From contig NZ_STFX01000028.1 of the NCBI RefSeq assembly GCF_005222915.1, positions 124,001 to 188,000 on the forward strand: a DNA stretch of 64,000 nucleotides, given 5' to 3'. The position numbers and the translations under genes were made by a program. Below, one piece after another: positions 1 to 64,000 of this stretch (position 1 is the stretch's first letter; each line of letters opens with the position of its first letter). This DNA is from Rhizobium sp. FKL33. Lineage in GTDB: Bacteria > Pseudomonadota > Alphaproteobacteria > Rhizobiales > Rhizobiaceae. The notes under the pieces are model-generated. The model was given only the letters and a program-made list of their open reading frames with translations, made no database searches and was not told where the DNA came from.

Positions 1-40
1 TCTCGGAACAATGTTGACAGTTCTATTCCAGTTTAATAGT

Positions 41-55
41 TGAGCATATCACTCA
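41..55. promoter_or_regulatory. RirA-type iron-responsive operator (IRO box) before haemophore gene
   Basis: The sequence is TGA, nine bases, then TCA, which is the published IRO consensus bound by the rhizobial iron regulator RirA. It ends 10 bases before the AAGGA ribosome site of the HasA-like gene. A TTGACA hexamer at 14-19 could be the -35 element, so a bound repressor would cover the transcription start region. A weaker TGA-N9-TCC lies at 15-29. That RirA acts here is inference. Confidence 0.6.
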
Positions 56-78
56 TCTTATTTTGGAAGGATGTCCCG

Positions 79-1056
79 ATGGCCCTCACCATCTCCGTCA
101 CCGACGCGAATAATGACGGCGAAGGAATCAACTTCGCCTCCTACCTCAAAAATTTCGCCGCGACGTATCAATCCTCCGGTTATGGCTCGTTCAACAACCC
201 TGACGATTCCGATTCGTTCAAGGGCGAAGGCTATGTGACCATGGCCAATGAAGACGGCGATGGCGGAACGAGTGTGATCTTCGATTCCGAGGACGGCTTC
301 ACCTATGATCTCAGCACGCATGTGGTCAGCGGCAATTTGAGCTCCATCACGTTCGGAACCGACACCTCCTACGACGAGTCGACCGAGACCTATTCGAACT
401 CGAGCGATATCGTGATTTCCGGCTTCTCAAGCTACGCGACCACGACCTCGGACGGTCAGGTGATGGGCGATATCATGGACGCCCGGACATCGACGCTGAC
501 GGCGCTTCTGGCCAGTGATTCAATCATATTCAAGGGCTCGACCGGCGATGACGTGTTTACGGGTTATGGACACTCGGACACGATCACCGGCGGCAAGGGC
601 GACGACACGCTGAGCGGCGCTGGCGGCAGCGACAAGATCAATGGCGGCAATGGCCTGGACAAAATCAACGGCGGCAATGGAGCCGACAACCTGACGGGCA
701 GCTACGGCAACGATACACTCAAGGGCGATCAGGGCGCTGACACGCTCTACGGAAACGCCGGCAATGACAGTCTTGTAGGCGGGGCAGGCAAGGACGTTCT
801 AAGCGGCGGCGCGGGAGCCGACACCTTCGTGTTTGCTAAGGGCAACGGCTCCGACACGATTACGGACTTCGCCGCCGGTTCCTCGAGCAAGGACGTTCTC
901 GAATTCGCCGATGGCCTGTTCAAGAATTATGCGGATGTCATCGACTCCGCCAAGGACACCGCCGACGGCGTGCTGATTTCCTACTCTGGCGGAAGCGTCC
1001 TGCTCACCGGCGTCGAAATCGCTGATCTCAACAAATCGGATTTCCACATTCTCTGA
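79..1056 (+). CDS. HasA-like haem-binding domain fused to RTX repeats, secreted
   Basis: This is a 325-residue protein with two parts. Residues 1-150 resemble the haemophore HasA: FTYDLSTH followed by NLSSITFG matches the HasA segment that carries haem ligand Tyr75 and its partner His83, here Tyr76 and His81. The other HasA ligand, His32, has no histidine counterpart. Residues 155-260 hold glycine-aspartate RTX nonapeptide repeats (GGKGDDTLS, GGNGADNLT and others), and the C-terminus looks like a type I secretion signal. The start chosen has AAGGA 8 bases upstream; an in-frame TTG at 40 lacks one. The haem uptake operon lies next door and an IRO box precedes the gene. Neither a HasR receptor nor a type I exporter is in the window. 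Confidence 0.75.
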   Translation: MALTISVTDANNDGEGINFASYLKNFAATYQSSGYGSFNNPDDSDSFKGEGYVTMANEDGDGGTSVIFDSEDGFTYDLSTHVVSGNLSSITFGTDTSYDESTETYSNSSDIVISGFSSYATTTSDGQVMGDIMDARTSTLTALLASDSIIFKGSTGDDVFTGYGHSDTITGGKGDDTLSGAGGSDKINGGNGLDKINGGNGADNLTGSYGNDTLKGDQGADTLYGNAGNDSLVGGAGKDVLSGGAGADTFVFAKGNGSDTITDFAAGSSSKDVLEFADGLFKNYADVIDSAKDTADGVLISYSGGSVLLTGVEIADLNKSDFHIL

Positions 1057-1080
1057 GACTGAGCGCTTATTCCAACAACA

Positions 1081-1110
1081 ACGCGGTCCGTCTTATGGGC
1101 CGCGTTTTTT
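1081..1110 (+). terminator. Rho-independent terminator of the haemophore gene
   Basis: A 9-bp stem (1081-1089 with 1097-1105, one G-T pair) with a 7-base loop is followed by a run of six T. It lies between two convergent genes. On the minus strand no T run follows, so it should act mainly on the plus strand. Confidence 0.85.
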
Positions 1111-1120
1111 ATTGACCGCT

Positions 1121-1903
1121 TCAAGCCGCCTCTGCGGCCGGAAATACCCTGATTGCCCCGTTTTCGGCGCGCACGGAAAGAGCGCAGCCGTAGACCTGTT
1201 CAAGAATGTCTTCTCGGAACACCTCCGCGGGAGCGCCTTCTGCGACAAGACGACCGTTGCGCAGCATCAACACATGATCGGCGAACATGGCCGTGAGATT
1301 CAGGTCGTGCATCACCGCCACGACGCCGCCACCCTGGCTTGCGAAAGAGCGCGCCGTTTTCATGAGCGCCAACTGATGCTTCACATCGAGACTGGCGACC
1401 GGTTCGTCGAGCAGCAGCCAGCGCGCTTCGCCATCCGCCATCGGACTGTTGATCTGGCAAAGCACCCGCGCCATATGCATCCGCGCCTGCTCGCCGCCCG
1501 ACAACGCCAGCGCGGAACGATCTGCGAAACCCGCCAGATCTACCGCCGCCAAAGCGTCGTCAATCAATCGCTCCGCCTGCTCGCGCGAATGGACCTCGCC
1601 TGCCACCACGCCCATTTCCAGAACTTCCCTAACGCTAAACGGAAAGCCGAGATGGATCGACTGCGACATCACGCCTCGACGGCGCGCCTGCTCACCTACC
1701 GACAGAACCTTTAGATCCCGGCCGTTGAGCCGTATAGATCCATCATAGCGCCTGTCGCCCGCGATCGCCCGCAACGTTGACGTCTTGCCCGAACCATTGG
1801 GGCCAATGATCACGGTCAGTCGCCCGGCTTGCGCATCGAAACTGACGTCGTCGACCACGCGGTGCCCCCCGAGGCTCACCGAGACCTGCTGCAGCGATAT
1901 CAT
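1121..1903 (-). CDS. hmuV: Haemin ABC transporter ATP-binding protein HmuV
   Basis: This 260-residue ATPase would power haem import through HmuU. It has Walker A GPNGSGKTS near residue 35, the signature LSGGEQ and Walker B WLLLDEP followed by the D-loop SLD. The start is the ATG at 1903, because MISLQQVSVSLGGHRVV is a normal beginning for the family, whereas the longer open frame runs into hmuU. It is the last gene of hmuP-S-T-U-V and starts 7 bases after hmuU. Gene order and motifs make the assignment secure. Confidence 0.93.
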   Translation of the reverse strand: MISLQQVSVSLGGHRVVDDVSFDAQAGRLTVIIGPNGSGKTSTLRAIAGDRRYDGSIRLNGRDLKVLSVGEQARRRGVMSQSIHLGFPFSVREVLEMGVVAGEVHSREQAERLIDDALAAVDLAGFADRSALALSGGEQARMHMARVLCQINSPMADGEARWLLLDEPVASLDVKHQLALMKTARSFASQGGGVVAVMHDLNLTAMFADHVLMLRNGRLVAEGAPAEVFREDILEQVYGCALSVRAENGAIRVFPAAEAA

Positions 1904-1910
1904 GCTCGTC

Positions 1911-3020
1911 TCACAAAATTTGGCCGCGTCGGCCGCGGAAGAGAATCCAGAGGAAGAAGGGCGCGCCCATAATCGCGGTGAGTATGCCGATCGGCAATTC
2001 AGCCGGCGCGACGATGACGCGCGACACGATATCGGCGGCAATCAACAAGACGCCGCCCAACAAAGCGGACGCCGGCAAGAGGAACCGATGGTCCGGGCCG
2101 ACCGCGAGACGGAGGATATGAGGCACGATGATGCCCACGAAACCGATGACGCCGCAAAAGGCGACAGCCACGCCCGTCATGGCGGCCACGAGGAAAATCG
2201 ACGCCTTTTTCAATCGTTCGACAGGAACGCCCATATGCATGGCCGCCGCTTCGCCCAGCGTGAAAGCGTTGAGACCGCGCGCCAGAAACGGCAGGACGAC
2301 GAGGCATGGCGCTATCACGGCGGTTGCGATCAGCGCCTTGTCCCAGGTCGCGCCAGCCAGCGACCCCAGGTTCCAGAAGGAAATGTCGCGCAGTTGCAGG
2401 TCTTCCGCCATGTAGACAAACAGACCGGTGCCGGCCATGGCGAGGGCGCCGATCGCAATGCCGGCGATCAGAAGCGTCGCCACCTGCGTCTCGCCGTCGC
2501 GGGATGCGATCGCATAGAGAAGGATGGTCACGGCAAGGCCGCCGACAAACGCAGCCACGGGCAGCAGGAACGGACCGAGCACGTAGGCAAGCGGCGCCAG
2601 CAAGGTCGGCCCGAGGACAATGGAGCCGACCGCGCCGAAGCTCGCGCCAGCCGACACGCCCACGACGCCCGGATCCGCCAAAGGATTGCGAAAGAGACCC
2701 TGCATCACGGCTCCAGACACTGCGAGCCCTGCTCCCGCCATCAGGCCAAGCAGAGCTCTGGGCAGACGGATGTCGACGATCACGATCCGGTCACGCAACG
2801 CTTCCACTCCACCTTGCGCTCCTCCTGAGATAAGACCCGCTAGGAAGCGAGGGAGTGAGGCTGAACTTGCGCCCGCGCCGATGGACGCGATCACCGCGGC
2901 AAGTGTGACGGCGACGAGCGCGACCAGACCAATTCGCTGCCTGGAACGCATGGGAAGCCCCCTGCCGCGGAGGCGCGGCGCAGCCGAGATCGTCGCCGTC
3001 ATGTCGGTTTCAGCCGCCAT
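1911..3020 (-). CDS. hmuU: Haemin ABC transporter permease HmuU (FecCD family)
   Basis: This integral membrane protein of about 369 residues forms the inner-membrane channel for haem. It is strongly hydrophobic, with about nine or ten membrane segments. It carries family-typical stretches such as GLFRNPLADPGVVGVSAGA and FCGVIGFVGIIVPH, the latter being the cytoplasmic coupling loop that contacts the ATPase. The ATG at 3020 overlaps the hmuT stop by 11 bases. An internal ATG at 3002 is also possible, and neither has a strong ribosome site. It lies between the binding protein and ATPase genes. Confidence 0.92.
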   Translation of the reverse strand: MAAETDMTATISAAPRLRGRGLPMRSRQRIGLVALVAVTLAAVIASIGAGASSASLPRFLAGLISGGAQGGVEALRDRIVIVDIRLPRALLGLMAGAGLAVSGAVMQGLFRNPLADPGVVGVSAGASFGAVGSIVLGPTLLAPLAYVLGPFLLPVAAFVGGLAVTILLYAIASRDGETQVATLLIAGIAIGALAMAGTGLFVYMAEDLQLRDISFWNLGSLAGATWDKALIATAVIAPCLVVLPFLARGLNAFTLGEAAAMHMGVPVERLKKASIFLVAAMTGVAVAFCGVIGFVGIIVPHILRLAVGPDHRFLLPASALLGGVLLIAADIVSRVIVAPAELPIGILTAIMGAPFFLWILFRGRRGQIL

Positions 3021-3888
3021 AGAGCGCCGTCGAGAGATTGCGGATCGCTTCGGCGGTGCGTGGCCCAAATCCGAGCGTCGCCGCTCCGTCCACGCGGACG
3101 ATCGCATGCGCTTTTCCCGCAGGCGTCAGAGCGATGGCCGGATGCGACATGACTTCCTCATCTGACGGCCCGGGACCTGCCCGGCTCATCATCAGGATCA
3201 GATCGGGCGCTGCGGCGATCACGGCTTCGTCATTCATGGGCTTGTAGCCGTGGAACTCCGCCGCGACGTTTGTGGCGCCGGCAAGCTGCAGGATTGCGCC
3301 GGCTGCGGTGTGGTCGCCGGCGGCCATGATCTTGCCGTTCTGCAGAGTCAAGACGAAGAGGACCCGTTTGCGCTTTTCAGCCGGAACATCGGCCGCCGCC
3401 TTCACCGCGGCGTCGATGTCGGCGGAAACCTTGTCGGCAAGCGCCTTGGCCTGATCGTGAACGCCCAATGCATCGCCGACAGTCATGATCTTCCGCGCGA
3501 TAGCGTCGCGATCATAGCCTTCCGGCACCGTGACGACCTGAACCGAGGACTTCTTGATCACCTCGATCGCCGGCTTGGGACCGCTGCCCTCGATCATCAG
3601 GATTGCGGACGGATTGACCGACAAAACGCCTTCCGGGGACAGTTGCCGCATATAGCCGACATCAGGCAGTTTGGTCGCTTCCGCCGGGAAGAAACTGGTC
3701 GAATCGCGCGCGATCAGCTGATCCGACTTGCCGAGCGCATAAACGATTTCGGTGACTGCTCCGCCGATTGAAACAACGCGCGAGGCATCCTTGATTTTCT
3801 CACCGGCGCTCGAAGCCGACGCCAAAGCAAGCGCCACCATTGCGCCGGCAAATCCGACGCGACCTCTTCTCATCAATCTATCCAGCAT
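3010..3888 (-). CDS. hmuT: Periplasmic haemin-binding protein HmuT
   Basis: This 292-residue class III substrate-binding protein would hand haem from the outer membrane receptor to HmuUV. It has an N-terminal signal peptide of about 28 residues (basic start, hydrophobic core, AxA-like end). It then has the family pattern VVSIGGAVTEIVYALG and LPDVGYMRQLSPEG. Tyr79 in that second motif aligns with the tyrosine that ligates haem in ShuT and PhuT (family knowledge). The gene starts 11 bases after hmuS and overlaps hmuU. A second ATG at 3873 is possible. Confidence 0.92.
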   Translation of the reverse strand: MLDRLMRRGRVGFAGAMVALALASASSAGEKIKDASRVVSIGGAVTEIVYALGKSDQLIARDSTSFFPAEATKLPDVGYMRQLSPEGVLSVNPSAILMIEGSGPKPAIEVIKKSSVQVVTVPEGYDRDAIARKIMTVGDALGVHDQAKALADKVSADIDAAVKAAADVPAEKRKRVLFVLTLQNGKIMAAGDHTAAGAILQLAGATNVAAEFHGYKPMNDEAVIAAAPDLILMMSRAGPGPSDEEVMSHPAIALTPAGKAHAIVRVDGAATLGFGPRTAEAIRNLSTALYGG

Positions 3889-3899
3889 GTTCTTATATC

Positions 3900-4952
3900 C
3901 TACGCGGCTTCAGCGGCGTTGGTGGTTGCAAGGCTCTCGACCAGCGAACGCCAATCCGTCATCTCGGCGTTGCCTTCCTTGCGCTTGCCGAAGAACTGGA
4001 TGATCATTTCGCCATCGGCGTCATAGGCTTCGATCGAGGTCACATGGCCATCCTTGGTCGGCTTGCGCACGGCCCAGGCTTCGGCAATGTGATCCATGCG
4101 CAGATGCAGGTGGAAGGTCGGATCCATGACATTGATCCAGGGACCCATCGGCTGGATGTTGGATACCGGACCGGTATGGATCTGGACGATGCCGCGATTG
4201 GCGACGAAGCACATCAGATTGACCTGCGTCTCCACAGACTTCTGGAAGAATTCGGCGATCACGCCGTCGGCCAGTTTCCAGGCGAAGTCTTCGCCTACGG
4301 CCCGGACGGCGGCGCAGCGATCGACGTCGAGCTTGCGCAGCATGCCGAAAAACTCATGCGTATCCGTCAGCTTGCTCCACTGGTCGCGCAGGGCATCTAC
4401 ATCGAAGCCTTCCTTGCGGCCGGACGGCAGTTTGGTGAAGGCTTCGGCGACAAATTCCTGCGACTGATCGTCAAGCCGGAAATCGGCAACGATGCGCTCA
4501 TAGGCCTCCAGATTGGATTCCGGGCGAAGATGGATCTTGTGGATCGCCTCGCCGGACTTGTCGAAATATTGCAGGCTTCTGCGAACCGTATCGCCATCGG
4601 TCTTGGTCACGGCGAAAGCATGCGCCCAGACCCAGTTGAAGATGCGAAGATCGATATTGTCGCCGAGCGTCAGCGACGTGCGTTCGCCGATCTCGATCTT
4701 CTCGTAGACGCCGATCTTTTCATGGACGGCGCTTTCGTTGCGGCTGAGCGCCATGACGACGCCGAGTTCGGGCGCACGCTCGAGCAGACGGTTGGGATGG
4801 GCGTCGATGCGAACGGCCGAAATTCCCACTTCCGCCGCCACCAGCGCCGCCTCGGACACACCGAGATTCTTGGCGATATCCCGCTCGCGCAATTTGGAGT
4901 TTTCCGCCCGGTAAGCGCGGATTTCGGACGGCGTCGGTCCAGTCTTGCTCAT
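3900..4952 (-). CDS. hmuS: Cytoplasmic haem-binding/degrading protein HmuS
   Basis: This 350-residue protein belongs to the HemS/ChuS/HmuS family, which binds incoming haem in the cytoplasm and in some members degrades it to release iron. The duplicated family fold is visible in two related halves. Two family haem-contact residues are kept: Arg103 in DLRIFNW and His199 in TDTHEFF, matching Arg102 and His196 recalled for Yersinia HemS. The ATG has AAGGA 8 bases upstream. It lies between hmuP and hmuT and should be co-transcribed with them. Confidence 0.92.
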   Translation of the reverse strand: MSKTGPTPSEIRAYRAENSKLRERDIAKNLGVSEAALVAAEVGISAVRIDAHPNRLLERAPELGVVMALSRNESAVHEKIGVYEKIEIGERTSLTLGDNIDLRIFNWVWAHAFAVTKTDGDTVRRSLQYFDKSGEAIHKIHLRPESNLEAYERIVADFRLDDQSQEFVAEAFTKLPSGRKEGFDVDALRDQWSKLTDTHEFFGMLRKLDVDRCAAVRAVGEDFAWKLADGVIAEFFQKSVETQVNLMCFVANRGIVQIHTGPVSNIQPMGPWINVMDPTFHLHLRMDHIAEAWAVRKPTKDGHVTSIEAYDADGEMIIQFFGKRKEGNAEMTDWRSLVESLATTNAAEAA

Positions 4953-4988
4953 AGTCCAATCCTTTTTTGACCCCCGCGACGGCGGGAC

Positions 4989-5189
4989 TTACTTGTTAAG
5001 AATGAGTTTGCCCTGTTTGGTGATCTTCATGCGATAGGCCGAGCCGGCGTGATTGATGACGATTTCACGGTCGCCCATGAACAGGGTCTTCGTGTCGTAT
5101 TCCCGCAAATTGGCGTCGAGTGCATCGTCGGACTCAGCGTTCCCGCTCCTCGACGGGTCTCTTTCTCCACTCGGCATGATCGGCCTCAT
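4989..5189 (-). CDS. hmuP: Haemin uptake protein HemP/HmuP
   Basis: This is a 66-residue protein of the HemP family. The C-terminal half has the family pattern, with VINHAGSAYRMKITKQGKLI close to its end. In Bradyrhizobium and Sinorhizobium HmuP is needed for haem receptor expression, acting as a co-activator (family knowledge). The N-terminal 30 residues are variable, so the start could be ATG 5189 or ATG 5177. It is the first gene of the hmu operon, with an IRO box 16 bases upstream. Confidence 0.88.
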   Translation of the reverse strand: MRPIMPSGERDPSRSGNAESDDALDANLREYDTKTLFMGDREIVINHAGSAYRMKITKQGKLILNK

Positions 5190-5204
5190 TATTCAGATCT
5201 TTGT

Positions 5205-5219
5205 TGACTTCCCTAGTCA
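5205..5219. promoter_or_regulatory. RirA-type IRO box between hmuP and tonB
   Basis: A perfect TGA-N9-TCA sits 16 bases before the hmuP start and about 128 bases before tonB. Its flanks (T before, T after) match the box before the haemophore gene. The motif is dyad-symmetric, so it may govern both divergent transcription units. A second dyad, TCAAC and GTTGA spaced by nine bases, lies at 5255-5273 nearer to tonB. Confidence 0.65.
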
Positions 5220-5347
5220 TATTTCATAATCCACGCAATACCAGTGGATCAGAGTCAACTTAAAATTTGTTGATCGCGCGACCGCGATACGGGCGGCGCC
5301 GGAATACGGGCGGAAAATGTTCATCCGCCCCTGACAGGGAGTGGGTG

Positions 5348-6679
5348 ATGACGCAGACAGCCGACAGCGCGACCGTCCATCTCAACTCGCTCCGCTTCAA
5401 GCCCGCAAATTCCAATCAACCGGACCGTTCGATCGTCTCGCATCAGTTCAAGAATGTGCCGCGCTGCTCTTACGCGCGCGATGACGGCATTACGCCCTAT
5501 CTCGCTTCGGAAACCGGCATCGACCAGTTTCCGGCTTCGGCCGTTGGCCTCGAGCCCCTGCATGCGGATATTCCTCATCCGGCTCCCGAACCGGACAAAC
5601 CGGAGACGAACGCCCACCGAAAACTTCTCCGCAGCGGCTTTGCCCTGTCGATCTTTGTTCATGCCTGTTTTGCCGCAGCATTCGGTTTCGGCGTCGCACA
5701 GGCGCCGGACGACGCGCTCATGCAGGGAGAGACGGTGATTTCGCTGATCGTTCAGGGCCATGACTCCGATGTCGATGCGCGCGTCGCCGGCGACGAGAAG
5801 GCGAAAGACCTCGAGGTCGAAGAGCCCGAGCAGGAGATCGTCGAGGAGAAACCGAAGGCGGAACCCGCTCCGGAGCCGAAACCCGTCGAGACGCCGCCGG
5901 TGGAAAAAGCCGCTCCCGAACCGCCGCCCGTGATCCCCGCGACACCGCAACAGGTGCTCAAGGACACGCCAATGCCGGTGTTGGGCGCGCCGCTGCCTGA
6001 GATCCTCACCGCTGCCACGCCCGCAAAGGCGAAGGTCGAGGAAATCGCCAAGCCGATCGTTCAGGAACAGCCCAAGACGATCGAGGAGATCAAGCCCGAG
6101 CCGCCGAAGCCCATCGAGCCGCCCAAGATCGAAACCAAGCCGGTCGAGAAAAAGGCGCCGGAGCCGCCGAAACCGGTGGAAAAAGAGCCTGAGCTCAAGA
6201 AGCCCGATCCCAAGCCCGTGGTCGAGAAGGAGCGGCCGAAGAAGAAGACCGTCAAGAAGACGGTGGCGAAGAAGGAGCAGAAAAAGCGCAAGGGCCAGAA
6301 CGCCAAGCAGGAATATGACGCCGACCGCGGCCGCAGCGACGCCAAGGACAAGGGACAGTCGAGCAAAGACGCATCGCGGGGCGCCTCCAACCGGGAGGTT
6401 GGCAACGCCGCGTCCAGCAATTACAAAGGTCTCGTCCAGAAGAAACTGAACCGGGCGCAGAAGCGCATCCGCGCCCGCGGCGAGGGGAGCCTTGTCCTTT
6501 CGTTCACCATAACAGCGGATGGCGGCGTGTCTGGCGCCCGCATTTCCCGGAGCTCCGGCGACCCGAAACTGGATCAGGCGGCGTTGGCGCTTCTGGATAA
6601 AGCCGCGCCTTTCCCCCCAATTCCAGCGGAAACCGGCCGAAAAAGCTACAAAATGGCTGTGCCGATCGAGTTTCGATGA
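5348..6679 (+). CDS. tonB: TonB energy-transducing protein
   Basis: This 443-residue protein would transmit the inner-membrane proton gradient to outer-membrane receptors for haem and siderophores. It has an unusually long cytoplasmic N-terminus of about 90 residues and one membrane segment (FALSIFVHACFAAAFGFGVA). A long Pro/Glu/Lys-rich periplasmic spacer of about 250 residues follows, then a C-terminal TonB domain (GSLVLSFTITADGGV, ending MAVPIEFR). The start is the ATG at 5348 with AGGGAG 6 bases before it. It diverges from the hmu operon. ExbB and ExbD are not in the window. Confidence 0.9.
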   Translation: MTQTADSATVHLNSLRFKPANSNQPDRSIVSHQFKNVPRCSYARDDGITPYLASETGIDQFPASAVGLEPLHADIPHPAPEPDKPETNAHRKLLRSGFALSIFVHACFAAAFGFGVAQAPDDALMQGETVISLIVQGHDSDVDARVAGDEKAKDLEVEEPEQEIVEEKPKAEPAPEPKPVETPPVEKAAPEPPPVIPATPQQVLKDTPMPVLGAPLPEILTAATPAKAKVEEIAKPIVQEQPKTIEEIKPEPPKPIEPPKIETKPVEKKAPEPPKPVEKEPELKKPDPKPVVEKERPKKKTVKKTVAKKEQKKRKGQNAKQEYDADRGRSDAKDKGQSSKDASRGASNREVGNAASSNYKGLVQKKLNRAQKRIRARGEGSLVLSFTITADGGVSGARISRSSGDPKLDQAALALLDKAAPFPPIPAETGRKSYKMAVPIEFR

Positions 6680-6852
6680 TCGAAATGGCCGAGTTGGTTA
6701 AAGAGACGTGAAATTTAACGAGAGTTTTCGATCAATAGAGCCGAAAGTTCTCTAACTATATGGATTAGCCAGATCTTATATCCTCCCGACTATGGTGTGT
6801 GCCAATCCGGAATGAAAGCCGGAACAACACAATTCCATGGAGGATGTACGGA
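6680..6852. other. Intergenic region with inverted repeats before the carrier-protein operon
   Basis: No gene is seen. A 15-base palindrome (6671-6685) overlaps the tonB stop, and GATCGAAA at 6678-6685 is repeated inverted at 6726-6733, which could make a long-loop hairpin. AT-rich sequence around 6748-6765 may hold the promoter of the following operon, but no convincing -35 and -10 pair was found. GGAGG at 6839-6843 is the ribosome site of the carrier protein. Confidence 0.4.
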
Positions 6853-7104
6853 ATGACCGAGACCATTCGCGAAATTCTGAAGAAGCATGCCAATCTGCCC
6901 GCCGGCGTGGACGACATCGCCGATGGCGCGGATCTTTATGCCGCCGGGCTTTCCTCTTTCGCCTCTGTACAGGTGATGCTTGCGCTCGAAGAAAACTTCG
7001 ACATCGAATTCCCCGACAATCTGCTGAACCGCAAATCTTTCCAGAGCATCGAAGCCATCGCGCGGACGGTGGATTCCATCCTGGACGGCAGAAAGGTGGC
7101 GTGA
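6853..7104 (+). CDS. Stand-alone (amino)acyl carrier protein
   Basis: This 83-residue acidic four-helix carrier would hold an aminoacyl group on a phosphopantetheine arm. The attachment motif reads AGLSSF, where the usual form is GLDSL; Ser35 is the expected modification site and the preceding Asp is Ser34. GGAGG lies 9 bases before this ATG; an ATG at 6844 directly abuts it and is unlikely. The stop overlaps the next start (TGATG). Small carrier proteins beside aaRS-like ligases are the known partners of amino acid:carrier-protein ligases in Bradyrhizobium and Agrobacterium. Its substrate is inferred from the neighbouring ligase. Confidence 0.87.
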   Translation: MTETIREILKKHANLPAGVDDIADGADLYAAGLSSFASVQVMLALEENFDIEFPDNLLNRKSFQSIEAIARTVDSILDGRKVA

Positions 7105-8285
7105 TGAACATGCCGGTCAATCTGTCGGCCGGCAGCCTTGTCGAGCGCGCCCAGCGCGTCGCGGCTGTCGCCAGGGCCCATGCGGCCGAAGTGGACCATG
7201 ACGGTCGCTTTCCGGAGGAAGCCGTCAACGCCATGAAGGCGGAGCGCCTTCTGTCCATCCAGATCCCGACGGAACTCGGCGGCGAAAGCGCGGGAACCGG
7301 CGAGATCACCGAACTGTGCTCGATCATTTCACAGGCTTGCGCGTCCGCAGCCATGGTCTTCGCCATGCATCACATCAAGCTCTCCAGCCTGGTGGAGCAT
7401 GGCATGGAAAGCGACTGGCATCGCGGCTTCATGCGGCGCGTGGTCTCCGAACAACTGCTGCTCGGCTCCGCCACCACCGAAGGCGGCATCGGCGGCAATC
7501 TCCGCAATTCGATCTGCGCGATAGAGGTGGATGGCGACATCTGCCGGCTGGAAAAGGACGCCACGGTCATTTCCTACGCCACGAAGTCGGATGCGATCTT
7601 GATCACCTCGCGCGCTCACAAGGATGCGGCGCCGACCGACCAGGTCATGACCGCCTTCACCAAGGAGCAGTACACGCTCGCCAAGACCCAGGACTGGGAT
7701 ACGCTCGGCATGCGCGGCACCTGCTCGGAAGGCTTCCTGTTCAAGGGCGAAGCGCCCAAGGAGCAGATCTTCCCGAAACCTTTCGCCGAGATTGCGGCGC
7801 AATCGATGCTGGCCAACAGCCATATTCTCTGGAGCGGCGTCTGGTACGGAATCGCCGTGGACGCGGTCAATCGCGCCCAGGCTTTCGTCCGCTCTGCCGC
7901 CCGCAAGCAGCCGGGCGTGGTTCCTCCCGGGGCCATTCGTCTCGCCGAGGTTTCGACCCTGCTGCAGATGATGAAATCCAACGTCGTGGCCGCCATCAAG
8001 GCCTATGAAGAGGCGAAAGCCGATCCCGAAAAGCTCTCTTCGGTCGCTTTCTCCGTGGCGATGAACAATGTCAAGATCGCCTCTTCGGAGTCGGTTCTGA
8101 CCATTATCGACCATGCGATGCTGATCTGCGGCATCCTCGGCTACAAGAATGGCACGCCCTACAGCCTGGGGCGCCACCTTCGCGATGCGCATTCCGCCCG
8201 CCTGATGATCTCCAACGACCGGATCCTCGGCAACACATCCACCATGCTCCTGATCCACAAGCAGGACACGAGCCTACTGGGATAA
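7104..8285 (+). CDS. Acyl-CoA dehydrogenase-like flavoprotein
   Basis: This 393-residue protein has the three-part acyl-CoA dehydrogenase fold. The N-terminal helical domain includes [13 protein letters not shown], a beta domain follows residues 120-230 (including [12 protein letters not shown] and [12 protein letters not shown]), and a C-terminal helical bundle ends it. The usual catalytic Glu of the YEGT segment is not visible; the equivalent end reads [10 protein letters not shown]. Relatives acting on carrier-bound substrates include the prolyl-carrier oxidases of pyrrole antibiotics, and other relatives are flavin N-hydroxylases. I infer oxidation of the carrier-bound aminoacyl group. 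The gene overlaps both neighbours (TGATG, TAATG), which implies translational coupling. Confidence 0.8.
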
Positions 8286-9199
8286 TGACAATGGATATGC
8301 AGGTTTCCTTTCTTGATCGTCTTTTTGAATCCGGACTGCTGATCGACACCGGCGTGGACGGCCTTTACGGCCGATCCGGCGAGTTCGAAGACGTCATCGC
8401 CGCCTTCGAGCGACTGATCGACCGAACCGGCGGCGGCGACGGCGCCGAGGCCATCCGCTTTCCGCCGGGCATGAACCGCGCCTACTTCGAAAAGAGCGGT
8501 TACATGAAGAGCTTCCCTCAGCTCGCCGGCACCGTTCACTCCTTCTGCGGCAACGACCATGACCATCTCGGTCTCCTGCAATGCATGGAGGAAGGCAATG
8601 AATGGACCAAGGAGCAGAAGGCGACCGACATCGCGCTGACGCCGGCGGCCTGCTATCCCCTCTACCCCACCATCGCCAAGCGCGGCCCGATCTCCATGAA
8701 GGGCGGCCTTTACGACCTGCAGTCCTACTGCTTCCGCCACGAGCCCTCCAAGGATCCGGCGCGCCAGCAGCTGTTCCGCATGCGCGAATATGTCTGCATG
8801 GGCACGGAAGCGCATGTGACCGAGTTCCGCCAGACCTGGATGGATCGCGGCGTCGAGATGATGAAGTCCGTCGGGCTCGACGTCGAGATCGACGTCGCCA
8901 ACGACCCGTTCTTCGGCCGCGCCGGCCGGCTGCTCGCCAACAACCAGCGCGACCAGAACCTGAAGTTCGAACTGCTGATCCCGGTGACGTCGCAGACCAA
9001 GAAGACGGCCTGCATGAGCTTCAACTACCATCAGGACGCGTTCGGCTCCAAATGGGGTCTCAACCTCGAAGACGGTTCGGTGGCGCACACCGCCTGCGTC
9101 GGTTTCGGCCTGGAGCGCATCGCGCTCGCGCTCTTTGCCCAGCACGGTCTCGACACCAAGCTGTGGCCGGAGAATGTGCGCAAGGTTCTGTGGGGCTGA
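8285..9199 (+). CDS. Amino acid:[carrier protein] ligase, class II aaRS-like
   Basis: This 304-residue protein is a catalytic core of the atypical seryl-tRNA synthetase type without a tRNA-binding domain. It would adenylate an amino acid and pass it to the phosphopantetheine of the upstream carrier. Motif 2 is seen around [20 protein letters not shown] and motif 3 as GFGLERIAL. Cys123, Glu168 and Cys271 have the same spacing as the zinc ligands I recall for Bradyrhizobium Bll0957 (Cys131, Glu176, Cys279). Studied members use glycine or alanine (family knowledge); the substrate here is unknown. Its start overlaps the dehydrogenase stop. Confidence 0.9.
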
Positions 9200-9203
9200 G
9201 GCG

Positions 9204-10172
9204 ATGGCCGCAGTATTTCCTCATCTCGATCCCCTCGCCTACCGGCCGCATGCCCTGCATTCGGCCGAGCGGGCCTGGCCTGAGACCAACTGCTATGTCG
9301 ATCTTTGGATCGAGGCGCTCCACGCCATGGGCGCCCAGCCCGAGGCCATGCTCGGCTTCACGCTGACCCAGGATTTCGAGGGCGACCAGTTCACCTTCTT
9401 CAAGGTTCCGCTGGAAGACCTCGAAAGCCTCTATGACGTCAGGGTGACGGAACTGGCGATCTTCGACCGGGTCGAAGACCACGTCTCCGAACAGATCGCG
9501 CGCGGTCGTCTCTGCCTGTTGGAAATGGACAGCTACTATATGCCCGATACGCAGGGCGTGGCCTATCGAACCGAACACGGCAAGACGACGATCGCCATCA
9601 ACCGGCTGTCGGAGAAGGACAAGGCGATCGACTACTTCCACAATGGCGGTTTCCACCGCCTCGAGGGCGAGGATTTCGACGGCGTGTTCGGCAAGTTCTA
9701 TCCGCCGGGCTCGCAGCCTTTCCTGCCCTATACGGAATTCGCCAAGCTGCCGGTCCGGCTGCCGGACGCTGCGCATGTTCGGCAGGAGGCGCATCGGCTG
9801 CTCCGGCGGCATATGAAACGCATGCCGGAGGCCAATCCGGTGGCCGCCTTTGCGCGGGTGTTTCCGATGCAGGTCAGCGCGCTCGCCGATCGTCCCTTCG
9901 GGCATTTCCACAAATACGCCTTCAACACGCTTCGGCAGTTGGGTGCGAATTTCGAACTGGCGGCGACGCATTTCGACTGGCTGGCTCCCGGCGGTGATCT
10001 CAAGGACTCCTCGGACGCCGCCATGACCATCGCCAACACCGCCAAGACGGCGCAGTTCCAGCTGGCGCGGGCGCTGACGCGCAAGAAATACGACACGCTG
10101 GGACAGGCGCTTGCGCCCGCAGTGGACGCCTGGGATCACCTTAGGGAAACCATCTCGGCGCATATCAACTGA
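9204..10172 (+). CDS. DUF1839 protein, putative papain-fold aminoacyl transferase
   Basis: This 322-residue protein belongs to the uncharacterised DUF1839 family. I see a BtrH-like layout. Cys30 lies at the start of a helix (ETNCYVDLWIEALHAMG). A conserved strand LLEMDSYYMPDT comes before His125, then KTTIAINRL and the segment IDYFHNGGFHRLEGEDFDG, which supplies Asp143 or Asn147. That pattern fits a Cys-His-Asp/Asn papain-like site. BtrH moves an aminoacyl group from a carrier protein to a sugar amine in butirosin synthesis, so a similar transfer is my inference. The ATG at 9204 follows the ligase stop by 4 bases. Confidence 0.78.
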   Translation: MAAVFPHLDPLAYRPHALHSAERAWPETNCYVDLWIEALHAMGAQPEAMLGFTLTQDFEGDQFTFFKVPLEDLESLYDVRVTELAIFDRVEDHVSEQIARGRLCLLEMDSYYMPDTQGVAYRTEHGKTTIAINRLSEKDKAIDYFHNGGFHRLEGEDFDGVFGKFYPPGSQPFLPYTEFAKLPVRLPDAAHVRQEAHRLLRRHMKRMPEANPVAAFARVFPMQVSALADRPFGHFHKYAFNTLRQLGANFELAATHFDWLAPGGDLKDSSDAAMTIANTAKTAQFQLARALTRKKYDTLGQALAPAVDAWDHLRETISAHIN

Positions 10173-10196
10173 TCCTTAACCATATCGGGAGACATC

Positions 10197-10222
10197 ATGC
10201 CCCGGCGCGACAGCCGGGGCAT
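10197..10222. repeat. Perfect 10-bp inverted repeat at the head of the GH2 gene
   Basis: Bases 10197-10206 and 10213-10222 are exact reverse complements around a 6-base loop, giving a very GC-rich hairpin. Both arms contain an in-frame ATG or CAT. If the GH2 gene starts at 10197 the hairpin would bury its start codon. If it starts at 10242 (AGGGA 5 bases upstream) the hairpin is in the leader and could slow transcription or translation between the carrier genes and the glycan genes. Confidence 0.7.
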
Positions 10223-10241
10223 GACTTTGACAGGGAACGAC

Positions 10242-12713
10242 ATGGGCGGCAGGGCAGTCATTTCGGAGATCCGGCATTCGCTTGCGGGCGAATGGGCGCT
10301 GGTCGTGTCCGACGCCGGCGCCTATGCGACGCCTGCTGACATTCCCGACAAGGCGCGGCAGATCCCCGCCCCTGTGCCCGGAACGGTGGCCGAAGCGCTG
10401 GAAAATGCCGGTCGTTTCGATCGCGCCCATCCCGTCAGTCTCAACGACCGCGATTTCTGGTATCTCGCCGCGCTCGACAGCCAGCCGCCCGGCCCGGCCC
10501 GACTGCTGCTCGACGGACTGGCGACGATCGCCGAAGTCTATGTCAACGGCCGGCTGGTTTTGGAAAGCGTCAGCCAATTCATCGCCCATGACGTTTCGGT
10601 TGTTCTCAAGGGACATGGCCAGGACCAGATCGCCATCTGCTTTCGCGCGCTCAATCCGCGACTGAAGTCAAGCGGGCCCCGCGCCCGTTGGCGGCCGCAG
10701 ATGATCACGCCGCCGGGCATGCGGCTGATCCGCGCCACGGCGCTCGGGCATATGCCCGGCTGGTGCCCTGATGTGGAGGCCGTCGGCCCCTTCCGGCCGA
10801 TCCATCTCGTCCGTTCCGCCGAAAACGAGATCGATGCGCTCAGGCTCTCGGCCGGTCTCGACGATGCAGGCGTGGGCGTTCTCGATGTCAGTTTCCGTTT
10901 CGCCGCCCGCGCCGTCGATCTCCGCATCGCCTGTGGCGGCGTCTCGACGCCGGTGATGATCTCCGCCGAGGGTCTTCTCACCGCACGTCTCGAAATCCCT
11001 GCAGTGAAGCCGTGGATGCCACACACCCATGGCGAGCCCAACCTTTACGGCGTCGATCTCCTGATCAACGGGGCGGCGCATCAGATCGGCCGCGTCGGTT
11101 TTCGCAACATCGCGCTCGATCAAGGCGCTGATGGCAAGGGCTTCGGGGTCGAGATCAACGGCGTCCCGGTCTTCTGCCGCGGGGCCGTCTGGACCAATGC
11201 CGATATCGTCAGGCTTCCGGGCGCCAGGGACGACTATCTTCCATGGCTGCAGAAGGCCCGCGACGCCGGCATGAACATGATCCGCATCGGCGGCACCATG
11301 ACCTATGAGACCCCCGAGTTCTTCGCGCTGTGCGACGAACTCGGCCTGATGGTGTGGCAGGACTTCATGTTCGCCAATTTCGACTATCCGGCTGCCGACC
11401 CCGCCTTTGCCGATCTGGTGCGCAAGGAGGCCGTCGATCTCCTGTCGAGCATTCAGGGATCACCTTCGCTCACCGTCCTTTGCGGCGGCTCGGAGATGTT
11501 CCAGCAGGCGGCCATGCTGGGCATGCCGGAGCGCTTCTGGAGCGGGCCGATCACCGACGAGATCCTGCCGTCGGTTTATGAAGAGCTGCGCCCAGATGTG
11601 ATCTACGCGCCGAATTCGCCCTTCGGCGGCGCCATGCCCTTTTCGCCCAATGAAGGCGTCACCCACTATTACGGTGTCGGGGCCTATTGCCGCCCGCTCG
11701 AAGACGCCCGCCGCGCCGAGGTGCGCTTCTCCGCCGAAAGCCTGGCGTTTGCGCATGTGCCGGAAGCCGAAACGCTGGAAGAGCATCTGCCCGTCATGCC
11801 CGTGCATGATCCGCGCTGGAAGGCGCGGGTGCCGCGCGACCGCGGCGCATCCTGGGATTTCGAGGACATTCGCGATCACTATCTGCAACTCCTCTATAGC
11901 CTCGATCCCATGCGACTGCGCCGCGAGGATGTGGGCCGCTATCTGACCCTGTCGCGCGCGACGACCGTGGAAGTGGTCGAGGCCGCCTATGCCGAATGGC
12001 GCCGCCCCGGCTCGCCGACGTCAGGCGCACTGGTCTGGACGCTGCAGGATCTGCTGCCCGGCCCCGGCTGGGGGGTGATCGACGCGACCGGTCTTGAAAA
12101 ACCGGTCTGGCATGGCCTTCGCCGCGCATTTCGCCCGCTCACGGTTGTGCTGTCGGACGAGGGAACCAGCGGCCTTTACGCCCATGTGATCAATGAAACC
12201 AGCGCGCCCCGTACGCTTACGCTGACGCTGACCTGTCTGCGCGACGGCCAGACGCCTGTCGTCGGCGGCAAGATCGATCTCGACCTTCCGCCCCGGGGAA
12301 CCGCGAGCTTTGCCGCGACAGACCTGTTCGGCGCCTTCTTCGACGCGACCTACGCCTTTCGCTTCGGCCCGCCGGCGCATGACGTCACGATTGCTCAACT
12401 TCTCGATCGTATGACAGGCGAGGAGATCGCTTCGGCCTTCCATTTCCCGCATGGGCGAAACGCGGCCTTGCACAGGTCCACGGTGGCGGCCCGGCTGGCG
12501 CGGGAAGCGGATGAATGGGCGCTGTATCTCTCGGCAGATCGCCTTGCGCAGTCGGTTCATTTCGACCTCGTCGGCTGGCGCGCCTCGGACAACTGGCTGC
12601 ATCTGGCTCCCGGCCAGGAAAAGCGGCTGACGTTGGCGCCCCGGGGCGAGACGCCATCCGGTCTGCCGAGCGGCGCCATTCGGCATCTACAGGGCGGAGA
12701 GATCCGCTTCTGA
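10242..12713 (+). CDS. Glycoside hydrolase family 2 protein, beta-mannosidase-like
   Basis: This is an 823-residue GH2 protein. It has a jelly-roll sugar-binding domain (LAGEWALV to DFWYLAALD, then VYVNGRLV), an immunoglobulin-like domain (IDALRLSAGLDD) and a TIM barrel from about residue 310 (NGVPVFCRGAVWTNAD, FCDELGLMVWQDFMF type). Candidate catalytic residues are Glu418 in CGGSEMF, in place of the GNNE acid/base motif, and Glu499 in FSAESLAF, in place of the SEFG nucleophile. No signal peptide is seen, so it is probably cytoplasmic. It may trim glycan intermediates or act on a modified mannoside. An upstream ATG at 10197 is possible. Confidence 0.82.
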   Translation: MGGRAVISEIRHSLAGEWALVVSDAGAYATPADIPDKARQIPAPVPGTVAEALENAGRFDRAHPVSLNDRDFWYLAALDSQPPGPARLLLDGLATIAEVYVNGRLVLESVSQFIAHDVSVVLKGHGQDQIAICFRALNPRLKSSGPRARWRPQMITPPGMRLIRATALGHMPGWCPDVEAVGPFRPIHLVRSAENEIDALRLSAGLDDAGVGVLDVSFRFAARAVDLRIACGGVSTPVMISAEGLLTARLEIPAVKPWMPHTHGEPNLYGVDLLINGAAHQIGRVGFRNIALDQGADGKGFGVEINGVPVFCRGAVWTNADIVRLPGARDDYLPWLQKARDAGMNMIRIGGTMTYETPEFFALCDELGLMVWQDFMFANFDYPAADPAFADLVRKEAVDLLSSIQGSPSLTVLCGGSEMFQQAAMLGMPERFWSGPITDEILPSVYEELRPDVIYAPNSPFGGAMPFSPNEGVTHYYGVGAYCRPLEDARRAEVRFSAESLAFAHVPEAETLEEHLPVMPVHDPRWKARVPRDRGASWDFEDIRDHYLQLLYSLDPMRLRREDVGRYLTLSRATTVEVVEAAYAEWRRPGSPTSGALVWTLQDLLPGPGWGVIDATGLEKPVWHGLRRAFRPLTVVLSDEGTSGLYAHVINETSAPRTLTLTLTCLRDGQTPVVGGKIDLDLPPRGTASFAATDLFGAFFDATYAFRFGPPAHDVTIAQLLDRMTGEEIASAFHFPHGRNAALHRSTVAARLAREADEWALYLSADRLAQSVHFDLVGWRASDNWLHLAPGQEKRLTLAPRGETPSGLPSGAIRHLQGGEIRF

Positions 12714-12798
12714 CGCGAAGACTGGACGCGACATTGATGAACGACACGCCATCCATGAGGGGCGGCAAATCAAGCGCCCGAACACGTGCGGGCCAGAG

Positions 12799-13863
12799 AT
12801 GAAGAGGAAGACCGGCATGCGCATGATGAGCTTTGCGGCCCTGGCTTTGGCGGCGACCTTCGGCTTTCAGAACACGGCTCTGGCGGCCAAGGGATGTTTT
12901 CGCGGCATCAATATTTCGGGCGCGGAATTCGGTGAAGTGGGCGGCAAGGTCAACAAAGCCTATGTCTGGCCGTCCGACAGGACCGTGTCCTATTTCGCCG
13001 CCAAAGGCTTCGACACTGTGCGCCTGCCCTTCCTGTGGGAACGGCTTCAGCCGAAGCTGATGGGGCCGTTCGATCCGGCTGAAGAAGGCCGGCTTCGGGA
13101 AAGCGTGGAATTGATCAAGTCGCATGGCATGCGCGTCATTCTCGATCCGCACAATTACGCCCGTTACAACGGCAAGCTGATCGGCTCGTCCGAGGTTCCG
13201 CACAAGGCCTTCGCTGATTTCTGGGCCAAGCTCGCCACGCTCTTCGCCAACGACCCCGCCATCTATTTCGGACTGATGAACGAACCGAACAAAATGCCAG
13301 TGGCGCAATGGGTGGAGGCCGCCAACGCCGCAACGCTCGCCATTCGGGTCGAGGCGAAGGCCGGCAACCTCGTGCTTGTGCCCGGAACCGCCTGGACCGG
13401 CGCCCATAGCTGGATGAAGGAGATCGACGGAGAGCCGAACGGCGTGGCGCTGCTCAAATACAAGGACCCGAGCGAGAATTTCGCCTTCGAGGTCCATCAA
13501 TATCTCGACGACGATTTCTCCGGCACCAAGGGCAACTGCTCTCGCGCCGAGGACGCGGTCACAGCGCTCAAAGACTTCACCAAATGGCTGAAGAGCCATG
13601 GCTTCCGCGGCTTTCTGGGTGAGTTTGGCGCTCCCGGCGACGCCGCTTGCGTGGCGGGCCTTCAGGGAATGGTGGACGTGGTCGAGGCCGACCGGGATGT
13701 CTGGACCGGATGGACTTATTGGGCCGCCGGCGACTGGTGGCCCGAAAGCGAACCTCTCAACATCCAGCCCACCCAGCATGGTGATCGCCCGCAACTCGCC
13801 GCGATGACGTCGACCTTGACCGATTTCTCTGCGGAGGGCCGGAATTGCCCCTCGCTCCGATGA
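12799..13863 (+). CDS. Secreted glycoside hydrolase family 5 endoglycanase
   Basis: This is a 354-residue GH5 enzyme (cellulase/mannanase superfamily) with a signal peptide ending about AALA-A at residue 30. The family motifs are present: VRLPFLWERL, ILDPHNYARYN, GLMNEPN with acid/base Glu162, and FLGEFG with nucleophile Glu275. Aromatic residues near WTYWAAGDWW would line the cleft. It overlaps the next glycosyltransferase by 4 bases (ATGA). A periplasmic endoglycanase inside a polysaccharide operon often trims or controls chain length, as in cellulose operons; the substrate is not known here. The 85 bases before it contain no credible gene. Confidence 0.88.
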   Translation: MKRKTGMRMMSFAALALAATFGFQNTALAAKGCFRGINISGAEFGEVGGKVNKAYVWPSDRTVSYFAAKGFDTVRLPFLWERLQPKLMGPFDPAEEGRLRESVELIKSHGMRVILDPHNYARYNGKLIGSSEVPHKAFADFWAKLATLFANDPAIYFGLMNEPNKMPVAQWVEAANAATLAIRVEAKAGNLVLVPGTAWTGAHSWMKEIDGEPNGVALLKYKDPSENFAFEVHQYLDDDFSGTKGNCSRAEDAVTALKDFTKWLKSHGFRGFLGEFGAPGDAACVAGLQGMVDVVEADRDVWTGWTYWAAGDWWPESEPLNIQPTQHGDRPQLAAMTSTLTDFSAEGRNCPSLR

Positions 13864-15035
13864 CCCCGCCCGCCCCTGCACCACGCTCGCTCAAGCCCGC
13901 GCCTGATGGTCGCCGGCTCGTCGTGCATGTCGTCCGTCAGTTCTGGCCCAATCGGGGTGGGCTTGAAGATGTGGTGCTCAATCTTTGCCGCCGCGCAGGG
14001 GATGCCGGCTATCGCATCCGGGTGGTGACGCTCAATTCGCTGTTCAGCGATCCCGCGCGGTCCCTTCCTGAGCGCGAAATGCTCGGCGACATCGAGATCG
14101 TGCGCATTCCATGGCGGGGATCGAGCCGCTACCCGGTCGCGCCGTCGGTGCTCGACCACATCCGCGACGCGGATCTCGTCCATGTGCATGCGATCGACTT
14201 CTTCTTCGACTTCCTCGCGCTGACCAAGGTTTTGCATCGCAAGCCGATGATCGCCACCACCCATGGCGGCTTCTTCCACACCAGGAAGTTTGCCGCCCTC
14301 AAGTCGTTCTGGTTCAAGACGCTGACGCGCTTCTCCGCCAGCCGATACGCCGCTCTGGTGGGCTGCAGCACGTCGGATGTCTCGCAATTCGCGACGATTG
14401 CGCCGGATGTTCGACTGATCGAAAACGGCGTTGATCTCGATAAGTTCGCTGATAAGGCGGCGCGAGAACCGCGCAAGGCGATCGTCACCATCGGTCGTTT
14501 TTCCATCAACAAGCGTCTCGACCGGCTCATCCATATGCTCACGGCGTTGCGCCGTCACGACGCGGCCTGGACACTCGATATCGTCGGGGTGGAGTCCGAT
14601 CTTTCGGCCACGGATCTCGCTGCGCTCGCGCGTGAGGCGGGCGCGGAAACCGGAGTGCGAATCCATGTGGGTTTACCCGAACAAGACGTCGCGCGCGTGA
14701 TTTCGCAATGCGCGCTTTTTGCTTCGGCGTCGGAGTATGAAGGCTTCGGCCTCGTGGCGATCGAAGCGATGAGCGCAGGGCTCACGCCTGTCCTACAGCC
14801 CAATGCGGCCTATTCCACCCTTGCAGGTCATCACGCCGCAATCCGTCTCTGCGATTTCAGCGACGCCGAAACCGCCGCCTCTGTTTTGGAGCAAACCTAT
14901 ACCGCCGCAAAATGCGAGCCGGGCCTGCGGAACGCCCTCATGGATGCCGCCCAGACCTATTCCTGGAGCAGTTCCGCCGCGAAATATCTGGCGGAGTATG
15001 ACGCGGCGATCCTGCGACGGGGAGCGGCTCGATGA
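13860..15035 (+). CDS. Glycosyltransferase family 4
   Basis: This 391-residue GT-B fold retaining glycosyltransferase would add a sugar to a lipid-linked glycan on the cytoplasmic face. The N-terminal domain opens with VVRQFWPNRGGLEDVV. A hinge lies near ENGVDLDKF, and the C-terminal domain has IGRFSINKRLDRLI and the EX7E region SASEYEGFGLVAIEAMSAG. The ATG at 13860 overlaps the GH5 stop (ATGA); a TTG at 13845 is less likely. Its stop overlaps the next gene by 4 bases as well. Donor and acceptor cannot be read from the sequence. Confidence 0.88.
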   Translation: MTPPAPAPRSLKPAPDGRRLVVHVVRQFWPNRGGLEDVVLNLCRRAGDAGYRIRVVTLNSLFSDPARSLPEREMLGDIEIVRIPWRGSSRYPVAPSVLDHIRDADLVHVHAIDFFFDFLALTKVLHRKPMIATTHGGFFHTRKFAALKSFWFKTLTRFSASRYAALVGCSTSDVSQFATIAPDVRLIENGVDLDKFADKAAREPRKAIVTIGRFSINKRLDRLIHMLTALRRHDAAWTLDIVGVESDLSATDLAALAREAGAETGVRIHVGLPEQDVARVISQCALFASASEYEGFGLVAIEAMSAGLTPVLQPNAAYSTLAGHHAAIRLCDFSDAETAASVLEQTYTAAKCEPGLRNALMDAAQTYSWSSSAAKYLAEYDAAILRRGAAR

Positions 15036-16159
15036 CCCGGGTCCTCATTGTCACCGCCCAGCATTTCGCGACCCATCCACGCAAGGTGGACCTTCACTTC
15101 ATGGCGGAGGCCCTGAACGCGCGAGGCGTGGCTGTGGATTTCCTGTCCATGCGCCTGAGTTGGCTGAGCCGGATCACCAAGGACGAACGTTGGGCTTTCG
15201 CCAGCGGCCGACCATCGAATCGCTGGACCGAGATCGGCCCGCACTTGCAGGAATTCATCTGGAAGACGCCGCTTCATCCTATCACCTTCCACCGCAAGGC
15301 GCTCGATGAGGCTCTCACGCCGATTGCACTCTTATACGGACGTTTTCTGCCGGCGGCGGTGAAAACCAGGCTCGGCCAATACAGCCATATTCTGGTGGAG
15401 AGTGGAATTTCGTTGCTGGCGCTTCCCACTCTCCGTCGCCTCGCCCCGCAGGCGAAGGTCATCTATCATGCAGCCGACCGACTAGAGACGATCGGAGCGC
15501 ACCCGGCGGCGGCGGCGACATTGCGCGCACACGCCTCCGCAGTGGATCAGGCGCATGTCATGGCGGACGCCATTCGCGGCGACATTCCCGCCGGCATCGA
15601 CACGATCTTTCTGTCGCATGGCATTTCCAAGGAGAGCTTCGACCGCTCCCTGAAGAGTCCGTATGCCGGTCCGCGCAATGCAGTGAGCGTCGGCGACATG
15701 CTGTTCGACGCCGCCACGATCGAGACGCTGGCCAAGCGTTTTCCCGACTGGACCTTTCACCTCTTCGGCCGCCGTGCGACCCTGGATCAGCCGACTGCCA
15801 ATGTTAGGATCCATGGCGAGACGCCTTTCGAGACGGTCGCCGCATACATCAAATACGCCGATGTCGGCATCGCCCCCTATCTACCCAAAGCCGACGCCGA
15901 TTATCTCAGCCAGTCCAGCCTCAAGATGATTCAATACACTTATTGCAAACTCCCCATCGTCGCGCCCCGCTTCGCCGCCGCCGGGCGGCAGCATGTGCTG
16001 GCCTATGATCCTGGACATGCCGACAGCATCGCTGCAGCTTTCTCGGCTGCGACCACCTTCGACCGCGAGACGATCGACATCTCCGGCGTGCTGACCTGGG
16101 ACGAGAAGACCGCGCGCCTCTTTGGCCTTTCCGAAAATTCAAAGGACCGGGAGATCTGA
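15032..16159 (+). CDS. GumK-like glycosyltransferase (GT70)
   Basis: This 375-residue protein resembles Xanthomonas GumK, the membrane-associated glucuronosyltransferase of xanthan synthesis. Matching stretches are FATHPRKVDLHFMAEAL, FLSMRLSWLSRITKDER, ILVESGISLLALPTL, VSVGDMLFDA and YIKYADVGIAPY. Asp149 in VIYHAADRLETI aligns with the catalytic Asp157 of GumK. It probably adds a uronic acid or similar sugar to a polyprenyl-linked acceptor. The donor is inferred from the family only. It overlaps the preceding GT4 gene and sits 2 bases before the flippase fusion. Confidence 0.82.
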   Translation: MTRVLIVTAQHFATHPRKVDLHFMAEALNARGVAVDFLSMRLSWLSRITKDERWAFASGRPSNRWTEIGPHLQEFIWKTPLHPITFHRKALDEALTPIALLYGRFLPAAVKTRLGQYSHILVESGISLLALPTLRRLAPQAKVIYHAADRLETIGAHPAAAATLRAHASAVDQAHVMADAIRGDIPAGIDTIFLSHGISKESFDRSLKSPYAGPRNAVSVGDMLFDAATIETLAKRFPDWTFHLFGRRATLDQPTANVRIHGETPFETVAAYIKYADVGIAPYLPKADADYLSQSSLKMIQYTYCKLPIVAPRFAAAGRQHVLAYDPGHADSIAAAFSAATTFDRETIDISGVLTWDEKTARLFGLSENSKDREI

Positions 16160-16161
16160 CG

Positions 16162-19100
16162 ATGGCCAAGGGAGTTCTCGTCAATTCAGCCCTGAACGCT
16201 GCAGCCGGCATGCTGCTCCTGGTGACCGGCTTTGCCTGCTCGATCATCGCTGCCCGCCTGCTCGGCCCCGAAGCCAATGGGGTGATCGCCTTTTCGCTGT
16301 GGTTCGCCACCACCGGCGCTCTCGTCGCCGAACTCGGCACGGGCGTCCTCCTGATGCGCATGCTGCCTAAGCTCCGGCTGGAGGGTTATGACGAAAAGCG
16401 GCGGCGCGGTTTTGCCGCGCTTTTGCTCACGCCGACGCTGATCTCGACCGCCGTATTGGCTGTACTCTACGCTCTGATATTTCTCGGGTCGGAGGAGTTG
16501 CACTGGATCGATACGGGCCCTGAAGTCGCCCTTCTGACCGGCGGCTTGTTCATCGTTCAGTCGATCGGCGCATTCACCAAGAATTATCTGATCGGAGAGC
16601 AGAGGCTCGACGCTTTCTTCAAGCTGACTGTCGCTGCGTCCGTGGTTCAATTGACCACCGTAGGCGCGGGCGCGGTCTTCTACGGCGTGGAGGGCGCGCT
16701 TCTGGGCTATGCGGCCGGACAGACGGTGATGTTTCTCTACACGCTCACGCTGATGTTCGAGCGCAGGGACTTTTGCGACACGCCGGCGAAATTCCTGGTG
16801 TCGTCGTCGCTTGCCTTGTCGGCAGGCTATGTCATCGACTCGGTTTTCCTCAATCGCATCGAAATCCTGTTCCTGCAACAGTTCTGGGATGTGAGGATGG
16901 TCGGCTTCTATGCCGTCAGTCTGTCGCTCGCCAATCTGGCGTTGCAACTGCCCGTGCAGCTAACCGGCAGCCTGTTGCCGTATTACGCAGCGCAACGTCA
17001 AACAAGCAACGGCGGACAAATGAGCGCCGATGTCTTTACGTCGGTCATCCGGGCGCTCTTCTATCTCACCCTCCCAATGAGTTTTGGACTTGCCGGGATC
17101 GCCACGCCGCTTGTAAGTTCGGTATTCGGCGAAGACTTCGCTCCCGCCGGGCCAATGGTGGCGTTGATTGCGCTTTCCGCGCCGGCCTATGTGCTCATGC
17201 AGATCCTGACGCAATATCTCTTCTCGCTCGATATGATGAAGAGCCGTTTGTTCGCGGGACTGATCGGCAGCGCTGTGATCCTCATCGGTTGTTTCATTGC
17301 GGTGCCCCATTTCGGCGGAGAAGGCGCAGCCGGCGCGCGCCTGCTGGCCTTTACTCTGATGTGCATGGCGATGATCCGCATGACGGGCTTCGGCAGGAAC
17401 CTGCATAGCCTGTACGGCGTGCTTGCCAAGGTGACCATGGCCTCGGCGCTGGTGGGAGGTGCGGCATTCGCCGTATCCGATTTCGTGCCGGGCCTTGCTG
17501 GCCTTGCGCTCGCCATTGCCATTGGCGTTGTCGTCTATCCTGCTGCTCTCCGCTGGACGCAGGCTATTCCGCCCGAGGACGGCGCGATGTTGAGAGCGCT
17601 TTCTGGTCGTGCGCCTGGCAAGACCGGCCAGATGGTTGGAAAAATCGTGCGGTGGGTTGCGCCGCGCACTGTGGACGAATCCTCGCGCTCGCCAAACCTT
17701 GATGCGGATGCGCCAGGCGCTGGTCAGAAGGCAGGATATCCCGTGACCTTCGATGGAACAGCAGGGCTTTACATGGCTGAAGGCAACGGCGTGGTTCGAC
17801 GAGACGCTGCGGTTCTTCTCTTGCCGCCCTGGGGATTTGAGGAGCTGTGCAGTCGAAAATTCTACCGCATCCTCGCCGAAGAACTCTCGGACGCCGGCCT
17901 TCCAAGCCTTCGCTTCGATTATCCGGGCACGGGCGACTCAAGCGATCTCGACGACAATGCCGGCATGGAAGCTTGGGAAGCCTCGGTTATAAAAGCGGCG
18001 GCAAAGCTGCGGGCGTTGACTGGTCTCGACCGTATCATCCTGATCGGCCAGGGGCCGGGCGCAGCGCTCGCCCAGCATCTGGCCGGGCGGCTCGGCGAGA
18101 TCGGCGGGATCGTGATGCTCGCGCCGATGCTGAGCGGGCGTCTCTATTTGCGTGAGGTCGCACTCATGTCGACGGCAGTCGATCAGTCGCTCGGTCTCAG
18201 GGAAGATCAGAGAGACAAGACGACGGTCAACATTGCCGGGTTCCGGCTGTCCGAGAGCATCGCGTCCGCCTTGAAGTCGATGAATCTCGGGGTTGCCGCG
18301 CAGGCTGCAGCGCCGCATTACCTGCTTCTCTCCAAGCCCTCCTCCGGTGCGGAAGCGCAAATGGGAGACGTTTTGCGCCAGCAGGGCGCGTCGGTCGATG
18401 TCGAGGCATTCACCGGTTACGAGGGGCTGGTCGCCAATCCGACAATTCAGGTTATGCCGCTTCAGACGGTGGCCCGGATCGTGGACTGGGCGCTCGAAAA
18501 GACTGGGCCGTCTACTCAGCGCAGCGAACTTCCGACGGCGAATGAACGAATCGAGACGCAGGATTACATCGAGACGGGCGTGCGCTTCGGCGACGGCGGT
18601 CGGCTGCATGGAATCGTCTGCACCCCCACAAGCAGCGCCTCAGGACTTCGCGTGCTGATCCTCACCACCGCTTACGACCGCGCCGCTGGCTGGGGGAGAA
18701 GCGGAACGGAACTGGCGCGCCACCTGGCAAAGACCGGCGTGGCCTCACTCCGCTTCGACGCCGCCAATGTCGGCGACAGCCCGCCCATCGCCGGCACAGG
18801 GGCCCAAGTCCTCTATTCCCCAGATCAGATATCTGATGCGCAAAGCGCGATCGACCTCCTCGAAGCCCACCTTGGGCGGGGACCGCTCATTCTCTTCGGC
18901 CGCTGTAGCGGCGCCTATGTGGCCCTGAGGACCGCCGCCGCCGATCCGCGCGTCAACGCTTTCATGGCGATCAATCCCTACATCTTTTACTGGGACACGA
19001 CCAAGCCGGTGGATGGCGCATTGACCTTCATGCCGCGCAGCCTCGATGATTACGGGCAACGCCTGGCGCAATTGGGAACATTCAAACGGCTGCTCAAGGG

Positions 19101-19467
19101 AGAGGTAGACGTGCCGGCGGCGGCGCGGAACATTTCACTGGCGCTCTATCGCCGTCTGATGGCTAAAATGAAACCGGTGCTGCGCTTCATAGACTCCGCC
19201 GGTCCTGTGCACCATGAAACCGTAGAGATGTTCCGGACCTACGCGCTGCGCGAGACCGACGTGCGGCTCGCCTATAGCGAAGGGGATGTGGGTTTGGATG
19301 CTTTGCGCGACCATTTCGGCGACACCGGCGAGAAGCTCTCGGGCTTTGCAAATGTGAAACTGGTGATGATCCCGGATGCAGATCACAATCTCACGCCTCC
19401 GGCCGCAAAGGATCAGGCCATGGCGGAAATGATGGAACTGGTCCGGCTTCACACAACGCAGAAATGA
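16162..19467 (+). CDS. Wzx-type flippase fused to two alpha/beta-hydrolase domains
   Basis: This 1101-residue protein has three parts. Residues 1-470 form a polysaccharide flippase of the Wzx/MATE superfamily with 12-14 hydrophobic segments (starting LNAAAGMLLLVTGFACSII). A linker leads to a first alpha/beta hydrolase at about 525-775, in which the nucleophile elbow is GQGPG at 629-633, with Gly where Ser is expected. A second hydrolase at about 800-1101 has elbow GRCSG at 913-917, with Cys at the nucleophile position, and His1075 in PDADHNLTPP. The frame is continuous and clean. The first hydrolase looks inactive; the second might be a Cys acyltransferase or esterase acting on the exported glycan. 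Confidence 0.85.
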   Translation: MAKGVLVNSALNAAAGMLLLVTGFACSIIAARLLGPEANGVIAFSLWFATTGALVAELGTGVLLMRMLPKLRLEGYDEKRRRGFAALLLTPTLISTAVLAVLYALIFLGSEELHWIDTGPEVALLTGGLFIVQSIGAFTKNYLIGEQRLDAFFKLTVAASVVQLTTVGAGAVFYGVEGALLGYAAGQTVMFLYTLTLMFERRDFCDTPAKFLVSSSLALSAGYVIDSVFLNRIEILFLQQFWDVRMVGFYAVSLSLANLALQLPVQLTGSLLPYYAAQRQTSNGGQMSADVFTSVIRALFYLTLPMSFGLAGIATPLVSSVFGEDFAPAGPMVALIALSAPAYVLMQILTQYLFSLDMMKSRLFAGLIGSAVILIGCFIAVPHFGGEGAAGARLLAFTLMCMAMIRMTGFGRNLHSLYGVLAKVTMASALVGGAAFAVSDFVPGLAGLALAIAIGVVVYPAALRWTQAIPPEDGAMLRALSGRAPGKTGQMVGKIVRWVAPRTVDESSRSPNLDADAPGAGQKAGYPVTFDGTAGLYMAEGNGVVRRDAAVLLLPPWGFEELCSRKFYRILAEELSDAGLPSLRFDYPGTGDSSDLDDNAGMEAWEASVIKAAAKLRALTGLDRIILIGQGPGAALAQHLAGRLGEIGGIVMLAPMLSGRLYLREVALMSTAVDQSLGLREDQRDKTTVNIAGFRLSESIASALKSMNLGVAAQAAAPHYLLLSKPSSGAEAQMGDVLRQQGASVDVEAFTGYEGLVANPTIQVMPLQTVARIVDWALEKTGPSTQRSELPTANERIETQDYIETGVRFGDGGRLHGIVCTPTSSASGLRVLILTTAYDRAAGWGRSGTELARHLAKTGVASLRFDAANVGDSPPIAGTGAQVLYSPDQISDAQSAIDLLEAHLGRGPLILFGRCSGAYVALRTAAADPRVNAFMAINPYIFYWDTTKPVDGALTFMPRSLDDYGQRLAQLGTFKRLLKGEVDVPAAARNISLALYRRLMAKMKPVLRFIDSAGPVHHETVEMFRTYALRETDVRLAYSEGDVGLDALRDHFGDTGEKLSGFANVKLVMIPDADHNLTPPAAKDQAMAEMMELVRLHTTQK

Positions 19468-19470
19468 GAA

Positions 19471-19496
19471 ACGGCGGGCTCATTGCGGCCCGCCGT
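19471..19496 (-). terminator. Hairpin between convergent fusion gene and dnaJ
   Basis: A perfect 9-bp GC-rich stem (19471-19479 with 19488-19496) with an 8-base loop starts 4 bases after the flippase-fusion stop and 31 bases beyond the dnaJ stop. The minus-strand continuation is T-rich (TTTCTCATTT), so it suits dnaJ best. The plus-strand side lacks a T run. Confidence 0.65.
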
Positions 19497-19526
19497 CATT
19501 CATTCAGCTTAACGTCGATCCCGACA

Positions 19527-20672
19527 TCAGTCGCTCAGCGTATCGAAGAAGTCCTTCATCTTGGCGAAGAAGCCGGTCGATTCCGGATTGTTCTCCTTCG
19601 ACGAGATCTTCTGGAATTCTTCCAGCAGCTCCCGCTGGCGCTTGGTCAGCTTCTGTGGCGTTTCCACCACGATCTGCACATAGAGATCGCCGGTCTGGTG
19701 CGAGCGCAGCACCGGCATGCCCTTGCCCTTCAGGCGGAACTGCTTGCCGGTCGGCGTGCCCTCGGGAACGGTGACGCGCGACTTGGTGCCGTCGAGCGTC
19801 GAGATCTCGAACTTTCCGCCGAGCGCCGCCGTCGCCATGGGAATGGTGACCATACAATAGAGGTCGGCGCCGTCGCGCTTGTAGAAGGAATGTGGCTTGA
19901 CCGACATGAAGATGTAGAGGTCGCCAGCGGGTCCGCCGCGCAGGCCGGCCTCACCCTCGCCCTGCAGGCGAATGCGGGTGCCATCCTCGATGCCGGCCGG
20001 GATGTTGACCTGCAGCGACCGCTCTTCGGTGACGCGGCCCTGGCCGTGGCACTTGGTGCAGGGATCGCTGATGGTCTGGCCGCGGCCGTGGCAGGTCGGG
20101 CAGGTCCGTTCGATCGAGAAGAAGCCCTGGGTCGCGCGCACGCGGCCGGAGCCGTGACAGGTGCCGCAGGTCGTCGGCTTGGTGCCGGGCTTGGCGCCCG
20201 AGCCGGTGCAGACGTCGCAGGTGATCGAGGTCGGAACGCGGATCTGCGCCACCTTGCCCGCGAAGGCTTCCTCCAGCGAGATTTCCATGTTGTAGCGCAG
20301 GTCGTCGCCGCGCTCGCGGCCCTGAGAGCCGCCCGCGCCACGGCGGCGACCGCCGCCCATCATCTCGCCGAAGATGTCTTCGAAGATATCGGAGAAGCCG
20401 CCTGCGCCCGCGCCGAAGCCTGCGCCAGCACCCGCGCCGCCGCCCTGCTCGAAGGCGGCGTGGCCGAAACGGTCATAGGCAGACCGCTTTTGCGGATCCT
20501 TGAGCGTCTCATAGGCCTCGTTGATTTCCTTGAATTTCTTTTCGGCGGCCGCATCGCCCGGATTTTTGTCGGGATGCCACTTCATCGCGAGCTTGCGGAA
20601 GGCGCTTTTCAGCTCCTTCTCATCCGCCGTCTTGCTCACGCCGAGCGTCTCGTAAAAATCAGCTTTTGCCAT
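19527..20672 (-). CDS. dnaJ: Chaperone protein DnaJ
   Basis: This 381-residue class A Hsp40 delivers unfolded clients to DnaK and stimulates its ATPase. The J domain has the HPD triad ([10 protein letters not shown]). A glycine-rich linker follows ([13 protein letters not shown]), then four CxxCxGxG zinc repeats starting at CDVCTGSG, then the client-binding beta domains. Length is normal. It lies 130 bases downstream of dnaK on the same strand, separated by a strong hairpin. Confidence 0.97.
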
Positions 20673-20765
20673 GTTTGAAAACCATGCGCGTTAGCCGCGC
20701 ATCACCACGTGGATTGAGGAACCGCCTCCGACCGGACCGAATCCGGCGGGAAGCGGATTTGAAGA

Positions 20766-20790
20766 GGCCTGCAAGCGAGGCTTGCAGGCC
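20766..20790 (-). terminator. Intergenic hairpin between dnaK and dnaJ
   Basis: A perfect 10-bp stem (20766-20775 with 20781-20790) with a 5-base loop lies 13 bases after the dnaK stop. The following bases on the minus strand are only mildly T-rich (TCTTCAAAT). It may be a partial terminator or an RNA stabiliser that lets dnaJ be expressed below dnaK. Confidence 0.55.
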
Positions 20791-20802
20791 GGCATTTCAG
20801 AT

Positions 20803-22707
<1,905 letters not shown>

Positions 22708-22826
22708 TTTCACTTCTCTCCTTGTAGCAGGCTGCAGGGACCCTTCAGGCGGCGTTCCCTCGCAACCCCCGTTTGGATGGGTACACTTGCGAATTTTTCG
22801 GAGCCGGGGCTCCTTGTATGCGGGGT

Positions 22827-22855
22827 ATATAAGGAGGCATTTTTGCCTGTGCAAG
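22827..22855 (-). promoter_or_regulatory. Sigma-32 (RpoH) heat-shock promoter of dnaK
   Basis: Read on the minus strand, CTTG (22855-22852) is followed by 18 bases and CTTATAT (22833-22827), then ACCCCG. This fits the alphaproteobacterial heat-shock consensus CTTG-N17/18-CYTATNTNNG closely. It would start transcription about 110 bases before the dnaK ATG. Confidence 0.75.
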
Positions 22856-22916
22856 GCGTCCACGCAGGCTCGCCAAACCAATTTTCCCGCAAGGAAGCCA
22901 GAAAATCACGGCGATT

Positions 22917-22943
22917 GCGCAAGCTCGTCCCATGAGCTTGCGC
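22917..22943 (-). terminator. Hairpin downstream of the penicillin-binding protein gene
   Basis: A perfect 10-bp stem (22917-22926 with 22934-22943) with a 7-base loop lies between the penicillin-binding protein stop and the dnaK promoter. No T run follows on either strand, so its role as a terminator is uncertain. Confidence 0.45.
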
Positions 22944-22978
22944 GGAGCTTTAGGCAAGCACGCGTAAGCGGCCTCGAG

Positions 22979-25234
22979 TTACTGTTGCATGATCACGTCG
23001 AGCAGGGTCGAATTGGCGCGACGCGGCGGTTGGCCGCCCGAATTTTCGCCGACATCCATAGGCGGCGTCAGGCCGGGGTCGTTGCTTGGGCGATCCTGCC
23101 GGATCACCTGTTCGATGTCCTGGGTGGGCAGGCCCTGGGGATCACCCTGCTGCGGACGGTTCGGCTGCTCCTGCTCACTATCGGCTCCGCCCAGAGCATG
23201 ACTGATCATGTCGAACAGGCTGTCTCGCCGCTGCTCGTCGCTGCCGGTCGAGGCGATGAGATCGGATTGGCCGGCCCCGATGCCCGGCAGCGGTTCGGGC
23301 TTGAGGCCCTGATGCGCAGCCGTCATGAACTGGCTCCAGACTTCGGCCGGCAGGCCGCCGCCGGTGACCTTCTTCATCGAGGCGCCGTCGTCATTGCCGA
23401 ACCAGACACCGGTGGCGAGGTTGGTCGTGTAGCCGACAAAGAGCGCGTCGCGGAACGATTGCGTCGTGCCCGTCTTGCCCGCCGCCTGCCAGCCCGCGAG
23501 CTTGGCTTTCTTGCCGGTGCCCTTGGTGATGACGCCCGCCATCATCATGTTCATCTCGGCGGCGATCTGCGGCGACAGAACCTTCGGCGGCGTCTCATAC
23601 TTGTTTTCGTAGAGAACTTTGCCCGACGCGGTGGTGATGCGGCGAATGAGATGCGGCGTCGCCTTGTATCCGCCATTCATGAAGGGCGCATAAGAAGCGG
23701 TCAGTTCGACGAGCGAGACTTCCGAGGTGCCGAGCGCGATCGAGGCATTGTCCTGAATGTCGGATTCGATGCCCATGCGATGGGCGAATTTCACGACGTT
23801 GTTCGGCCCCGCCATCATGACCAATTGCGCGGCGATGGTGTTGAGCGAGTTTGCGAGCGCGGTGGAAAGCGTCACGGGACCACGATATTTGTTGTCGTAG
23901 TTCTCAGGCGTCCATTTGCCGATGCGAACCGGCGCGTCGTTGAGGACGGAGGCAGGCGTCAGGCCCTTTTCCAGCGCCGCCGCGTAGACGAAGGGCTTGA
24001 AGGCGGAACCCGGCTGACGCTTGGCCTTGAAGGCGCGGTTGAACTGGCTCCTGGCGTAGTCGCGGCCGCCGACCACTGCGCGAATGGCGCCGGCGCCGTC
24101 TATCGACACCAACGCGCCCTGGGAGACGCCCAGCCGCTTACCGTCTTTGTTCAGGGCCGCCTGCACCGCTTTTTCCGCGGCGCGCTCCAGCGTGCGATCG
24201 AGCGTGGTGTCGACAATGACGTCTTCCTTGACCTCGCCGATCAGGCCCGGCAACTCGTCCATCACCATGTCGGCGGCGTAATGCTCGGCGCCGGACCAGT
24301 AGCTCTTGGCCTTCGGCGGCTGCTGGCTCGTGGCCATCTTCATGTCTTCGGCGCTGATATAGCCCTGCTCTTCCATCGCCGCGAGCACCAGCTTGGCGCG
24401 GTCCATGGCGCCCTTGGGATTCTTGGCGGGGGAAAGCGCGGACGGCGCCTTCAGCAAAGCGGCGAGAATGGCCGCCTCGGTCAGGTTCACATCTCGAGCA
24501 GACTTGTTGAAGTAGCGGCGTGAGGCCGCCTCGACGCCATAGGAGTTCGACCCGAAGAACACGCGATTGAGATACATCGCGAGGATCTGGTCCTTGGAAT
24601 ATTTGCTCTCGAGCCAGAAGGCGAGCAGCACTTCCTGAACTTTGCGCTCCAAGGTGCGATCGGGCGTCAGGAACATGTTCTTGGCGAGCTGCTGGGTGAT
24701 GGTCGAGCCGCCCTGCACCATGCGTCCCGCCATCACATTGCGCGCCATGGCGCGGGCGAAGCCGATGGGATCGAAACCCAGATGCGAATAGAAGCGCCTG
24801 TCCTCGATGGCGATCACCGCCTCGGGAATATAGGGCGACATGGCTTCGAGCGGGATCGCCTCGCCGCCGGTCGAACCGCGATTGGCGAGAAGTTCGCCAT
24901 TGACGTCGACGATCTTGATATTGGGCGGCCGGTCAGGCATCGCCCAGCTTTCGGCGCTCGGCATGCGGGAGCCGTAATACATCAAGACGCCGCCCGCGGC
25001 GATGCCGCCCCAGAGGCAGAGCACCAGCGACCAGTAGATCGCCCGACGGATCAGGCCGAAAAAGCCGCCGCCGGACGAGCGGGACCGACCGCGCACGGTC
25101 TTGGTGCGCTTCTTGATCGGCGCACGGCCGCTCCGCTCCCTGGGATCGGCGCGCAAATCGTCATCGCGACGGGCGCGTGAGCCGCCCTCGAAGGAAGGTT
25201 CGATTCGTGTGCCGTTTCTGGATTTTCCCGCCAT
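22979..25234 (-). CDS. Class A penicillin-binding protein (PBP1A family)
   Basis: This 751-residue bifunctional peptidoglycan synthase is anchored in the inner membrane. A basic cytoplasmic tail of about 60 residues precedes one membrane helix (YWSLVLCLWGGIAAGGVLMY). The GT51 glycosyltransferase domain has AIEDRRFYSHLGFD and QGGSTITQQLAKN. The transpeptidase has PGSAFKPF with the acyl-acceptor Ser, SLN, and KTGTTQ. A disordered Pro/Gln-rich tail of about 90 residues ends it, as in rhizobial relatives. It stands alone between dnaK and the M20 peptidase. Confidence 0.93.
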   Translation of the reverse strand: MAGKSRNGTRIEPSFEGGSRARRDDDLRADPRERSGRAPIKKRTKTVRGRSRSSGGGFFGLIRRAIYWSLVLCLWGGIAAGGVLMYYGSRMPSAESWAMPDRPPNIKIVDVNGELLANRGSTGGEAIPLEAMSPYIPEAVIAIEDRRFYSHLGFDPIGFARAMARNVMAGRMVQGGSTITQQLAKNMFLTPDRTLERKVQEVLLAFWLESKYSKDQILAMYLNRVFFGSNSYGVEAASRRYFNKSARDVNLTEAAILAALLKAPSALSPAKNPKGAMDRAKLVLAAMEEQGYISAEDMKMATSQQPPKAKSYWSGAEHYAADMVMDELPGLIGEVKEDVIVDTTLDRTLERAAEKAVQAALNKDGKRLGVSQGALVSIDGAGAIRAVVGGRDYARSQFNRAFKAKRQPGSAFKPFVYAAALEKGLTPASVLNDAPVRIGKWTPENYDNKYRGPVTLSTALANSLNTIAAQLVMMAGPNNVVKFAHRMGIESDIQDNASIALGTSEVSLVELTASYAPFMNGGYKATPHLIRRITTASGKVLYENKYETPPKVLSPQIAAEMNMMMAGVITKGTGKKAKLAGWQAAGKTGTTQSFRDALFVGYTTNLATGVWFGNDDGASMKKVTGGGLPAEVWSQFMTAAHQGLKPEPLPGIGAGQSDLIASTGSDEQRRDSLFDMISHALGGADSEQEQPNRPQQGDPQGLPTQDIEQVIRQDRPSNDPGLTPPMDVGENSGGQPPRRANSTLLDVIMQQ

Positions 25235-25297
25235 CAGATCCGATGTTTCGCTTGCCCGTCTCGTTGTCGACGGCCTGAACTTTAAATGTGGCGATTT

Positions 25298-25325
25298 AAC
25301 GGGTCGTTAACTCTCGCGACCCGTT
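25298..25325 (-). terminator. Hairpin between M20 peptidase and penicillin-binding protein genes
   Basis: A perfect 9-bp stem (25298-25306 with 25317-25325) encloses a 10-base loop. It lies 81 bases beyond the peptidase stop on the minus strand and upstream of the penicillin-binding protein start. No long T run follows, so termination is only plausible. Confidence 0.4.
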
Positions 25326-25405
25326 GAGCGCCTCAACGCCAAATGAACGCCGTCGTCCATGATTTATCTTCATGGCAACGGCGTTTCGAAAGAATGCAAA
25401 ATCCG

Positions 25406-26791
25406 TCAGCCGCCGATCGCCGCCAGAATGCGGATCCAGGAACGAATGCCCTTATGGAAGGAACGCAGCTCGTATTTTTCATTCGGCGAATGGATGCGGT
25501 CGTCCGACAGGCCGAAACCGGCCAAGAGCGATTCTATGCCGAGCATGCGCTGGAAATCGCCGACAATGGGGATGGAGCCGCCCATGCCGATCATCACCGC
25601 GGGCTTTTCCCATTCCGCCGTCAACGCCTCGCGCGCCTTGTTGAGCATCGGCGAATCATAGGGCAACTGGATGGCGGGCGAGCCGCCATGCGGATGGAAT
25701 TCGACCGAGCAATCGGCAGGGATCTTCGACTGCACATAGGCGCGGAAGCTCTCGCGGATCTTGTCCGGATCCTGCTTGCCAACCAGACGGAACGAAACTT
25801 TCGCAGAGGCCTGGGCGGCGATGACCGTCTTGAAGCCTTCGCCGGTATAGCCGCCGGTAATGCCGTTGACCTCCGCCGTCGGCCGCGCCCAGGTCAGCTC
25901 CATGACGCTGCGGCCCTTTTCGCCCGAGGGGATGGAGAGGCCGATTTCGCCGAGGAACTTGTCGGAGGTCATGCCGAGGGTTTCCCACATGGCCTTGACG
26001 TGATCGGGCGTCTCCTCGACGCCTTCATAGAAGCCCGGCAGGGTGACTTTGCCGGTTTCGTCATGCAGGCCGGCGAGGATGTCGGCGAGGATATGGATCG
26101 GATTGGCGGCCGCGCCGCCGAAATAGCCCGAATGCAGATCGCGATCGGCCGCCTTGACCAGAACCTCTTCGCCGACAAGGCCGCGCAGGCCGGCCGAAAT
26201 GGCCGGGGTCTCGCTGTCCCACATATTGGTATCGCAGACGAGGGCGAAATCCGCCTTGAGCTCAGCGGCGTTGGCTTCGAGGAACGGCTTGAGCGACGGC
26301 GAGCCTGACTCTTCCTCGCCTTCGAACAGGATCGTCACTTTGACCGGCAGCGCGCCATGCGATTCCTTGTAAGCCCGGCATGCTTCAACGAAAGTCAGGA
26401 GCTGGCCCTTGTCGTCGGATGTGCCGCGACCGGAAATCACCTTGCGGCCGTTGAGCTCGCGAATCTGGGGCTGAAACGGGTCTGTCTCCCAGAGATTGAC
26501 GGGATCAACCGGCTGGACGTCGTAGTGACCATAGAAAAGCACATGCGGCGCATCCTCACGCGCGCCGGCGTGATGGGCCACGACCATGGGATGGCCGGGC
26601 GTTGCGCGAACCGAGGCTTCGAAACCGAGGGCCTTGAGATCATCGACCAGCCACTGGGCGGCGGCGGCGCACTCTTCCTTATAGGCCGGATCGGTGGAGA
26701 TCGACTTGATGCGGCACAGAGCGAACATCTTCTCGAGGCTGGAATCGAGATTAGCGTCGGCTTTGGACAGGACGGTGTCGATCATGCTCAT
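25406..26791 (-). CDS. M20 family dipeptidase (metallopeptidase)
   Basis: This 461-residue zinc peptidase of the M20 family hydrolyses dipeptides or similar amides in the cytoplasm. Metal and catalytic motifs are present: YGHYDVQP, GRGTSDDKGQ, the catalytic EGEEESGS and CDTNMWD. A dimerisation domain occupies the middle, around DLHSGYFGGAAANP. The length fits the carnosinase-like dipeptidase group. ATG 26791 and ATG 26785 are both possible starts. It has no obvious operon partner. Confidence 0.9.
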   Translation of the reverse strand: MSMIDTVLSKADANLDSSLEKMFALCRIKSISTDPAYKEECAAAAQWLVDDLKALGFEASVRATPGHPMVVAHHAGAREDAPHVLFYGHYDVQPVDPVNLWETDPFQPQIRELNGRKVISGRGTSDDKGQLLTFVEACRAYKESHGALPVKVTILFEGEEESGSPSLKPFLEANAAELKADFALVCDTNMWDSETPAISAGLRGLVGEEVLVKAADRDLHSGYFGGAAANPIHILADILAGLHDETGKVTLPGFYEGVEETPDHVKAMWETLGMTSDKFLGEIGLSIPSGEKGRSVMELTWARPTAEVNGITGGYTGEGFKTVIAAQASAKVSFRLVGKQDPDKIRESFRAYVQSKIPADCSVEFHPHGGSPAIQLPYDSPMLNKAREALTAEWEKPAVMIGMGGSIPIVGDFQRMLGIESLLAGFGLSDDRIHSPNEKYELRSFHKGIRSWIRILAAIGG

Positions 26792-26969
26792 GGCGGTCCT
26801 CGCTGGTCGGAAACTGATTTGCCCTGTTTAGCCGATCCGTTCGGCATTTTCGCCCTTGGCTCCGGAAATTTTCGCGAACGGAACCCAAGCCTTCTCAAAT
26901 CGATTGAAATTCCTTTTTGAAGTCCCGGCCAAATCCGATATAGGCTCAGGCTCGGACAGGGAGAGGCCG

Positions 26970-27353
26970 ATGACGGTTCGGAAAACCATTGCGCTCATCG
27001 CGCATGACCAGAAAAAAGACGACATGGCGGACTTCGCCCGGGAGCATCAGGCTGAACTGATGCAGTTCGACATCGTGGCGACCGGGACGACGGGCGGCCG
27101 GATTCTCGATGCATGTCCGACGCTTGCCGTCCAGCGCCTCAAGAGCGGGCCCCTCGGCGGCGACCAGCAGATCGGCGCGCTGATCGCCGAAGGCAAGGTC
27201 GAGATGCTGCTGTTCTTCACGGATCCGCTGACGCCCCTGCCACATGACGTGGACGTCAAAGCCTTGACACGGCTCGCCACCGTCTATGACATACCGATGG
27301 CGCTGAACCGCGCCACGGCAGAGCTTCTGATCACCTGCTTCGACAAGGCATAA
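26970..27353 (+). CDS. mgsA: Methylglyoxal synthase
   Basis: This 127-residue enzyme turns dihydroxyacetone phosphate into methylglyoxal and phosphate, a bypass used when sugar phosphates accumulate. It shows [19 protein letters not shown], the catalytic-Asp segment [11 protein letters not shown] and [18 protein letters not shown]. The ATG at 26970 has GGGAGAGG upstream; the longer frame is not used. It is followed 18 bases later by glk, which links it to control of glucose metabolism. Confidence 0.95.
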
Positions 27354-27371
27354 ATTCCAGGCGGACATTTC

Positions 27372-28388
27372 ATGGCGAGACAAAACGAACATTTCCCCTT
27401 CCCTATACTGGTCGGGGATATCGGCGGCACGAATGCGCGCTTCATGCTGCTGACGGACGCTGCCGCCGAGCCGCAGGTGTTTCCGATCCTGCAGACCGCC
27501 AAATACGAGACCATCGACGACGCCCTGCGCGACGGCGTGTTGCCGCAGGCCTCGTCTGCGCCGCGTTCGGCGATCCTCGCCATTGCCGGGCCGATCAATG
27601 GCGACGAAATTCCGCTCACAAACTGCCCCTGGGTCGTGCGTCCCAAGGCGATGATCGCCGAACTCGGCTTTGTCGACGTCATGGTCGTCAATGATTTCGA
27701 AGCGCAGGCGCTCGCGGTTTCGACGCTCGGCGAAGAAGACCAGGTCAAGCTTGGGCCGGGCGAGCCGCTTTCTGGCCATTCCAAGGTGGTGCTGGGTCCC
27801 GGCACCGGGCTGGGCGTCGGCGGCCTCGTGCATGCGCTGGACGCCTGGATTCCCGTTCCCGGCGAAGGCGGTCATATCGATCTCGGACCCCGCAGCGAGC
27901 GCGACTACCAGATCTTCCCGCATGTGGAAGAACTGGACGGGCGCATCTCGGCCGAGCAGATCCTGTGCGGCCGCGGCCTCGTCAATCTCTATCGCGCCAT
28001 CTGCATCGCCGATGGCCAGGAGCCGATCTTCACCGATCCGGCCGATATCTCCACCCATGGACTGGCCGGGGACAACAAGGCGGCGGCGGAAGCGCTGTCG
28101 CTGTTCGTGACCTATCTCGGCCGCGTGGCCGGCGACATGGCGATGATCTTCATGGCGCGCGGCGGCGTCTATCTCTCCGGCGGCATTTCGCAGAAGATCT
28201 TGCCTGCGCTTCAGAAACCCGAATTCCGCGCCGCCTTCGAAGACAAGGCTCCGCACCAGGCGTTGCTCGGCTCGATCCCGACCTATGTGGTGACGCATCC
28301 GCTCGCCGCGCTCGCCGGCCTCTCGGCCTATGCCCGCGCGCCGGAACGCTTTGGCGTATCGACCGCCGGCCGTCGCTGGCGGAAATGA
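27372..28388 (+). CDS. glk: Glucokinase
   Basis: This 338-residue bacterial glucokinase phosphorylates glucose with ATP. The phosphate-binding motif [12 protein letters not shown] lies near the N-terminus, the glucose-binding region includes [10 protein letters not shown], and the conserved [11 protein letters not shown] is present. Length and motifs match the proteobacterial Glk group and not the ROK group. It follows mgsA closely and precedes the ABC exporter, dapB and gpmA, all on the same strand. Confidence 0.95.
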
Positions 28389-28448
28389 CTGTTCAAGCGC
28401 CTGCGCCAGGTTTATAGCCGCGGACGCATCAGGCGAGGATAAGAAGCG

Positions 28449-30248
28449 TTGAGCGAAAAAAAGCCGAACCAGGCGGTGGATAGGGCGAAGATCTTCCCGG
28501 TGATCAAGCGCGTTTTCGCGGAGAATGCGCGCGACCATATCGCCGGCTACGCCTTCGCGATCGCCTGTCTGGTGACGGTCGCGGGCTCGACCGCCTTCAC
28601 CGCCTGGATCATGGAATCGGTGATCAACGAGACCTTCGAGAACAAGCGGGCCGATCTCGTCTGGATCATCTGCCTGGCGATCTTCCTCGCTTTCGCCATG
28701 AAGGGCCTTGCTTCCTACGGCCAGGCGGTGGCGCTGCAGAAGATCGGCAATTCGATCGTGGCGCGTTATCAAAAGCGCCTGTTCAGCCATATGATGGCGC
28801 TGGATCTCGGCTATTTCTCGGACTCGCGCTCCTCGCGACTTTCAGCGACGGTGGCGCAGAATGTCAACGGCATACGCGACACGCTCAATCTCACCATCAC
28901 CTCGATCGCACGCGATGCGCTGACCTTCGTGGCCCTGGTCGGCGTGATGATCTCCAAGGATCCGCTGCTGTCGCTGGTGTTCTTCGCCGCGGCCCCTCCC
29001 CTGTTTCTCGCCATGCGCGCCATCGCCAAGAAGCTGCGCGTCGCCTCCAAGGAAGCGGTGGAATTCAACGCGCATGTGATCGGCGCCATGCAGGAGACGA
29101 TCCAGGGGCTGGCCATCGTCAAGGCCTTCACTATGGAAGACCAACTGCGCCAACGGGTGTTTCGCCTCATCGAGATGGCGGAAGGGCGCAGCAACCGCAT
29201 CGCCCGCCTGTCGGAACGCACCTCGCCACTCACGGATTCCTTCGCCGGCGCGGCGGTGGCGCTGGTGATCGGTTACGCAGCCTATCAATCGATCTATCAG
29301 GGGCAACTGCCCGGCGCCTTCATCGCCTTCATCACCTCGCTGCTGCTCGCCTATGACCCGGCGCGGCGGTTGATCCGGGTTCAGGTGCAGCTGGAGCGCG
29401 CTTACGTCAACGCCAAGATGATCTATGACATCCTGGATACGCCGATCCCGATGCGGGAAGAGCCGGACGCCAAGCCGCTCACAGTCACGGAGGGCCGCAT
29501 AGACTTCGACAACGTCGTCTTCGGTTACGGCGACGAAGAGATCCTGCACGGCGTGTCCTTTACCGCCGAGGGCGGCCGGACCACAGCTTTTGCAGGCCCA
29601 TCCGGCGCCGGCAAGTCCACCATCATCAGTCTCATTCCGCGTTTCTACGATCCGCGCGCCGGGCGCATCCTGATCGACGGGCAGGATCTTCGCTTCGTGA
29701 CCAAGCAGTCGCTGCGGGAAAAGCTCGCGTATGTCTCGCAGGCGGCGCTGCTGTTCGAAGGCACGATCCGCGACAATATCCGCTATGGGCGGCCAGACGC
29801 CACCGATGCGGAGGTCGAAGATGCCGCACGGCTCGCTTACGCGCATGATTTCATCAGCGCTTTGCCGAAGGGCTACGACACGCCGGTGGGCGAAAACGGC
29901 GCCAATCTCTCAGGCGGCCAGCGCCAGCGCCTGTCGATCGCGCGCGCGCTGGTCAGGAACGCGCCGATCCTGCTGCTCGACGAGGCGACCTCGGCGCTGG
30001 ACAATGAATCCGAAGCCGCCGTTCAGAAAGCCTTCGACAACGCCATGAAGGGCCGCACCGTCGTGGTGATCGCCCACAGGCTGTCGACGATCGCCGGCGC
30101 CGACAAGATCATCGTCATGGAAGACGGGCATATCGCCGAACAGGGCACGCATGAAATGCTTGCGAAGGAAGAAGGCGGTCTCTACGCTCGCCTCAACCGG
30201 CTGCAGGGAAGACGAGACGAGCCGCGGATCGCGGCGGGGATAGAATGA
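28449..30248 (+). CDS. ABC exporter, MsbA-like fused permease/ATPase
   Basis: This 599-residue half-transporter has an N-terminal membrane domain of six helices (residues 30-330) and a C-terminal ATPase domain. It has Walker [10 protein letters not shown] near 383, the signature [10 protein letters not shown] near 487 and Walker [13 protein letters not shown]. The type matches lipid or drug flippases of the MsbA group; the substrate is unknown. The start is a TTG at 28449, supported by the amino-acid context MSEKKPNQ. Its stop overlaps dapB by 4 bases. Confidence 0.88.
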
Positions 30249-31075
30249 TGACCGAAACGAAAACGAATATGAAGCTGGTCGTGGTGGCGGGCGCCGCCGG
30301 CCGGATGGGGCAGACGATCATCCGCGCCGTGCAGTCGACGCCGGGCCTCAAGCTGCATGCCGCAATCGAACGCGAAGGGTCGAGCGCCACGGGCAAGGAC
30401 GCGGGCGAAATCGCCGGCATCGGTCCGATCGGCGTGCCGGTGACCAATGATCCGCTGAAGGCCTTTCTCGATGCGCATGCCGTCATCGATTTCACCACGC
30501 CGGCCTCGACGATCGAATTTGCAGCGCTCGCCGCGCAGGCGCGCATCGTGCATGTGATCGGCACGACCGGCTGTTCGGAAGAGGATGAAGAGAAGATCCG
30601 CGCCGCCAGCCGCCATGCCCGCATTGTCAAATCCGGCAATATGAGCCTCGGCGTCAATCTGCTGGGCGTGCTGGTGCGCCGCGCCGCAGCCGCGCTGGCG
30701 GCCGCCGACTGGGATATCGAGGTGCTGGAAATGCACCACAACAAGAAGGTTGACGCGCCCTCGGGCACAGCGCTGCTGCTCGGGGCCGAAGCCGCCAAGG
30801 GCCGCGGAATCGACCTGCTCGCCAATGCGGTGAAGGTGCGCGACGGCCATACCGGTCCGCGCGAAGCCGGATCGATCGGCTTCGCCACGCTGCGCGGCGG
30901 CGGGGTCATCGGCGATCACTCCGTCATCCTGGCCAGCGATTCAGAAATGGTCACGCTGTCTCACCGCGCCAGCGACCGGTCGCTGTTCGCCAAGGGTGCG
31001 TTGAAAGCCGCCGAATGGGCCTATGACAAAAAGCCCGGACTTTACGACATGCTCGACGTGCTCGGGCTGGATTGA
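30245..31075 (+). CDS. dapB: 4-Hydroxy-tetrahydrodipicolinate reductase
   Basis: This 276-residue enzyme catalyses the NAD(P)H-dependent step of lysine and diaminopimelate synthesis. The nucleotide-binding motif [10 protein letters not shown] is at the N-terminus and the catalytic signature [18 protein letters not shown] lies near residue 162. Two adjacent ATGs (30245, 30248) overlap the stop of the ABC exporter, so the genes are probably translated together. gpmA follows 27 bases later. Confidence 0.96.
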
Positions 31076-31102
31076 TTTATAAACATCGAAGAGAGGAATC
31101 CC

Positions 31103-31738
31103 ATGAGCGGAACTTTGGTGCTCGTCCGTCACGGCCAGAGCGACTGGAACCTGAAGAACCTTTTCACCGGCTGGCGCGACCCCGACCTGACCGAACTCGG
31201 CGTCAGCGAAGCGACCGCCGGCGGTGAAGCGCTTGCCGCCACCGGCATCAAATTCGACATTGCCTACACCTCGGCGCTGAAACGCGCGCAGCGCACCTGC
31301 CAGATCATTCTGGATTGCGTCGGCCAGAGCGACCTCGAGACGATCAAGGACGAAGCGCTCAACGAGCGCGACTATGGCGACCTCTCCGGCCTCAACAAGG
31401 ACGACGCCCGCGCCAAGTGGGGTGAAGAGCAGGTGCATATCTGGCGCCGCTCTTATGACGTTCCGCCTCCGGGCGGCGAAAGCCTGAAGGACACCGGCGC
31501 GCGCGTCTGGCCCTATTACATGACCGATATCCTGCCGCAGGTACTCTCCGGCAAGACGGTGCTGGTGGCCGCACACGGCAATTCGCTCCGTTCGCTGCTG
31601 ATGGTGCTTGACCGTCTCGACCGCGAGAAGATCCTCGGCGTCAACCTCGCCACCGGCGTGCCGATGGTCTACAAACTGAACGCGGATTCGACCGTCAAAT
31701 CCAAGGATGTGCTCGGCGACATGTCCGGCGCCCACTAA
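31103..31738 (+). CDS. gpmA: 2,3-Bisphosphoglycerate-dependent phosphoglycerate mutase
   Basis: This 211-residue glycolytic enzyme interconverts 2- and 3-phosphoglycerate. The phosphohistidine site [10 protein letters not shown] carries His10. [22 protein letters not shown] and [10 protein letters not shown] complete the active site. It is the short alphaproteobacterial form. GAGAGG precedes the ATG, and a terminator follows the stop. Confidence 0.95.
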
Positions 31739-31744
31739 GGCTTC

Positions 31745-31768
31745 AAGGCGGGCTCCGGCCCGCCTTTT
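31745..31768 (+). terminator. Rho-independent terminator after gpmA
   Basis: A perfect 9-bp stem (31745-31753 with 31758-31766) with a 4-base loop is followed by TTTT and a T-rich stretch. It closes the mgsA-glk-exporter-dapB-gpmA run. Confidence 0.85.
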
Positions 31769-31798
31769 CATTTCAAGCGCCGTTCGAAGGAGATCATT

Positions 31799-32668
31799 AT
31801 GCCGAGCCTGACACGCATCGAAAACAATGCGCTCGCCATCGAAGTGTCGTCGCTCGGCGCGGAGTTGCAGAGCGTGACCTCGCGCGACGGTCGCTCCTGG
31901 CTTTGGAACGGCGACGCCGCCTTCTGGGCCGGCCGCTCGCCGATCCTCTTCCCGATCGTCGGCAAGGCGATCGACAACCGCGTCAGCATCGGCGGCAAAG
32001 CCTATGAGATGAACCAGCATGGCTTCGCCCGCCGCAGCGAGTTCGCGCTCGCGGACACGACGGAGACCGCTTGCCGCTACGAACTGACGGCAAGCGACGC
32101 CACCCGCGCCGTGTACCCATTCGATTTCCGGCTATCGCTCACCCATGCGCTGGAAGGCCATGTGCTGACGGTCGAGACCGTGGTCGACAATCTCGGAGCC
32201 GATCCCATGCCCTTCGGCCTCGGCTATCATCCCGCCTTTGTCTGGCCGCTGCCGGGCGCGGAAGGCAAGCCGCATGCGGTGAGCCTGGAAAATGCTGCCG
32301 AGCCGGGGCTGTCGACGCTCGAGGGCGGGCTGCGTAAATCAGGTCTCTTCCCTTCGCCCTTCAAGGACGGCCATCTCGTGCTCGATCACGCGCTGTTTGC
32401 CGACGATGCGCTGGTGTTTCCCGAAGGCGCGGGCGATGTGCTGACCTATGCCGCCGAGGGCGGGCCGACGCTCAGATTCCGTTTCGAAAAGCTGCCCAAT
32501 CTGGCGCTCTGGACCAAGCCGGGCGCGCCGTTCCTCTGTATCGAGCCCTGGCATGGCACCGCGCCTGTGGTCGGCGACGGCGATGCGCTGGAAACGCGGC
32601 CCTATACGATGACGCTCGAGCCCGGCGGCTCGGCGCGCTTCGCCTTCAGCGTCGAATTCCCGCTCTGA
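31799..32668 (+). CDS. Aldose 1-epimerase family protein (LacX-like)
   Basis: This 289-residue protein has the galactose mutarotase fold, all beta strands. Family landmarks are GAELQSV, WNGDAAFWAGRSPILFPIVG, MNQHGFARRSEF (a conserved His) and GLGYHPAFVWP, then CIEPWHG near the C-terminus. It is closer to the LacX/YihR-like branch than to GalM, and its sugar substrate is unknown. GAAGGAG precedes the ATG. It ends exactly against the convergent repair gene, with the two stop codons inside a 14-base palindrome (32662-32675). Confidence 0.86.
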   Translation: MPSLTRIENNALAIEVSSLGAELQSVTSRDGRSWLWNGDAAFWAGRSPILFPIVGKAIDNRVSIGGKAYEMNQHGFARRSEFALADTTETACRYELTASDATRAVYPFDFRLSLTHALEGHVLTVETVVDNLGADPMPFGLGYHPAFVWPLPGAEGKPHAVSLENAAEPGLSTLEGGLRKSGLFPSPFKDGHLVLDHALFADDALVFPEGAGDVLTYAAEGGPTLRFRFEKLPNLALWTKPGAPFLCIEPWHGTAPVVGDGDALETRPYTMTLEPGGSARFAFSVEFPL

Positions 32669-33553
32669 TCAGAGCTGGGCGGCTTCCCAGCCCAGCATGG
32701 CCCGTTTGCGGGTCAGTCCCCAGTGATAGCCGGTGAGCGCGCCGGATTTGCCGATGGCGCGATGGCAAGGCACGACGAAGGAGACGGGGTTGCGTCCGAC
32801 GGCCGCGCCGACAGCACGCGACGCTTTGGGCGCGCCGATCTTGCAGGCGATATCGGAATAGGTCGAGAGACCGCCGAGTGGAATATCCAGCAACTGCTCC
32901 CAGACCCGCACCTGGAAATCGGTGCCGATGAGAACCACGCGCAGCGGCTCCTCGGCGCGCCAGCGGGCCGGGTCGAAAATGCGGGCGGCATAGGGAGCAA
33001 GCGCCTGCTGATCGGCGACGAAATGCGCCTCGGGCCAGCGCTGCGTCATGTCCAGAAGCGCCGCTTCGTCGCCCGCGGCGTCGGAAAATCCGAGACCGCA
33101 GAGGCCGCGATCGGTGGCCATCAGCAGCGTCCGCCCGAACTGAGACGGAAAGAAGCCATAGCGGATCTCAAGTCCGCGTCCTTGCGTCTTCCACTCGCCC
33201 GGCGACATGGCCTCATGGGTGACGAAGAGATCGTGCAGGCGCCCGGGCCCCGACAGTCCGAGCTCCAACGACGCCTCCAGAAGCGGCAGGCGCTCGCGAC
33301 CAAGAAGACGCTTGGCGTGGTCCAGCGTCACGGCCTGCAGGAAGGCTTTGGGCGATAGACCCGCCCAGCGCGTGAAGGTCTTCTGTAACTCCTGCGGATC
33401 CCGTCCGATGGCGCGGCCGATGTCTTCGAGCGTCGGTTGGGCGCGATAATGGTCCGTGAGATGGGCGATGACACTGCACACGGTCGCGTAATCATCTCCC
33501 TCGGGGGTCACGTCAATGGCGCTGGCGGAATCGAAATGTGGGGCGATGGTCAT
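32669..33553 (-). CDS. Ada-like regulator/O6-methylguanine-DNA methyltransferase without N-Ada
   Basis: This 294-residue protein joins an AraC-type helix-turn-helix domain (residues 25-110, including TLEDIGRAIGRDPQELQ) to a methylguanine-DNA methyltransferase domain. The acceptor motif PCHRAIG lies near residue 260. It lacks the N-terminal four-cysteine zinc domain of E. coli Ada, so it should repair O6-methylguanine but not sense methyl phosphotriesters. The ATG at 33553 has AGAGGA upstream; the ATG at 33604 has weaker context. Confidence 0.9.
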   Translation of the reverse strand: MTIAPHFDSASAIDVTPEGDDYATVCSVIAHLTDHYRAQPTLEDIGRAIGRDPQELQKTFTRWAGLSPKAFLQAVTLDHAKRLLGRERLPLLEASLELGLSGPGRLHDLFVTHEAMSPGEWKTQGRGLEIRYGFFPSQFGRTLLMATDRGLCGLGFSDAAGDEAALLDMTQRWPEAHFVADQQALAPYAARIFDPARWRAEEPLRVVLIGTDFQVRVWEQLLDIPLGGLSTYSDIACKIGAPKASRAVGAAVGRNPVSFVVPCHRAIGKSGALTGYHWGLTRKRAMLGWEAAQL

Positions 33554-33624
33554 GGGCTCATCCTCTTTCGCATCGTTCTCGCACGATGGCCGGACCGCCG
33601 CCACCCGATTTCCGCAAGCCCGCT

Positions 33625-34128
33625 TCAGACGCGCCGTTTGATATCGGCGAGCGCGGCCGTGAAGGCGCGGGCGAAATTTTCACGTTCCTCAGGCCCGAGG
33701 AACTTGCCGAGCGTCGTACGCCGGTTGCGCTCGATCACCGCCATGTCGGTGATGCCGAACTCCTCATGCCGCGCCACATCAAAGCGCGCCCAGAAGGGAT
33801 TGTACTGGCTCTTGCGCACGAGACCCGCCGGCGAGACCTTCTGGATGTCGAGATGGTTGCGGCTCAATCGAACGACCTCTTTGGCCCGCGCCGATCTATA
33901 GTTCAGCCAGAAGGCGCCATAGAGCAGCGCGAGATCCAACCCGAAGAACATGGCGACCGGCAGCGCATTGGTGGCGAGGAAGAACACGACGTTGATCAGG
34001 GTGACGGCGACGGACACACCCATCAACACCCGAAACCCGACCCTTCCGAGAGAACGATGTGGCCTAAGCTCGGCGGTGAACACCGCCGGCTCCCCGTTGA
34101 ACCCGCTTTCCACAGTGGCTAGAGTCAT
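33625..34128 (-). CDS. DUF2244 membrane protein
   Basis: This 167-residue protein belongs to the uncharacterised DUF2244 family, common next to nth in alphaproteobacteria. Two membrane segments (about residues 32-72) lie between a short N-terminus and a cytoplasmic C-terminal part ending in RREN-type charged helices (LGKFLGPEERENFARAF). No catalytic motif is seen. The start at 34128 is chosen because the longer frame overlaps the divergent nth promoter. The function is unknown. Confidence 0.8.
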   Translation of the reverse strand: MTLATVESGFNGEPAVFTAELRPHRSLGRVGFRVLMGVSVAVTLINVVFFLATNALPVAMFFGLDLALLYGAFWLNYRSARAKEVVRLSRNHLDIQKVSPAGLVRKSQYNPFWARFDVARHEEFGITDMAVIERNRRTTLGKFLGPEERENFARAFTAALADIKRRV

Positions 34129-34148
34129 GCCCAAACTATAGGGCAAAT

Positions 34149-34901
34149 ATGACAAACAGCAAGACGACCGCCGCCGCCAAGCCAGCGACAAAAAAGCCCG
34201 TGCGCGCGAAGAAATTTCGATGTCCCTATGGGCGCGAGGAGATCGAGGAGATCTTCCGGCGCTTTTCCGTGCAACGTCCGGAGCCGAAGGGCGAGCTTTA
34301 TCACACCAACGCCTTTACGCTGCTGGTGGCCGTGGCGCTTTCGGCCCAGGCGACGGATGTGGGCGTCAACCGCGCCACGCGCCCGCTATTCCCGCTGGTC
34401 GACACGCCCGAGAAGATGCTGGACTTTGGCGAGGAACGCCTGCGCGACGCCATCAAGACGATCGGACTTTATCGCAACAAGGCGAAAAACGTCATCGCGC
34501 TCTCGCAGAAGCTTATCGACGATTTCGGCGGACAGGTGCCGCGCACGCGCGAAGAACTGGTGACCCTGCCGGGCGTTGGCCGCAAGACGGCCAATGTCGT
34601 GCTGTCCATGGCCTTTGGAATTCCCTCCCTGGCCGTCGACACGCATATATTCCGCATCGGCAACCGGCTGAAAATCGCGCCGGGCAAGACGCCTGACGAG
34701 GTGGAGGAGAAGTTCCTGTCGATCATTCCCGATCACCACCTGTTCTACGCCCATCACTGGCTGATCCTGCATGGCCGCTATTGCTGCAAGGCGCGCAAGC
34801 CCGAATGCGAGAAATGCGTGATCGCCGATATCTGCAAATCGCCCGAGAAGAGCTGGGATGTGCCCGCTCCCCTCGTGGAGCTGCCGCCGCAGGTGTTTTG
34901 A
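34149..34901 (+). CDS. nth: Endonuclease III
   Basis: This 250-residue DNA glycosylase/AP lyase removes oxidised pyrimidines. The helix-hairpin-helix LPGVGRKTANVV supplies the catalytic Lys, and AVDTHIFRI supplies the Asp. The iron-sulphur loop CKARKPECEKCVIADIC has the exact C-x6-C-x2-C-x5-C spacing. A basic Lys/Ala-rich extension of about 20 residues precedes the core. It diverges from the DUF2244 gene with only 20 bases between starts. Confidence 0.96.
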   Translation: MTNSKTTAAAKPATKKPVRAKKFRCPYGREEIEEIFRRFSVQRPEPKGELYHTNAFTLLVAVALSAQATDVGVNRATRPLFPLVDTPEKMLDFGEERLRDAIKTIGLYRNKAKNVIALSQKLIDDFGGQVPRTREELVTLPGVGRKTANVVLSMAFGIPSLAVDTHIFRIGNRLKIAPGKTPDEVEEKFLSIIPDHHLFYAHHWLILHGRYCCKARKPECEKCVIADICKSPEKSWDVPAPLVELPPQVF

Positions 34902-34906
34902 GGCAA

Positions 34907-35617
34907 TTAGCGGACCGCAGGCGATGTGGTCCTGAGCGCCTTGTGCAGATGAATCATCGTGGCGGCGGCAAACAGCGGCGTCAGCAGATTGAGGATGGGG
35001 ATGAACAGGAACAGGGCGACCATGAGGCCAGCCAGCATCACCGCGCCGCGATTGCTCCTGCGGAACTGGCGCGCGCCTTCGACGCCGAGATGGCGCGATG
35101 CAGCGAATTCGAAATATTCGCGACCGATCAGATAGCCGTTCACCAGAAAGAAGATCACCAGATTGACGCCCGGCACGAGCAGCAGGAACAGCGCCAGGAT
35201 GTTTGCCGCGACAACCACCAGAAAGAACTGCACCGAGGACCAGATCGACTGTCCGAGCGGCAGGGCCACGCCCGGCGCTTCATCGGGATAGTCGCGTTTT
35301 TCGATGATCTCGGCGGCGTCATCCAGAAAGAAACCCGCGACGATGGCGCTGATCGGCGCGATCAGCATCGCAAGCGCCGCAGCAAGCCCCAGGGCCGCCA
35401 GGAGACCGGCCACGAAGGTGAGCCACCCCGCCCAGGCCGGCAGATCCGGAAGATAGGGCGTGACCCACGGCATGATCACATCCATGAAGACTTCGCGCAG
35501 ACCCAGCCAGAGCGCGGCGAGCGCCAGAAGCGTCAGGCCGAGCACTTTCCAGAACACGCCGCGGACTTCCGGCGCGAAGAGATCAGCCAGTGCGCGGCTG
35601 GCGGCAGTAAGGATCAT
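34907..35617 (-). CDS. EI24/CysZ-like membrane protein
   Basis: This 236-residue protein has at least four long hydrophobic segments and the EI24 family layout (PEVRGVFWKVLGLT near the start, then LLLVPGVNLVIFFLVNGYLIGREYFE). CysZ of this superfamily imports sulphate, but rhizobial members are uncharacterised and no cysteine-synthesis gene is near. The start at 35617 is the first ATG outside the divergent gene's upstream region. It converges on nth with 5 bases between stops. Confidence 0.8.
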   Translation of the reverse strand: MILTAASRALADLFAPEVRGVFWKVLGLTLLALAALWLGLREVFMDVIMPWVTPYLPDLPAWAGWLTFVAGLLAALGLAAALAMLIAPISAIVAGFFLDDAAEIIEKRDYPDEAPGVALPLGQSIWSSVQFFLVVVAANILALFLLLVPGVNLVIFFLVNGYLIGREYFEFAASRHLGVEGARQFRRSNRGAVMLAGLMVALFLFIPILNLLTPLFAAATMIHLHKALRTTSPAVR

Positions 35618-35700
35618 CAAGCGTCTCCAGTGTTGTTTCGGATGATGTCGGCGCTCGCTGCCGGCTTTGCAAGAGCGCATGGGGGATGGTATCAGGCGTC

Positions 35701-35991
35701 ATGACCGAAAAACCCCGCATCACCATTCTCTACTGCACCCAATGCAACTGGCTGCTTCGGGCAGGCTGGATGGCGCAGGAACTGCTACAGACCTTCGGCC
35801 AGAGCCTGGGCGAAGTGGCACTCATTCCCGGCACGGGCGGCAATTTCGAGATCCGGGTCAATGACGACCTCGTCTGGGAGCGCAAGCGCGACGGCGGCTT
35901 TCCCGGCCCCAAGGAATTGAAGCAGCGCATCAGGGACATCATCGAACCCGAGCGCGACCTCGGCCACACCGACCGCGCCGACAAGGGCTGA
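35701..35991 (+). CDS. SelT/SelW/SelH family thioredoxin-like protein
   Basis: This 96-residue protein has the Rdx family pattern: a CxxC motif in ITILYCTQCNW near the N-terminus and the conserved GTGGNFEIRV and FPGPKELKQRIRD. It is the cysteine form, with Cys where animal SelW has selenocysteine. It probably acts in thiol redox chemistry; no partner is known. The ATG at 35701 is preferred to one 15 bases upstream, because the family start is close to the CxxC. Confidence 0.85.
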   Translation: MTEKPRITILYCTQCNWLLRAGWMAQELLQTFGQSLGEVALIPGTGGNFEIRVNDDLVWERKRDGGFPGPKELKQRIRDIIEPERDLGHTDRADKG

Positions 35992-36020
35992 GCGCCGATT
36001 CCCGAAAGCTGGATATAGTG

Positions 36021-36056
36021 AGAGCGGCGTGTGATGCGCCGCTCTGTTTGTCTGAT
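36021..36056 (+). terminator. Terminator after the SelW-like gene
   Basis: A 9-bp perfect stem (36021-36029 with 36037-36045) with a 7-base loop is followed by GTTTGTCTGATTT, a T-rich but interrupted tail. It sits between two convergent genes. Confidence 0.65.
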
Positions 36057-36068
36057 TTGATTCTGGGG

Positions 36069-36467
36069 TCACCGGTAAGGCGAACGGCAAACCTTGTAGT
36101 AGCCGTCATAGGCCAGGAAGCGATTGGTGGCCGGATTGTAGGACTGGTAACGATTGAGGCACCAGCGCACATGGGCGCTACCACCGGTGCGAACGATCAC
36201 GCGGGGCGCAGGCCTAACGATCACACGCGGCTGCACATAAACCGTGCGGGGCCGGTAGTAATAGCCTGGGCGAATGACCACGCGCGGGCCAGGTCGCCAG
36301 ACACGACGGCAATTCCAGCGATTGCACACGACTCTCGCTTTGGTCACATCCGTCGTCTTCTCGACCTTCAGCGGCGGCATCGAAGGCTGAGCCTCTGCCA
36401 CCGATACGGAGGCGGCGCCGGCCAACGCCACGACGCCGGCTATGATTAGATTGCGCAATTTTGCCAT
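36069..36467 (-). CDS. Secreted BA14K-like small protein
   Basis: This 132-residue protein has a signal peptide (cleavage about VAEAQ, residue 27). A Val/Arg/Pro/Tyr-rich middle (PRVVIRPGYYYRPRTVYV) follows, then a C-terminal BA14K-type segment HVRWCLNRYQSYNPATNRF. The Brucella protein of this family is an immunoreactive surface antigen with lectin-like activity (family knowledge). Four cysteines may form disulphides. The role here is unknown. Confidence 0.78.
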   Translation of the reverse strand: MAKLRNLIIAGVVALAGAASVSVAEAQPSMPPLKVEKTTDVTKARVVCNRWNCRRVWRPGPRVVIRPGYYYRPRTVYVQPRVIVRPAPRVIVRTGGSAHVRWCLNRYQSYNPATNRFLAYDGYYKVCRSPYR

Positions 36468-36740
36468 TTCAGATCCTCTCACATTGCGAAGCTTTACGCT
36501 TCTCGGTGTCCCTTGCGCTAGACGTTTCGTCGTCTTTTGTTATTCGCGGCAATAATCTTCCCGCGCTCAGCCTTTTGCAACACAATTGTACCCTTGTTAG
36601 TTCCATATATCACGCGCCTCAATTTTAGGATTTGCTGTAGATCATATCATGCAATTTTTTTTCGAATGCCGTGACAGCTGGAAATCTCGGATCTTTCCAC
36701 CTCGCCCCCTATGCCGTTGCGCTTTTCTCAAAAATCGCTG
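36468..36740. other. Intergenic region between BA14K-like gene and tRNA-Leu
   Basis: About 310 bases before the tRNA carry no gene. The stretch is AT-rich between 36580 and 36665, which fits a promoter for the minus-strand BA14K-like gene, but I cannot assign boxes. The last 40 bases hold the tRNA promoter, listed separately. Confidence 0.5.
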
Positions 36741-36769
36741 TTGACACAAAACGGTCACGCGGCTACACG
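36741..36769 (+). promoter_or_regulatory. Promoter of tRNA-Leu
   Basis: TTGACA (36741-36746) is followed by a 17-base spacer and TACACG (36764-36769). The mature tRNA begins 11 bases after the -10 element, as expected for a stable RNA promoter. Confidence 0.65.
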
Positions 36770-36779
36770 CTCCCTCGTC

Positions 36780-36864
36780 GCCCAGATGGCGGAATTGGTA
36801 GACGCGCAGGTTTCAGGTACCTGTGCCGCGAGGCGTGGAGGTTCGAGTCCTCTTCTGGGCACCA
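36780..36864 (+). tRNA. tRNA-Leu (anticodon CAG)
   Basis: The 85-base gene folds as a cloverleaf with a long variable arm. The acceptor stem is GCCCAGA with TCTGGGC, the D arm contains GCGGAATTGGTAGACGC, and the anticodon stem CAGGT/ACCTG encloses loop TTCAGGT. The T loop begins TTCGA. CCA is encoded at the 3' end. The anticodon CAG reads the leucine codon CUG. A strong terminator follows within 25 bases, so it is a single-gene transcript. Confidence 0.97.
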
Positions 36865-36888
36865 AATTCCCACCTATTTCAATAGGTT

Positions 36889-36916
36889 AAAAAGCCCGCC
36901 GCAAGGCGGGCTTTTT
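36889..36916 (+). terminator. Rho-independent terminator after tRNA-Leu
   Basis: A 12-bp stem (36889-36900 with 36905-36916, A-T pairs at the base) with loop GCAA ends in TTTTT. On the minus strand the A run also becomes T, so it could work both ways. Confidence 0.9.
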
Positions 36917-37000
36917 GCTTTGGGGTTGCGCTTTCGCCTTGCGCGCCAGCAAGTTTCGCGCAAGATGCTCCTACTACCCTCGCTAGGGGAGAGCCGTGAC

Positions 37001-37879
37001 ATGCAAGACGCCAACACCTTAGATCTGGATTTCCGCGAGCCCGAACAGGCGCCCGACTTCGAGCGCATCGTCAACTGGCGCGGCTTTACCCTGCAGCATG
37101 CCAGCATGGTGCTTCCCGCGGAGTATGAATTCGCCTGGAACGGCGCGACGCATTATTTCGCCGCCCACGATCTCGTGCTCGATCGCGGTGAAATGCATGT
37201 GGATGGGATGGACCCCATCTCCGGCCGCGATTTGCGCAACAAGATGACCTATATCCCAGCCGGAAATTCGCTGACGGGTTGGGCGGCGCCGGTCGGCCGC
37301 AAGAACAGCTTCACGATCGTCAATTTCGACCCCTCGCTGATTTCCGAAGAACTAGAGCGCGACTTCTCAGAAAACGCCTTCAAGCCGCAAATTTATTTCG
37401 AGGATGAGCGCCTGGCGTCCACCATGCGCAAGATCGAGCGGCAACTCGTCGAAGGCGGCTCCAACCTGTATCTCGAAACGCTGGGGCTGCTGGCCGCCCT
37501 GGAAATAGCCGAGTTCATGGTCGAGGAGACGCGCCACATCTCCTTCCGCCGCGGCGGCCTGAACCGCCTGCAGATGAAGATGCTGACCGAATATATCGAC
37601 GCTCATCTCGCAGAGGACGTGTCGCTCGACCGTTTGGCGGGATTGGTGCGATTGAGCCGCTTTCACTTCTCCCGCTCGTTCAAGGCGGCTTTCGGCGTCT
37701 CGCCGGTCAAATTCGTCACCAGCCGACGGCTCGCCAAGGCGAAACTGCTTTTAGCTGGACCGCGACTCGGCCTTTCGGAAGTGGCCGCCGCCGTCGGATT
37801 CGGCAGCGTCCAGCAATTCATCAAGGTGTTCCGCGAGGACACCCGGATGACGCCAGGCGAATATCGCCGCAACCTTTGA
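37001..37879 (+). CDS. AraC family transcriptional regulator
   Basis: This 292-residue regulator has an N-terminal cupin-like sensing part (residues 30-180) and a C-terminal AraC domain with both helix-turn-helix units (LDRLAGLVRLSRFHFSRSF and LSEVAAAVGFGSVQQFIKVF), ending TPGEYRRNL. The ATG at 37001 has AGGGGAG 9 bases upstream; upstream in-frame codons run through the tRNA and are not coding. The effector is unknown. It converges on the UPF0303 gene with 10 bases between stops. Confidence 0.87.
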   Translation: MQDANTLDLDFREPEQAPDFERIVNWRGFTLQHASMVLPAEYEFAWNGATHYFAAHDLVLDRGEMHVDGMDPISGRDLRNKMTYIPAGNSLTGWAAPVGRKNSFTIVNFDPSLISEELERDFSENAFKPQIYFEDERLASTMRKIERQLVEGGSNLYLETLGLLAALEIAEFMVEETRHISFRRGGLNRLQMKMLTEYIDAHLAEDVSLDRLAGLVRLSRFHFSRSFKAAFGVSPVKFVTSRRLAKAKLLLAGPRLGLSEVAAAVGFGSVQQFIKVFREDTRMTPGEYRRNL

Positions 37880-37889
37880 CAGTTTGTCC

Positions 37890-38390
37890 TCAGATCTGCG
37901 GCAGATCGATCTTCAGATAGGCCGCGATCGCTTCCACCGCCATACGGTGATCGTCGCGTTGCGGCAGACCCGACACGGTCAGCGCGGCGACGACCAGGCC
38001 GCCGCTTGCAAAGCGGATGGGAAAACTGCCGCCATGGGCTGCGTAATCCTTGAGGTCCAGACCGATTTCCGGTCCGACGCTGCGCTGCTTTTCGGCCAGC
38101 AACTGGCCGTGGAGCAACGAGGATTGGCTGAAACGCAGCGTGATATTGCTTTTGCGTCGCACCCATTCGTCATTGTCCGCCGAAGATCCCTGCAACGCCG
38201 CATGAAAAAGGATGCGGTTGGGCGTGCGGATGTCGACGACGACAGGGGCATGCTGCCCCCTTGCGATCGCCATCGTCATGGAGCCCAGGTCGAAAGCCTG
38301 GTCTTCGTTGAAATGCTGGAAGACGGCCAATTTCTCCTGCCGCTTCAAAGCTTCAATCAGGTCTGCGCCGGCGTCATTGGTCTTGCTCAT
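37890..38390 (-). CDS. UPF0303 family (GlcG/HbpS-like) protein
   Basis: This 166-residue protein belongs to the UPF0303 group of the GlcG/HbpS-like superfamily (DUF336), with HGGSFPIRFASGGLVVAALTVSG as the C-terminal family signature (shown here from residue 127 on) and RRKSNITLRF in the middle. Some superfamily members bind haem, such as HbpS, but a haem link here is only a guess. The start at 38390 is the first ATG giving the usual family length. Confidence 0.82.
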   Translation of the reverse strand: MSKTNDAGADLIEALKRQEKLAVFQHFNEDQAFDLGSMTMAIARGQHAPVVVDIRTPNRILFHAALQGSSADNDEWVRRKSNITLRFSQSSLLHGQLLAEKQRSVGPEIGLDLKDYAAHGGSFPIRFASGGLVVAALTVSGLPQRDDHRMAVEAIAAYLKIDLPQI

Positions 38391-38462
38391 GCGATCCTCC
38401 ACAACGACGTCCAGCAATGATAGCGCGACGCCCTTTACGACTGTTTCCAAATTTCTTTCGAA

Positions 38463-39428
38463 TTATTCCGATGGCCAATCCAGCCAATCGCGAATCAAGC
38501 GATAGGCGACGGCGCCGCTGACAGGAACGATGATTCCTTCGGAATGCCGCCCCTCGATCATCGCATCCACGTCGTCCCGCGAAAACCACCGGCAGTCTTC
38601 GAGCTCCAGCGTGTCGCGAGAAATATCCAGAGTCTTGGCTTCGGCGTAACAGCCGATCATCAGGGAATGCGGCATGGGCCAGGCCTGGCTGGCGTGATAG
38701 CGGACACAGTCCGTCTCGATGCCGGATTCCTCCAAGGTTTCGCGGCGCACCGCCGCCTCGATGGTTTCGCCGGGCTCGAGGAAGCCGGCGAGGCATGAAT
38801 ACATGCCCGGCGGGAAATGCGGCGAGCGACCGAGCAGGCAACGATCGCCCTCGACATCGATCGCCAGCATGATCACCACCGGATCGGTGCGGGGGAAATG
38901 CTCCGCTTCGCAACTCGTGCATTTCCGCCTGTAACCGCCGGCCCGTGGCTCGGTTTTCGCGCCGCATTTTCCACAGAAACGCGCGCCGCGCGACCAGGAC
39001 ATCATCGCCGTGGCCTGCGCCGCCTCCCCCAGCGCCGCGTCATTCAGCAGCGCCTCGCGCATCAAGGCGCGGCAATCGGCGAATTTGAGGTGATCGACGG
39101 GGTTCTCGGGATCGACGCCCACGGGCACCGCGAGCCGAGGCGCGCCGCTCTCTTCGAAACCCAGCAGGATCGCTTCGTCGAAATCCGGATCCAGATCCGG
39201 CAGTTCATAGGGGGCGAACAGGGGATCGATCACCTCGTTCTCATGCTTGAGCACAAGCTTCGAACCCGCCAGAGCATAAAAGAGAGCCCCCTCGGCGCGC
39301 ACGGCCTTTTCGATACAGTCGTCCTCCCGATGTTCGGAGCGGCGATCCAGGCGATTGCCGGAAAAGGCGACGAGACTGGAGGCCTCGGGATGCGGTCGGG
39401 GACTATCGAAAATGCTCCGGCTCGACAT
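38463..39428 (-). CDS. nudC: NADH pyrophosphatase / RNA-decapping Nudix hydrolase NudC
   Basis: This 321-residue enzyme cleaves NADH to NMNH and AMP, and in E. coli removes NAD caps from RNA. It shows the zinc ribbon CGKCGAK with a second pair at CTSC, and the Nudix box GFLEPGETIEAAVRRETLEE. The NudC-specific tail SQAWPMPHSLM replaces the usual SQPWPFPxS. The ATG overlaps the stop of the upstream HIT gene (TGATG), so the two are coupled. Confidence 0.94.
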   Translation of the reverse strand: MSSRSIFDSPRPHPEASSLVAFSGNRLDRRSEHREDDCIEKAVRAEGALFYALAGSKLVLKHENEVIDPLFAPYELPDLDPDFDEAILLGFEESGAPRLAVPVGVDPENPVDHLKFADCRALMREALLNDAALGEAAQATAMMSWSRGARFCGKCGAKTEPRAGGYRRKCTSCEAEHFPRTDPVVIMLAIDVEGDRCLLGRSPHFPPGMYSCLAGFLEPGETIEAAVRRETLEESGIETDCVRYHASQAWPMPHSLMIGCYAEAKTLDISRDTLELEDCRWFSRDDVDAMIEGRHSEGIIVPVSGAVAYRLIRDWLDWPSE

Positions 39429-39829
39429 CAGATCGCCTCCAGAACACGATTGGCGAAGGCTTCGATCTCCTCAGTGGAATAGGGCTCGCGCGTCCCATAG
39501 CCCCAGACGGGCGCGGGCCAATTGGGATCGCCGGCGCTACGGGCCACCACATGCACATGCAATTGACGGACGATGTTGCCGATGGCGGCGATGTTGATCT
39601 TGTCGCAGCCGGTGACCTTCTTCAGCGCCGCGCCGACCAGATTGGTCTCGAAGGTGAGCATGGCCTGGTCCAGAGGCGCAAGGTCGAACAATTCCGAGAG
39701 GCCGTCGCGCTGAGGAACCAGAATGAGCCAGGGCCAGCGTCGATCGTTCATCAGCCTGAGCTCGCAGAGCCCGATGCGGACTACCAGCACGGAATCATTC
39801 GACAATCTCTCATCCAGCGTGAACGCCAT
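39428..39829 (-). CDS. HIT family nucleotide-binding protein
   Basis: This 133-residue protein has the histidine-triad fold with a shortened triad, QLHVHVVARS near residue 95. HIT proteins hydrolyse or transfer nucleotide phosphoramidates and dinucleotides; this branch is uncharacterised. It is directly coupled to nudC, another nucleotide-cleaving enzyme, which suggests a shared housekeeping role. Confidence 0.88.
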   Translation of the reverse strand: MAFTLDERLSNDSVLVVRIGLCELRLMNDRRWPWLILVPQRDGLSELFDLAPLDQAMLTFETNLVGAALKKVTGCDKINIAAIGNIVRQLHVHVVARSAGDPNWPAPVWGYGTREPYSTEEIEAFANRVLEAI

Positions 39830-39929
39830 GGGGACCCTTTCCCTATCCTGATCTTCTTTTTCCTCTCCAGATATCAGATAATTTCAAGATTGGCTTGCAA
39901 TCAGAAAAGATATTGACGATATGGACAGC

Positions 39930-40026
39930 GGGAGGCTGGTGGTGGACGCGCCACTCGCCAACCGGGTCAGGTCCGGAAGGAAGCAGCCCCAACGAGCTTC
40001 GGTACGGGTCATCGTGCCGGCCTCCC
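39930..40026 (+). ncRNA. ffs: Signal recognition particle RNA (4.5S, small type)
   Basis: The hallmark apical motif GTCAGGTCCGGAAGGAAGCA, with the GGAA tetraloop and the asymmetric internal loops, is present at about 39965-39984. The ends GGGAGGC (39930-39936) and GCCTCCC (40020-40026) pair, giving a hairpin of about 97 bases. A T-rich stretch (CTCTTTTCC) follows. The RNA binds Ffh and targets membrane proteins. Its place just before dnaX is common in rhizobia. It explains the gene-free 310 bases here. Confidence 0.95.
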
Positions 40027-40140
40027 ACCCTCTCTTTTCCCGTGGATCACAAGCAGGAACAGCCCGGCGGAATTTCCTTTTTCCGATCGGATGCTTTAGC
40101 CTGCGCCGGCGAAAAGATCGCGATCAAAGGCGGATGAAGC

Positions 40141-41952
40141 TTGAGCGCAGAGACTGACAAGACCGGCTACCGGGTTCTGGCCCGGAAATATCGCCCCAAG
40201 GACTTCTCCGACCTCATGGTCGGCCAGGAGGCGATGGTCCGTACGCTCACCAACGCCTTCGAGACCGGCCGCATCGCCCAAGCCTATATGCTCACCGGCG
40301 TACGCGGCGTGGGCAAGACCACGACCGCCCGCATTCTGGCGCGCGCGCTCAATTACAAGACCGACGCCATCGACAAACCGACCATCGACCTGCGCGAGCC
40401 CGGCCTGCATTGCCAGGCCATCATGGAGGGCCGGCATGTCGACGTGATCGAGATGGACGCCGCCTCCCATACAGGCATCGACGATATCAGAGAAATCATC
40501 GAGCAGGTGCGCTATAAGCCGGCGTCTGCACGATACAAGGTCTACATCATCGACGAAGTGCACATGCTGTCGACGGCCGCGTTCAACGGCTTGTTGAAGA
40601 CGCTGGAAGAGCCGCCGGAACATGTGAAATTCATCTTCGCCACCACCGAAATTCGTAAGGTGCCGGTGACGGTGCTGTCGCGCTGCCAGCGCTTCGATCT
40701 CCGGCGCATCTCTGCCGCCGATCTGACCCATCTCTTCAGCACCATCGCCGAGAAGGAAGGCATTCAGGCCGAGACCGAGGCGTTGGCCCTGATCGCGCGC
40801 GCCGCCGAGGGGTCTGCGCGCGACGGCCTGTCGCTGATGGATCAGGCGATCGCTCATGGCGCAGGTGTAGTCGAGACGGATGCGGTGCGCGCCATGCTCG
40901 GCCTCGCCGATCGCGCCCGCATTGCCGATCTCTTCCGGCATATCGTCAAAGGCGACGTCGCCGCGGCGCTCAACGAATTTTCCGAACAATACGCCGCCGG
41001 CGCCAATCCAGTGGTGGTGCTCAACGATCTCGCCGATTTCACCCATCTGGTCACGCGACTCAAATATATCCCGGACGCCGCCAATGACCCGTCGCTGTCC
41101 GAAATCGAGCGGGTGCAAGGCGCGGAACTGGCCAAGTCCATTGCCGTGACGGCGCTGTCGCGCATCTGGCAGATGCTGCTCAAGGGCATTCCGGAGACGG
41201 AGAACGCTTCCCGCCCGTTCGGCGCGGCGGAGATGGTGTTGATCCGGCTGGCGCATGCCGGCTCCCTGCCCTCGCCCGAAGACGCCGCGCGCCGTCTGGC
41301 CGGCATGATGAACGGCGACATGGGCGCGCCGACGCCCGCGCCGCGCGGCGGCAATGGCGGCGGCCCGCAGACGATGGCCGCATCAGACAACAGAAGCTAT
41401 CAATCCATGGCTCCATCCTCGCCTTCGGGCGGGGCGACCATGCTGCGCGCGGTTCCCTCCTCGCCGCAACAGCCGATGCAGGATCTCAGACCCTCGCCGG
41501 CGGCGCGCCCCGACGAAGCGCCCAAGGTCAACCTGCGCTCGCTCGCCGATGTCGCCCAACTCGCGGGCGACAAGCGAGACATGAAGCTGAAGGCGCAGTT
41601 GCGGCAATTCGTGCGGCCCGTGCGCATGGAGCCCGGCAAGATCGAGCTGGCGCTCTCGCCCGACGCGCCGAAAAGCCTGGTCGGCGATCTCTCAACTCGG
41701 CTCAGAGAATGGACCGGGCAACACTGGCTGGTGGTGATCTCGCGGGAACCGGGCGGGCTCACCCTCGTTGAGGCCGAAGCGAAGGAGCGCGACGACCGCG
41801 TGGCGGATGCGCGCGCCGACCCGGATGTCGCCGCCATTCTGGCGCGCTATCCGGGCGCCAAGATCACCGACGTCCGCGTGATGGCCGCGCCCGATGACGA
41901 CAATGAAGACGCCGTCGCCGCCGATGAGGCGCTCGACGATTTCGACGAATAA
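40141..41952 (+). CDS. dnaX: DNA polymerase III subunit gamma/tau
   Basis: This 603-residue clamp-loader subunit has the AAA+ motifs GVRGVGKTT (Walker A) and IIDEVHMLS (Walker B), the SRC-type arginine finger LSRCQRFDLRR and a Pro/Gly-rich linker before the tau C-terminal domain. The zinc module is reduced: only one Cys (GLHCQAI) remains where E. coli has four. The start is TTG at 40141, giving MSAETDKTGYRVLARKYRP; a nearby ATG at 40134 is out of frame. ybaB follows after 12 bases. Confidence 0.94.
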   Translation: MSAETDKTGYRVLARKYRPKDFSDLMVGQEAMVRTLTNAFETGRIAQAYMLTGVRGVGKTTTARILARALNYKTDAIDKPTIDLREPGLHCQAIMEGRHVDVIEMDAASHTGIDDIREIIEQVRYKPASARYKVYIIDEVHMLSTAAFNGLLKTLEEPPEHVKFIFATTEIRKVPVTVLSRCQRFDLRRISAADLTHLFSTIAEKEGIQAETEALALIARAAEGSARDGLSLMDQAIAHGAGVVETDAVRAMLGLADRARIADLFRHIVKGDVAAALNEFSEQYAAGANPVVVLNDLADFTHLVTRLKYIPDAANDPSLSEIERVQGAELAKSIAVTALSRIWQMLLKGIPETENASRPFGAAEMVLIRLAHAGSLPSPEDAARRLAGMMNGDMGAPTPAPRGGNGGGPQTMAASDNRSYQSMAPSSPSGGATMLRAVPSSPQQPMQDLRPSPAARPDEAPKVNLRSLADVAQLAGDKRDMKLKAQLRQFVRPVRMEPGKIELALSPDAPKSLVGDLSTRLREWTGQHWLVVISREPGGLTLVEAEAKERDDRVADARADPDVAAILARYPGAKITDVRVMAAPDDDNEDAVAADEALDDFDE

Positions 41953-41964
41953 TAACAGGAGCGA

Positions 41965-42291
41965 ATGATGAAAGACCTCATGGGCATGATGGGCAAGGTC
42001 AAGGAGATGCAGGCCAAGATGGAGAAAGTCCAGGCCGAGATCGCCGCCATGAGCATCGAAGGCAAGGCCGGCGGCGGACTGGTGGCGGTCGTTCTCGACG
42101 GCAAGGGCCATATGACTTCGCTCAAGATCGACCCATCGCTGTTCAAGGAAGACGATGTCGAAATCCTCGAAGACCTGCTCGTCGCCGCCCATAAAGACGC
42201 CAAGGACAAGGGCGAAGCCCAGGCCCAGGAAAAGATGGCGACTTTGACCGCCGGCATGCCGCTGCCGCCGGGCATGAAGTTCCCGTTCTGA
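41965..42291 (+). CDS. YbaB/EbfC family nucleoid-associated protein
   Basis: This 108-residue protein has the YbaB pattern: an N-terminal amphipathic helix ([15 protein letters not shown]), a beta region with [15 protein letters not shown] and a C-terminal helix. Members bind DNA as dimers. The gene follows dnaX closely, as in most bacteria, where recR usually comes next; here three other genes intervene. Two start codons (41965, 41968) are adjacent. Confidence 0.93.
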
Positions 42292-43182
42292 TCATTCAAA
42301 ACGCCGGCTGGGCCAGGGGTTGACGCCCTGGCCCAGCCACAACAGCGTGTCTAGCCAGAAGCCGGACGCATGATGGGCGCGAAACAGGTCGAAGTGACCG
42401 ACCTCCGACTGACCTAGATCGTCGGGCTCCAGCATCACGGCGTGCCGCTCAGAACCAGCATAATAAGATAGAGCGCGCCGCACCGCTGCAGGAGTGGCGA
42501 AGTCATCGTCCGACACGCTTACCGCCAGGATCGGCGCTGATACGGCGGCGAATCGAGCCCGCAGATTCTGCTTTTCTTCATTTGACGACCCTCTTTCGAT
42601 CTCCTTTCCTCGCAGGGCCCATTCGAGCGCGACGCCGCGCGGCAAATCCTCGAGCCAGCCCAGTTTTCGTCCCGGGAAATAGCCCGCCGCCCTCGTCAGC
42701 GCCGGCATCACCACGTGCCATTTAAGGAACAGCGTCCAGCGCTGCGCCGCGCGATAATCCGGCCAATAGGCGTATTGAGCGCCCAAGGTGAGCATGCGGC
42801 TGATGTCAGCAGCGTTTTCGGCATAGCCCGGCAGAAAGCCGCCGATGGAATGTCCGACGACCAGAACCGGCAGATCCGGCGCCGTCTGACGGACATAGGC
42901 GAGAACGGCGGCAAAATCCTTCTCCCCCCAGTCGCGCCAGCGATAGTTCGATCCGCGTAACCGCTCCGGACGAGAGAGGCCGATGCCGCGAAAGTCATAG
43001 GTGAGCGCGTGATAGCCGTGCTCGGTGAGAAAGCGGGCATAGGCATGATAAAAGCGCGCTTGAACGCCGGTGGCGCAATTGACGATCACCACACCCTGCT
43101 CGGGGCCGAGACGCCGCGGCCACCAGTGGCCGCCGAGGCGCACGCCATCGCCGCATTGGATCTCGATTGCTTTCGGCTCCAT
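42292..43182 (-). CDS. Alpha/beta hydrolase, putative lipase/esterase
   Basis: This 296-residue protein has the alpha/beta-hydrolase fold with nucleophile elbow VGHSIGGFLPG (Ser near 104), an oxyanion-side segment FRGIGLSRPERLRG and a C-terminal His in EVGHFDLFR. The substrate is unknown; relatives are often annotated as alpha/beta hydrolases of serine-aminopeptidase type. GGTGGAG precedes the ATG at 43182. It diverges from a TetR gene across a palindromic operator, so TetR probably represses it. It ends head-on against ybaB with adjoining stop codons. Confidence 0.85.
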   Translation of the reverse strand: MEPKAIEIQCGDGVRLGGHWWPRRLGPEQGVVIVNCATGVQARFYHAYARFLTEHGYHALTYDFRGIGLSRPERLRGSNYRWRDWGEKDFAAVLAYVRQTAPDLPVLVVGHSIGGFLPGYAENAADISRMLTLGAQYAYWPDYRAAQRWTLFLKWHVVMPALTRAAGYFPGRKLGWLEDLPRGVALEWALRGKEIERGSSNEEKQNLRARFAAVSAPILAVSVSDDDFATPAAVRRALSYYAGSERHAVMLEPDDLGQSEVGHFDLFRAHHASGFWLDTLLWLGQGVNPWPSRRFE

Positions 43183-43230
43183 TCCCGCTCCACCCTTTCT
43201 TGGTTCAGAGTGGCGGAAATCGCTGCTTGT

Positions 43231-43252
43231 GTATACTAACTGGTCAGTATAC
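43231..43252. promoter_or_regulatory. Palindromic TetR operator between divergent genes
   Basis: The 10-base half sites at 43231-43240 and 43243-43252 are inverted copies with one mismatch around a TG centre (GTATACTAAC and GTCAGTATAC). It lies 8 bases before the TetR ATG and 48 bases before the hydrolase ATG, a typical autoregulatory position. Confidence 0.8.
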
Positions 43253-43260
43253 TTTCGGCT

Positions 43261-43842
43261 ATGGTCGAGACAGACACCCGCGAAAAGATCGTCGCCGCCG
43301 CCAACCGGCTGTTCTACCGGGAGGGAATCCGCGCCGTCAGCGTCGATGCGGTGGCGGCTGAAGCCGGCATCACCAAAAAGTCGCTCTATTACCACTTCAA
43401 GAGCAAGGACGACCTCGTCGCCGCCTATCTGGATTATCGCGACCAGCCCAGCCTCGGCGCTTTTAAAAAATGCTTCGACACGTCGAAGGGCCCGCTCGCC
43501 GATCGCATCGCCGGCCTTTTCGAGAACCTTGCACTTGTGGCCGCCGATCCGAAATGGAAAGGCTGCGGCTTTCTGCGCACCTCGGTCGAACTCGCCAATC
43601 TTCCGGGTCATCCGGCGATCGTAGCAGGCATTACCCATAAGAAACGGCTGGAGGCCTGGCTGCAATCGATCTTCGCGGATGCCGGATTGGAGAACGCCAA
43701 CGCTCTTGCCCGCCAGATCCGGCTGTTGATCGACGGGTGCTTCGCGGTGGTGATGCTGCATCGAGACCCCGGCTATATGCGCGAGGCCGGCGAGGCGGCG
43801 CGTTGCCTCGTCGATGCGGCTCTGGCGAAGCGACCGGGATAG
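43261..43842 (+). CDS. TetR family transcriptional regulator
   Basis: This 193-residue repressor has an N-terminal TetR DNA-binding domain (FYREGIRAVSVDAVAAEAGI and KKSLYYHFKSKDDLVAAYL) and an all-helical ligand domain. A C-terminal domain of the TetR_C group and the LFY-x-GI entry resemble regulators of small reductase or hydrolase genes. It is divergent from the alpha/beta hydrolase and probably controls it and itself through the palindrome at 43231-43252. The ligand is unknown. Confidence 0.9.
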   Translation: MVETDTREKIVAAANRLFYREGIRAVSVDAVAAEAGITKKSLYYHFKSKDDLVAAYLDYRDQPSLGAFKKCFDTSKGPLADRIAGLFENLALVAADPKWKGCGFLRTSVELANLPGHPAIVAGITHKKRLEAWLQSIFADAGLENANALARQIRLLIDGCFAVVMLHRDPGYMREAGEAARCLVDAALAKRPG

Positions 43843-43859
43843 ATTTCCCCGAAAGGCTG

Positions 43860-44477
43860 CTATTTCGCCAGAATCATCGCCCGCAATCGTTGGCCGATCG
43901 GCGCGGCGAGAAAGCGGCGTTTGATCTCTTCGTCCAGCCGCTTGCCATGAGTGCGCATGAGGTCAGGCATGCTGATGCGGTCGCCGGCGAAAGGCGTATA
44001 GTCCACAGGATCGCCCGCACGCACGACGCCCTCTTCGAGCACGCGGGCATAGGCGCCGGGCCGCGCCGCGGCGGCATAGCGTTTGACCATCAGCGGATCT
44101 TCCATGTGGGCTGCGAATGTGGCGCAGGGCGTGCGGGCGGAGGTCACTTCCAGCAACACGTCTCCAATCCGAAACCGGTCGCCAACCGCAACGTTGCGAT
44201 TGTCCAAGCCGTCGATCAGCAGGTTTTCGCCAAAGGCTCCGGCCGGGAGGTTTCGTCCCAACTCGGATCGCCACCACTCATAATCCACCGAACCCTCGAT
44301 ATAGACGGCCTGATCCGGCCCGCCATGATATTTGCGGTTGATGATCCTATCGCCGGCCAATCCTTCGCGGCCGATCATCACCGGATGGTCCACGGGCCGC
44401 TTGTCGATGCCGGTCTTGCCGGAGGATTTTCCGGGCATCGGCGTCGCGTCGCCGATCGAAACTGCGAGGAGCCGCAT
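43860..44477 (-). CDS. MOSC domain protein
   Basis: This 205-residue protein has the MOSC fold found in molybdenum cofactor sulphurases and in YiiM-like reductases. Conserved parts are [32 protein letters not shown] and a Cys in [14 protein letters not shown], the expected sulphur- or molybdenum-binding residue. A C-terminal extension resembles the YiiM family helical tail. GGAGG lies 8 bases before the ATG at 44477. The likely role is reduction of N-hydroxylated compounds or sulphur transfer, by family only. Confidence 0.85.
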
Positions 44478-44533
44478 GGTTTTTTCCTCCGGGTGATTCA
44501 CAGATCCTCGATAGATGCGCTAAAAGCCTCGAT

Positions 44534-45139
44534 ATGGCAAAACGAGTCACCGGCCCCGAAATCGAAAAACTGATCCAGTTGCTGGCGAAAGTGCCCGGCC
44601 TCGGCCCGCGCTCGGCGCGCCGGGCGGCGCTGCATCTCGTCAAGAAGAAAGACCAGTTGCTCGGGCCTTTGGCCGGCGCCATGGCGGAGGCGCATCAGAA
44701 GGTGCGAATCTGCTCCTGCTGCGGCAATGTCGACACGATCGACCCGTGCACGGTCTGCACCGACGACCGGCGCGACCATACCGTGATCATCGTCGTCGAA
44801 GACGTCTCCGATCTCTGGGCGCTCGAACGCGCCGGCGCCATGAACGCCGCCTACCACGTGCTCGGCGGCACGCTGTCGCCGCTCGACGGCGTCGGTCCCG
44901 ATGATCTCAACATTCGCGGCCTGATCGATCGCGTCATGGGCGGAACGGTGAAGGAAGTGATCATCGCCGTCAACGCGACGGTCGAAGGCCAGACCACCGC
45001 TCATTACATCACCAGCCAGCTGGCCGGGCTCGAGGTGAAGATCACCCGGCTCGCGCATGGCGTTCCGGTCGGCGGCGAACTCGATTATCTCGATGAAGGC
45101 ACGCTGACGGCGGCGCTACGCTCGCGGACGTCGATCTGA
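44534..45139 (+). CDS. recR: Recombination protein RecR
   Basis: This 201-residue protein works with RecF and RecO to load RecA at gaps. It has a helix-hairpin-helix ([19 protein letters not shown]), the zinc finger [16 protein letters not shown] and a Toprim domain with [13 protein letters not shown]. It is usually directly after ybaB; here it lies 2.2 kb away. The lytic transglycosylase follows after 11 bases. Confidence 0.96.
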
Positions 45140-45150
45140 GGAGAATTGCG

Positions 45151-46425
45151 ATGAACATTTCCGCCCGTTTCCGGGATGCGTCCGCATTGGCGAGAGGCGT
45201 GATGCTCGGCCTCTCCATAACGGTCGCCGCTCTCGCCTCTCCAGCCGCAGCCGTCTCTCAGGCTGCCGTGGAAAAACATTTCAAAGCCTGGATCGAGAAG
45301 GAAATCTGGCCGGAAGCCTCCGCACAGGGAATCTCCCGGCAATCCTTCGAACGCGCCTTTGCCGGCGTGCGCATCAACTGGAAACTGCCCGATCTCGTGC
45401 CGCCGGGAACCAAGCCGCCCAAGAAGAAGGCGCAGACCCAGGCGGAATTTTCGAGCCCTGGCCCCTACTTCAACGAAAAGCGACTGGCTGGGCTGGCCGC
45501 CACGGGCCGCGCCTATGCAAGCTCGCACAAACGGCTTCTCGCGCGCATCGACCGCGAGTTCGGCGTGCCCGGCGAAATCGTGCTGGCGATCTGGGGTCGC
45601 GAAACCGGCTATGGCAAAGCGAAGATCACCGCCTCGGAAATCGACGTGCTGGCGACCATGGCCTTCATGTCGGAGCGCAAGCCGTTGTTCCGCAAGGAGC
45701 TAATCGCGGCGCTGCTGATGGTCGAACAGGGCGTCGATCCCTCCGTGATGAAGGGCTCCTGGGCGGGCGCGATGGGCCAGCCGCAATTCATGCCGTCATC
45801 CTACCTCAAATATGCGGTGGATTTCGACGGCGACGGCAGGAAAGACATCTGGAATTCCGTGCCCGACTCGCTCGGATCGATTGCCAATTATCTGCGTCTC
45901 AAAGGCTGGGAGGCCCATCGCGGCTGGGGATATGAAGCGTCCATTCCGGCTGAGGTCTCCTGCGCCCAGGAAGGCCCCGATCTCGCCAAGCCGATCGCCG
46001 AATGGGCGGCCACGGGAATTAAACGCGTCACCGGCAAGGACTTCCCCCGCGATGAGACGAAACGGACCGGCATGATGCTGGTCCCCGCCGGACGCCACGG
46101 CCCGGAATTCATCGTCACGCCCAATTTCTACGTCATCAAGGAATACAACAATTCCGACCTCTATGCGCTGTTCATCGGCAATCTCGCCGATCGCATCGCC
46201 TATGGCTCGGGCGCGTTCCGTGGCGAATGGGGCTCGGTGGGGCATATGCTGCGCTCCGATGTGCTCGCCATGCAGAAGCGGCTTGCCGCCAAGGGCTATG
46301 ACGTCGGCAAGGTGGACGGCCTGCCCGGCTACAAGACCCGACGCTCGATCGGCATGTGGCAGCAAAAGGCGGGCCTGACGCCCACATGCTATCCGGACGA
46401 AACGCTGCTCAAGAAGATCCGCTGA
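45151..46425 (+). CDS. Lytic murein transglycosylase (MltB/GH103 type)
   Basis: This 424-residue periplasmic enzyme cleaves peptidoglycan glycan strands. It has a signal peptide to about residue 34 (AALASPAAA), an SLT_2 domain with catalytic Glu in AIWGRETGYGKAK and GSWAGAMGQPQFMPSSYL, and a C-terminal peptidoglycan-binding domain from about residue 360 (DVLAMQKRLAAKGYDVGKV). No lipobox is seen, so it is probably soluble. GAGGAG precedes the ATG. Confidence 0.93.
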   Translation: MNISARFRDASALARGVMLGLSITVAALASPAAAVSQAAVEKHFKAWIEKEIWPEASAQGISRQSFERAFAGVRINWKLPDLVPPGTKPPKKKAQTQAEFSSPGPYFNEKRLAGLAATGRAYASSHKRLLARIDREFGVPGEIVLAIWGRETGYGKAKITASEIDVLATMAFMSERKPLFRKELIAALLMVEQGVDPSVMKGSWAGAMGQPQFMPSSYLKYAVDFDGDGRKDIWNSVPDSLGSIANYLRLKGWEAHRGWGYEASIPAEVSCAQEGPDLAKPIAEWAATGIKRVTGKDFPRDETKRTGMMLVPAGRHGPEFIVTPNFYVIKEYNNSDLYALFIGNLADRIAYGSGAFRGEWGSVGHMLRSDVLAMQKRLAAKGYDVGKVDGLPGYKTRRSIGMWQQKAGLTPTCYPDETLLKKIR

Positions 46426-46510
46426 TCCCGCCAGACCGCGCGATCGGGCCGCCTCTTGCATTTGCCCCCGCGAAAGAGTAAACAAACTTCAAATCTTGAT
46501 CACTTCGATG

Positions 46511-46543
46511 AAGAGTGGGCCCCGCAAGGACCCGCTCTTTTTT
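46511..46543 (+). terminator. Terminator or attenuator before rimP
   Basis: A 9-bp stem (46511-46519 with 46531-46539, one G-T pair) with an 11-base loop ends in a run of seven T. It lies 86 bases after the transglycosylase stop and 35 bases before rimP. If the rimP-nusA-infB promoter is upstream of it, this is a leader attenuator for the operon; otherwise it simply ends the previous transcript. Confidence 0.8.
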
Positions 46544-46577
46544 GTTAGCTCCGGTCTGCCGGGGGAAACGAGCGCTT

Positions 46578-47180
46578 ATGAACGATACGGTTATCGAACC
46601 GAGACTGATAGTCGAAACAGGCATTGATGCGCGCGTGGCGCAGATCATCGAGCCGGTAATCGGGGAGTTGGGCTACCAGCTCGTGAGGGTAAAGCTGTCC
46701 AACCAGAACGGCCTGACCCTGCAGATCATGGCCGAGCGCCCCGACGGCACCATGACCGTCAATGACTGCGAAGCGATTTCCATGGCGATCTCGCCGGTGC
46801 TCGACGTCGAAGACCCGATCGACAAGCAGTACAATCTCGAAATCTCCTCGCCCGGCATCGACCGTCCGATGGTCCGCAAGGGCGACTTCCTGAAATGGCA
46901 GGGCCATATCATCAAGTGCGAAACCTCGGTGATGGTCGAGGGGCGCAAACGCTTCAAGGGCAAGATCCTTGAGGTCACCGACGAAGGCTTCGTGCTCGAA
47001 CGCGACCAGATCGGCTATGGCGAGGAGCCGCAGGTGACCATTCCCTTCGCCTCGCTCGCCGAAGGCCGGCTCATTCTCACCGACGAGCTGATCCGCGACG
47101 CGCTCAAGGCCGACAAGGCCGCCCGCGCCGCCGCCAATCAGAACGACGCAGACGATGAAGACATGGAGGACGAGGGCTGA
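46578..47180 (+). CDS. rimP: Ribosome maturation factor RimP
   Basis: This 200-residue protein assists 30S assembly. The RimP core is seen in [32 protein letters not shown], and [17 protein letters not shown], then a C-terminal SH3-like domain and an acidic tail ([12 protein letters not shown]). It is the first gene of the rimP-nusA-ylxR-infB run. The ATG at 46578 gives the normal length; a GGGGGA lies about 12 bases before it, a slightly long spacing. Confidence 0.95.
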
Positions 47181-47229
47181 TCGCCTTCGCCTCGATAGAA
47201 ACTGACCATCAGAACGGAGACTTAAGACG

Positions 47230-48861
47230 ATGGTAGTGAGTGCAAACAGGCTGGAACTCCTTCAGATCGCCGACGCGGTTGCGCGTGAAAAGTCGATCGA
47301 CCGCGAGATCGTGCTCGCCGCGATGGCGGATGCGATCCAGAAGGCGGCGCGCTCGCGCTATGGCACGGAGTCCAACATCAAGGCCGACATCAACCCCAAG
47401 ACGGGCGAGATGAAGCTGCAGCGTCTCCTGGAAGTGGTCGAACATGCGGAGGATTACTCCCGCGAGATCCCGCTTCTGCTCGCCCGCGACCGCAACCCCG
47501 ACGCCCAGATCGGCGACTTCATCGCCGACCCGCTGCCGCCGATGGATTTCGGCCGCATCGCCGCCCAGTCCGCCAAGCAGGTCATCGTCCAGAAGGTTCG
47601 CGAAGCCGAACGCGACAAGCAGTTCGACGAGTATAAGGACCGCATCGGCGAGATCATCAACGGCACCGTCAAGCGCGTCGAATACGGCAACGTGATCGTC
47701 GATCTCGGCAAGGGCGAAGGCATCATCCGCCGCGATGAAATGATCCCGCGCGAAGCCATGCGTCCGGGTGACCGCGTCCGCGCCTTCGTCTACGACGTCC
47801 GCCGCGAACAGCGCGGTCCGCAGATCTTCCTGTCACGCACCCATCCGCAGTTCATGGTCAAGCTCTTCACCATGGAAGTGCCTGAGATCTACGACGGCAT
47901 CATCGAGATCCGTTCGGTCGCGCGCGACCCGGGCTCGCGCGCCAAGATCGCCGTGATCTCCAACGATTCCTCGATCGATCCGGTCGGCGCCTGCGTCGGT
48001 ATGCGCGGCTCGCGCGTCCAGGCCGTCGTCGGCGAGCTTCAGGGCGAAAAGATCGACATCATTCCCTGGTCGAACGACCCCGCCACCTTCATCGTCAACG
48101 CGCTGCAGCCGGCGGAAGTCGCCAAGGTGGTGCTCGACGAAGACGCCGAGCGTATCGAAGTCGTGGTGCCGGACGAGCAGCTGTCGCTGGCCATCGGCCG
48201 TCGCGGCCAGAACGTCCGCCTCGCTTCGCAGCTCACCGGCTGGGACATCGACATCATGACGGAAGCGGAAGAATCCGAGCGTCGTCAGAAGGAATTCAAC
48301 GAACGCACCAAGCTGTTCATGGACGCCCTCGATGTCGACGAAATGGTCGGTCAGGTGCTTGCGTCGGAAGGCTTCGCCCAGGTCGAGGAACTCGCTTTCG
48401 TCGACTCGTCGGAAATTTCCTCCATCGACGGCTTCGACGACGAAACCGCCGAAGAGATCCAGAGCCGCGCCCGCGATTTCCTTGACCGGCTCGAAGCGGA
48501 AATGGACGCCAAGCGTCGTGAACTCGGCGTCGAAGACGAGCTCTACAAAATCGACGGCCTCAATGCGAGCATGCTGGTCGCGCTCGGACAGGACGGCATC
48601 AAGACCATCGAGGACTTCGCCGGCTGCGCCGCAGACGACCTCGTTGGCTGGACGGAAAAGAAGAACGGCGAGACCAAGCGCTATGAGGGCCTGTTCTCGA
48701 AGCTCGACATTTCCCGCACCGACGCCGAGGCGATGATCGTGCAGGCGCGCCTCGCCGCCGGCTGGATCACCGAAGAAGATCTTGCTCGCGAGCAGGAAGC
48801 GCTCGCCGCCGAAAGCGGCGATGAAGGCGATGACGACGCCGAAGAACAGCTCGAAGGCTGA
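47230..48861 (+). CDS. nusA: Transcription termination/antitermination protein NusA
   Basis: This 543-residue factor binds RNA polymerase and nascent RNA. It has an N-terminal polymerase-binding domain, an S1 domain ([17 protein letters not shown]), two KH domains ([15 protein letters not shown] and [16 protein letters not shown]) and C-terminal acidic repeats, including helix-hairpin-helix-like [18 protein letters not shown]. The acidic end ([13 protein letters not shown]) is usual in rhizobia. It sits 49 bases after rimP in the standard operon order. Confidence 0.97.
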
Positions 48862-48881
48862 AGCCGAAGGAACGACAGCCG

Positions 48882-49529
48882 ATGAAGGCCGACAGCGCCG
48901 AAAAGGACGATGGTTTCGTGAGCGAGCGCATGTGCCTCGTAACCCGCGAAACCCTGCCGGCTGAAGAGATGATCCGGTTCGTCGTCGCCCCTGACGGGAC
49001 GGTGACACCGGATCTCAAAAGGGCGCTTCCGGGACGCGGCTGCTCGATCAAGGCCGAGCGGGCGCTGGTGGAAAAAGCCGCGCGCAAGGGACTCTTTGCG
49101 CGCGCCTTCAAGAAGGACGTCAAGGCCGGCCCTGAACTCGCCGATCTTGTCGATCGCCTGCTCGTGACCCATATGACGGGCATGATGAACATGGCGCGCA
49201 AGTCGGGGAAATTCCTGTCCGGCGCCACGCGTGTGGACAACGCCGTACGCTCCGGCGAGGCGCTGGCCGTGTTCCACGCCACCGATGCGGCCGCCGACGG
49301 CGTGCGCAAAATCGCCCAGGCGCGCAAGGCCTGGGCAATGACGATGGAAGAGGAGGAGCCCCCCGTCTTCCAGTTGCTTTCTTACGAGGAAATGCAGGAA
49401 CTCTTGGGCGATAATGCATTTATCCACGCCGTAGCGCTTGCAGGGCAGGCCGGTGAGGGTGTAGTGAAGCGCGCGAAACTGCTCGATACCTATCGTGGCG
49501 GCAGTCGGCCTATTGCTTCAATCGAATGA
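48882..49529 (+). CDS. YlxR (DUF448) RNA-binding protein with L7Ae-like domain
   Basis: This 215-residue protein has an N-terminal YlxR domain (RMCLVTRETLPAEEMIRFV, GRGCSIKAERALVEKA) and a C-terminal part that looks L7Ae-like (MARKSGKFLSGATRVDNAV). This two-domain form is typical of alphaproteobacteria. YlxR in other bacteria binds RNA and can affect RNase P or transcription. AAGGA precedes the ATG. It lies between nusA and infB as usual. Confidence 0.9.
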   Translation: MKADSAEKDDGFVSERMCLVTRETLPAEEMIRFVVAPDGTVTPDLKRALPGRGCSIKAERALVEKAARKGLFARAFKKDVKAGPELADLVDRLLVTHMTGMMNMARKSGKFLSGATRVDNAVRSGEALAVFHATDAAADGVRKIAQARKAWAMTMEEEEPPVFQLLSYEEMQELLGDNAFIHAVALAGQAGEGVVKRAKLLDTYRGGSRPIASIE

Positions 49530-49598
49530 TGCCGCGATATCAGTAAGGCGAAGGGCGCCCGTGAACGCACGGGTTTGCTCTGGAAAAACGGGACCGGA

Positions 49599-52391
49599 AT
49601 GACGGACAACAACGACGACAAGACCCTCCATGTAACAGGCAAGAAGACTCTGACGCTGAAACCGTCGGGCCTGAGCCAGGGAACGGTGCGCCAGGACATG
49701 GGTCGCGGCCGCACTAAGGCTGTTGTCGTGGAAACGCGCAAGCGCCGTCCCACCCGTCCCGAAGACGAAAAGCCGGTGACGCCCGTTGTCGCCGCCGCTC
49801 CGGTTGCTCCGCGCCCGCCGCAGCCGCAGGCCGCCGCACAACAGCCCGCGCCGCGCGTGCAGTCAGAGCCGCAGCGCCGTCCCGACCAGGGTCAGCAGCG
49901 TCGCCCTGACCAGCATAATCAGCAGCGCCGTCCCGATAACCAGCAGCGTCGCCCCGATCAGGGTCGTCCGCAGCAGCGTACCGGCAATGTGCTGAACGAT
50001 CTGTCGCCTGGCGAGATCGAAGCACGCCGCCGCGCGCTCGCCGAGGCTGCGATCCGCGACGCCGAGGAAGCGCGCCAGCGCGCCGAAGAAACCGCTCGCC
50101 GCGAAAAGGCTCTGGCTGAGGAAGCCGCCCGCCGTGCCGTCGAAGATGCAGAGCGCGCAAAAATTGAGGCCGAGCGCGCCGTCGAGGAAGCCAAGGCTCC
50201 TCCGGCTGCGGAAGTCGCCGCGCCGGCTCAGCCTGCGCCGGTCGCCGCGCGTGCTGCGCAGCCGTCCGCAGAGCCAGTCGTGCGCCGCACGGACGCGCCG
50301 CAGGCGCGCCGCCCCGACAATCGCGCTCCGGCAGCGCCGCAGCCCGCCGCTCCCGCCAAGGCTCCGGCCGGTGCCGCGCGTCCTGCTGGCCGTGGCCGCG
50401 CCGATGACGACGAGGAAGAACGTCGCGGCGGTCCCGCTCGCGGCAAGGTCGCCTCGCGCGTCGAAGCCCCCAAGCCGACCCGTAAGGTCGAGGACAATCG
50501 TCGCGCTCCGGCCAAGGTCGTCGTGACCGGTGATGACGAAGACAGCTCGCAGCGCGGCCGTTCACTGTCGGCCATGCGCCGTCGGCAGGAAAAGTTCCGC
50601 CGCAGCCAGATGCAGGAAACTCGCGAAAAAGTCATGCGCGAGGTCATTCTGCCCGAGACGATCTCCATTCAGGAACTGTCTCAGCGTATGTCGGAACGTT
50701 CGGTCGACGTCATCAAGTTCCTGATGAAGGAAGGCCAGATGATGAAGCCAGGCGACATCATTGAAGCTGATCTCGCGGAACTGATCGCGGTTGAATTCGG
50801 CCACACGGTCAAGCGCGTTTCCGAATCCGACGTCGAAACCGGCATCTTCAACCGTGAAGACGAGCAGGACGAAATGCTGCCTCGCGCTCCTGTCGTGACG
50901 ATCATGGGTCACGTCGACCACGGCAAGACCTCGCTGCTCGACGCGATTCGTAACGCCAATGTTGTCTCTGGCGAAGCCGGCGGCATCACCCAGCATATCG
51001 GCGCCTACCAGGTCGAGAAGAACGGTCACAAGATCACCTTCATCGACACGCCCGGCCACGCCGCCTTTACGGCGATGCGCGCCCGCGGCGCCCAGGTGAC
51101 CGACATCGCGGTTCTCGTGGTGGCGGCGGACGACAGCGTCATGCCGCAGACCATCGAATCCATCAATCACGCCAAGGCGGCCGGCGTGCCGATCGTCGTG
51201 GCGATCAACAAGATCGACAAGCCGACGGCGAACGCCCAGAAGGTTCGCACCGAACTGCTTCAGCATGAAGTGTTCGTGGAAAGCATGGGCGGCGAAGTGC
51301 TTGACGTCGAAGTGTCGGCCAAGACCGGCCTCAACCTCGACAAGCTTCTCGAAGCCATCCTGCTGCAGGCGGAAATCCTCGACCTCAAGGCCAATCCGAA
51401 CCGCACGGCCGAAGGCTCGGTGGTGGAAGCCAAGCTCGATCGCGGTCGCGGCTCCGTCGCCACCGTGCTCGTGCAGAAGGGCACGCTGAAGCCGGGTCAG
51501 ATCATCGTCGCGGGCGACCAGTGGGGCCGCGTGCGCGCCCTCGTCAACGATCGCGGCGATCACATCAAGGAAGCCGGTCCGGCCATGCCGGTCGAAATCC
51601 TCGGCCTGCAGGGCACGCCCCAGGCCGGCGACAAGTTCGCGGTCGTCGAGAATGAAAGCCGTGCGCGTGAAATCGCTGAATATCGTCAGCGTCTGACGCG
51701 TGAAAAGGCTGTGGCGCGCAGCGCCGGCCAGCGCGGTTCGCTCGAGCAGATGATGACACAGCTGACGGCTGCCGGCGTCAAGGAATTCCCGCTCGTGATC
51801 AAGGGCGACGTGCAAGGCTCTATCGAAGCCATTGCCGGCGCGCTCGACAAGATCTCGACCGACGAAGTCCGGGCCCGCATCGTTCATTCCGGCGCAGGCG
51901 CCATCACGGAATCGGATATCTCGCTCGCCGAAGCATCGAACGCAGCCATCATCGGCTTCAACGTTCGCGCCAATCCGCAGGCGCGCGACGCCGCCGAACG
52001 GGCCGGCATCGAGATCCGCTACTACAACATCATCTACGACCTGACCGACGACGTGAAGGCGGCCATGTCCGGCCTGCTGTCGCCGGAACGTCGCGAAACC
52101 TTCATTGGTTACGCTTCCATCAAGGAAGTGTTCAACATCACCAAGGTCGGCAAGGTCGCGGGTTGCCAGGTCACCGAAGGCAAGGTGGAGCGCGGCGTCG
52201 GCGTGCGCCTGCTGCGCGACAACGTGGTTATCCACGAAGGCAAGCTCAAGACCCTCAAGCGCTTCAAGGACGAAGTCTCCGAAGTGCAGGTCGGTCAGGA
52301 GTGCGGCATGGCCTTCGAGAACTACGAAGACATTCGCGCCGGCGACGTTATCGAATGCTTCCGCGTGGAGCACATCACCCGCACGCTGTAA
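49599..52391 (+). CDS. infB: Translation initiation factor IF-2
   Basis: This 930-residue GTPase places initiator tRNA on the 30S subunit. The long N-terminus (residues 1-300) is charged and repetitive, with QRRPD repeats, an Ala/Glu/Arg helix and Pro/Ala linkers. The IF2_N domain follows, then the GTPase with G1 [10 protein letters not shown]3 DTPGHAAF and G4 NKID. Domains II to IV end in [14 protein letters not shown]. The start at 49599 gives the usual [10 protein letters not shown] beginning. A strong terminator follows. Confidence 0.97.
49872..49979 (+). repeat. Tandem QRRPD-coding repeats inside infB
   Basis: Within infB, about 108 bases code for four imperfect QQRRPDxx units (residues 92-127). 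The DNA copies vary at synonymous positions. This basic low-complexity run lies in the species-variable N-terminus of IF-2. Confidence 0.8.
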
Positions 52392-52413
52392 CAAGCTGCG
52401 CACGATTACGGGA

Positions 52414-52443
52414 AATGGCGGCTTCGGCCGCCATTTTCTTTTG
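52414..52443 (+). terminator. Rho-independent terminator after infB
   Basis: A perfect 10-bp stem (52414-52423 with 52428-52437) capped by a TTCG tetraloop is followed by TTTTCTTTT. It separates infB from the following genes. Confidence 0.92.
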
Positions 52444-52506
52444 GGGCCAAGCGAATAACAGCCGCTGCGGCCGCGTTTCCTCCTCATCACCCAAAAGGAG
52501 GAAACC

Positions 52507-52887
52507 GTGATCGCTGAATTTCTCACGTTGGTGGTCGTCAATACGTACAGTTGGATGGGAGGCCAGGGCGTGTGCGCCTATGACTTCGCGCTGCATGAAT
52601 CCGATGAAGAACTCACCAACCTCGAATTAACTCTGGCGCCCCAATTTGACCCGACCGCGACCGCATCGGGCAAGAGGGAACTCGACGAACTGGTCTTGAA
52701 GGTCGACAGTATAGGCGGGGCGCGATTCAACTGGGGCAAGACCGCGAGCGCAGACACCGACTGCAATGTCGAAGGCTTCACGGTCGTCGACGCACGGGCG
52801 CTGAAAAACGGTAAACCCGTCGATCTCATGAGCACAATCGAGATCGAAACCTACAAACCCACCCCCATCCGCGTCGGCGGCCCCTGA
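52507..52887 (+). CDS. Small unrecognised protein
   Basis: This 126-residue protein was not recognised. It starts with GTG preceded by a perfect AAGGAGG 6 bases upstream, so it is very likely translated. It is acidic with a short hydrophobic start (MIAEFLTLVVVNTYSWMGG) and two cysteines. The middle (LKVDSIGGARFNWGKTASA) and end (STIEIETYKPTPIRVGG) suggest a compact beta-rich fold. No clear signal peptide or membrane helix is seen. It lies between the infB terminator and rbfA, where no gene is normally found. Confidence 0.6.
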   Translation: MIAEFLTLVVVNTYSWMGGQGVCAYDFALHESDEELTNLELTLAPQFDPTATASGKRELDELVLKVDSIGGARFNWGKTASADTDCNVEGFTVVDARALKNGKPVDLMSTIEIETYKPTPIRVGGP

Positions 52888-53042
52888 TCTTGACGCACTG
52901 CAAGATCTTGCAATCCCGGCGCAAGCTTCGCGCCACGCAGCGGACCTAATGTAGCTCTTGCGGCGTCTGGCGCCTGGAACATGATGATCCACCCCACTCA
53001 AAGCCTGACGCCGCCAATTCACTGTGCAGGGGTAATCATCAG

Positions 53043-53678
53043 ATGCGCTATCATGCCTCCCAGCGGGTTTTGTCCGTTTCGTTCGAGCGTCAACCCGAAG
53101 AGCATGCAGATGTCATCCTCTCCTTCGGCAATCGCCTGACATCTATTCGGCCCCCTCGCCTCAACCTCTTCACCATCGCAGTTGCCACTGCTTTCGGTCT
53201 GGCAATCGGCGCTGCGCTGGAAGCCTACCGGCGCTTGATCCTTCCGGAGATCGTAGGGCTGGATTCCGTACCGCCTCTTTCGGTCATCCTGTTGCAGATC
53301 TTGCCGTTTTTGCTGCTCATTTCCGCGCTGATCCTGGGTCGCGCCTACTATCTCGAAACGTTGAAAAAAGCGTCCTTCGCCTCGGAGATAGCGGCAGGCG
53401 CCTTCATTGACACCGATATCTATGAGAATGGCGTTGAGACCTCCTCGGATGAAACGACCATATGGATGCCCTGGACCTCAATCCGCGAGATCAATGTCGG
53501 AAAGAAGCGGATCGAACTGGTGGGCGACGGCTTCACCGCCTATTTCCCGGAAAGGGCCTTCTCCGACAAGGCAGCTTATAGTAAAGCTCTGCTGACATTC
53601 TCGAAACTTCACCGCGCCGCCCGAAGGACGCCGGAAGAGCGCGCAGAACCGACTTTTGACCTCGCCCCGGCGGAGTGA
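53043..53678 (+). CDS. Membrane protein with YcxB-like C-terminal domain
   Basis: This 211-residue protein has two membrane helices (about residues 42-62 and 80-100) and a C-terminal soluble part. The soluble part, with GVETSSDETTIWMPWTSIREI followed by IELVGDGFTAYFPERAF, fits the YcxB-like domain, shown here in pieces. Members are uncharacterised. The ATG at 53043 is the first in frame. Like the gene before it, it interrupts the usual infB-rbfA spacing. Function unknown. Confidence 0.7.
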   Translation: MRYHASQRVLSVSFERQPEEHADVILSFGNRLTSIRPPRLNLFTIAVATAFGLAIGAALEAYRRLILPEIVGLDSVPPLSVILLQILPFLLLISALILGRAYYLETLKKASFASEIAAGAFIDTDIYENGVETSSDETTIWMPWTSIREINVGKKRIELVGDGFTAYFPERAFSDKAAYSKALLTFSKLHRAARRTPEERAEPTFDLAPAE

Positions 53679-53804
53679 TCGCCATAAACGGATAAGGCGC
53701 GTCGGCGCAAAAGTCCTGTGACCCTTGACCTTTCGTCGCAAAAGGTTCATTGCACCGGGCTTGTAAGAAGTGGCGACCAAGATCGCCCGCTAGCCGGAAA
53801 CACC

Positions 53805-54215
53805 ATGACCAAAGCCACATCATCGGCTCCCTCGCAGAGAATGCTGCGAGTGGGCGAACAAGTCCGTTCCGCTCTGACGCAGATCCTCCAGCGGGGTGAC
53901 GTGCTCGATCCCGTGATCGACGGCGCCGTCGTCTCGATCACCGAAGTCCGCATGTCGCCGGATTTGAAGATCGCCACAGCCTTCGTCGCGCCGCTCGGCG
54001 CCGCCAACCACGACGCCGTCGTCGCCGCGCTCAACCGCAACGCCCGCTTCATCCGCGGCAGGCTGTCGCCGGCGCTCCGCCAGATGAAATACATGCCGGA
54101 GGTGCGTTTCCGCGACGACACCAGCTTCGAGAACTTCCGCAAGATCGACCAACTGCTGAAATCGCCCGAGGTCGCGCGCGATCTCGACCATGACGACGCC
54201 GAAGCAGACGAGTAA
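53805..54215 (+). CDS. rbfA: Ribosome-binding factor A
   Basis: This 136-residue cold-shock-related factor matures the 30S subunit. The KH-like core is seen as [38 protein letters not shown] and [18 protein letters not shown]. The ATG at 53805 is preferred to a GTG at 53718 because it matches the family start. It is cut off from infB by a terminator, so it needs its own promoter. truB follows at once. Confidence 0.95.
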
Positions 54216-54222
54216 GCCTTCC

Positions 54223-55152
54223 ATGTCCAAACCCAGAAAGCCCAAGGGCCGGCCGATTTCCGGCTGGCTCATTCTCGACAAGCCGGTGGATTTCGGCTCG
54301 ACCGAAGCCGTTTCCAAGATCAAATGGCTGTTCAAGGCGCAAAAGGCGGGCCATGCCGGCACGCTCGATCCGCTGGCCTCCGGCATGCTGCCGATCGCGC
54401 TCGGCGACGCCACCAAGACCGTTCCCTATGTCATGGACGGTCGGAAGATCTATGAGTTCACGGTGTCCTGGGGCGAAGAGCGGACCACGGACGACCTCGA
54501 AGGCGAGGTTTCCAAGACATCGGACAACCGTCCGAACGAAGCCGACATTCTCGCGCTTCTGCCGAACTATACCGGCGTCATCGAACAGATCCCGCCGCAG
54601 TTCTCCGCCATCAAGATCGCCGGCGAGCGCGCCTATGACCTCGCCCGCGACGGCGAGACCGTGGAAATCCCGGCGCGTGAAGTGGAAATCCACCGGCTGA
54701 CGCTTCTGAAGGCCGAGACGGACCGCGCCTATTTCGAGGTCGAATGCGGCAAGGGCACCTATGTGCGTTCGCTCGCCCGCGATCTCGGCCGCGACCTCGG
54801 CTGCTACGGCCATATTTCTGAACTGCGCCGCACCTATGTCGCGCCCTTCGACGAAGACAAGATGACGCCGCTCGCCGATCTCGTCGCGCTCGAGGAAATC
54901 GAGGACATGGACGAACGCCTCGCGGCGCTCGACGCCCATCTCATCGACACCGCGGAGGCGCTTGCCGCGCTCCCGCATCTCCCCGTCAACGAGGATCAGG
55001 CGCGCCGCATCAAGTCCGGCAATCCGATCATCCTGCGCGGTCGCGATGCCCCGCTTCCCGCGCCCGAGGCCTATGCGACCATTAAAGGCGAGTTGCTGGC
55101 GATCGGGGCGATCGAGGAAGGCGAGTTCAGGCCGAAACGCGTGTTCGGCTGA
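54223..55152 (+). CDS. truB: tRNA pseudouridine(55) synthase TruB
   Basis: This 309-residue enzyme makes pseudouridine 55 in the T loop of tRNAs. The catalytic Asp is in [14 protein letters not shown], and [15 protein letters not shown] and [16 protein letters not shown] are conserved. An ATG at 54190 lies inside rbfA; the ATG at 54223, seven bases after the rbfA stop, gives the normal start. The terminal PUA-like part is short. It is in the usual place before rpsO. Confidence 0.94.
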
Positions 55153-55167
55153 GAAATCACGGTGATC

Positions 55168-55197
55168 GAAGGGCCGCGCAAGCGGCTCTTCCCTTTT
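55168..55197 (+). terminator. Hairpin between truB and rpsO
   Basis: A 10-bp stem (55168-55177 with 55182-55191, one G-T pair) with loop GCAA is followed by CCTTTTG. The T run is short. It could end the rbfA-truB transcript before the strong rpsO promoter expected in the following 120 bases. Confidence 0.6.
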
Positions 55198-55319
55198 GTG
55201 ACGTTTTCGTTTATAGGCCGCGCAGGTTTGGGGAACTCCCGCTCCTGTTCACTGGCCAATGCTGGACGACATCCCGGCTTTGGGCGTCTTTCAAATCCAA
55301 CATATGAAAGGATTTACCG

Positions 55320-55589
55320 ATGTCGATCACTGCTGAGCGCAAGGCCGCCCTCATCAAGGAATACGCCACCAAGGAAGGCGACACCGGCTCTCCGGAAGTC
55401 CAGGTCGCGATCCTGACCGAGCGCATCAACAACCTGACCGAACACTTCAAGGGCCACAAGAAGGACAACCACTCCCGTCGTGGCCTTCTGACCCTGGTTT
55501 CCAGCCGCCGTTCGCTTCTCGACTACCTCAAGAAGAAGGACGCGGCCCGTTATCAGAAGCTGATTTCGGCCCTCGGCATTCGCCGCTAA
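55320..55589 (+). CDS. rpsO: 30S ribosomal protein S15
   Basis: This 89-residue protein binds the central domain of 16S rRNA. The sequence is the standard S15 with [50 protein letters not shown] and [17 protein letters not shown] precedes the ATG. A terminator follows, then pnp. Confidence 0.98.
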
Positions 55590-55595
55590 AATATT

Positions 55596-55630
55596 CGGCG
55601 GGAGGCGCAAGCCTTCCGCCGACGTCTTTT
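55596..55630 (+). terminator. Terminator after rpsO
   Basis: An 11-bp stem (55596-55606 with 55611-55621, one G-T pair) with loop GCAA is followed by ACGTCTTTT. In other bacteria this position allows partial read-through into pnp. The remaining 187 bases before pnp carry no gene and presumably hold the pnp leader. Confidence 0.7.
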
Positions 55631-55817
55631 CCGGCCGCATCGGCTGGATCCACCGGGCGCAGATAGGCTGCCGTCCGGCACACTCACCGCCCATCATGGG
55701 GCAGGATTGCAGTCGGTTTCGCCCTATCCGGAAACCCGCCGCTGTCTTGCCCGTGATGTGCACTACTGGCGTCCCGCCGCGCATGACGCGAAAGGCCGCA
55801 CACACGAAGGACAAACT

Positions 55818-57959
55818 ATGTTCGAAACCCACAAGGTCGAAATCGAATGGGCAGGCCGCCCGCTCATCCTGGAAACGGGCAAGATCGCCCGCCAGGCTGA
55901 CGGCGCCGTGCTCGCCACCTATGGCGAAACCGTCGTTCTCGCCACCGTCGTGTCCGCCAAGGAACCGAAGCCCGGCCAGGACTTCTTCCCGCTGACCGTG
56001 AACTACCAGGAAAAGACCTATGCCGCCGGCAAGATCCCGGGCGGCTACTTCAAGCGCGAAGGCCGTCCGAGCGAAAACGAAACGCTGGTTTCGCGCCTGA
56101 TCGACCGTCCGATCCGCCCTCTCTTCCCCAATGGTTACAAGAACGACACCCAGGTCGTCGTGACCGTCATGCAGCATGACCTCGAAAACGATCCGGACGT
56201 GCTCGCCATGGTCGCCACCTCGGCGGCGCTGACGCTGTCGGGCGTTCCCTTCATGGGCCCGATCGGCGGCGCGCGCGTCGGCTATATCAACGGCGAATTC
56301 GTGCTGAACCCGCATCTCGACGAGATGGATGAAAGCGCCCTCGACCTGATCGTCGCCGGCACCTCCGACGCCGTGCTGATGGTCGAATCCGAAGCCAAGG
56401 AACTCAGCGAAGACGTGATGCTGGGCGCCGTGATGTTCGGTCACCGCGGCTTCCAGCCGGTCATCGACGCGATCATCAAGCTCGCCGAAGCCGCCGCCAA
56501 GGAACCCCGCGACTTCACGCCTCCGGATCATTCCGCTCTCGAAGCGGAAATGCTGAAGATTTCGGAATCCGAACTCCGCGCCGCCTACAAGATCACCAAC
56601 AAGGCCGAGCGCTACGCCGCCGTCGACGCCGTCAAGTCGAAGGTGAAGGCGCATTTCATCAATGAAGCCGGCGAAAGCTCCTACCCCGCCGACGTGATCG
56701 GCGCCGTGTTCAAGGAACTGCAGGCGAAGATCGTCCGCTGGAACATCCTGGACACCAAGAGCCGCATCGACGGCCGCGATCTCGAGACCGTTCGTCCGAT
56801 CGTCGCCGAAGTCGGCCTGCTGCCGCGCACGCATGGTTCGGCGCTCTTCACCCGCGGCGAGACCCAGGCGATCGTTGTCGCCACGCTCGGCACCGGCGAA
56901 GACGAACAGTATGTGGATTCCTTGACCGGCATGTACAAGGAAACCTTCATGCTGCACTACAACTTCCCGCCCTACTCGGTCGGTGAAACCGGCCGCATGG
57001 GTTCGCCCGGTCGCCGCGAAATCGGCCATGGCAAGCTCGCCTGGCGCGCGCTGCATCCGATGCTGCCCGCCCCGGAAGCCTTCCCCTACACGCTGCGCGT
57101 CGTGTCTGAAATCACCGAGTCCAACGGCTCGTCGTCGATGGCGACCGTCTGCGGCACCTCGCTCGCTCTCATGGACGCCGGCGTGCCGATTTCGCGTCCG
57201 GTGGCTGGTATCGCCATGGGCCTGATCAAGGAAGGCGACCGTTTTGCGGTTCTCTCCGACATCCTGGGCGATGAAGACCACCTCGGCGACATGGACTTCA
57301 AGGTGGCCGGCAGCGAAAACGGCGTGACCTCGCTGCAGATGGACATCAAGATCGAGGGCATCACCGAAGAGATCATGGGCATCGCGCTCAACCAGGCGAA
57401 GGGCGGCCGCATCCACATTCTCGGCGAAATGGCCAAGGCCATCTCCGAGAGCCGTGGCCAGCTCGGCGAATTCGCCCCGCGCATCGAGACGATGAGCATT
57501 CCGGTCGACAAGATCCGCGAAGTCATCGGCACGGGCGGCAAGGTGATCCGCGAGATCGTCGAAAAGACCGGCGCCAAGATCAACATCGAAGACGACGGCA
57601 CCGTGAAGATCGCCTCGTCCTCCGGCAAGGAAATCGAAGCGGCCCGCAAGTGGATCCACTCGATCGTCGCCGAGCCGGAAGTCGGCCAGATCTATGAAGG
57701 CACCGTGGTGAAGATCGCCGATTTCGGCGCCTTCGTGAACTTCTTCGGTCCGCGCGACGGCCTCGTGCACATTTCCCAGCTCGCCTCCGAGCGCGTCGCC
57801 AAGACCGGCGACGTCGTCAAGGAAGGCCAGAAGGTCTGGGTCAAGCTGCTCGGCTTCGACGAACGCGGCAAGGTGCGTCTCTCCATGAAGGTCGTCGACC
57901 AGGCGACCGGCAAGGAAGTCGTCGCCGAGAAGAAGAAGGACGGCGAAGACGCCGAATAA
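55818..57959 (+). CDS. pnp: Polyribonucleotide nucleotidyltransferase (PNPase)
   Basis: This 713-residue exoribonuclease degrades RNA 3' to 5' with phosphate and joins the degradosome. Two RNase PH cores flank a helical domain (first with [18 protein letters not shown], second with [13 protein letters not shown] and the active-site [12 protein letters not shown]). A KH domain ([17 protein letters not shown]) and an S1 domain ([16 protein letters not shown]) follow. The ATG at 55818 has AAGGA 7 bases upstream. Confidence 0.97.
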
Positions 57960-57982
57960 GCGTCCGACCCTTTCATGATTTC

Positions 57983-58010
57983 GGGCGCGGGATTCGTCTC
58001 GCGCCCTTTT
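57983..58010 (+). terminator. Rho-independent terminator after pnp
   Basis: A 10-bp stem (57983-57992 with 57997-58006, one G-T pair) capped by a TTCG tetraloop ends in TTTT. It starts 24 bases after the pnp stop. Confidence 0.88.
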
Positions 58011-58079
58011 GCTATCTATCGTCGCGCTATGCCTGAACACGGGGCGCAAGCGTGAAGCCCCCGGAGGCCAGGAACCGAC

Positions 58080-59096
58080 ATGACACGAGACGCCGTCAAA
58101 ACTCTCTTTCACCCCTTTGCAATCGAAGAACTGACGCCGCCGGCGGAGGGCGAACGCACGCTTTTTCTCGGAGCCGAAACCGGCTATGAACTCCCCGAGG
58201 GCTTCAACCCCGACATCGTCGCGGTTCAGCCGTTCAAACCGCTCTACGAGGCGCTGAAACGCCGTGGCGTGAATGTGCAGGCGGAAGTGGACGGCGAGGA
58301 TTATGACTATGTGCTGATCCTGATGAGCCGGCATCGGGGCGCAAACGAAAACTATATCGTCGACGCGATGCGCCGGTCGAAGCCCGGCGCCCGCATCATC
58401 CTCGCCGGCGCCAAGGAGGATGGCTCGCAGTCGCTGCGCAAGCGTCTCAACGGCCTCGGCGTCGAAACCCAGCATCTGGCCAAGCACCACGCCCAGGCCT
58501 TCTGGTTCACCCGCCCCGACGACATCGCCGCGCTGTCGACCGCGATGGCGACGCCGGATGTGGTGGTGGACGGCAAATTCGTCACTGCGCCCGGCATGTT
58601 CTCGCATGCCGAAGTCGACGCAGGATCGCGGTTTCTGGCGCGATATCTGCCGGAGGGCTACCGCAAGGCTGTCGCCGATTTCGGGTCTGGCTGGGGCTTC
58701 CTCTCGGATGCGCTGCTGCAGAAGTCGCCCGGTGTCGAGCGCGTCGATCTCTATGAAGCGGACTTCGCCTCGCTTGCAGCGGCGCGGCGCAATCTCACCG
58801 GCGTCGGCTCTCAATCGAACGTTCGCTTCTTCTGGCACGATCTGGCCCGCGAAGAGGTCAAGCATCACTATGACCTGATCATCATGAACCCGCCCTTCCA
58901 TGAAGGACACGCCACCGAGCCGGGTCTCGGGCAGGCCTTTATCAAGACGGCGGCGAAGGCGCTGAAGGGCGGCGGCGAACTCATTCTGGTCGCCAATCGC
59001 GGCCTTCCCTACGAATCGCTGCTGGCCGAACTGTTCAAAACCTCCGAAGAAGTGGCTCGAAACGCCCGCTACAAGGTTCTGAAGGCGCGGCGCTAA
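58080..59096 (+). CDS. RsmC-like rRNA guanine-N2 methyltransferase
   Basis: This 338-residue protein has the RsmC/RlmG double-domain layout: a degenerate N-terminal methyltransferase-like half and an active C-terminal half. The SAM-binding motif is VADFGSGWGFLSDALL near residue 200 and the catalytic motif is IIMNPPFHEG near 272. RsmC methylates G1207 of 16S rRNA in E. coli; the exact target here is inferred from length and layout. It is a single-gene unit between two terminators. Confidence 0.85.
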   Translation: MTRDAVKTLFHPFAIEELTPPAEGERTLFLGAETGYELPEGFNPDIVAVQPFKPLYEALKRRGVNVQAEVDGEDYDYVLILMSRHRGANENYIVDAMRRSKPGARIILAGAKEDGSQSLRKRLNGLGVETQHLAKHHAQAFWFTRPDDIAALSTAMATPDVVVDGKFVTAPGMFSHAEVDAGSRFLARYLPEGYRKAVADFGSGWGFLSDALLQKSPGVERVDLYEADFASLAAARRNLTGVGSQSNVRFFWHDLAREEVKHHYDLIIMNPPFHEGHATEPGLGQAFIKTAAKALKGGGELILVANRGLPYESLLAELFKTSEEVARNARYKVLKARR

Positions 59097-59163
59097 CGCG
59101 GCGACGCCAAAGTGCGAGTTTTGTCCACAGACAGGCTCGCAAAATTTTTAGGCACGAAACCGG

Positions 59164-59195
59164 ACGGGCGCGGAGAAATCCGAGCCCGTTTTCAT
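59164..59195 (+). terminator. Terminator after the RsmC-like gene
   Basis: An 11-base stem with one internal G-A mismatch (59164-59174 with 59179-59189) and a GAAA tetraloop is followed by TTTTCATTT. The remaining 120 bases before the next gene are AT-rich and probably hold its promoter. Confidence 0.8.
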
Positions 59196-59320
59196 TTGCC
59201 CATTAATATATCTATTTGATTTAGTTATTCGATTTGTCCTATCGGGCAAAAATCAGACATGGACAGAGTTTCTAAATCAGGATATTTTCTTCTTACGCCA
59301 ATAAATTAGCAGAAGACGCC

Positions 59321-60358
59321 ATGAATCGGGGAATTCCCACCGAAGTGGACAAATATTCCGCCCCTTCCGGCCTCGCCTCTTCGGTCGGAGCGACGGCGGC
59401 GGAGTATGGCATTGATATTGCTCCGATCTGCAAGGCGCTCGAACTCGACCCCCATTCCTTCGCCGATCTCACTGGACGCGTGAGCATCGACCGACTCTGT
59501 CGACTGCTGGAGACCTGTGCGCTGCTCGCCAATGACCAAGCCTTCGGTCTGAAGGTTACCGACAAATTCGTGCCGGGCTCGACCGGCCCCTATGGCTATG
59601 GCCTTATGGTGGCGCCGACCGCACTGGATTTCTTCCGCTTCATGGGCGCGCATCAGCAGTTTATTTCGGACACATCCTATTTCCGGTTCGTCGTCGACCG
59701 CAATTGCGCCGAGCTCGCCTATTCATTCTCTCCGCTGATCGTGAAGCGGGATCAATATGTGGATATGGGCCTCGCTCTTGTGGTGCAGCGGTTGCGCGCT
59801 TTTCTGGGACCTCAAACCGACATGGTCGAAGTTGGGCTCGAGAGGAATAAGCCTTCAGATCCATCACTTTATCGGGAAAAGATCTCTCGCAAAATCGTCT
59901 TTGGGCAGAGAATGAACTGGCTGCGCCTTCCGGCCGATCTGTTCGATGTTCGCAACCCGGCCGGAGACGAGAAGCTTTTCCGGCTGATGGACCTGCAATG
60001 CCGGAGCCTTCGTCCGGAGCGCACGGACACCCAGAGTTTCCGTGACGAACTCAAGAGCTTCATCCTCGCGCGGGTGGCCGACAATGCCATCGGGCTTACG
60101 GAAGCGGCGGCCTATTTCCGCGTTTCCGAGCGGACGCTGCAGCGCAGGCTTGCCGAGGCCGGCACGAGCATCAATGATCTGCGCGACGAGGTTCGACGGG
60201 AACTCGCTGGTCGGCTGCTGTCCCAGACCGAGTTGAGCGCCGGCGAAATCGCGCATCGTCTCGGCTATTCCGCCCCCAGCGCCTTCTCGCGTTCGACCGT
60301 CCGTTGGTTCGGGCAGACGCCGCGCGACTACCGGAAGCAGCAAGCAAGCCCCGGCTGA
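59321..60358 (+). CDS. AraC family regulator with arabinose-binding-like domain
   Basis: This 345-residue regulator has an N-terminal Arabinose_bd-like domain (residues 20-210) as in OruR and ArgR-type regulators, and a C-terminal AraC DNA-binding domain (EAAAYFRVSERTLQRRLAEA, then GEIAHRLGYSAPSAFSRSTV). The effector is unknown. The ATG at 59321 has no strong ribosome site visible. It stands alone; its targets are not evident from the neighbours. Confidence 0.87.
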   Translation: MNRGIPTEVDKYSAPSGLASSVGATAAEYGIDIAPICKALELDPHSFADLTGRVSIDRLCRLLETCALLANDQAFGLKVTDKFVPGSTGPYGYGLMVAPTALDFFRFMGAHQQFISDTSYFRFVVDRNCAELAYSFSPLIVKRDQYVDMGLALVVQRLRAFLGPQTDMVEVGLERNKPSDPSLYREKISRKIVFGQRMNWLRLPADLFDVRNPAGDEKLFRLMDLQCRSLRPERTDTQSFRDELKSFILARVADNAIGLTEAAAYFRVSERTLQRRLAEAGTSINDLRDEVRRELAGRLLSQTELSAGEIAHRLGYSAPSAFSRSTVRWFGQTPRDYRKQQASPG

Positions 60359-60568
60359 ACTTACCATCCGAGCCCAATCCTTTAGCAGAAGCTCAAATTT
60401 ATGGCGCGCGCAGTCAATGAAATGCGGGCCGTCTTGAATTAGGACAACCCGTATCGAAACGGGACGCTTACGCATTCACCAACAAGTCGATCGTTTCCAG
60501 CTGTCGAGCCCAGCTCGCCAGCGCCGCATTGGGGAGGACTTAAAACAGACAAAGTAGATGGTAGAGTT

Positions 60569-60814
60569 ATGAGCAGTCAGAACAGCGCATTTTCCACGCG
60601 CACCATGCCCGACCTGAACGACGCCGAACTGAATATTCTGCGTCTCGCCGCGAATGGCTACAACACCGACCGCATCGCCGAGGAAACCGGCATGGAGTTC
60701 GATCGCGTGAAGGCTGCGATGCAGTCCGCTCAGATCAAGCTCGGCGCGGCCACCGGCCTGCAGGCGGTAAGCATCGCCATACGGTGCGGCTATATCGGCA
60801 TGGAGCGTCGCTGA
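60569..60814 (+). CDS. Solo GerE/LuxR-type helix-turn-helix protein
   Basis: This 81-residue protein is almost only a LuxR-type DNA-binding domain: LNDAELNILRLAANGYNTDR then GMEFDRVKAAMQSAQIKLGA. It has no receiver or autoinducer domain. The GLQAVSIAIRCGYI tail matches the last helix of GerE proteins. It may act as a dominant-negative partner or a small constitutive regulator. A weak GGAGG lies further upstream than usual. Its 210-base upstream gap holds no gene, only short hairpins near 60449-60465 and 60505-60520. Confidence 0.75.
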   Translation: MSSQNSAFSTRTMPDLNDAELNILRLAANGYNTDRIAEETGMEFDRVKAAMQSAQIKLGAATGLQAVSIAIRCGYIGMERR

Positions 60815-60925
60815 GCTCAGCAACCATCAATCCAGTTGGCGCCGTGGGCGCCTTCCCTATCGCATCCACTCCTCCGGACGGCGACAGGAAGTTCCGAAGG
60901 CGGCGGACCGCCCACGCGCCCATAA

Positions 60926-60968
60926 AGAACCCGGCTCGCGCCTCCCGGCGGGCCGGGTTCTCCTTTTC
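60926..60968. terminator. Bidirectional terminator between HTH gene and fabI
   Basis: A perfect 10-bp stem (60926-60935 with 60952-60961) encloses a GC-rich loop that can pair internally. The plus strand continues TCCTTTTC and the minus strand continues TTTAT, so it may stop both convergent genes. Confidence 0.75.
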
Positions 60969-60999
60969 AACCCTTGAAGAGTGACGAGGCAGTCTTCGA

Positions 61000-61818
61000 T
61001 CAGGGCTCCTGATCGGCGCTGCGCAGCTGCTCCAGCACCGGCATCGAAGTGATGTTGTAACCGGAGTCCACATAGTGGATCTCGCCGGTCACGCCGGTGG
61101 AGAGGTCTGACAGAAGATAGAGCGCAGAGCCGCCGATCTCGTCGATCGTCACGGTGCGACGCAGCGGCGAATGCTTCTGCTGCCAGCTATACATGGCGCG
61201 CGAGTCGGAAATGCCGGCGCCGGCCAGCGTGCGCACGGGACCGGCAGAGATCGCGTTGACGCGAATGCCGCGCGGGCCGTAATCGTTGGCGAGATAGCGC
61301 ACCGACGCTTCCAGCCCTGCCTTGGCCACGCCCATCACATTGTAATTCGGCATGACGCGGGTGGAGCCGCCATAGGTGAGCGTCAGCATCGAGCCGCCGT
61401 CATTCATCATGTCCGCCGCCCGGCGAGCGATCTCCGTGAAGGAGAAGCAGGAGATGACCATGGTGCGCACGAAATTTTCGCGCGTCGTATTCGCGTAGAG
61501 GCCCTTGAGCTCCGACTTGTCGGAAAAGCCGATGGCGTGGACGATAAAGTCCAGCTTGCCCCAGCGCTGCGCTAACGCATCGAAGACGGCGTCCACCGAG
61601 GCGACATTTTCGACATCGCATTCCAACAGGAAATCGGAGCCGATTTCAGCGGCGAGCGGCCGGACGCGCTTGCCGAGAGCCTCGCCCTGGAAGGTGAAAG
61701 CCAGTTCGGCTCCCTGGGCGGCGAGCGCCTTGGAAATGCCCCAGGCGATCGAGTGATTGTTGGCGACCCCCATGATGAGGCCGCGTTTGCCCTGCATGAT
61801 CCCCGTCATCGCATTCAT
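61000..61818 (-). CDS. fabI: Enoyl-[acyl-carrier-protein] reductase FabI
   Basis: This 272-residue enzyme carries out the last reduction of fatty acid elongation with NADH. It has [18 protein letters not shown] and the catalytic pair [19 protein letters not shown] (Tyr and Lys six residues apart). The ATG at 61818 overlaps the fabB stop (ATGA), so it is coupled to fabB in the fabA-fabB-fabI operon. Confidence 0.96.
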
Positions 61819-63035
61819 CCGTTGAAGCGTTCGAAAACGAGCGTGGCATTGGTGCCGCCGAAGCCGAAGGAGTTGGACAGCGCCGTATCGATCTTGGCGT
61901 CGTCAATGCGCTTGCGCACAATCGGCATGCCTTCGAATTCCGGGTCCAGCGTCTCGATATGGGCGCTTTCGCCGATGAAGCGGTTCTGCATCATCAGGAT
62001 CGAATAAATCGCTTCCTGTACGCCAGCTGCGCCGAGCGAATGGCCGGTCAGCGACTTGGTCGACTGGATATGCGGGGCGTCGGCGCCGAACACTTCGCGG
62101 ATGGCGCCGATTTCCTTGCTGTCGCCCACCGGCGTCGAGGTGCCGTGGGTGTTGATGTAATCGACCTTGTTCTTCACGGTCGACAGCGCCTGACGCATGC
62201 AGCGGATCGCTCCCTCGCCCGACGGAGCCACCATGTCGTAGCCGTCGGAGGTCGCGCCGTAGCCGGTCAGTTCGCAATAGATCTTCGCGCCGCGGGCCTT
62301 GGCGTGTTCCAGTTCCTCGAGGATCAGCACGCCCGCGCCGCCGGCGATGACGAAGCCGTCGCGATTGGCGTCATAGGCGCGCGAGGCGAGATCAGGCGTG
62401 TCGTTGAACTTGGACGACATCGCGCCCATGGCGTCGAACAGGTTGGACATCGACCAGTCGAGATCTTCATGACCACCGGCGAACATCACGTCCTGCTTGC
62501 CCCACTGGATCATTTCGGCGGCGTTGCCGATGCAATGCGCCGAGGTCGAGCAGGCAGACGAGATCGAATAGTTGACGCCGTGGATCTTGAACCAGGTCGC
62601 CAGCGTGGCGGACGCCGTGGACGACATCGCCTTGGGAACGGCGAAGGGGCCGACGCGCTTGGGGCTATTGTTGTTGCGGGTGATGTCGGCGGCTTCGACA
62701 ATCTGCTTGGTCGAGGGGCCGCCGGAGCCCATGATGATGCCGGTGCGCTCATTGGTGATGTCGCCCTCTTCCAGACCGGAATCGGCGATCGCCTGCAGCA
62801 TGGCCACGTGGTTCCACTGGCCGCCGGTGGACAGGAAGCGGGTGGCGCGGCGGTCGACCATGCCGGTCAGATCGATCTTGGGAGCGCCCCAGACCTGGCA
62901 TTTGAAACCATGTTCGGCGAAGTCGGGCGCATGGGTGATGCCGGACTTGGCGTTGCGCAGGGAATCGGTGACCTCAGCGGCGTTGCTGCCGATGGACGAC
63001 ACGATTCCCAGTCCTGTGACGACGACACGTCTCAT
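61815..63035 (-). CDS. fabB: 3-Oxoacyl-[acyl-carrier-protein] synthase I FabB
   Basis: This 406-residue condensing enzyme elongates unsaturated acyl chains. The Cys-His-His triad is present: [21 protein letters not shown] and [12 protein letters not shown]. Position after fabA and length support FabB over FabF. It is 49 bases downstream of fabA and overlaps fabI. Together these three supply unsaturated fatty acids for the membrane. Confidence 0.96.
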
Positions 63036-63084
63036 GATTTCAAACCTTCATCTATTGGTCTTGGAGCCGGAGCGAGGAATTCGC

Positions 63085-63600
63085 TCAGGCCGCTTTTTCC
63101 TGGAAGAGACCCACGCGCAGGTCGCTTGCCTTGTAGATCACTTCGCCGTCGGCCTTCATCCAGCCGTCGGCGATGCCCAGCACCAGACGGCCGCGCATGA
63201 CGCGCTTGAAGTCGATGCCATATTCCACGAGCTTGGTCTTCGGCGTCACCATGCCGGTGAACTTCACTTCGCCGGTGGAAATGGCGCGGCCCTTGCCGGG
63301 CTCGCCGAGCCAGCCAAGGAAGAAGCCGGTCAGCTGCCACATGGCGTCGAGGCCCAGGCAGCCGGGCATGACGGGATCGCCTTCGAAATGGCAAGGGAAG
63401 AACCAGAGATCCGGCGTGATGTCGAATTCGGCGCGGATGAAGCCCTTGTCGTTGGGACCACCGGTTTCGGAAATCTCGGTGATGCGATGAAACATGAGCA
63501 TCGGCGGCAAGGGCAGCTGCGCATTGCCGGGCCCGAACATGGTCCCATGCGAGCAAGTGAGAATTTCCTCATAGGTGTAGCTTGATTTCTGAACGGCCAT
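63085..63600 (-). CDS. fabA: 3-Hydroxydecanoyl-ACP dehydratase/isomerase FabA
   Basis: This 171-residue enzyme introduces the double bond of unsaturated fatty acids by dehydrating 3-hydroxydecanoyl-ACP and isomerising the product. The active-site His is in [14 protein letters not shown] and the Asp in [13 protein letters not shown]. It heads the fabA-fabB-fabI operon and diverges from irr across 231 bases that hold the promoters of both. Confidence 0.96.
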
Positions 63601-63786
63601 TAAAGGCTATCCCCCCTTTGCAATTCCAAGTCTTCATGGCCGGACGACAGACGCCCGGGCCGATCTTGCTGCCGCCAATATAGGAAGAGAGGATAAAAAG
63701 CCAACCCAAAACACGGCTTTCCCGGGTGCGGCAGGGGCTTGAGCCCCGAATCCTGTTGAAAGCGACGCGGCGAGAGGCTATATCGT

Positions 63787-63801
63787 TGACCAAAATAGTC
63801 T
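63787..63801. promoter_or_regulatory. IRO-like box before irr (one mismatch)
   Basis: The sequence TGA-N9-TCT with a preceding T differs by one base from the perfect RirA boxes at 41-55 and 5205-5219. It lies 30 bases before the irr start. RirA repression of irr is known in Agrobacterium tumefaciens, so a real site is plausible but not certain. Confidence 0.4.
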
Positions 63802-63831
63802 AAATATAGGCGGCTCGCGGAGCAGGCATTG

Positions 63832-64000
63832 ATGGTCATGGAAGCAAAGACGATGACGGAAGCGAAATTGCGGGATGCGGGGCTTCGGCCGACGCGGCAA
63901 CGCGTCGCGCTCGCCTCTCTGCTCTACGCCAAGGGCGACCGCCACCTGACCGTCGAGGAACTGCACGCCGAAGCGCAGGACGCCGGCATCGATGTTTCTC
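63832..64000 (+). CDS. irr: Iron response regulator Irr (Fur family), partial at window end
   Basis: The first 56 residues are present before the window ends. They read LRDAGLRPTRQRVALASLLY then AKGDRHLTVEELHAEA, the N-terminal winged-helix part of rhizobial Irr. Irr responds to haem synthesis status and represses iron-using genes when iron is low. The location beside fabA-fabB-fabI is usual in rhizobia. ATG 63832 and 63838 are possible starts. Confidence 0.9.
   Translation, partial: MVMEAKTMTEAKLRDAGLRPTRQRVALASLLYAKGDRHLTVEELHAEAQDAGIDVS

Follow-up and report, generated by a model that had tools for sequence, protein, structure and literature searches.

The stretch analysed (the window, by which we mean the whole 64,000 nt presented and not the block alone) carries on its forward strand the genes collected in Table 1. 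The first four, for a carrier protein, an acyl-CoA dehydrogenase-like flavoprotein, an amino acid:carrier protein ligase, and a DUF1839 protein, lie exactly where the first-pass annotation had placed them, and its four family assignments are backed by NCBIfam and Pfam scores. The overlapping stops and starts that it had described exist at two of the three junctions: the carrier stop overlaps the flavoprotein start (TGATG, 7102–7106), and the ligase has two possible starts, of which the upstream one overlaps the flavoprotein stop (TAATG, 8283–8287), whereas ligase stop and DUF1839 start are separated by a gap of 4 bases. The genes proposed as a four-gene unit are real and adjoin one another, but the unit extends past 10172, because the GH2 gene (to 12713) belongs to the block and a double hydrolase co-occurs with it, in 26 of 26 genomes; it is made up of five adjacent genes and a constant sixth partner. 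A sigma-70-like promoter was not found in 6400–10500 of the window. The ligase has a single match in the genome of the window.

Table 1 Features of the block and of its downstream neighbours, in positions of the window; roles given as proposed are predictions.
Feature	Position	Strand	Profile, residues, or remark
Aminoacyl carrier protein, 83 aa, Atu2571 type	6853..7104	+	PRK07081; proposed phosphopantetheine site Ser35
Flavoprotein resembling acyl-CoA dehydrogenases but lacking their catalytic glutamates; proposed to act as oxidase or monooxygenase on the aminoacyl group bound to the carrier	7104..8285	+	Pfam
Amino acid:[carrier protein] ligase, consisting of a seryl-tRNA-synthetase-like catalytic core	8285 or 8291..9199	+	PRK07080
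DUF1839, proposed carrier-dependent aminoacyltransferase of CcbD fold	9204..10172	+	Cys30 and His125
GH2 beta-mannosidase-like glycosidase, fifth gene of the block	10197 or 10242..12713	+	PF22666, PF17753
GH5 cellulase-family protein, facultative neighbour	12799..13863	+	PF00150; signal-like N-terminus by eye
GT4 glycosyltransferase, neighbour	13845..15035	+	PF00534, PF13439
GumK-like glycosyltransferase, facultative neighbour	15032..16159	+	PF22059, 180.5 bits
Wzx-type flippase, continuing in frame into the double hydrolase	16162..17721	+	PF13440, 43.5 bits (cut-off 23)
Double alpha/beta hydrolase, the sixth partner, forming the C-terminal part of the fusion with the flippase	17722..19464	+	

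The carrier scores 125.2 bits against its NCBIfam profile (curated cut-off 72), and its best PDB matches are 4h2w_C, a carrier crystallised with a Bll0957-type ligase, and Atu2571 (2jq4). Ser35 is kept in 105 of 105 carrier sequences. An acyl carrier protein, RHLc6550, is reported as up in bacteroids in the available part of PMC6421345; it could be, but need not be, the carrier of the block. The ligase (302 aa) reaches 507.6 bits (NCBIfam curated cut-off 357) and has the Bll0957-type entries 4h2w and 3mey as its closest solved structures; its alignment to seryl-tRNA synthetase is confined to residues 312–503 of the 518 of the latter, as in a class II catalytic core without the tRNA-binding domain. 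C121, E166, and C269, which by Bll0957 numbering we take to be zinc ligands, are kept in 116/116 sequences. Ligases of this aaRS-like class load glycine or alanine. In a FastTree tree of 58 sequences (including every fourth of 80 named loci), DUF1839-linked ligases form one clade (support 0.93) and Bll0957-like ligases another (0.96); four weak matches (G104, G037, G032, G029) were left out of the two clades.

DUF1839 scores 425.9 bits against PF08893 (Pfam gathering cut-off 22.5). Its predicted fold matches CcbD over the full length, and also CtaG and AziU2/U3 (272–289 residues). In the structural alignments its sequence identity with CcbD is 10–12%, and residue correspondence was judged by spacing, not from superposed residues. 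Cys30 and His125 are kept in 106/106 sequences, and Cys30 in 33 of 34 of a wider set. The fold leaves the chemistry unfixed, because AziU2/U3 presumably serve aziridine formation and not intermolecular amide formation. An exception is found in genome G431: at L159, within the block, DUF1839 carries Arg where the catalytic Cys would be, and the Cys is retained by a further copy (L160). Beside L160 there is no ligase, flavoprotein, or carrier, although the contig continues in that direction; on the GH2 side the contig ends, and the double hydrolase is found about 4 kb away. For the third catalytic residue two models differ, the C(T/S)H proposed in the available part of PMC10318531 and the Cys-His-Glu triad of CcbD. 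The AziU2/U3 match, the G431 exception, and the differing models of the active site weigh against the explanation preferred below.

The first-pass annotation had seen in the set a mirror of butirosin side-chain assembly (load, modify, transfer). The general logic is strengthened by the full-length match to CcbD, but the closest analogue found is lincosamide condensation and not butirosin. BtrH_N (PF14399) gave 12.8 against a gathering cut-off of 29.7, and hhalign profile alignment of BtrH relatives with DUF1839 gave a probability of 2.7% (0.1–0.2% for four unrelated controls); since this sequence link is sub-threshold, CcbD is preferred as the model. The weak alignment to BtrH relatives is also a point against the preferred explanation.

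In the flavoprotein, the N- and C-terminal acyl-CoA dehydrogenase domains of Pfam score over the cut-off and the middle domain under it. In 115 sequences, Glu was found at neither of the places known from catalytic acyl-CoA dehydrogenases: the catalytic position (MCAD 376) is Ile369 in 114, with one gap, and the alternative position (MCAD 255) is residue 239, Ser or Ala in all 115. Both positions were placed by ungapped extension from conserved motifs, on what we take to be the MCAD motif. For the AF2 model (pLDDT 82.7) the top fold score is that of DszC, tied with dehydrogenases; searches disagree as well, the family profile ranking a dehydrogenase first and the single sequence a nitrososynthase-type enzyme. 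The equal fold scores for monooxygenases and dehydrogenases, and the disagreement of the searches, count against the explanation preferred below.

The GH2 protein scores 40.5 bits against PF22666 (cut-off 27) and 25.3 against PF17753 (cut-off 22.6). E418 and E499 (counted from the start at 10242), which by motif we take to be the GH2 catalytic glutamates, are kept in 106/106 sequences; a signal peptide was not seen by eye. The gene adjoins the block in 26/26 genomes (25 fetched loci and the window). GH5 is present in 8 of 26 block-bearing genomes and in 2 of 26 block-negative genomes chosen by hand; for the GumK-like enzyme the counts, again out of 26 each, are 3 and 0. That the glycosyltransferase neighbours are facultative also weighs against the preferred explanation.

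The distribution of the block was followed in 199 genomes of the order (order sample), in 299 of the phylum, and in 229 of the class of G425. In the order sample the ligase occurs in 40 genomes, the carrier in 37, and DUF1839 in 27 (one treated as spurious); in each of the 26 genomes that remain, carrier, flavoprotein, ligase, DUF1839, and GH2 are neighbours on a single strand. Families that did not co-occur elsewhere would, by the first-pass annotation's own account, have spoken against its reading; they do co-occur, and because the genes stay adjacent in 26/26 genomes, the block is not a chance arrangement. Ten more genomes have a distant Bll0957-like ligase (45–48% identity), adjoined by the flavoprotein in 10/10; neither DUF1839 nor GH2 was found in the fetched stretches of these ten loci. 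A GNAT-like protein was considered as a replacement for DUF1839 there but is not proposed (sub-threshold Pfam match, one of three proteins).

At least 534 confirmed DUF1839 loci are present in the species collection. In the best 80 of these, which were examined, flavoprotein, ligase, DUF1839, and GH2 occur in 80/80, and the block is complete in 79, always in one order and on one strand; the 80th (L133) is truncated by the contig start, and in L121 the flavoprotein is split over two frames. These 80 loci are close relatives, and the order sample is therefore the stronger test. DUF1839 occurs in 12/299 genomes (13 places) of the phylum sample and in 4/229 of the class sample, one treated as spurious; matches dropped as spurious are those of G040 in the order sample (55 residues with a stop, E 7e-4) and of G215 in the class sample (86 residues, E 3.6e-5). 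Seven places outside the order sample were fetched and G429 was left out. Complete blocks lie there at L158, L159, L161, L162, L163, and L169, and at L168 one complete except for the carrier, cut by the contig end. Beyond rhizobia the block is found in Azospirillum, Mycetohabitans, and Caballeronia.

In the plasmid collection, 59 of 72,556 records contain DUF1839, and 8 of 11 fetched stretches have the full block; the exceptions are L175 (GH2 in several frames), L179 (without GH2), and L177 (a relic). On three bean-rhizobium plasmids (R. gallicum M101, R. gallicum R602sp, and R. acidisoli FH23) the genes ahead of the block, on the same strand, are nifD, nifK, nifN, nifX, and fdxB and an exopolysaccharide production repressor by annotation (SyrA family, checked in M101); in R. 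acidisoli the GH2 gene is spread over several frames. A simple scan ahead of the carrier on these three plasmids gave no sigma-54 or NifA site.

In its second half the flippase gene codes for a pair of alpha/beta hydrolase domains, the first related to exosortase-A hydrolase 2 and the second to hydrolase 1. Searched alone (E <= 1e-15), this double hydrolase has matches in each of the 26 block-bearing genomes and in 0 of the 173 others (by genus, 14/100); Fisher tests, not corrected for kinship, give p values of 4e-33 at the level of genomes and 2e-17 at that of genera. In genus g85, block and hydrolase are both present in two genomes and both absent from one. The hydrolase lies on a separate contig in four genomes (G187, G010, G027, and G137), and inside the fetched stretch in 45 of the best 80 named loci and in 2 of 11 plasmid stretches; its absence from the other nine speaks against the preferred explanation. 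In several genomes it is fused to a Wzx flippase or stands amid polysaccharide genes. Of seven fetched hydrolase loci that lie away from the block, six (all but L196) were scanned, covering 20 neighbours in total. Neighbours are Wzz, GH10, and a flippase in L190; two glycosyltransferases, a MatE protein, and GH5 in L194; GH5 and a GINT-like transferase in L195; and a WecG transferase in L193. In L191 and L192, polysaccharide genes were not found among six scanned proteins, a further point against the preferred explanation.

We consider it probable that the block encodes a dedicated aminoacyl-transfer pathway, in which an amino acid is loaded, oxidised, and passed to a sugar, most likely one bound for the cell surface. 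The ligase would adenylate a small amino acid (glycine or alanine) and load it onto the phosphopantetheine of the carrier (step 1), and the flavoprotein may then act on the loaded group by monooxygenase-like oxidation at N or C-alpha (step 2); ordinary alpha,beta-dehydrogenation could not act on glycine, because glycine has no beta carbon. DUF1839, of the papain-type CcbD/CtaG fold, would take the group onto Cys30 and transfer it to a cytoplasmic or lipid-linked sugar, at an amine (or hydroxyl) (step 3); the GH2 enzyme may prepare or trim the acceptor glycoside (step 4); and the product would join a surface polysaccharide via the Wzx flippase, where the double hydrolase could act in acyl transfer, release, or proofreading (step 5). 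Sequence and predicted structure establish which genes are present, how conserved they are and that they occur together, the DUF1839 fold, the loss of Glu from the flavoprotein, and the intact residues of ligase and GH2; the amino acid, the kind of oxidation, the acceptor, the order of steps 3–5, and the part played by the hydrolases are putative.

A wider reading is put forward with distinctly more reserve, as a possibility that we hold in rather less than even regard: that a widespread, partly plasmid-borne six-gene machine with an aaRS-derived loader joins an oxidised aminoacyl group to a sugar of a surface glycan (or glycoconjugate) by a lincosamide-like amide bond; that carrier-delivered amino acids are a general and overlooked decoration of polysaccharides; and that, on bean symbiosis plasmids, the machine acts during nitrogen fixation. 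Exosortase-A loci have the carrier and hydrolase pair with a swapped ligase, and carrier-delivered decoration may therefore be general.

Several plasmid blocks, some of them on conjugative plasmids, have the five genes without polysaccharide genes, and are thus also compatible with a small diffusible aminoacyl glycoside (a signal, a toxin, or a siderophore-like compound) whose sugar part the GH2 enzyme would release or build. The blocks directly behind nif on three bean-rhizobium plasmids fit such a product, and CtaG and AziU3 belong to natural-product pathways; CcbD itself serves antibiotic biosynthesis (PMC12945683, available part). We nevertheless think it unlikely, since the double hydrolase tracks the block (26/26 versus 0/173) and in several genomes has the flippase or polysaccharide associations described above, and since, when 41 loci were clustered, the constancy of the block genes was not matched by any exporter or resistance family. 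Aminoacyl-lipids occur in rhizobia, and the group could go to a non-sugar amine or lipid (polyamine, aminolipid), GH2 and hydrolases then being separate. The available part of PMC12945683 has several amines accepted by CcbD, which would suit such an acceptor, but a glycosidase with invariant candidate catalytic residues adjoins DUF1839 in 26/26 genomes and makes it improbable. That ordinary acyl-CoA dehydrogenation and an unrelated carrier ligase are accidental operon neighbours, as the Pfam label of the flavoprotein might suggest, is very hard to credit when adjacency is preserved across classes, when the flavoprotein stands beside Bll0957-type ligases in 10/10 cases, and when the catalytic Glu is missing at both known places.

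The fate of the aminoacyl group in rhizobia, which the first-pass annotation held to be undescribed, was the subject of a prediction in 2010: in the available part of PMC2922099, a note added in proof predicts that Atu2574 joins the group by an amide bond to an amino sugar of the cell surface, and that a redox enzyme modifies it. Atu2573 is mentioned once in PMC11941606. Experimental follow-up on DUF1839, the carrier ligase, the Atu genes, or aminoacylated exopolysaccharide was not found among the matches listed, subscription journals being mostly outside the coverage; nor was a paper stating a carrier and hydrolase logic common to the block and exosortase-A loci. New here are the sixth gene, the CcbD fold, the exosortase-A parallel, and the blocks behind nif on three plasmids. 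The aaRS-like carrier ligases have been known biochemically since 2010, and an answer to the question of their biological role was not found in the literature searched; that question becomes directly testable through a transferase class whose mechanism is solved, a sixth gene that is constant, and a sugar as the likely type of acceptor. If true, the proposal would add a new chemical modification of bacterial surface sugars, possibly active at the root or in nodules.

Among known systems, Atu2571–Atu2574 (Mocibob et al. 2010, via the available part of PMC2922099) has a related carrier (Atu2571) and ligase class and, as neighbours, a redox enzyme, an uncharacterised protein, and a glycosidase, with transfer of an amino acid to a surface amino sugar predicted. 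To this are added here the double hydrolase as a constant partner, an identity for the transferase based on structure, evidence from the residues of the flavoprotein, and a distribution including plasmids and nif clusters. Exosortase-A (PEP-CTERM) polysaccharide loci share the carrier and hydrolases 2 and 1 in the same order together with an adenylating ligase, as seen in one locus (L199, which has an AMP-forming ligase of TIGR03098, a carrier with weak resemblance to PRK07081, both hydrolases, 2 before 1, and an acyltransferase); their AMP-forming ligase is of another superfamily, and the hydrolases of the window, though homologous, stay under the exosortase-A family cut-offs (TIGR03101, 76.7 against 202.75; TIGR03100, 64.1 against 168.45). 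Closthioamide CtaG and azinomycin AziU2/U3 have the fold in common with DUF1839 but, we presume, handle other acyl groups by other chemistry and not in sugar pathways. Butirosin BtrH belongs to the papain-like carrier-dependent acyltransferase class (PMC10318531, available part), and differs in that its sequence link with DUF1839 is under threshold. CcbD, of celesticetin lincosamide condensation, takes an aminoacyl group from its carrier and attaches it to an amino sugar, according to the available part of PMC12945683. The loader of the CcbD system is an NRPS adenylation enzyme and that of the block is aaRS-like, and the block adds flavoprotein, GH2, and hydrolases; DUF1839 and CcbD share the full-length fold, a Cys and a His that correspond by spacing, basic C-terminal residues resembling the carrier contact of CcbD (by spacing only), and a carrier-bound aminoacyl donor encoded next door.

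The double alpha/beta hydrolase is joined in frame to a Wzx flippase in the window, and comparable flippase-hydrolase fusions are found in 8 of 80 named loci (the best 80 of 534 confirmed DUF1839 loci). The cluster ends on its right-hand side at what, by eye, are dnaJ and dnaK; the genes upstream of the cluster resemble, by eye, haem-uptake genes (permease, binding protein, and HmuS) and TonB.

On three bean-rhizobium plasmids (L173, L175, and L176), the region immediately 5' of the block contains nif genes and fdxB as well as a gene whose annotation is exopolysaccharide repressor. The GH2 gene of the R. acidisoli plasmid is split over several reading frames and seems to be broken.

Two copies of DUF1839 are present in genome G431. 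The putative catalytic cysteine is replaced by arginine in the copy within the block, and is kept in the copy without ligase neighbours, which has a double hydrolase nearby.

In seven of the ten Bll0957-type loci (L066–L072), a related protein of approximately 290 amino acids is encoded 3' of the ligase (291–295 amino acids in four loci, longer frames in three). This protein, GNAT-like by a single sub-threshold match, may replace DUF1839 there.

Coordinates of the features discussed
Feature	Location	Strand	Remarks
Haem-uptake-like genes, TonB	window 1911-6679		by eye
Flippase-hydrolase fusion	window 16162-19467		
dnaJ, dnaK	window 19527-22881	opposite to cluster	by eye
nif-linked block	L173:604-15500, also L175, L176		Rhizobium gallicum and R. 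acidisoli plasmids
GH2	L175:11079-13500		R. acidisoli plasmid
DUF1839, block copy	L159:9976		G431
DUF1839, second copy	L160:88-1299		G431
Exosortase-A locus	L199:4238-8951		

One exosortase-A locus (L199) parallels the rhizobial system, containing an adenylating ligase, a carrier, and two related hydrolases.
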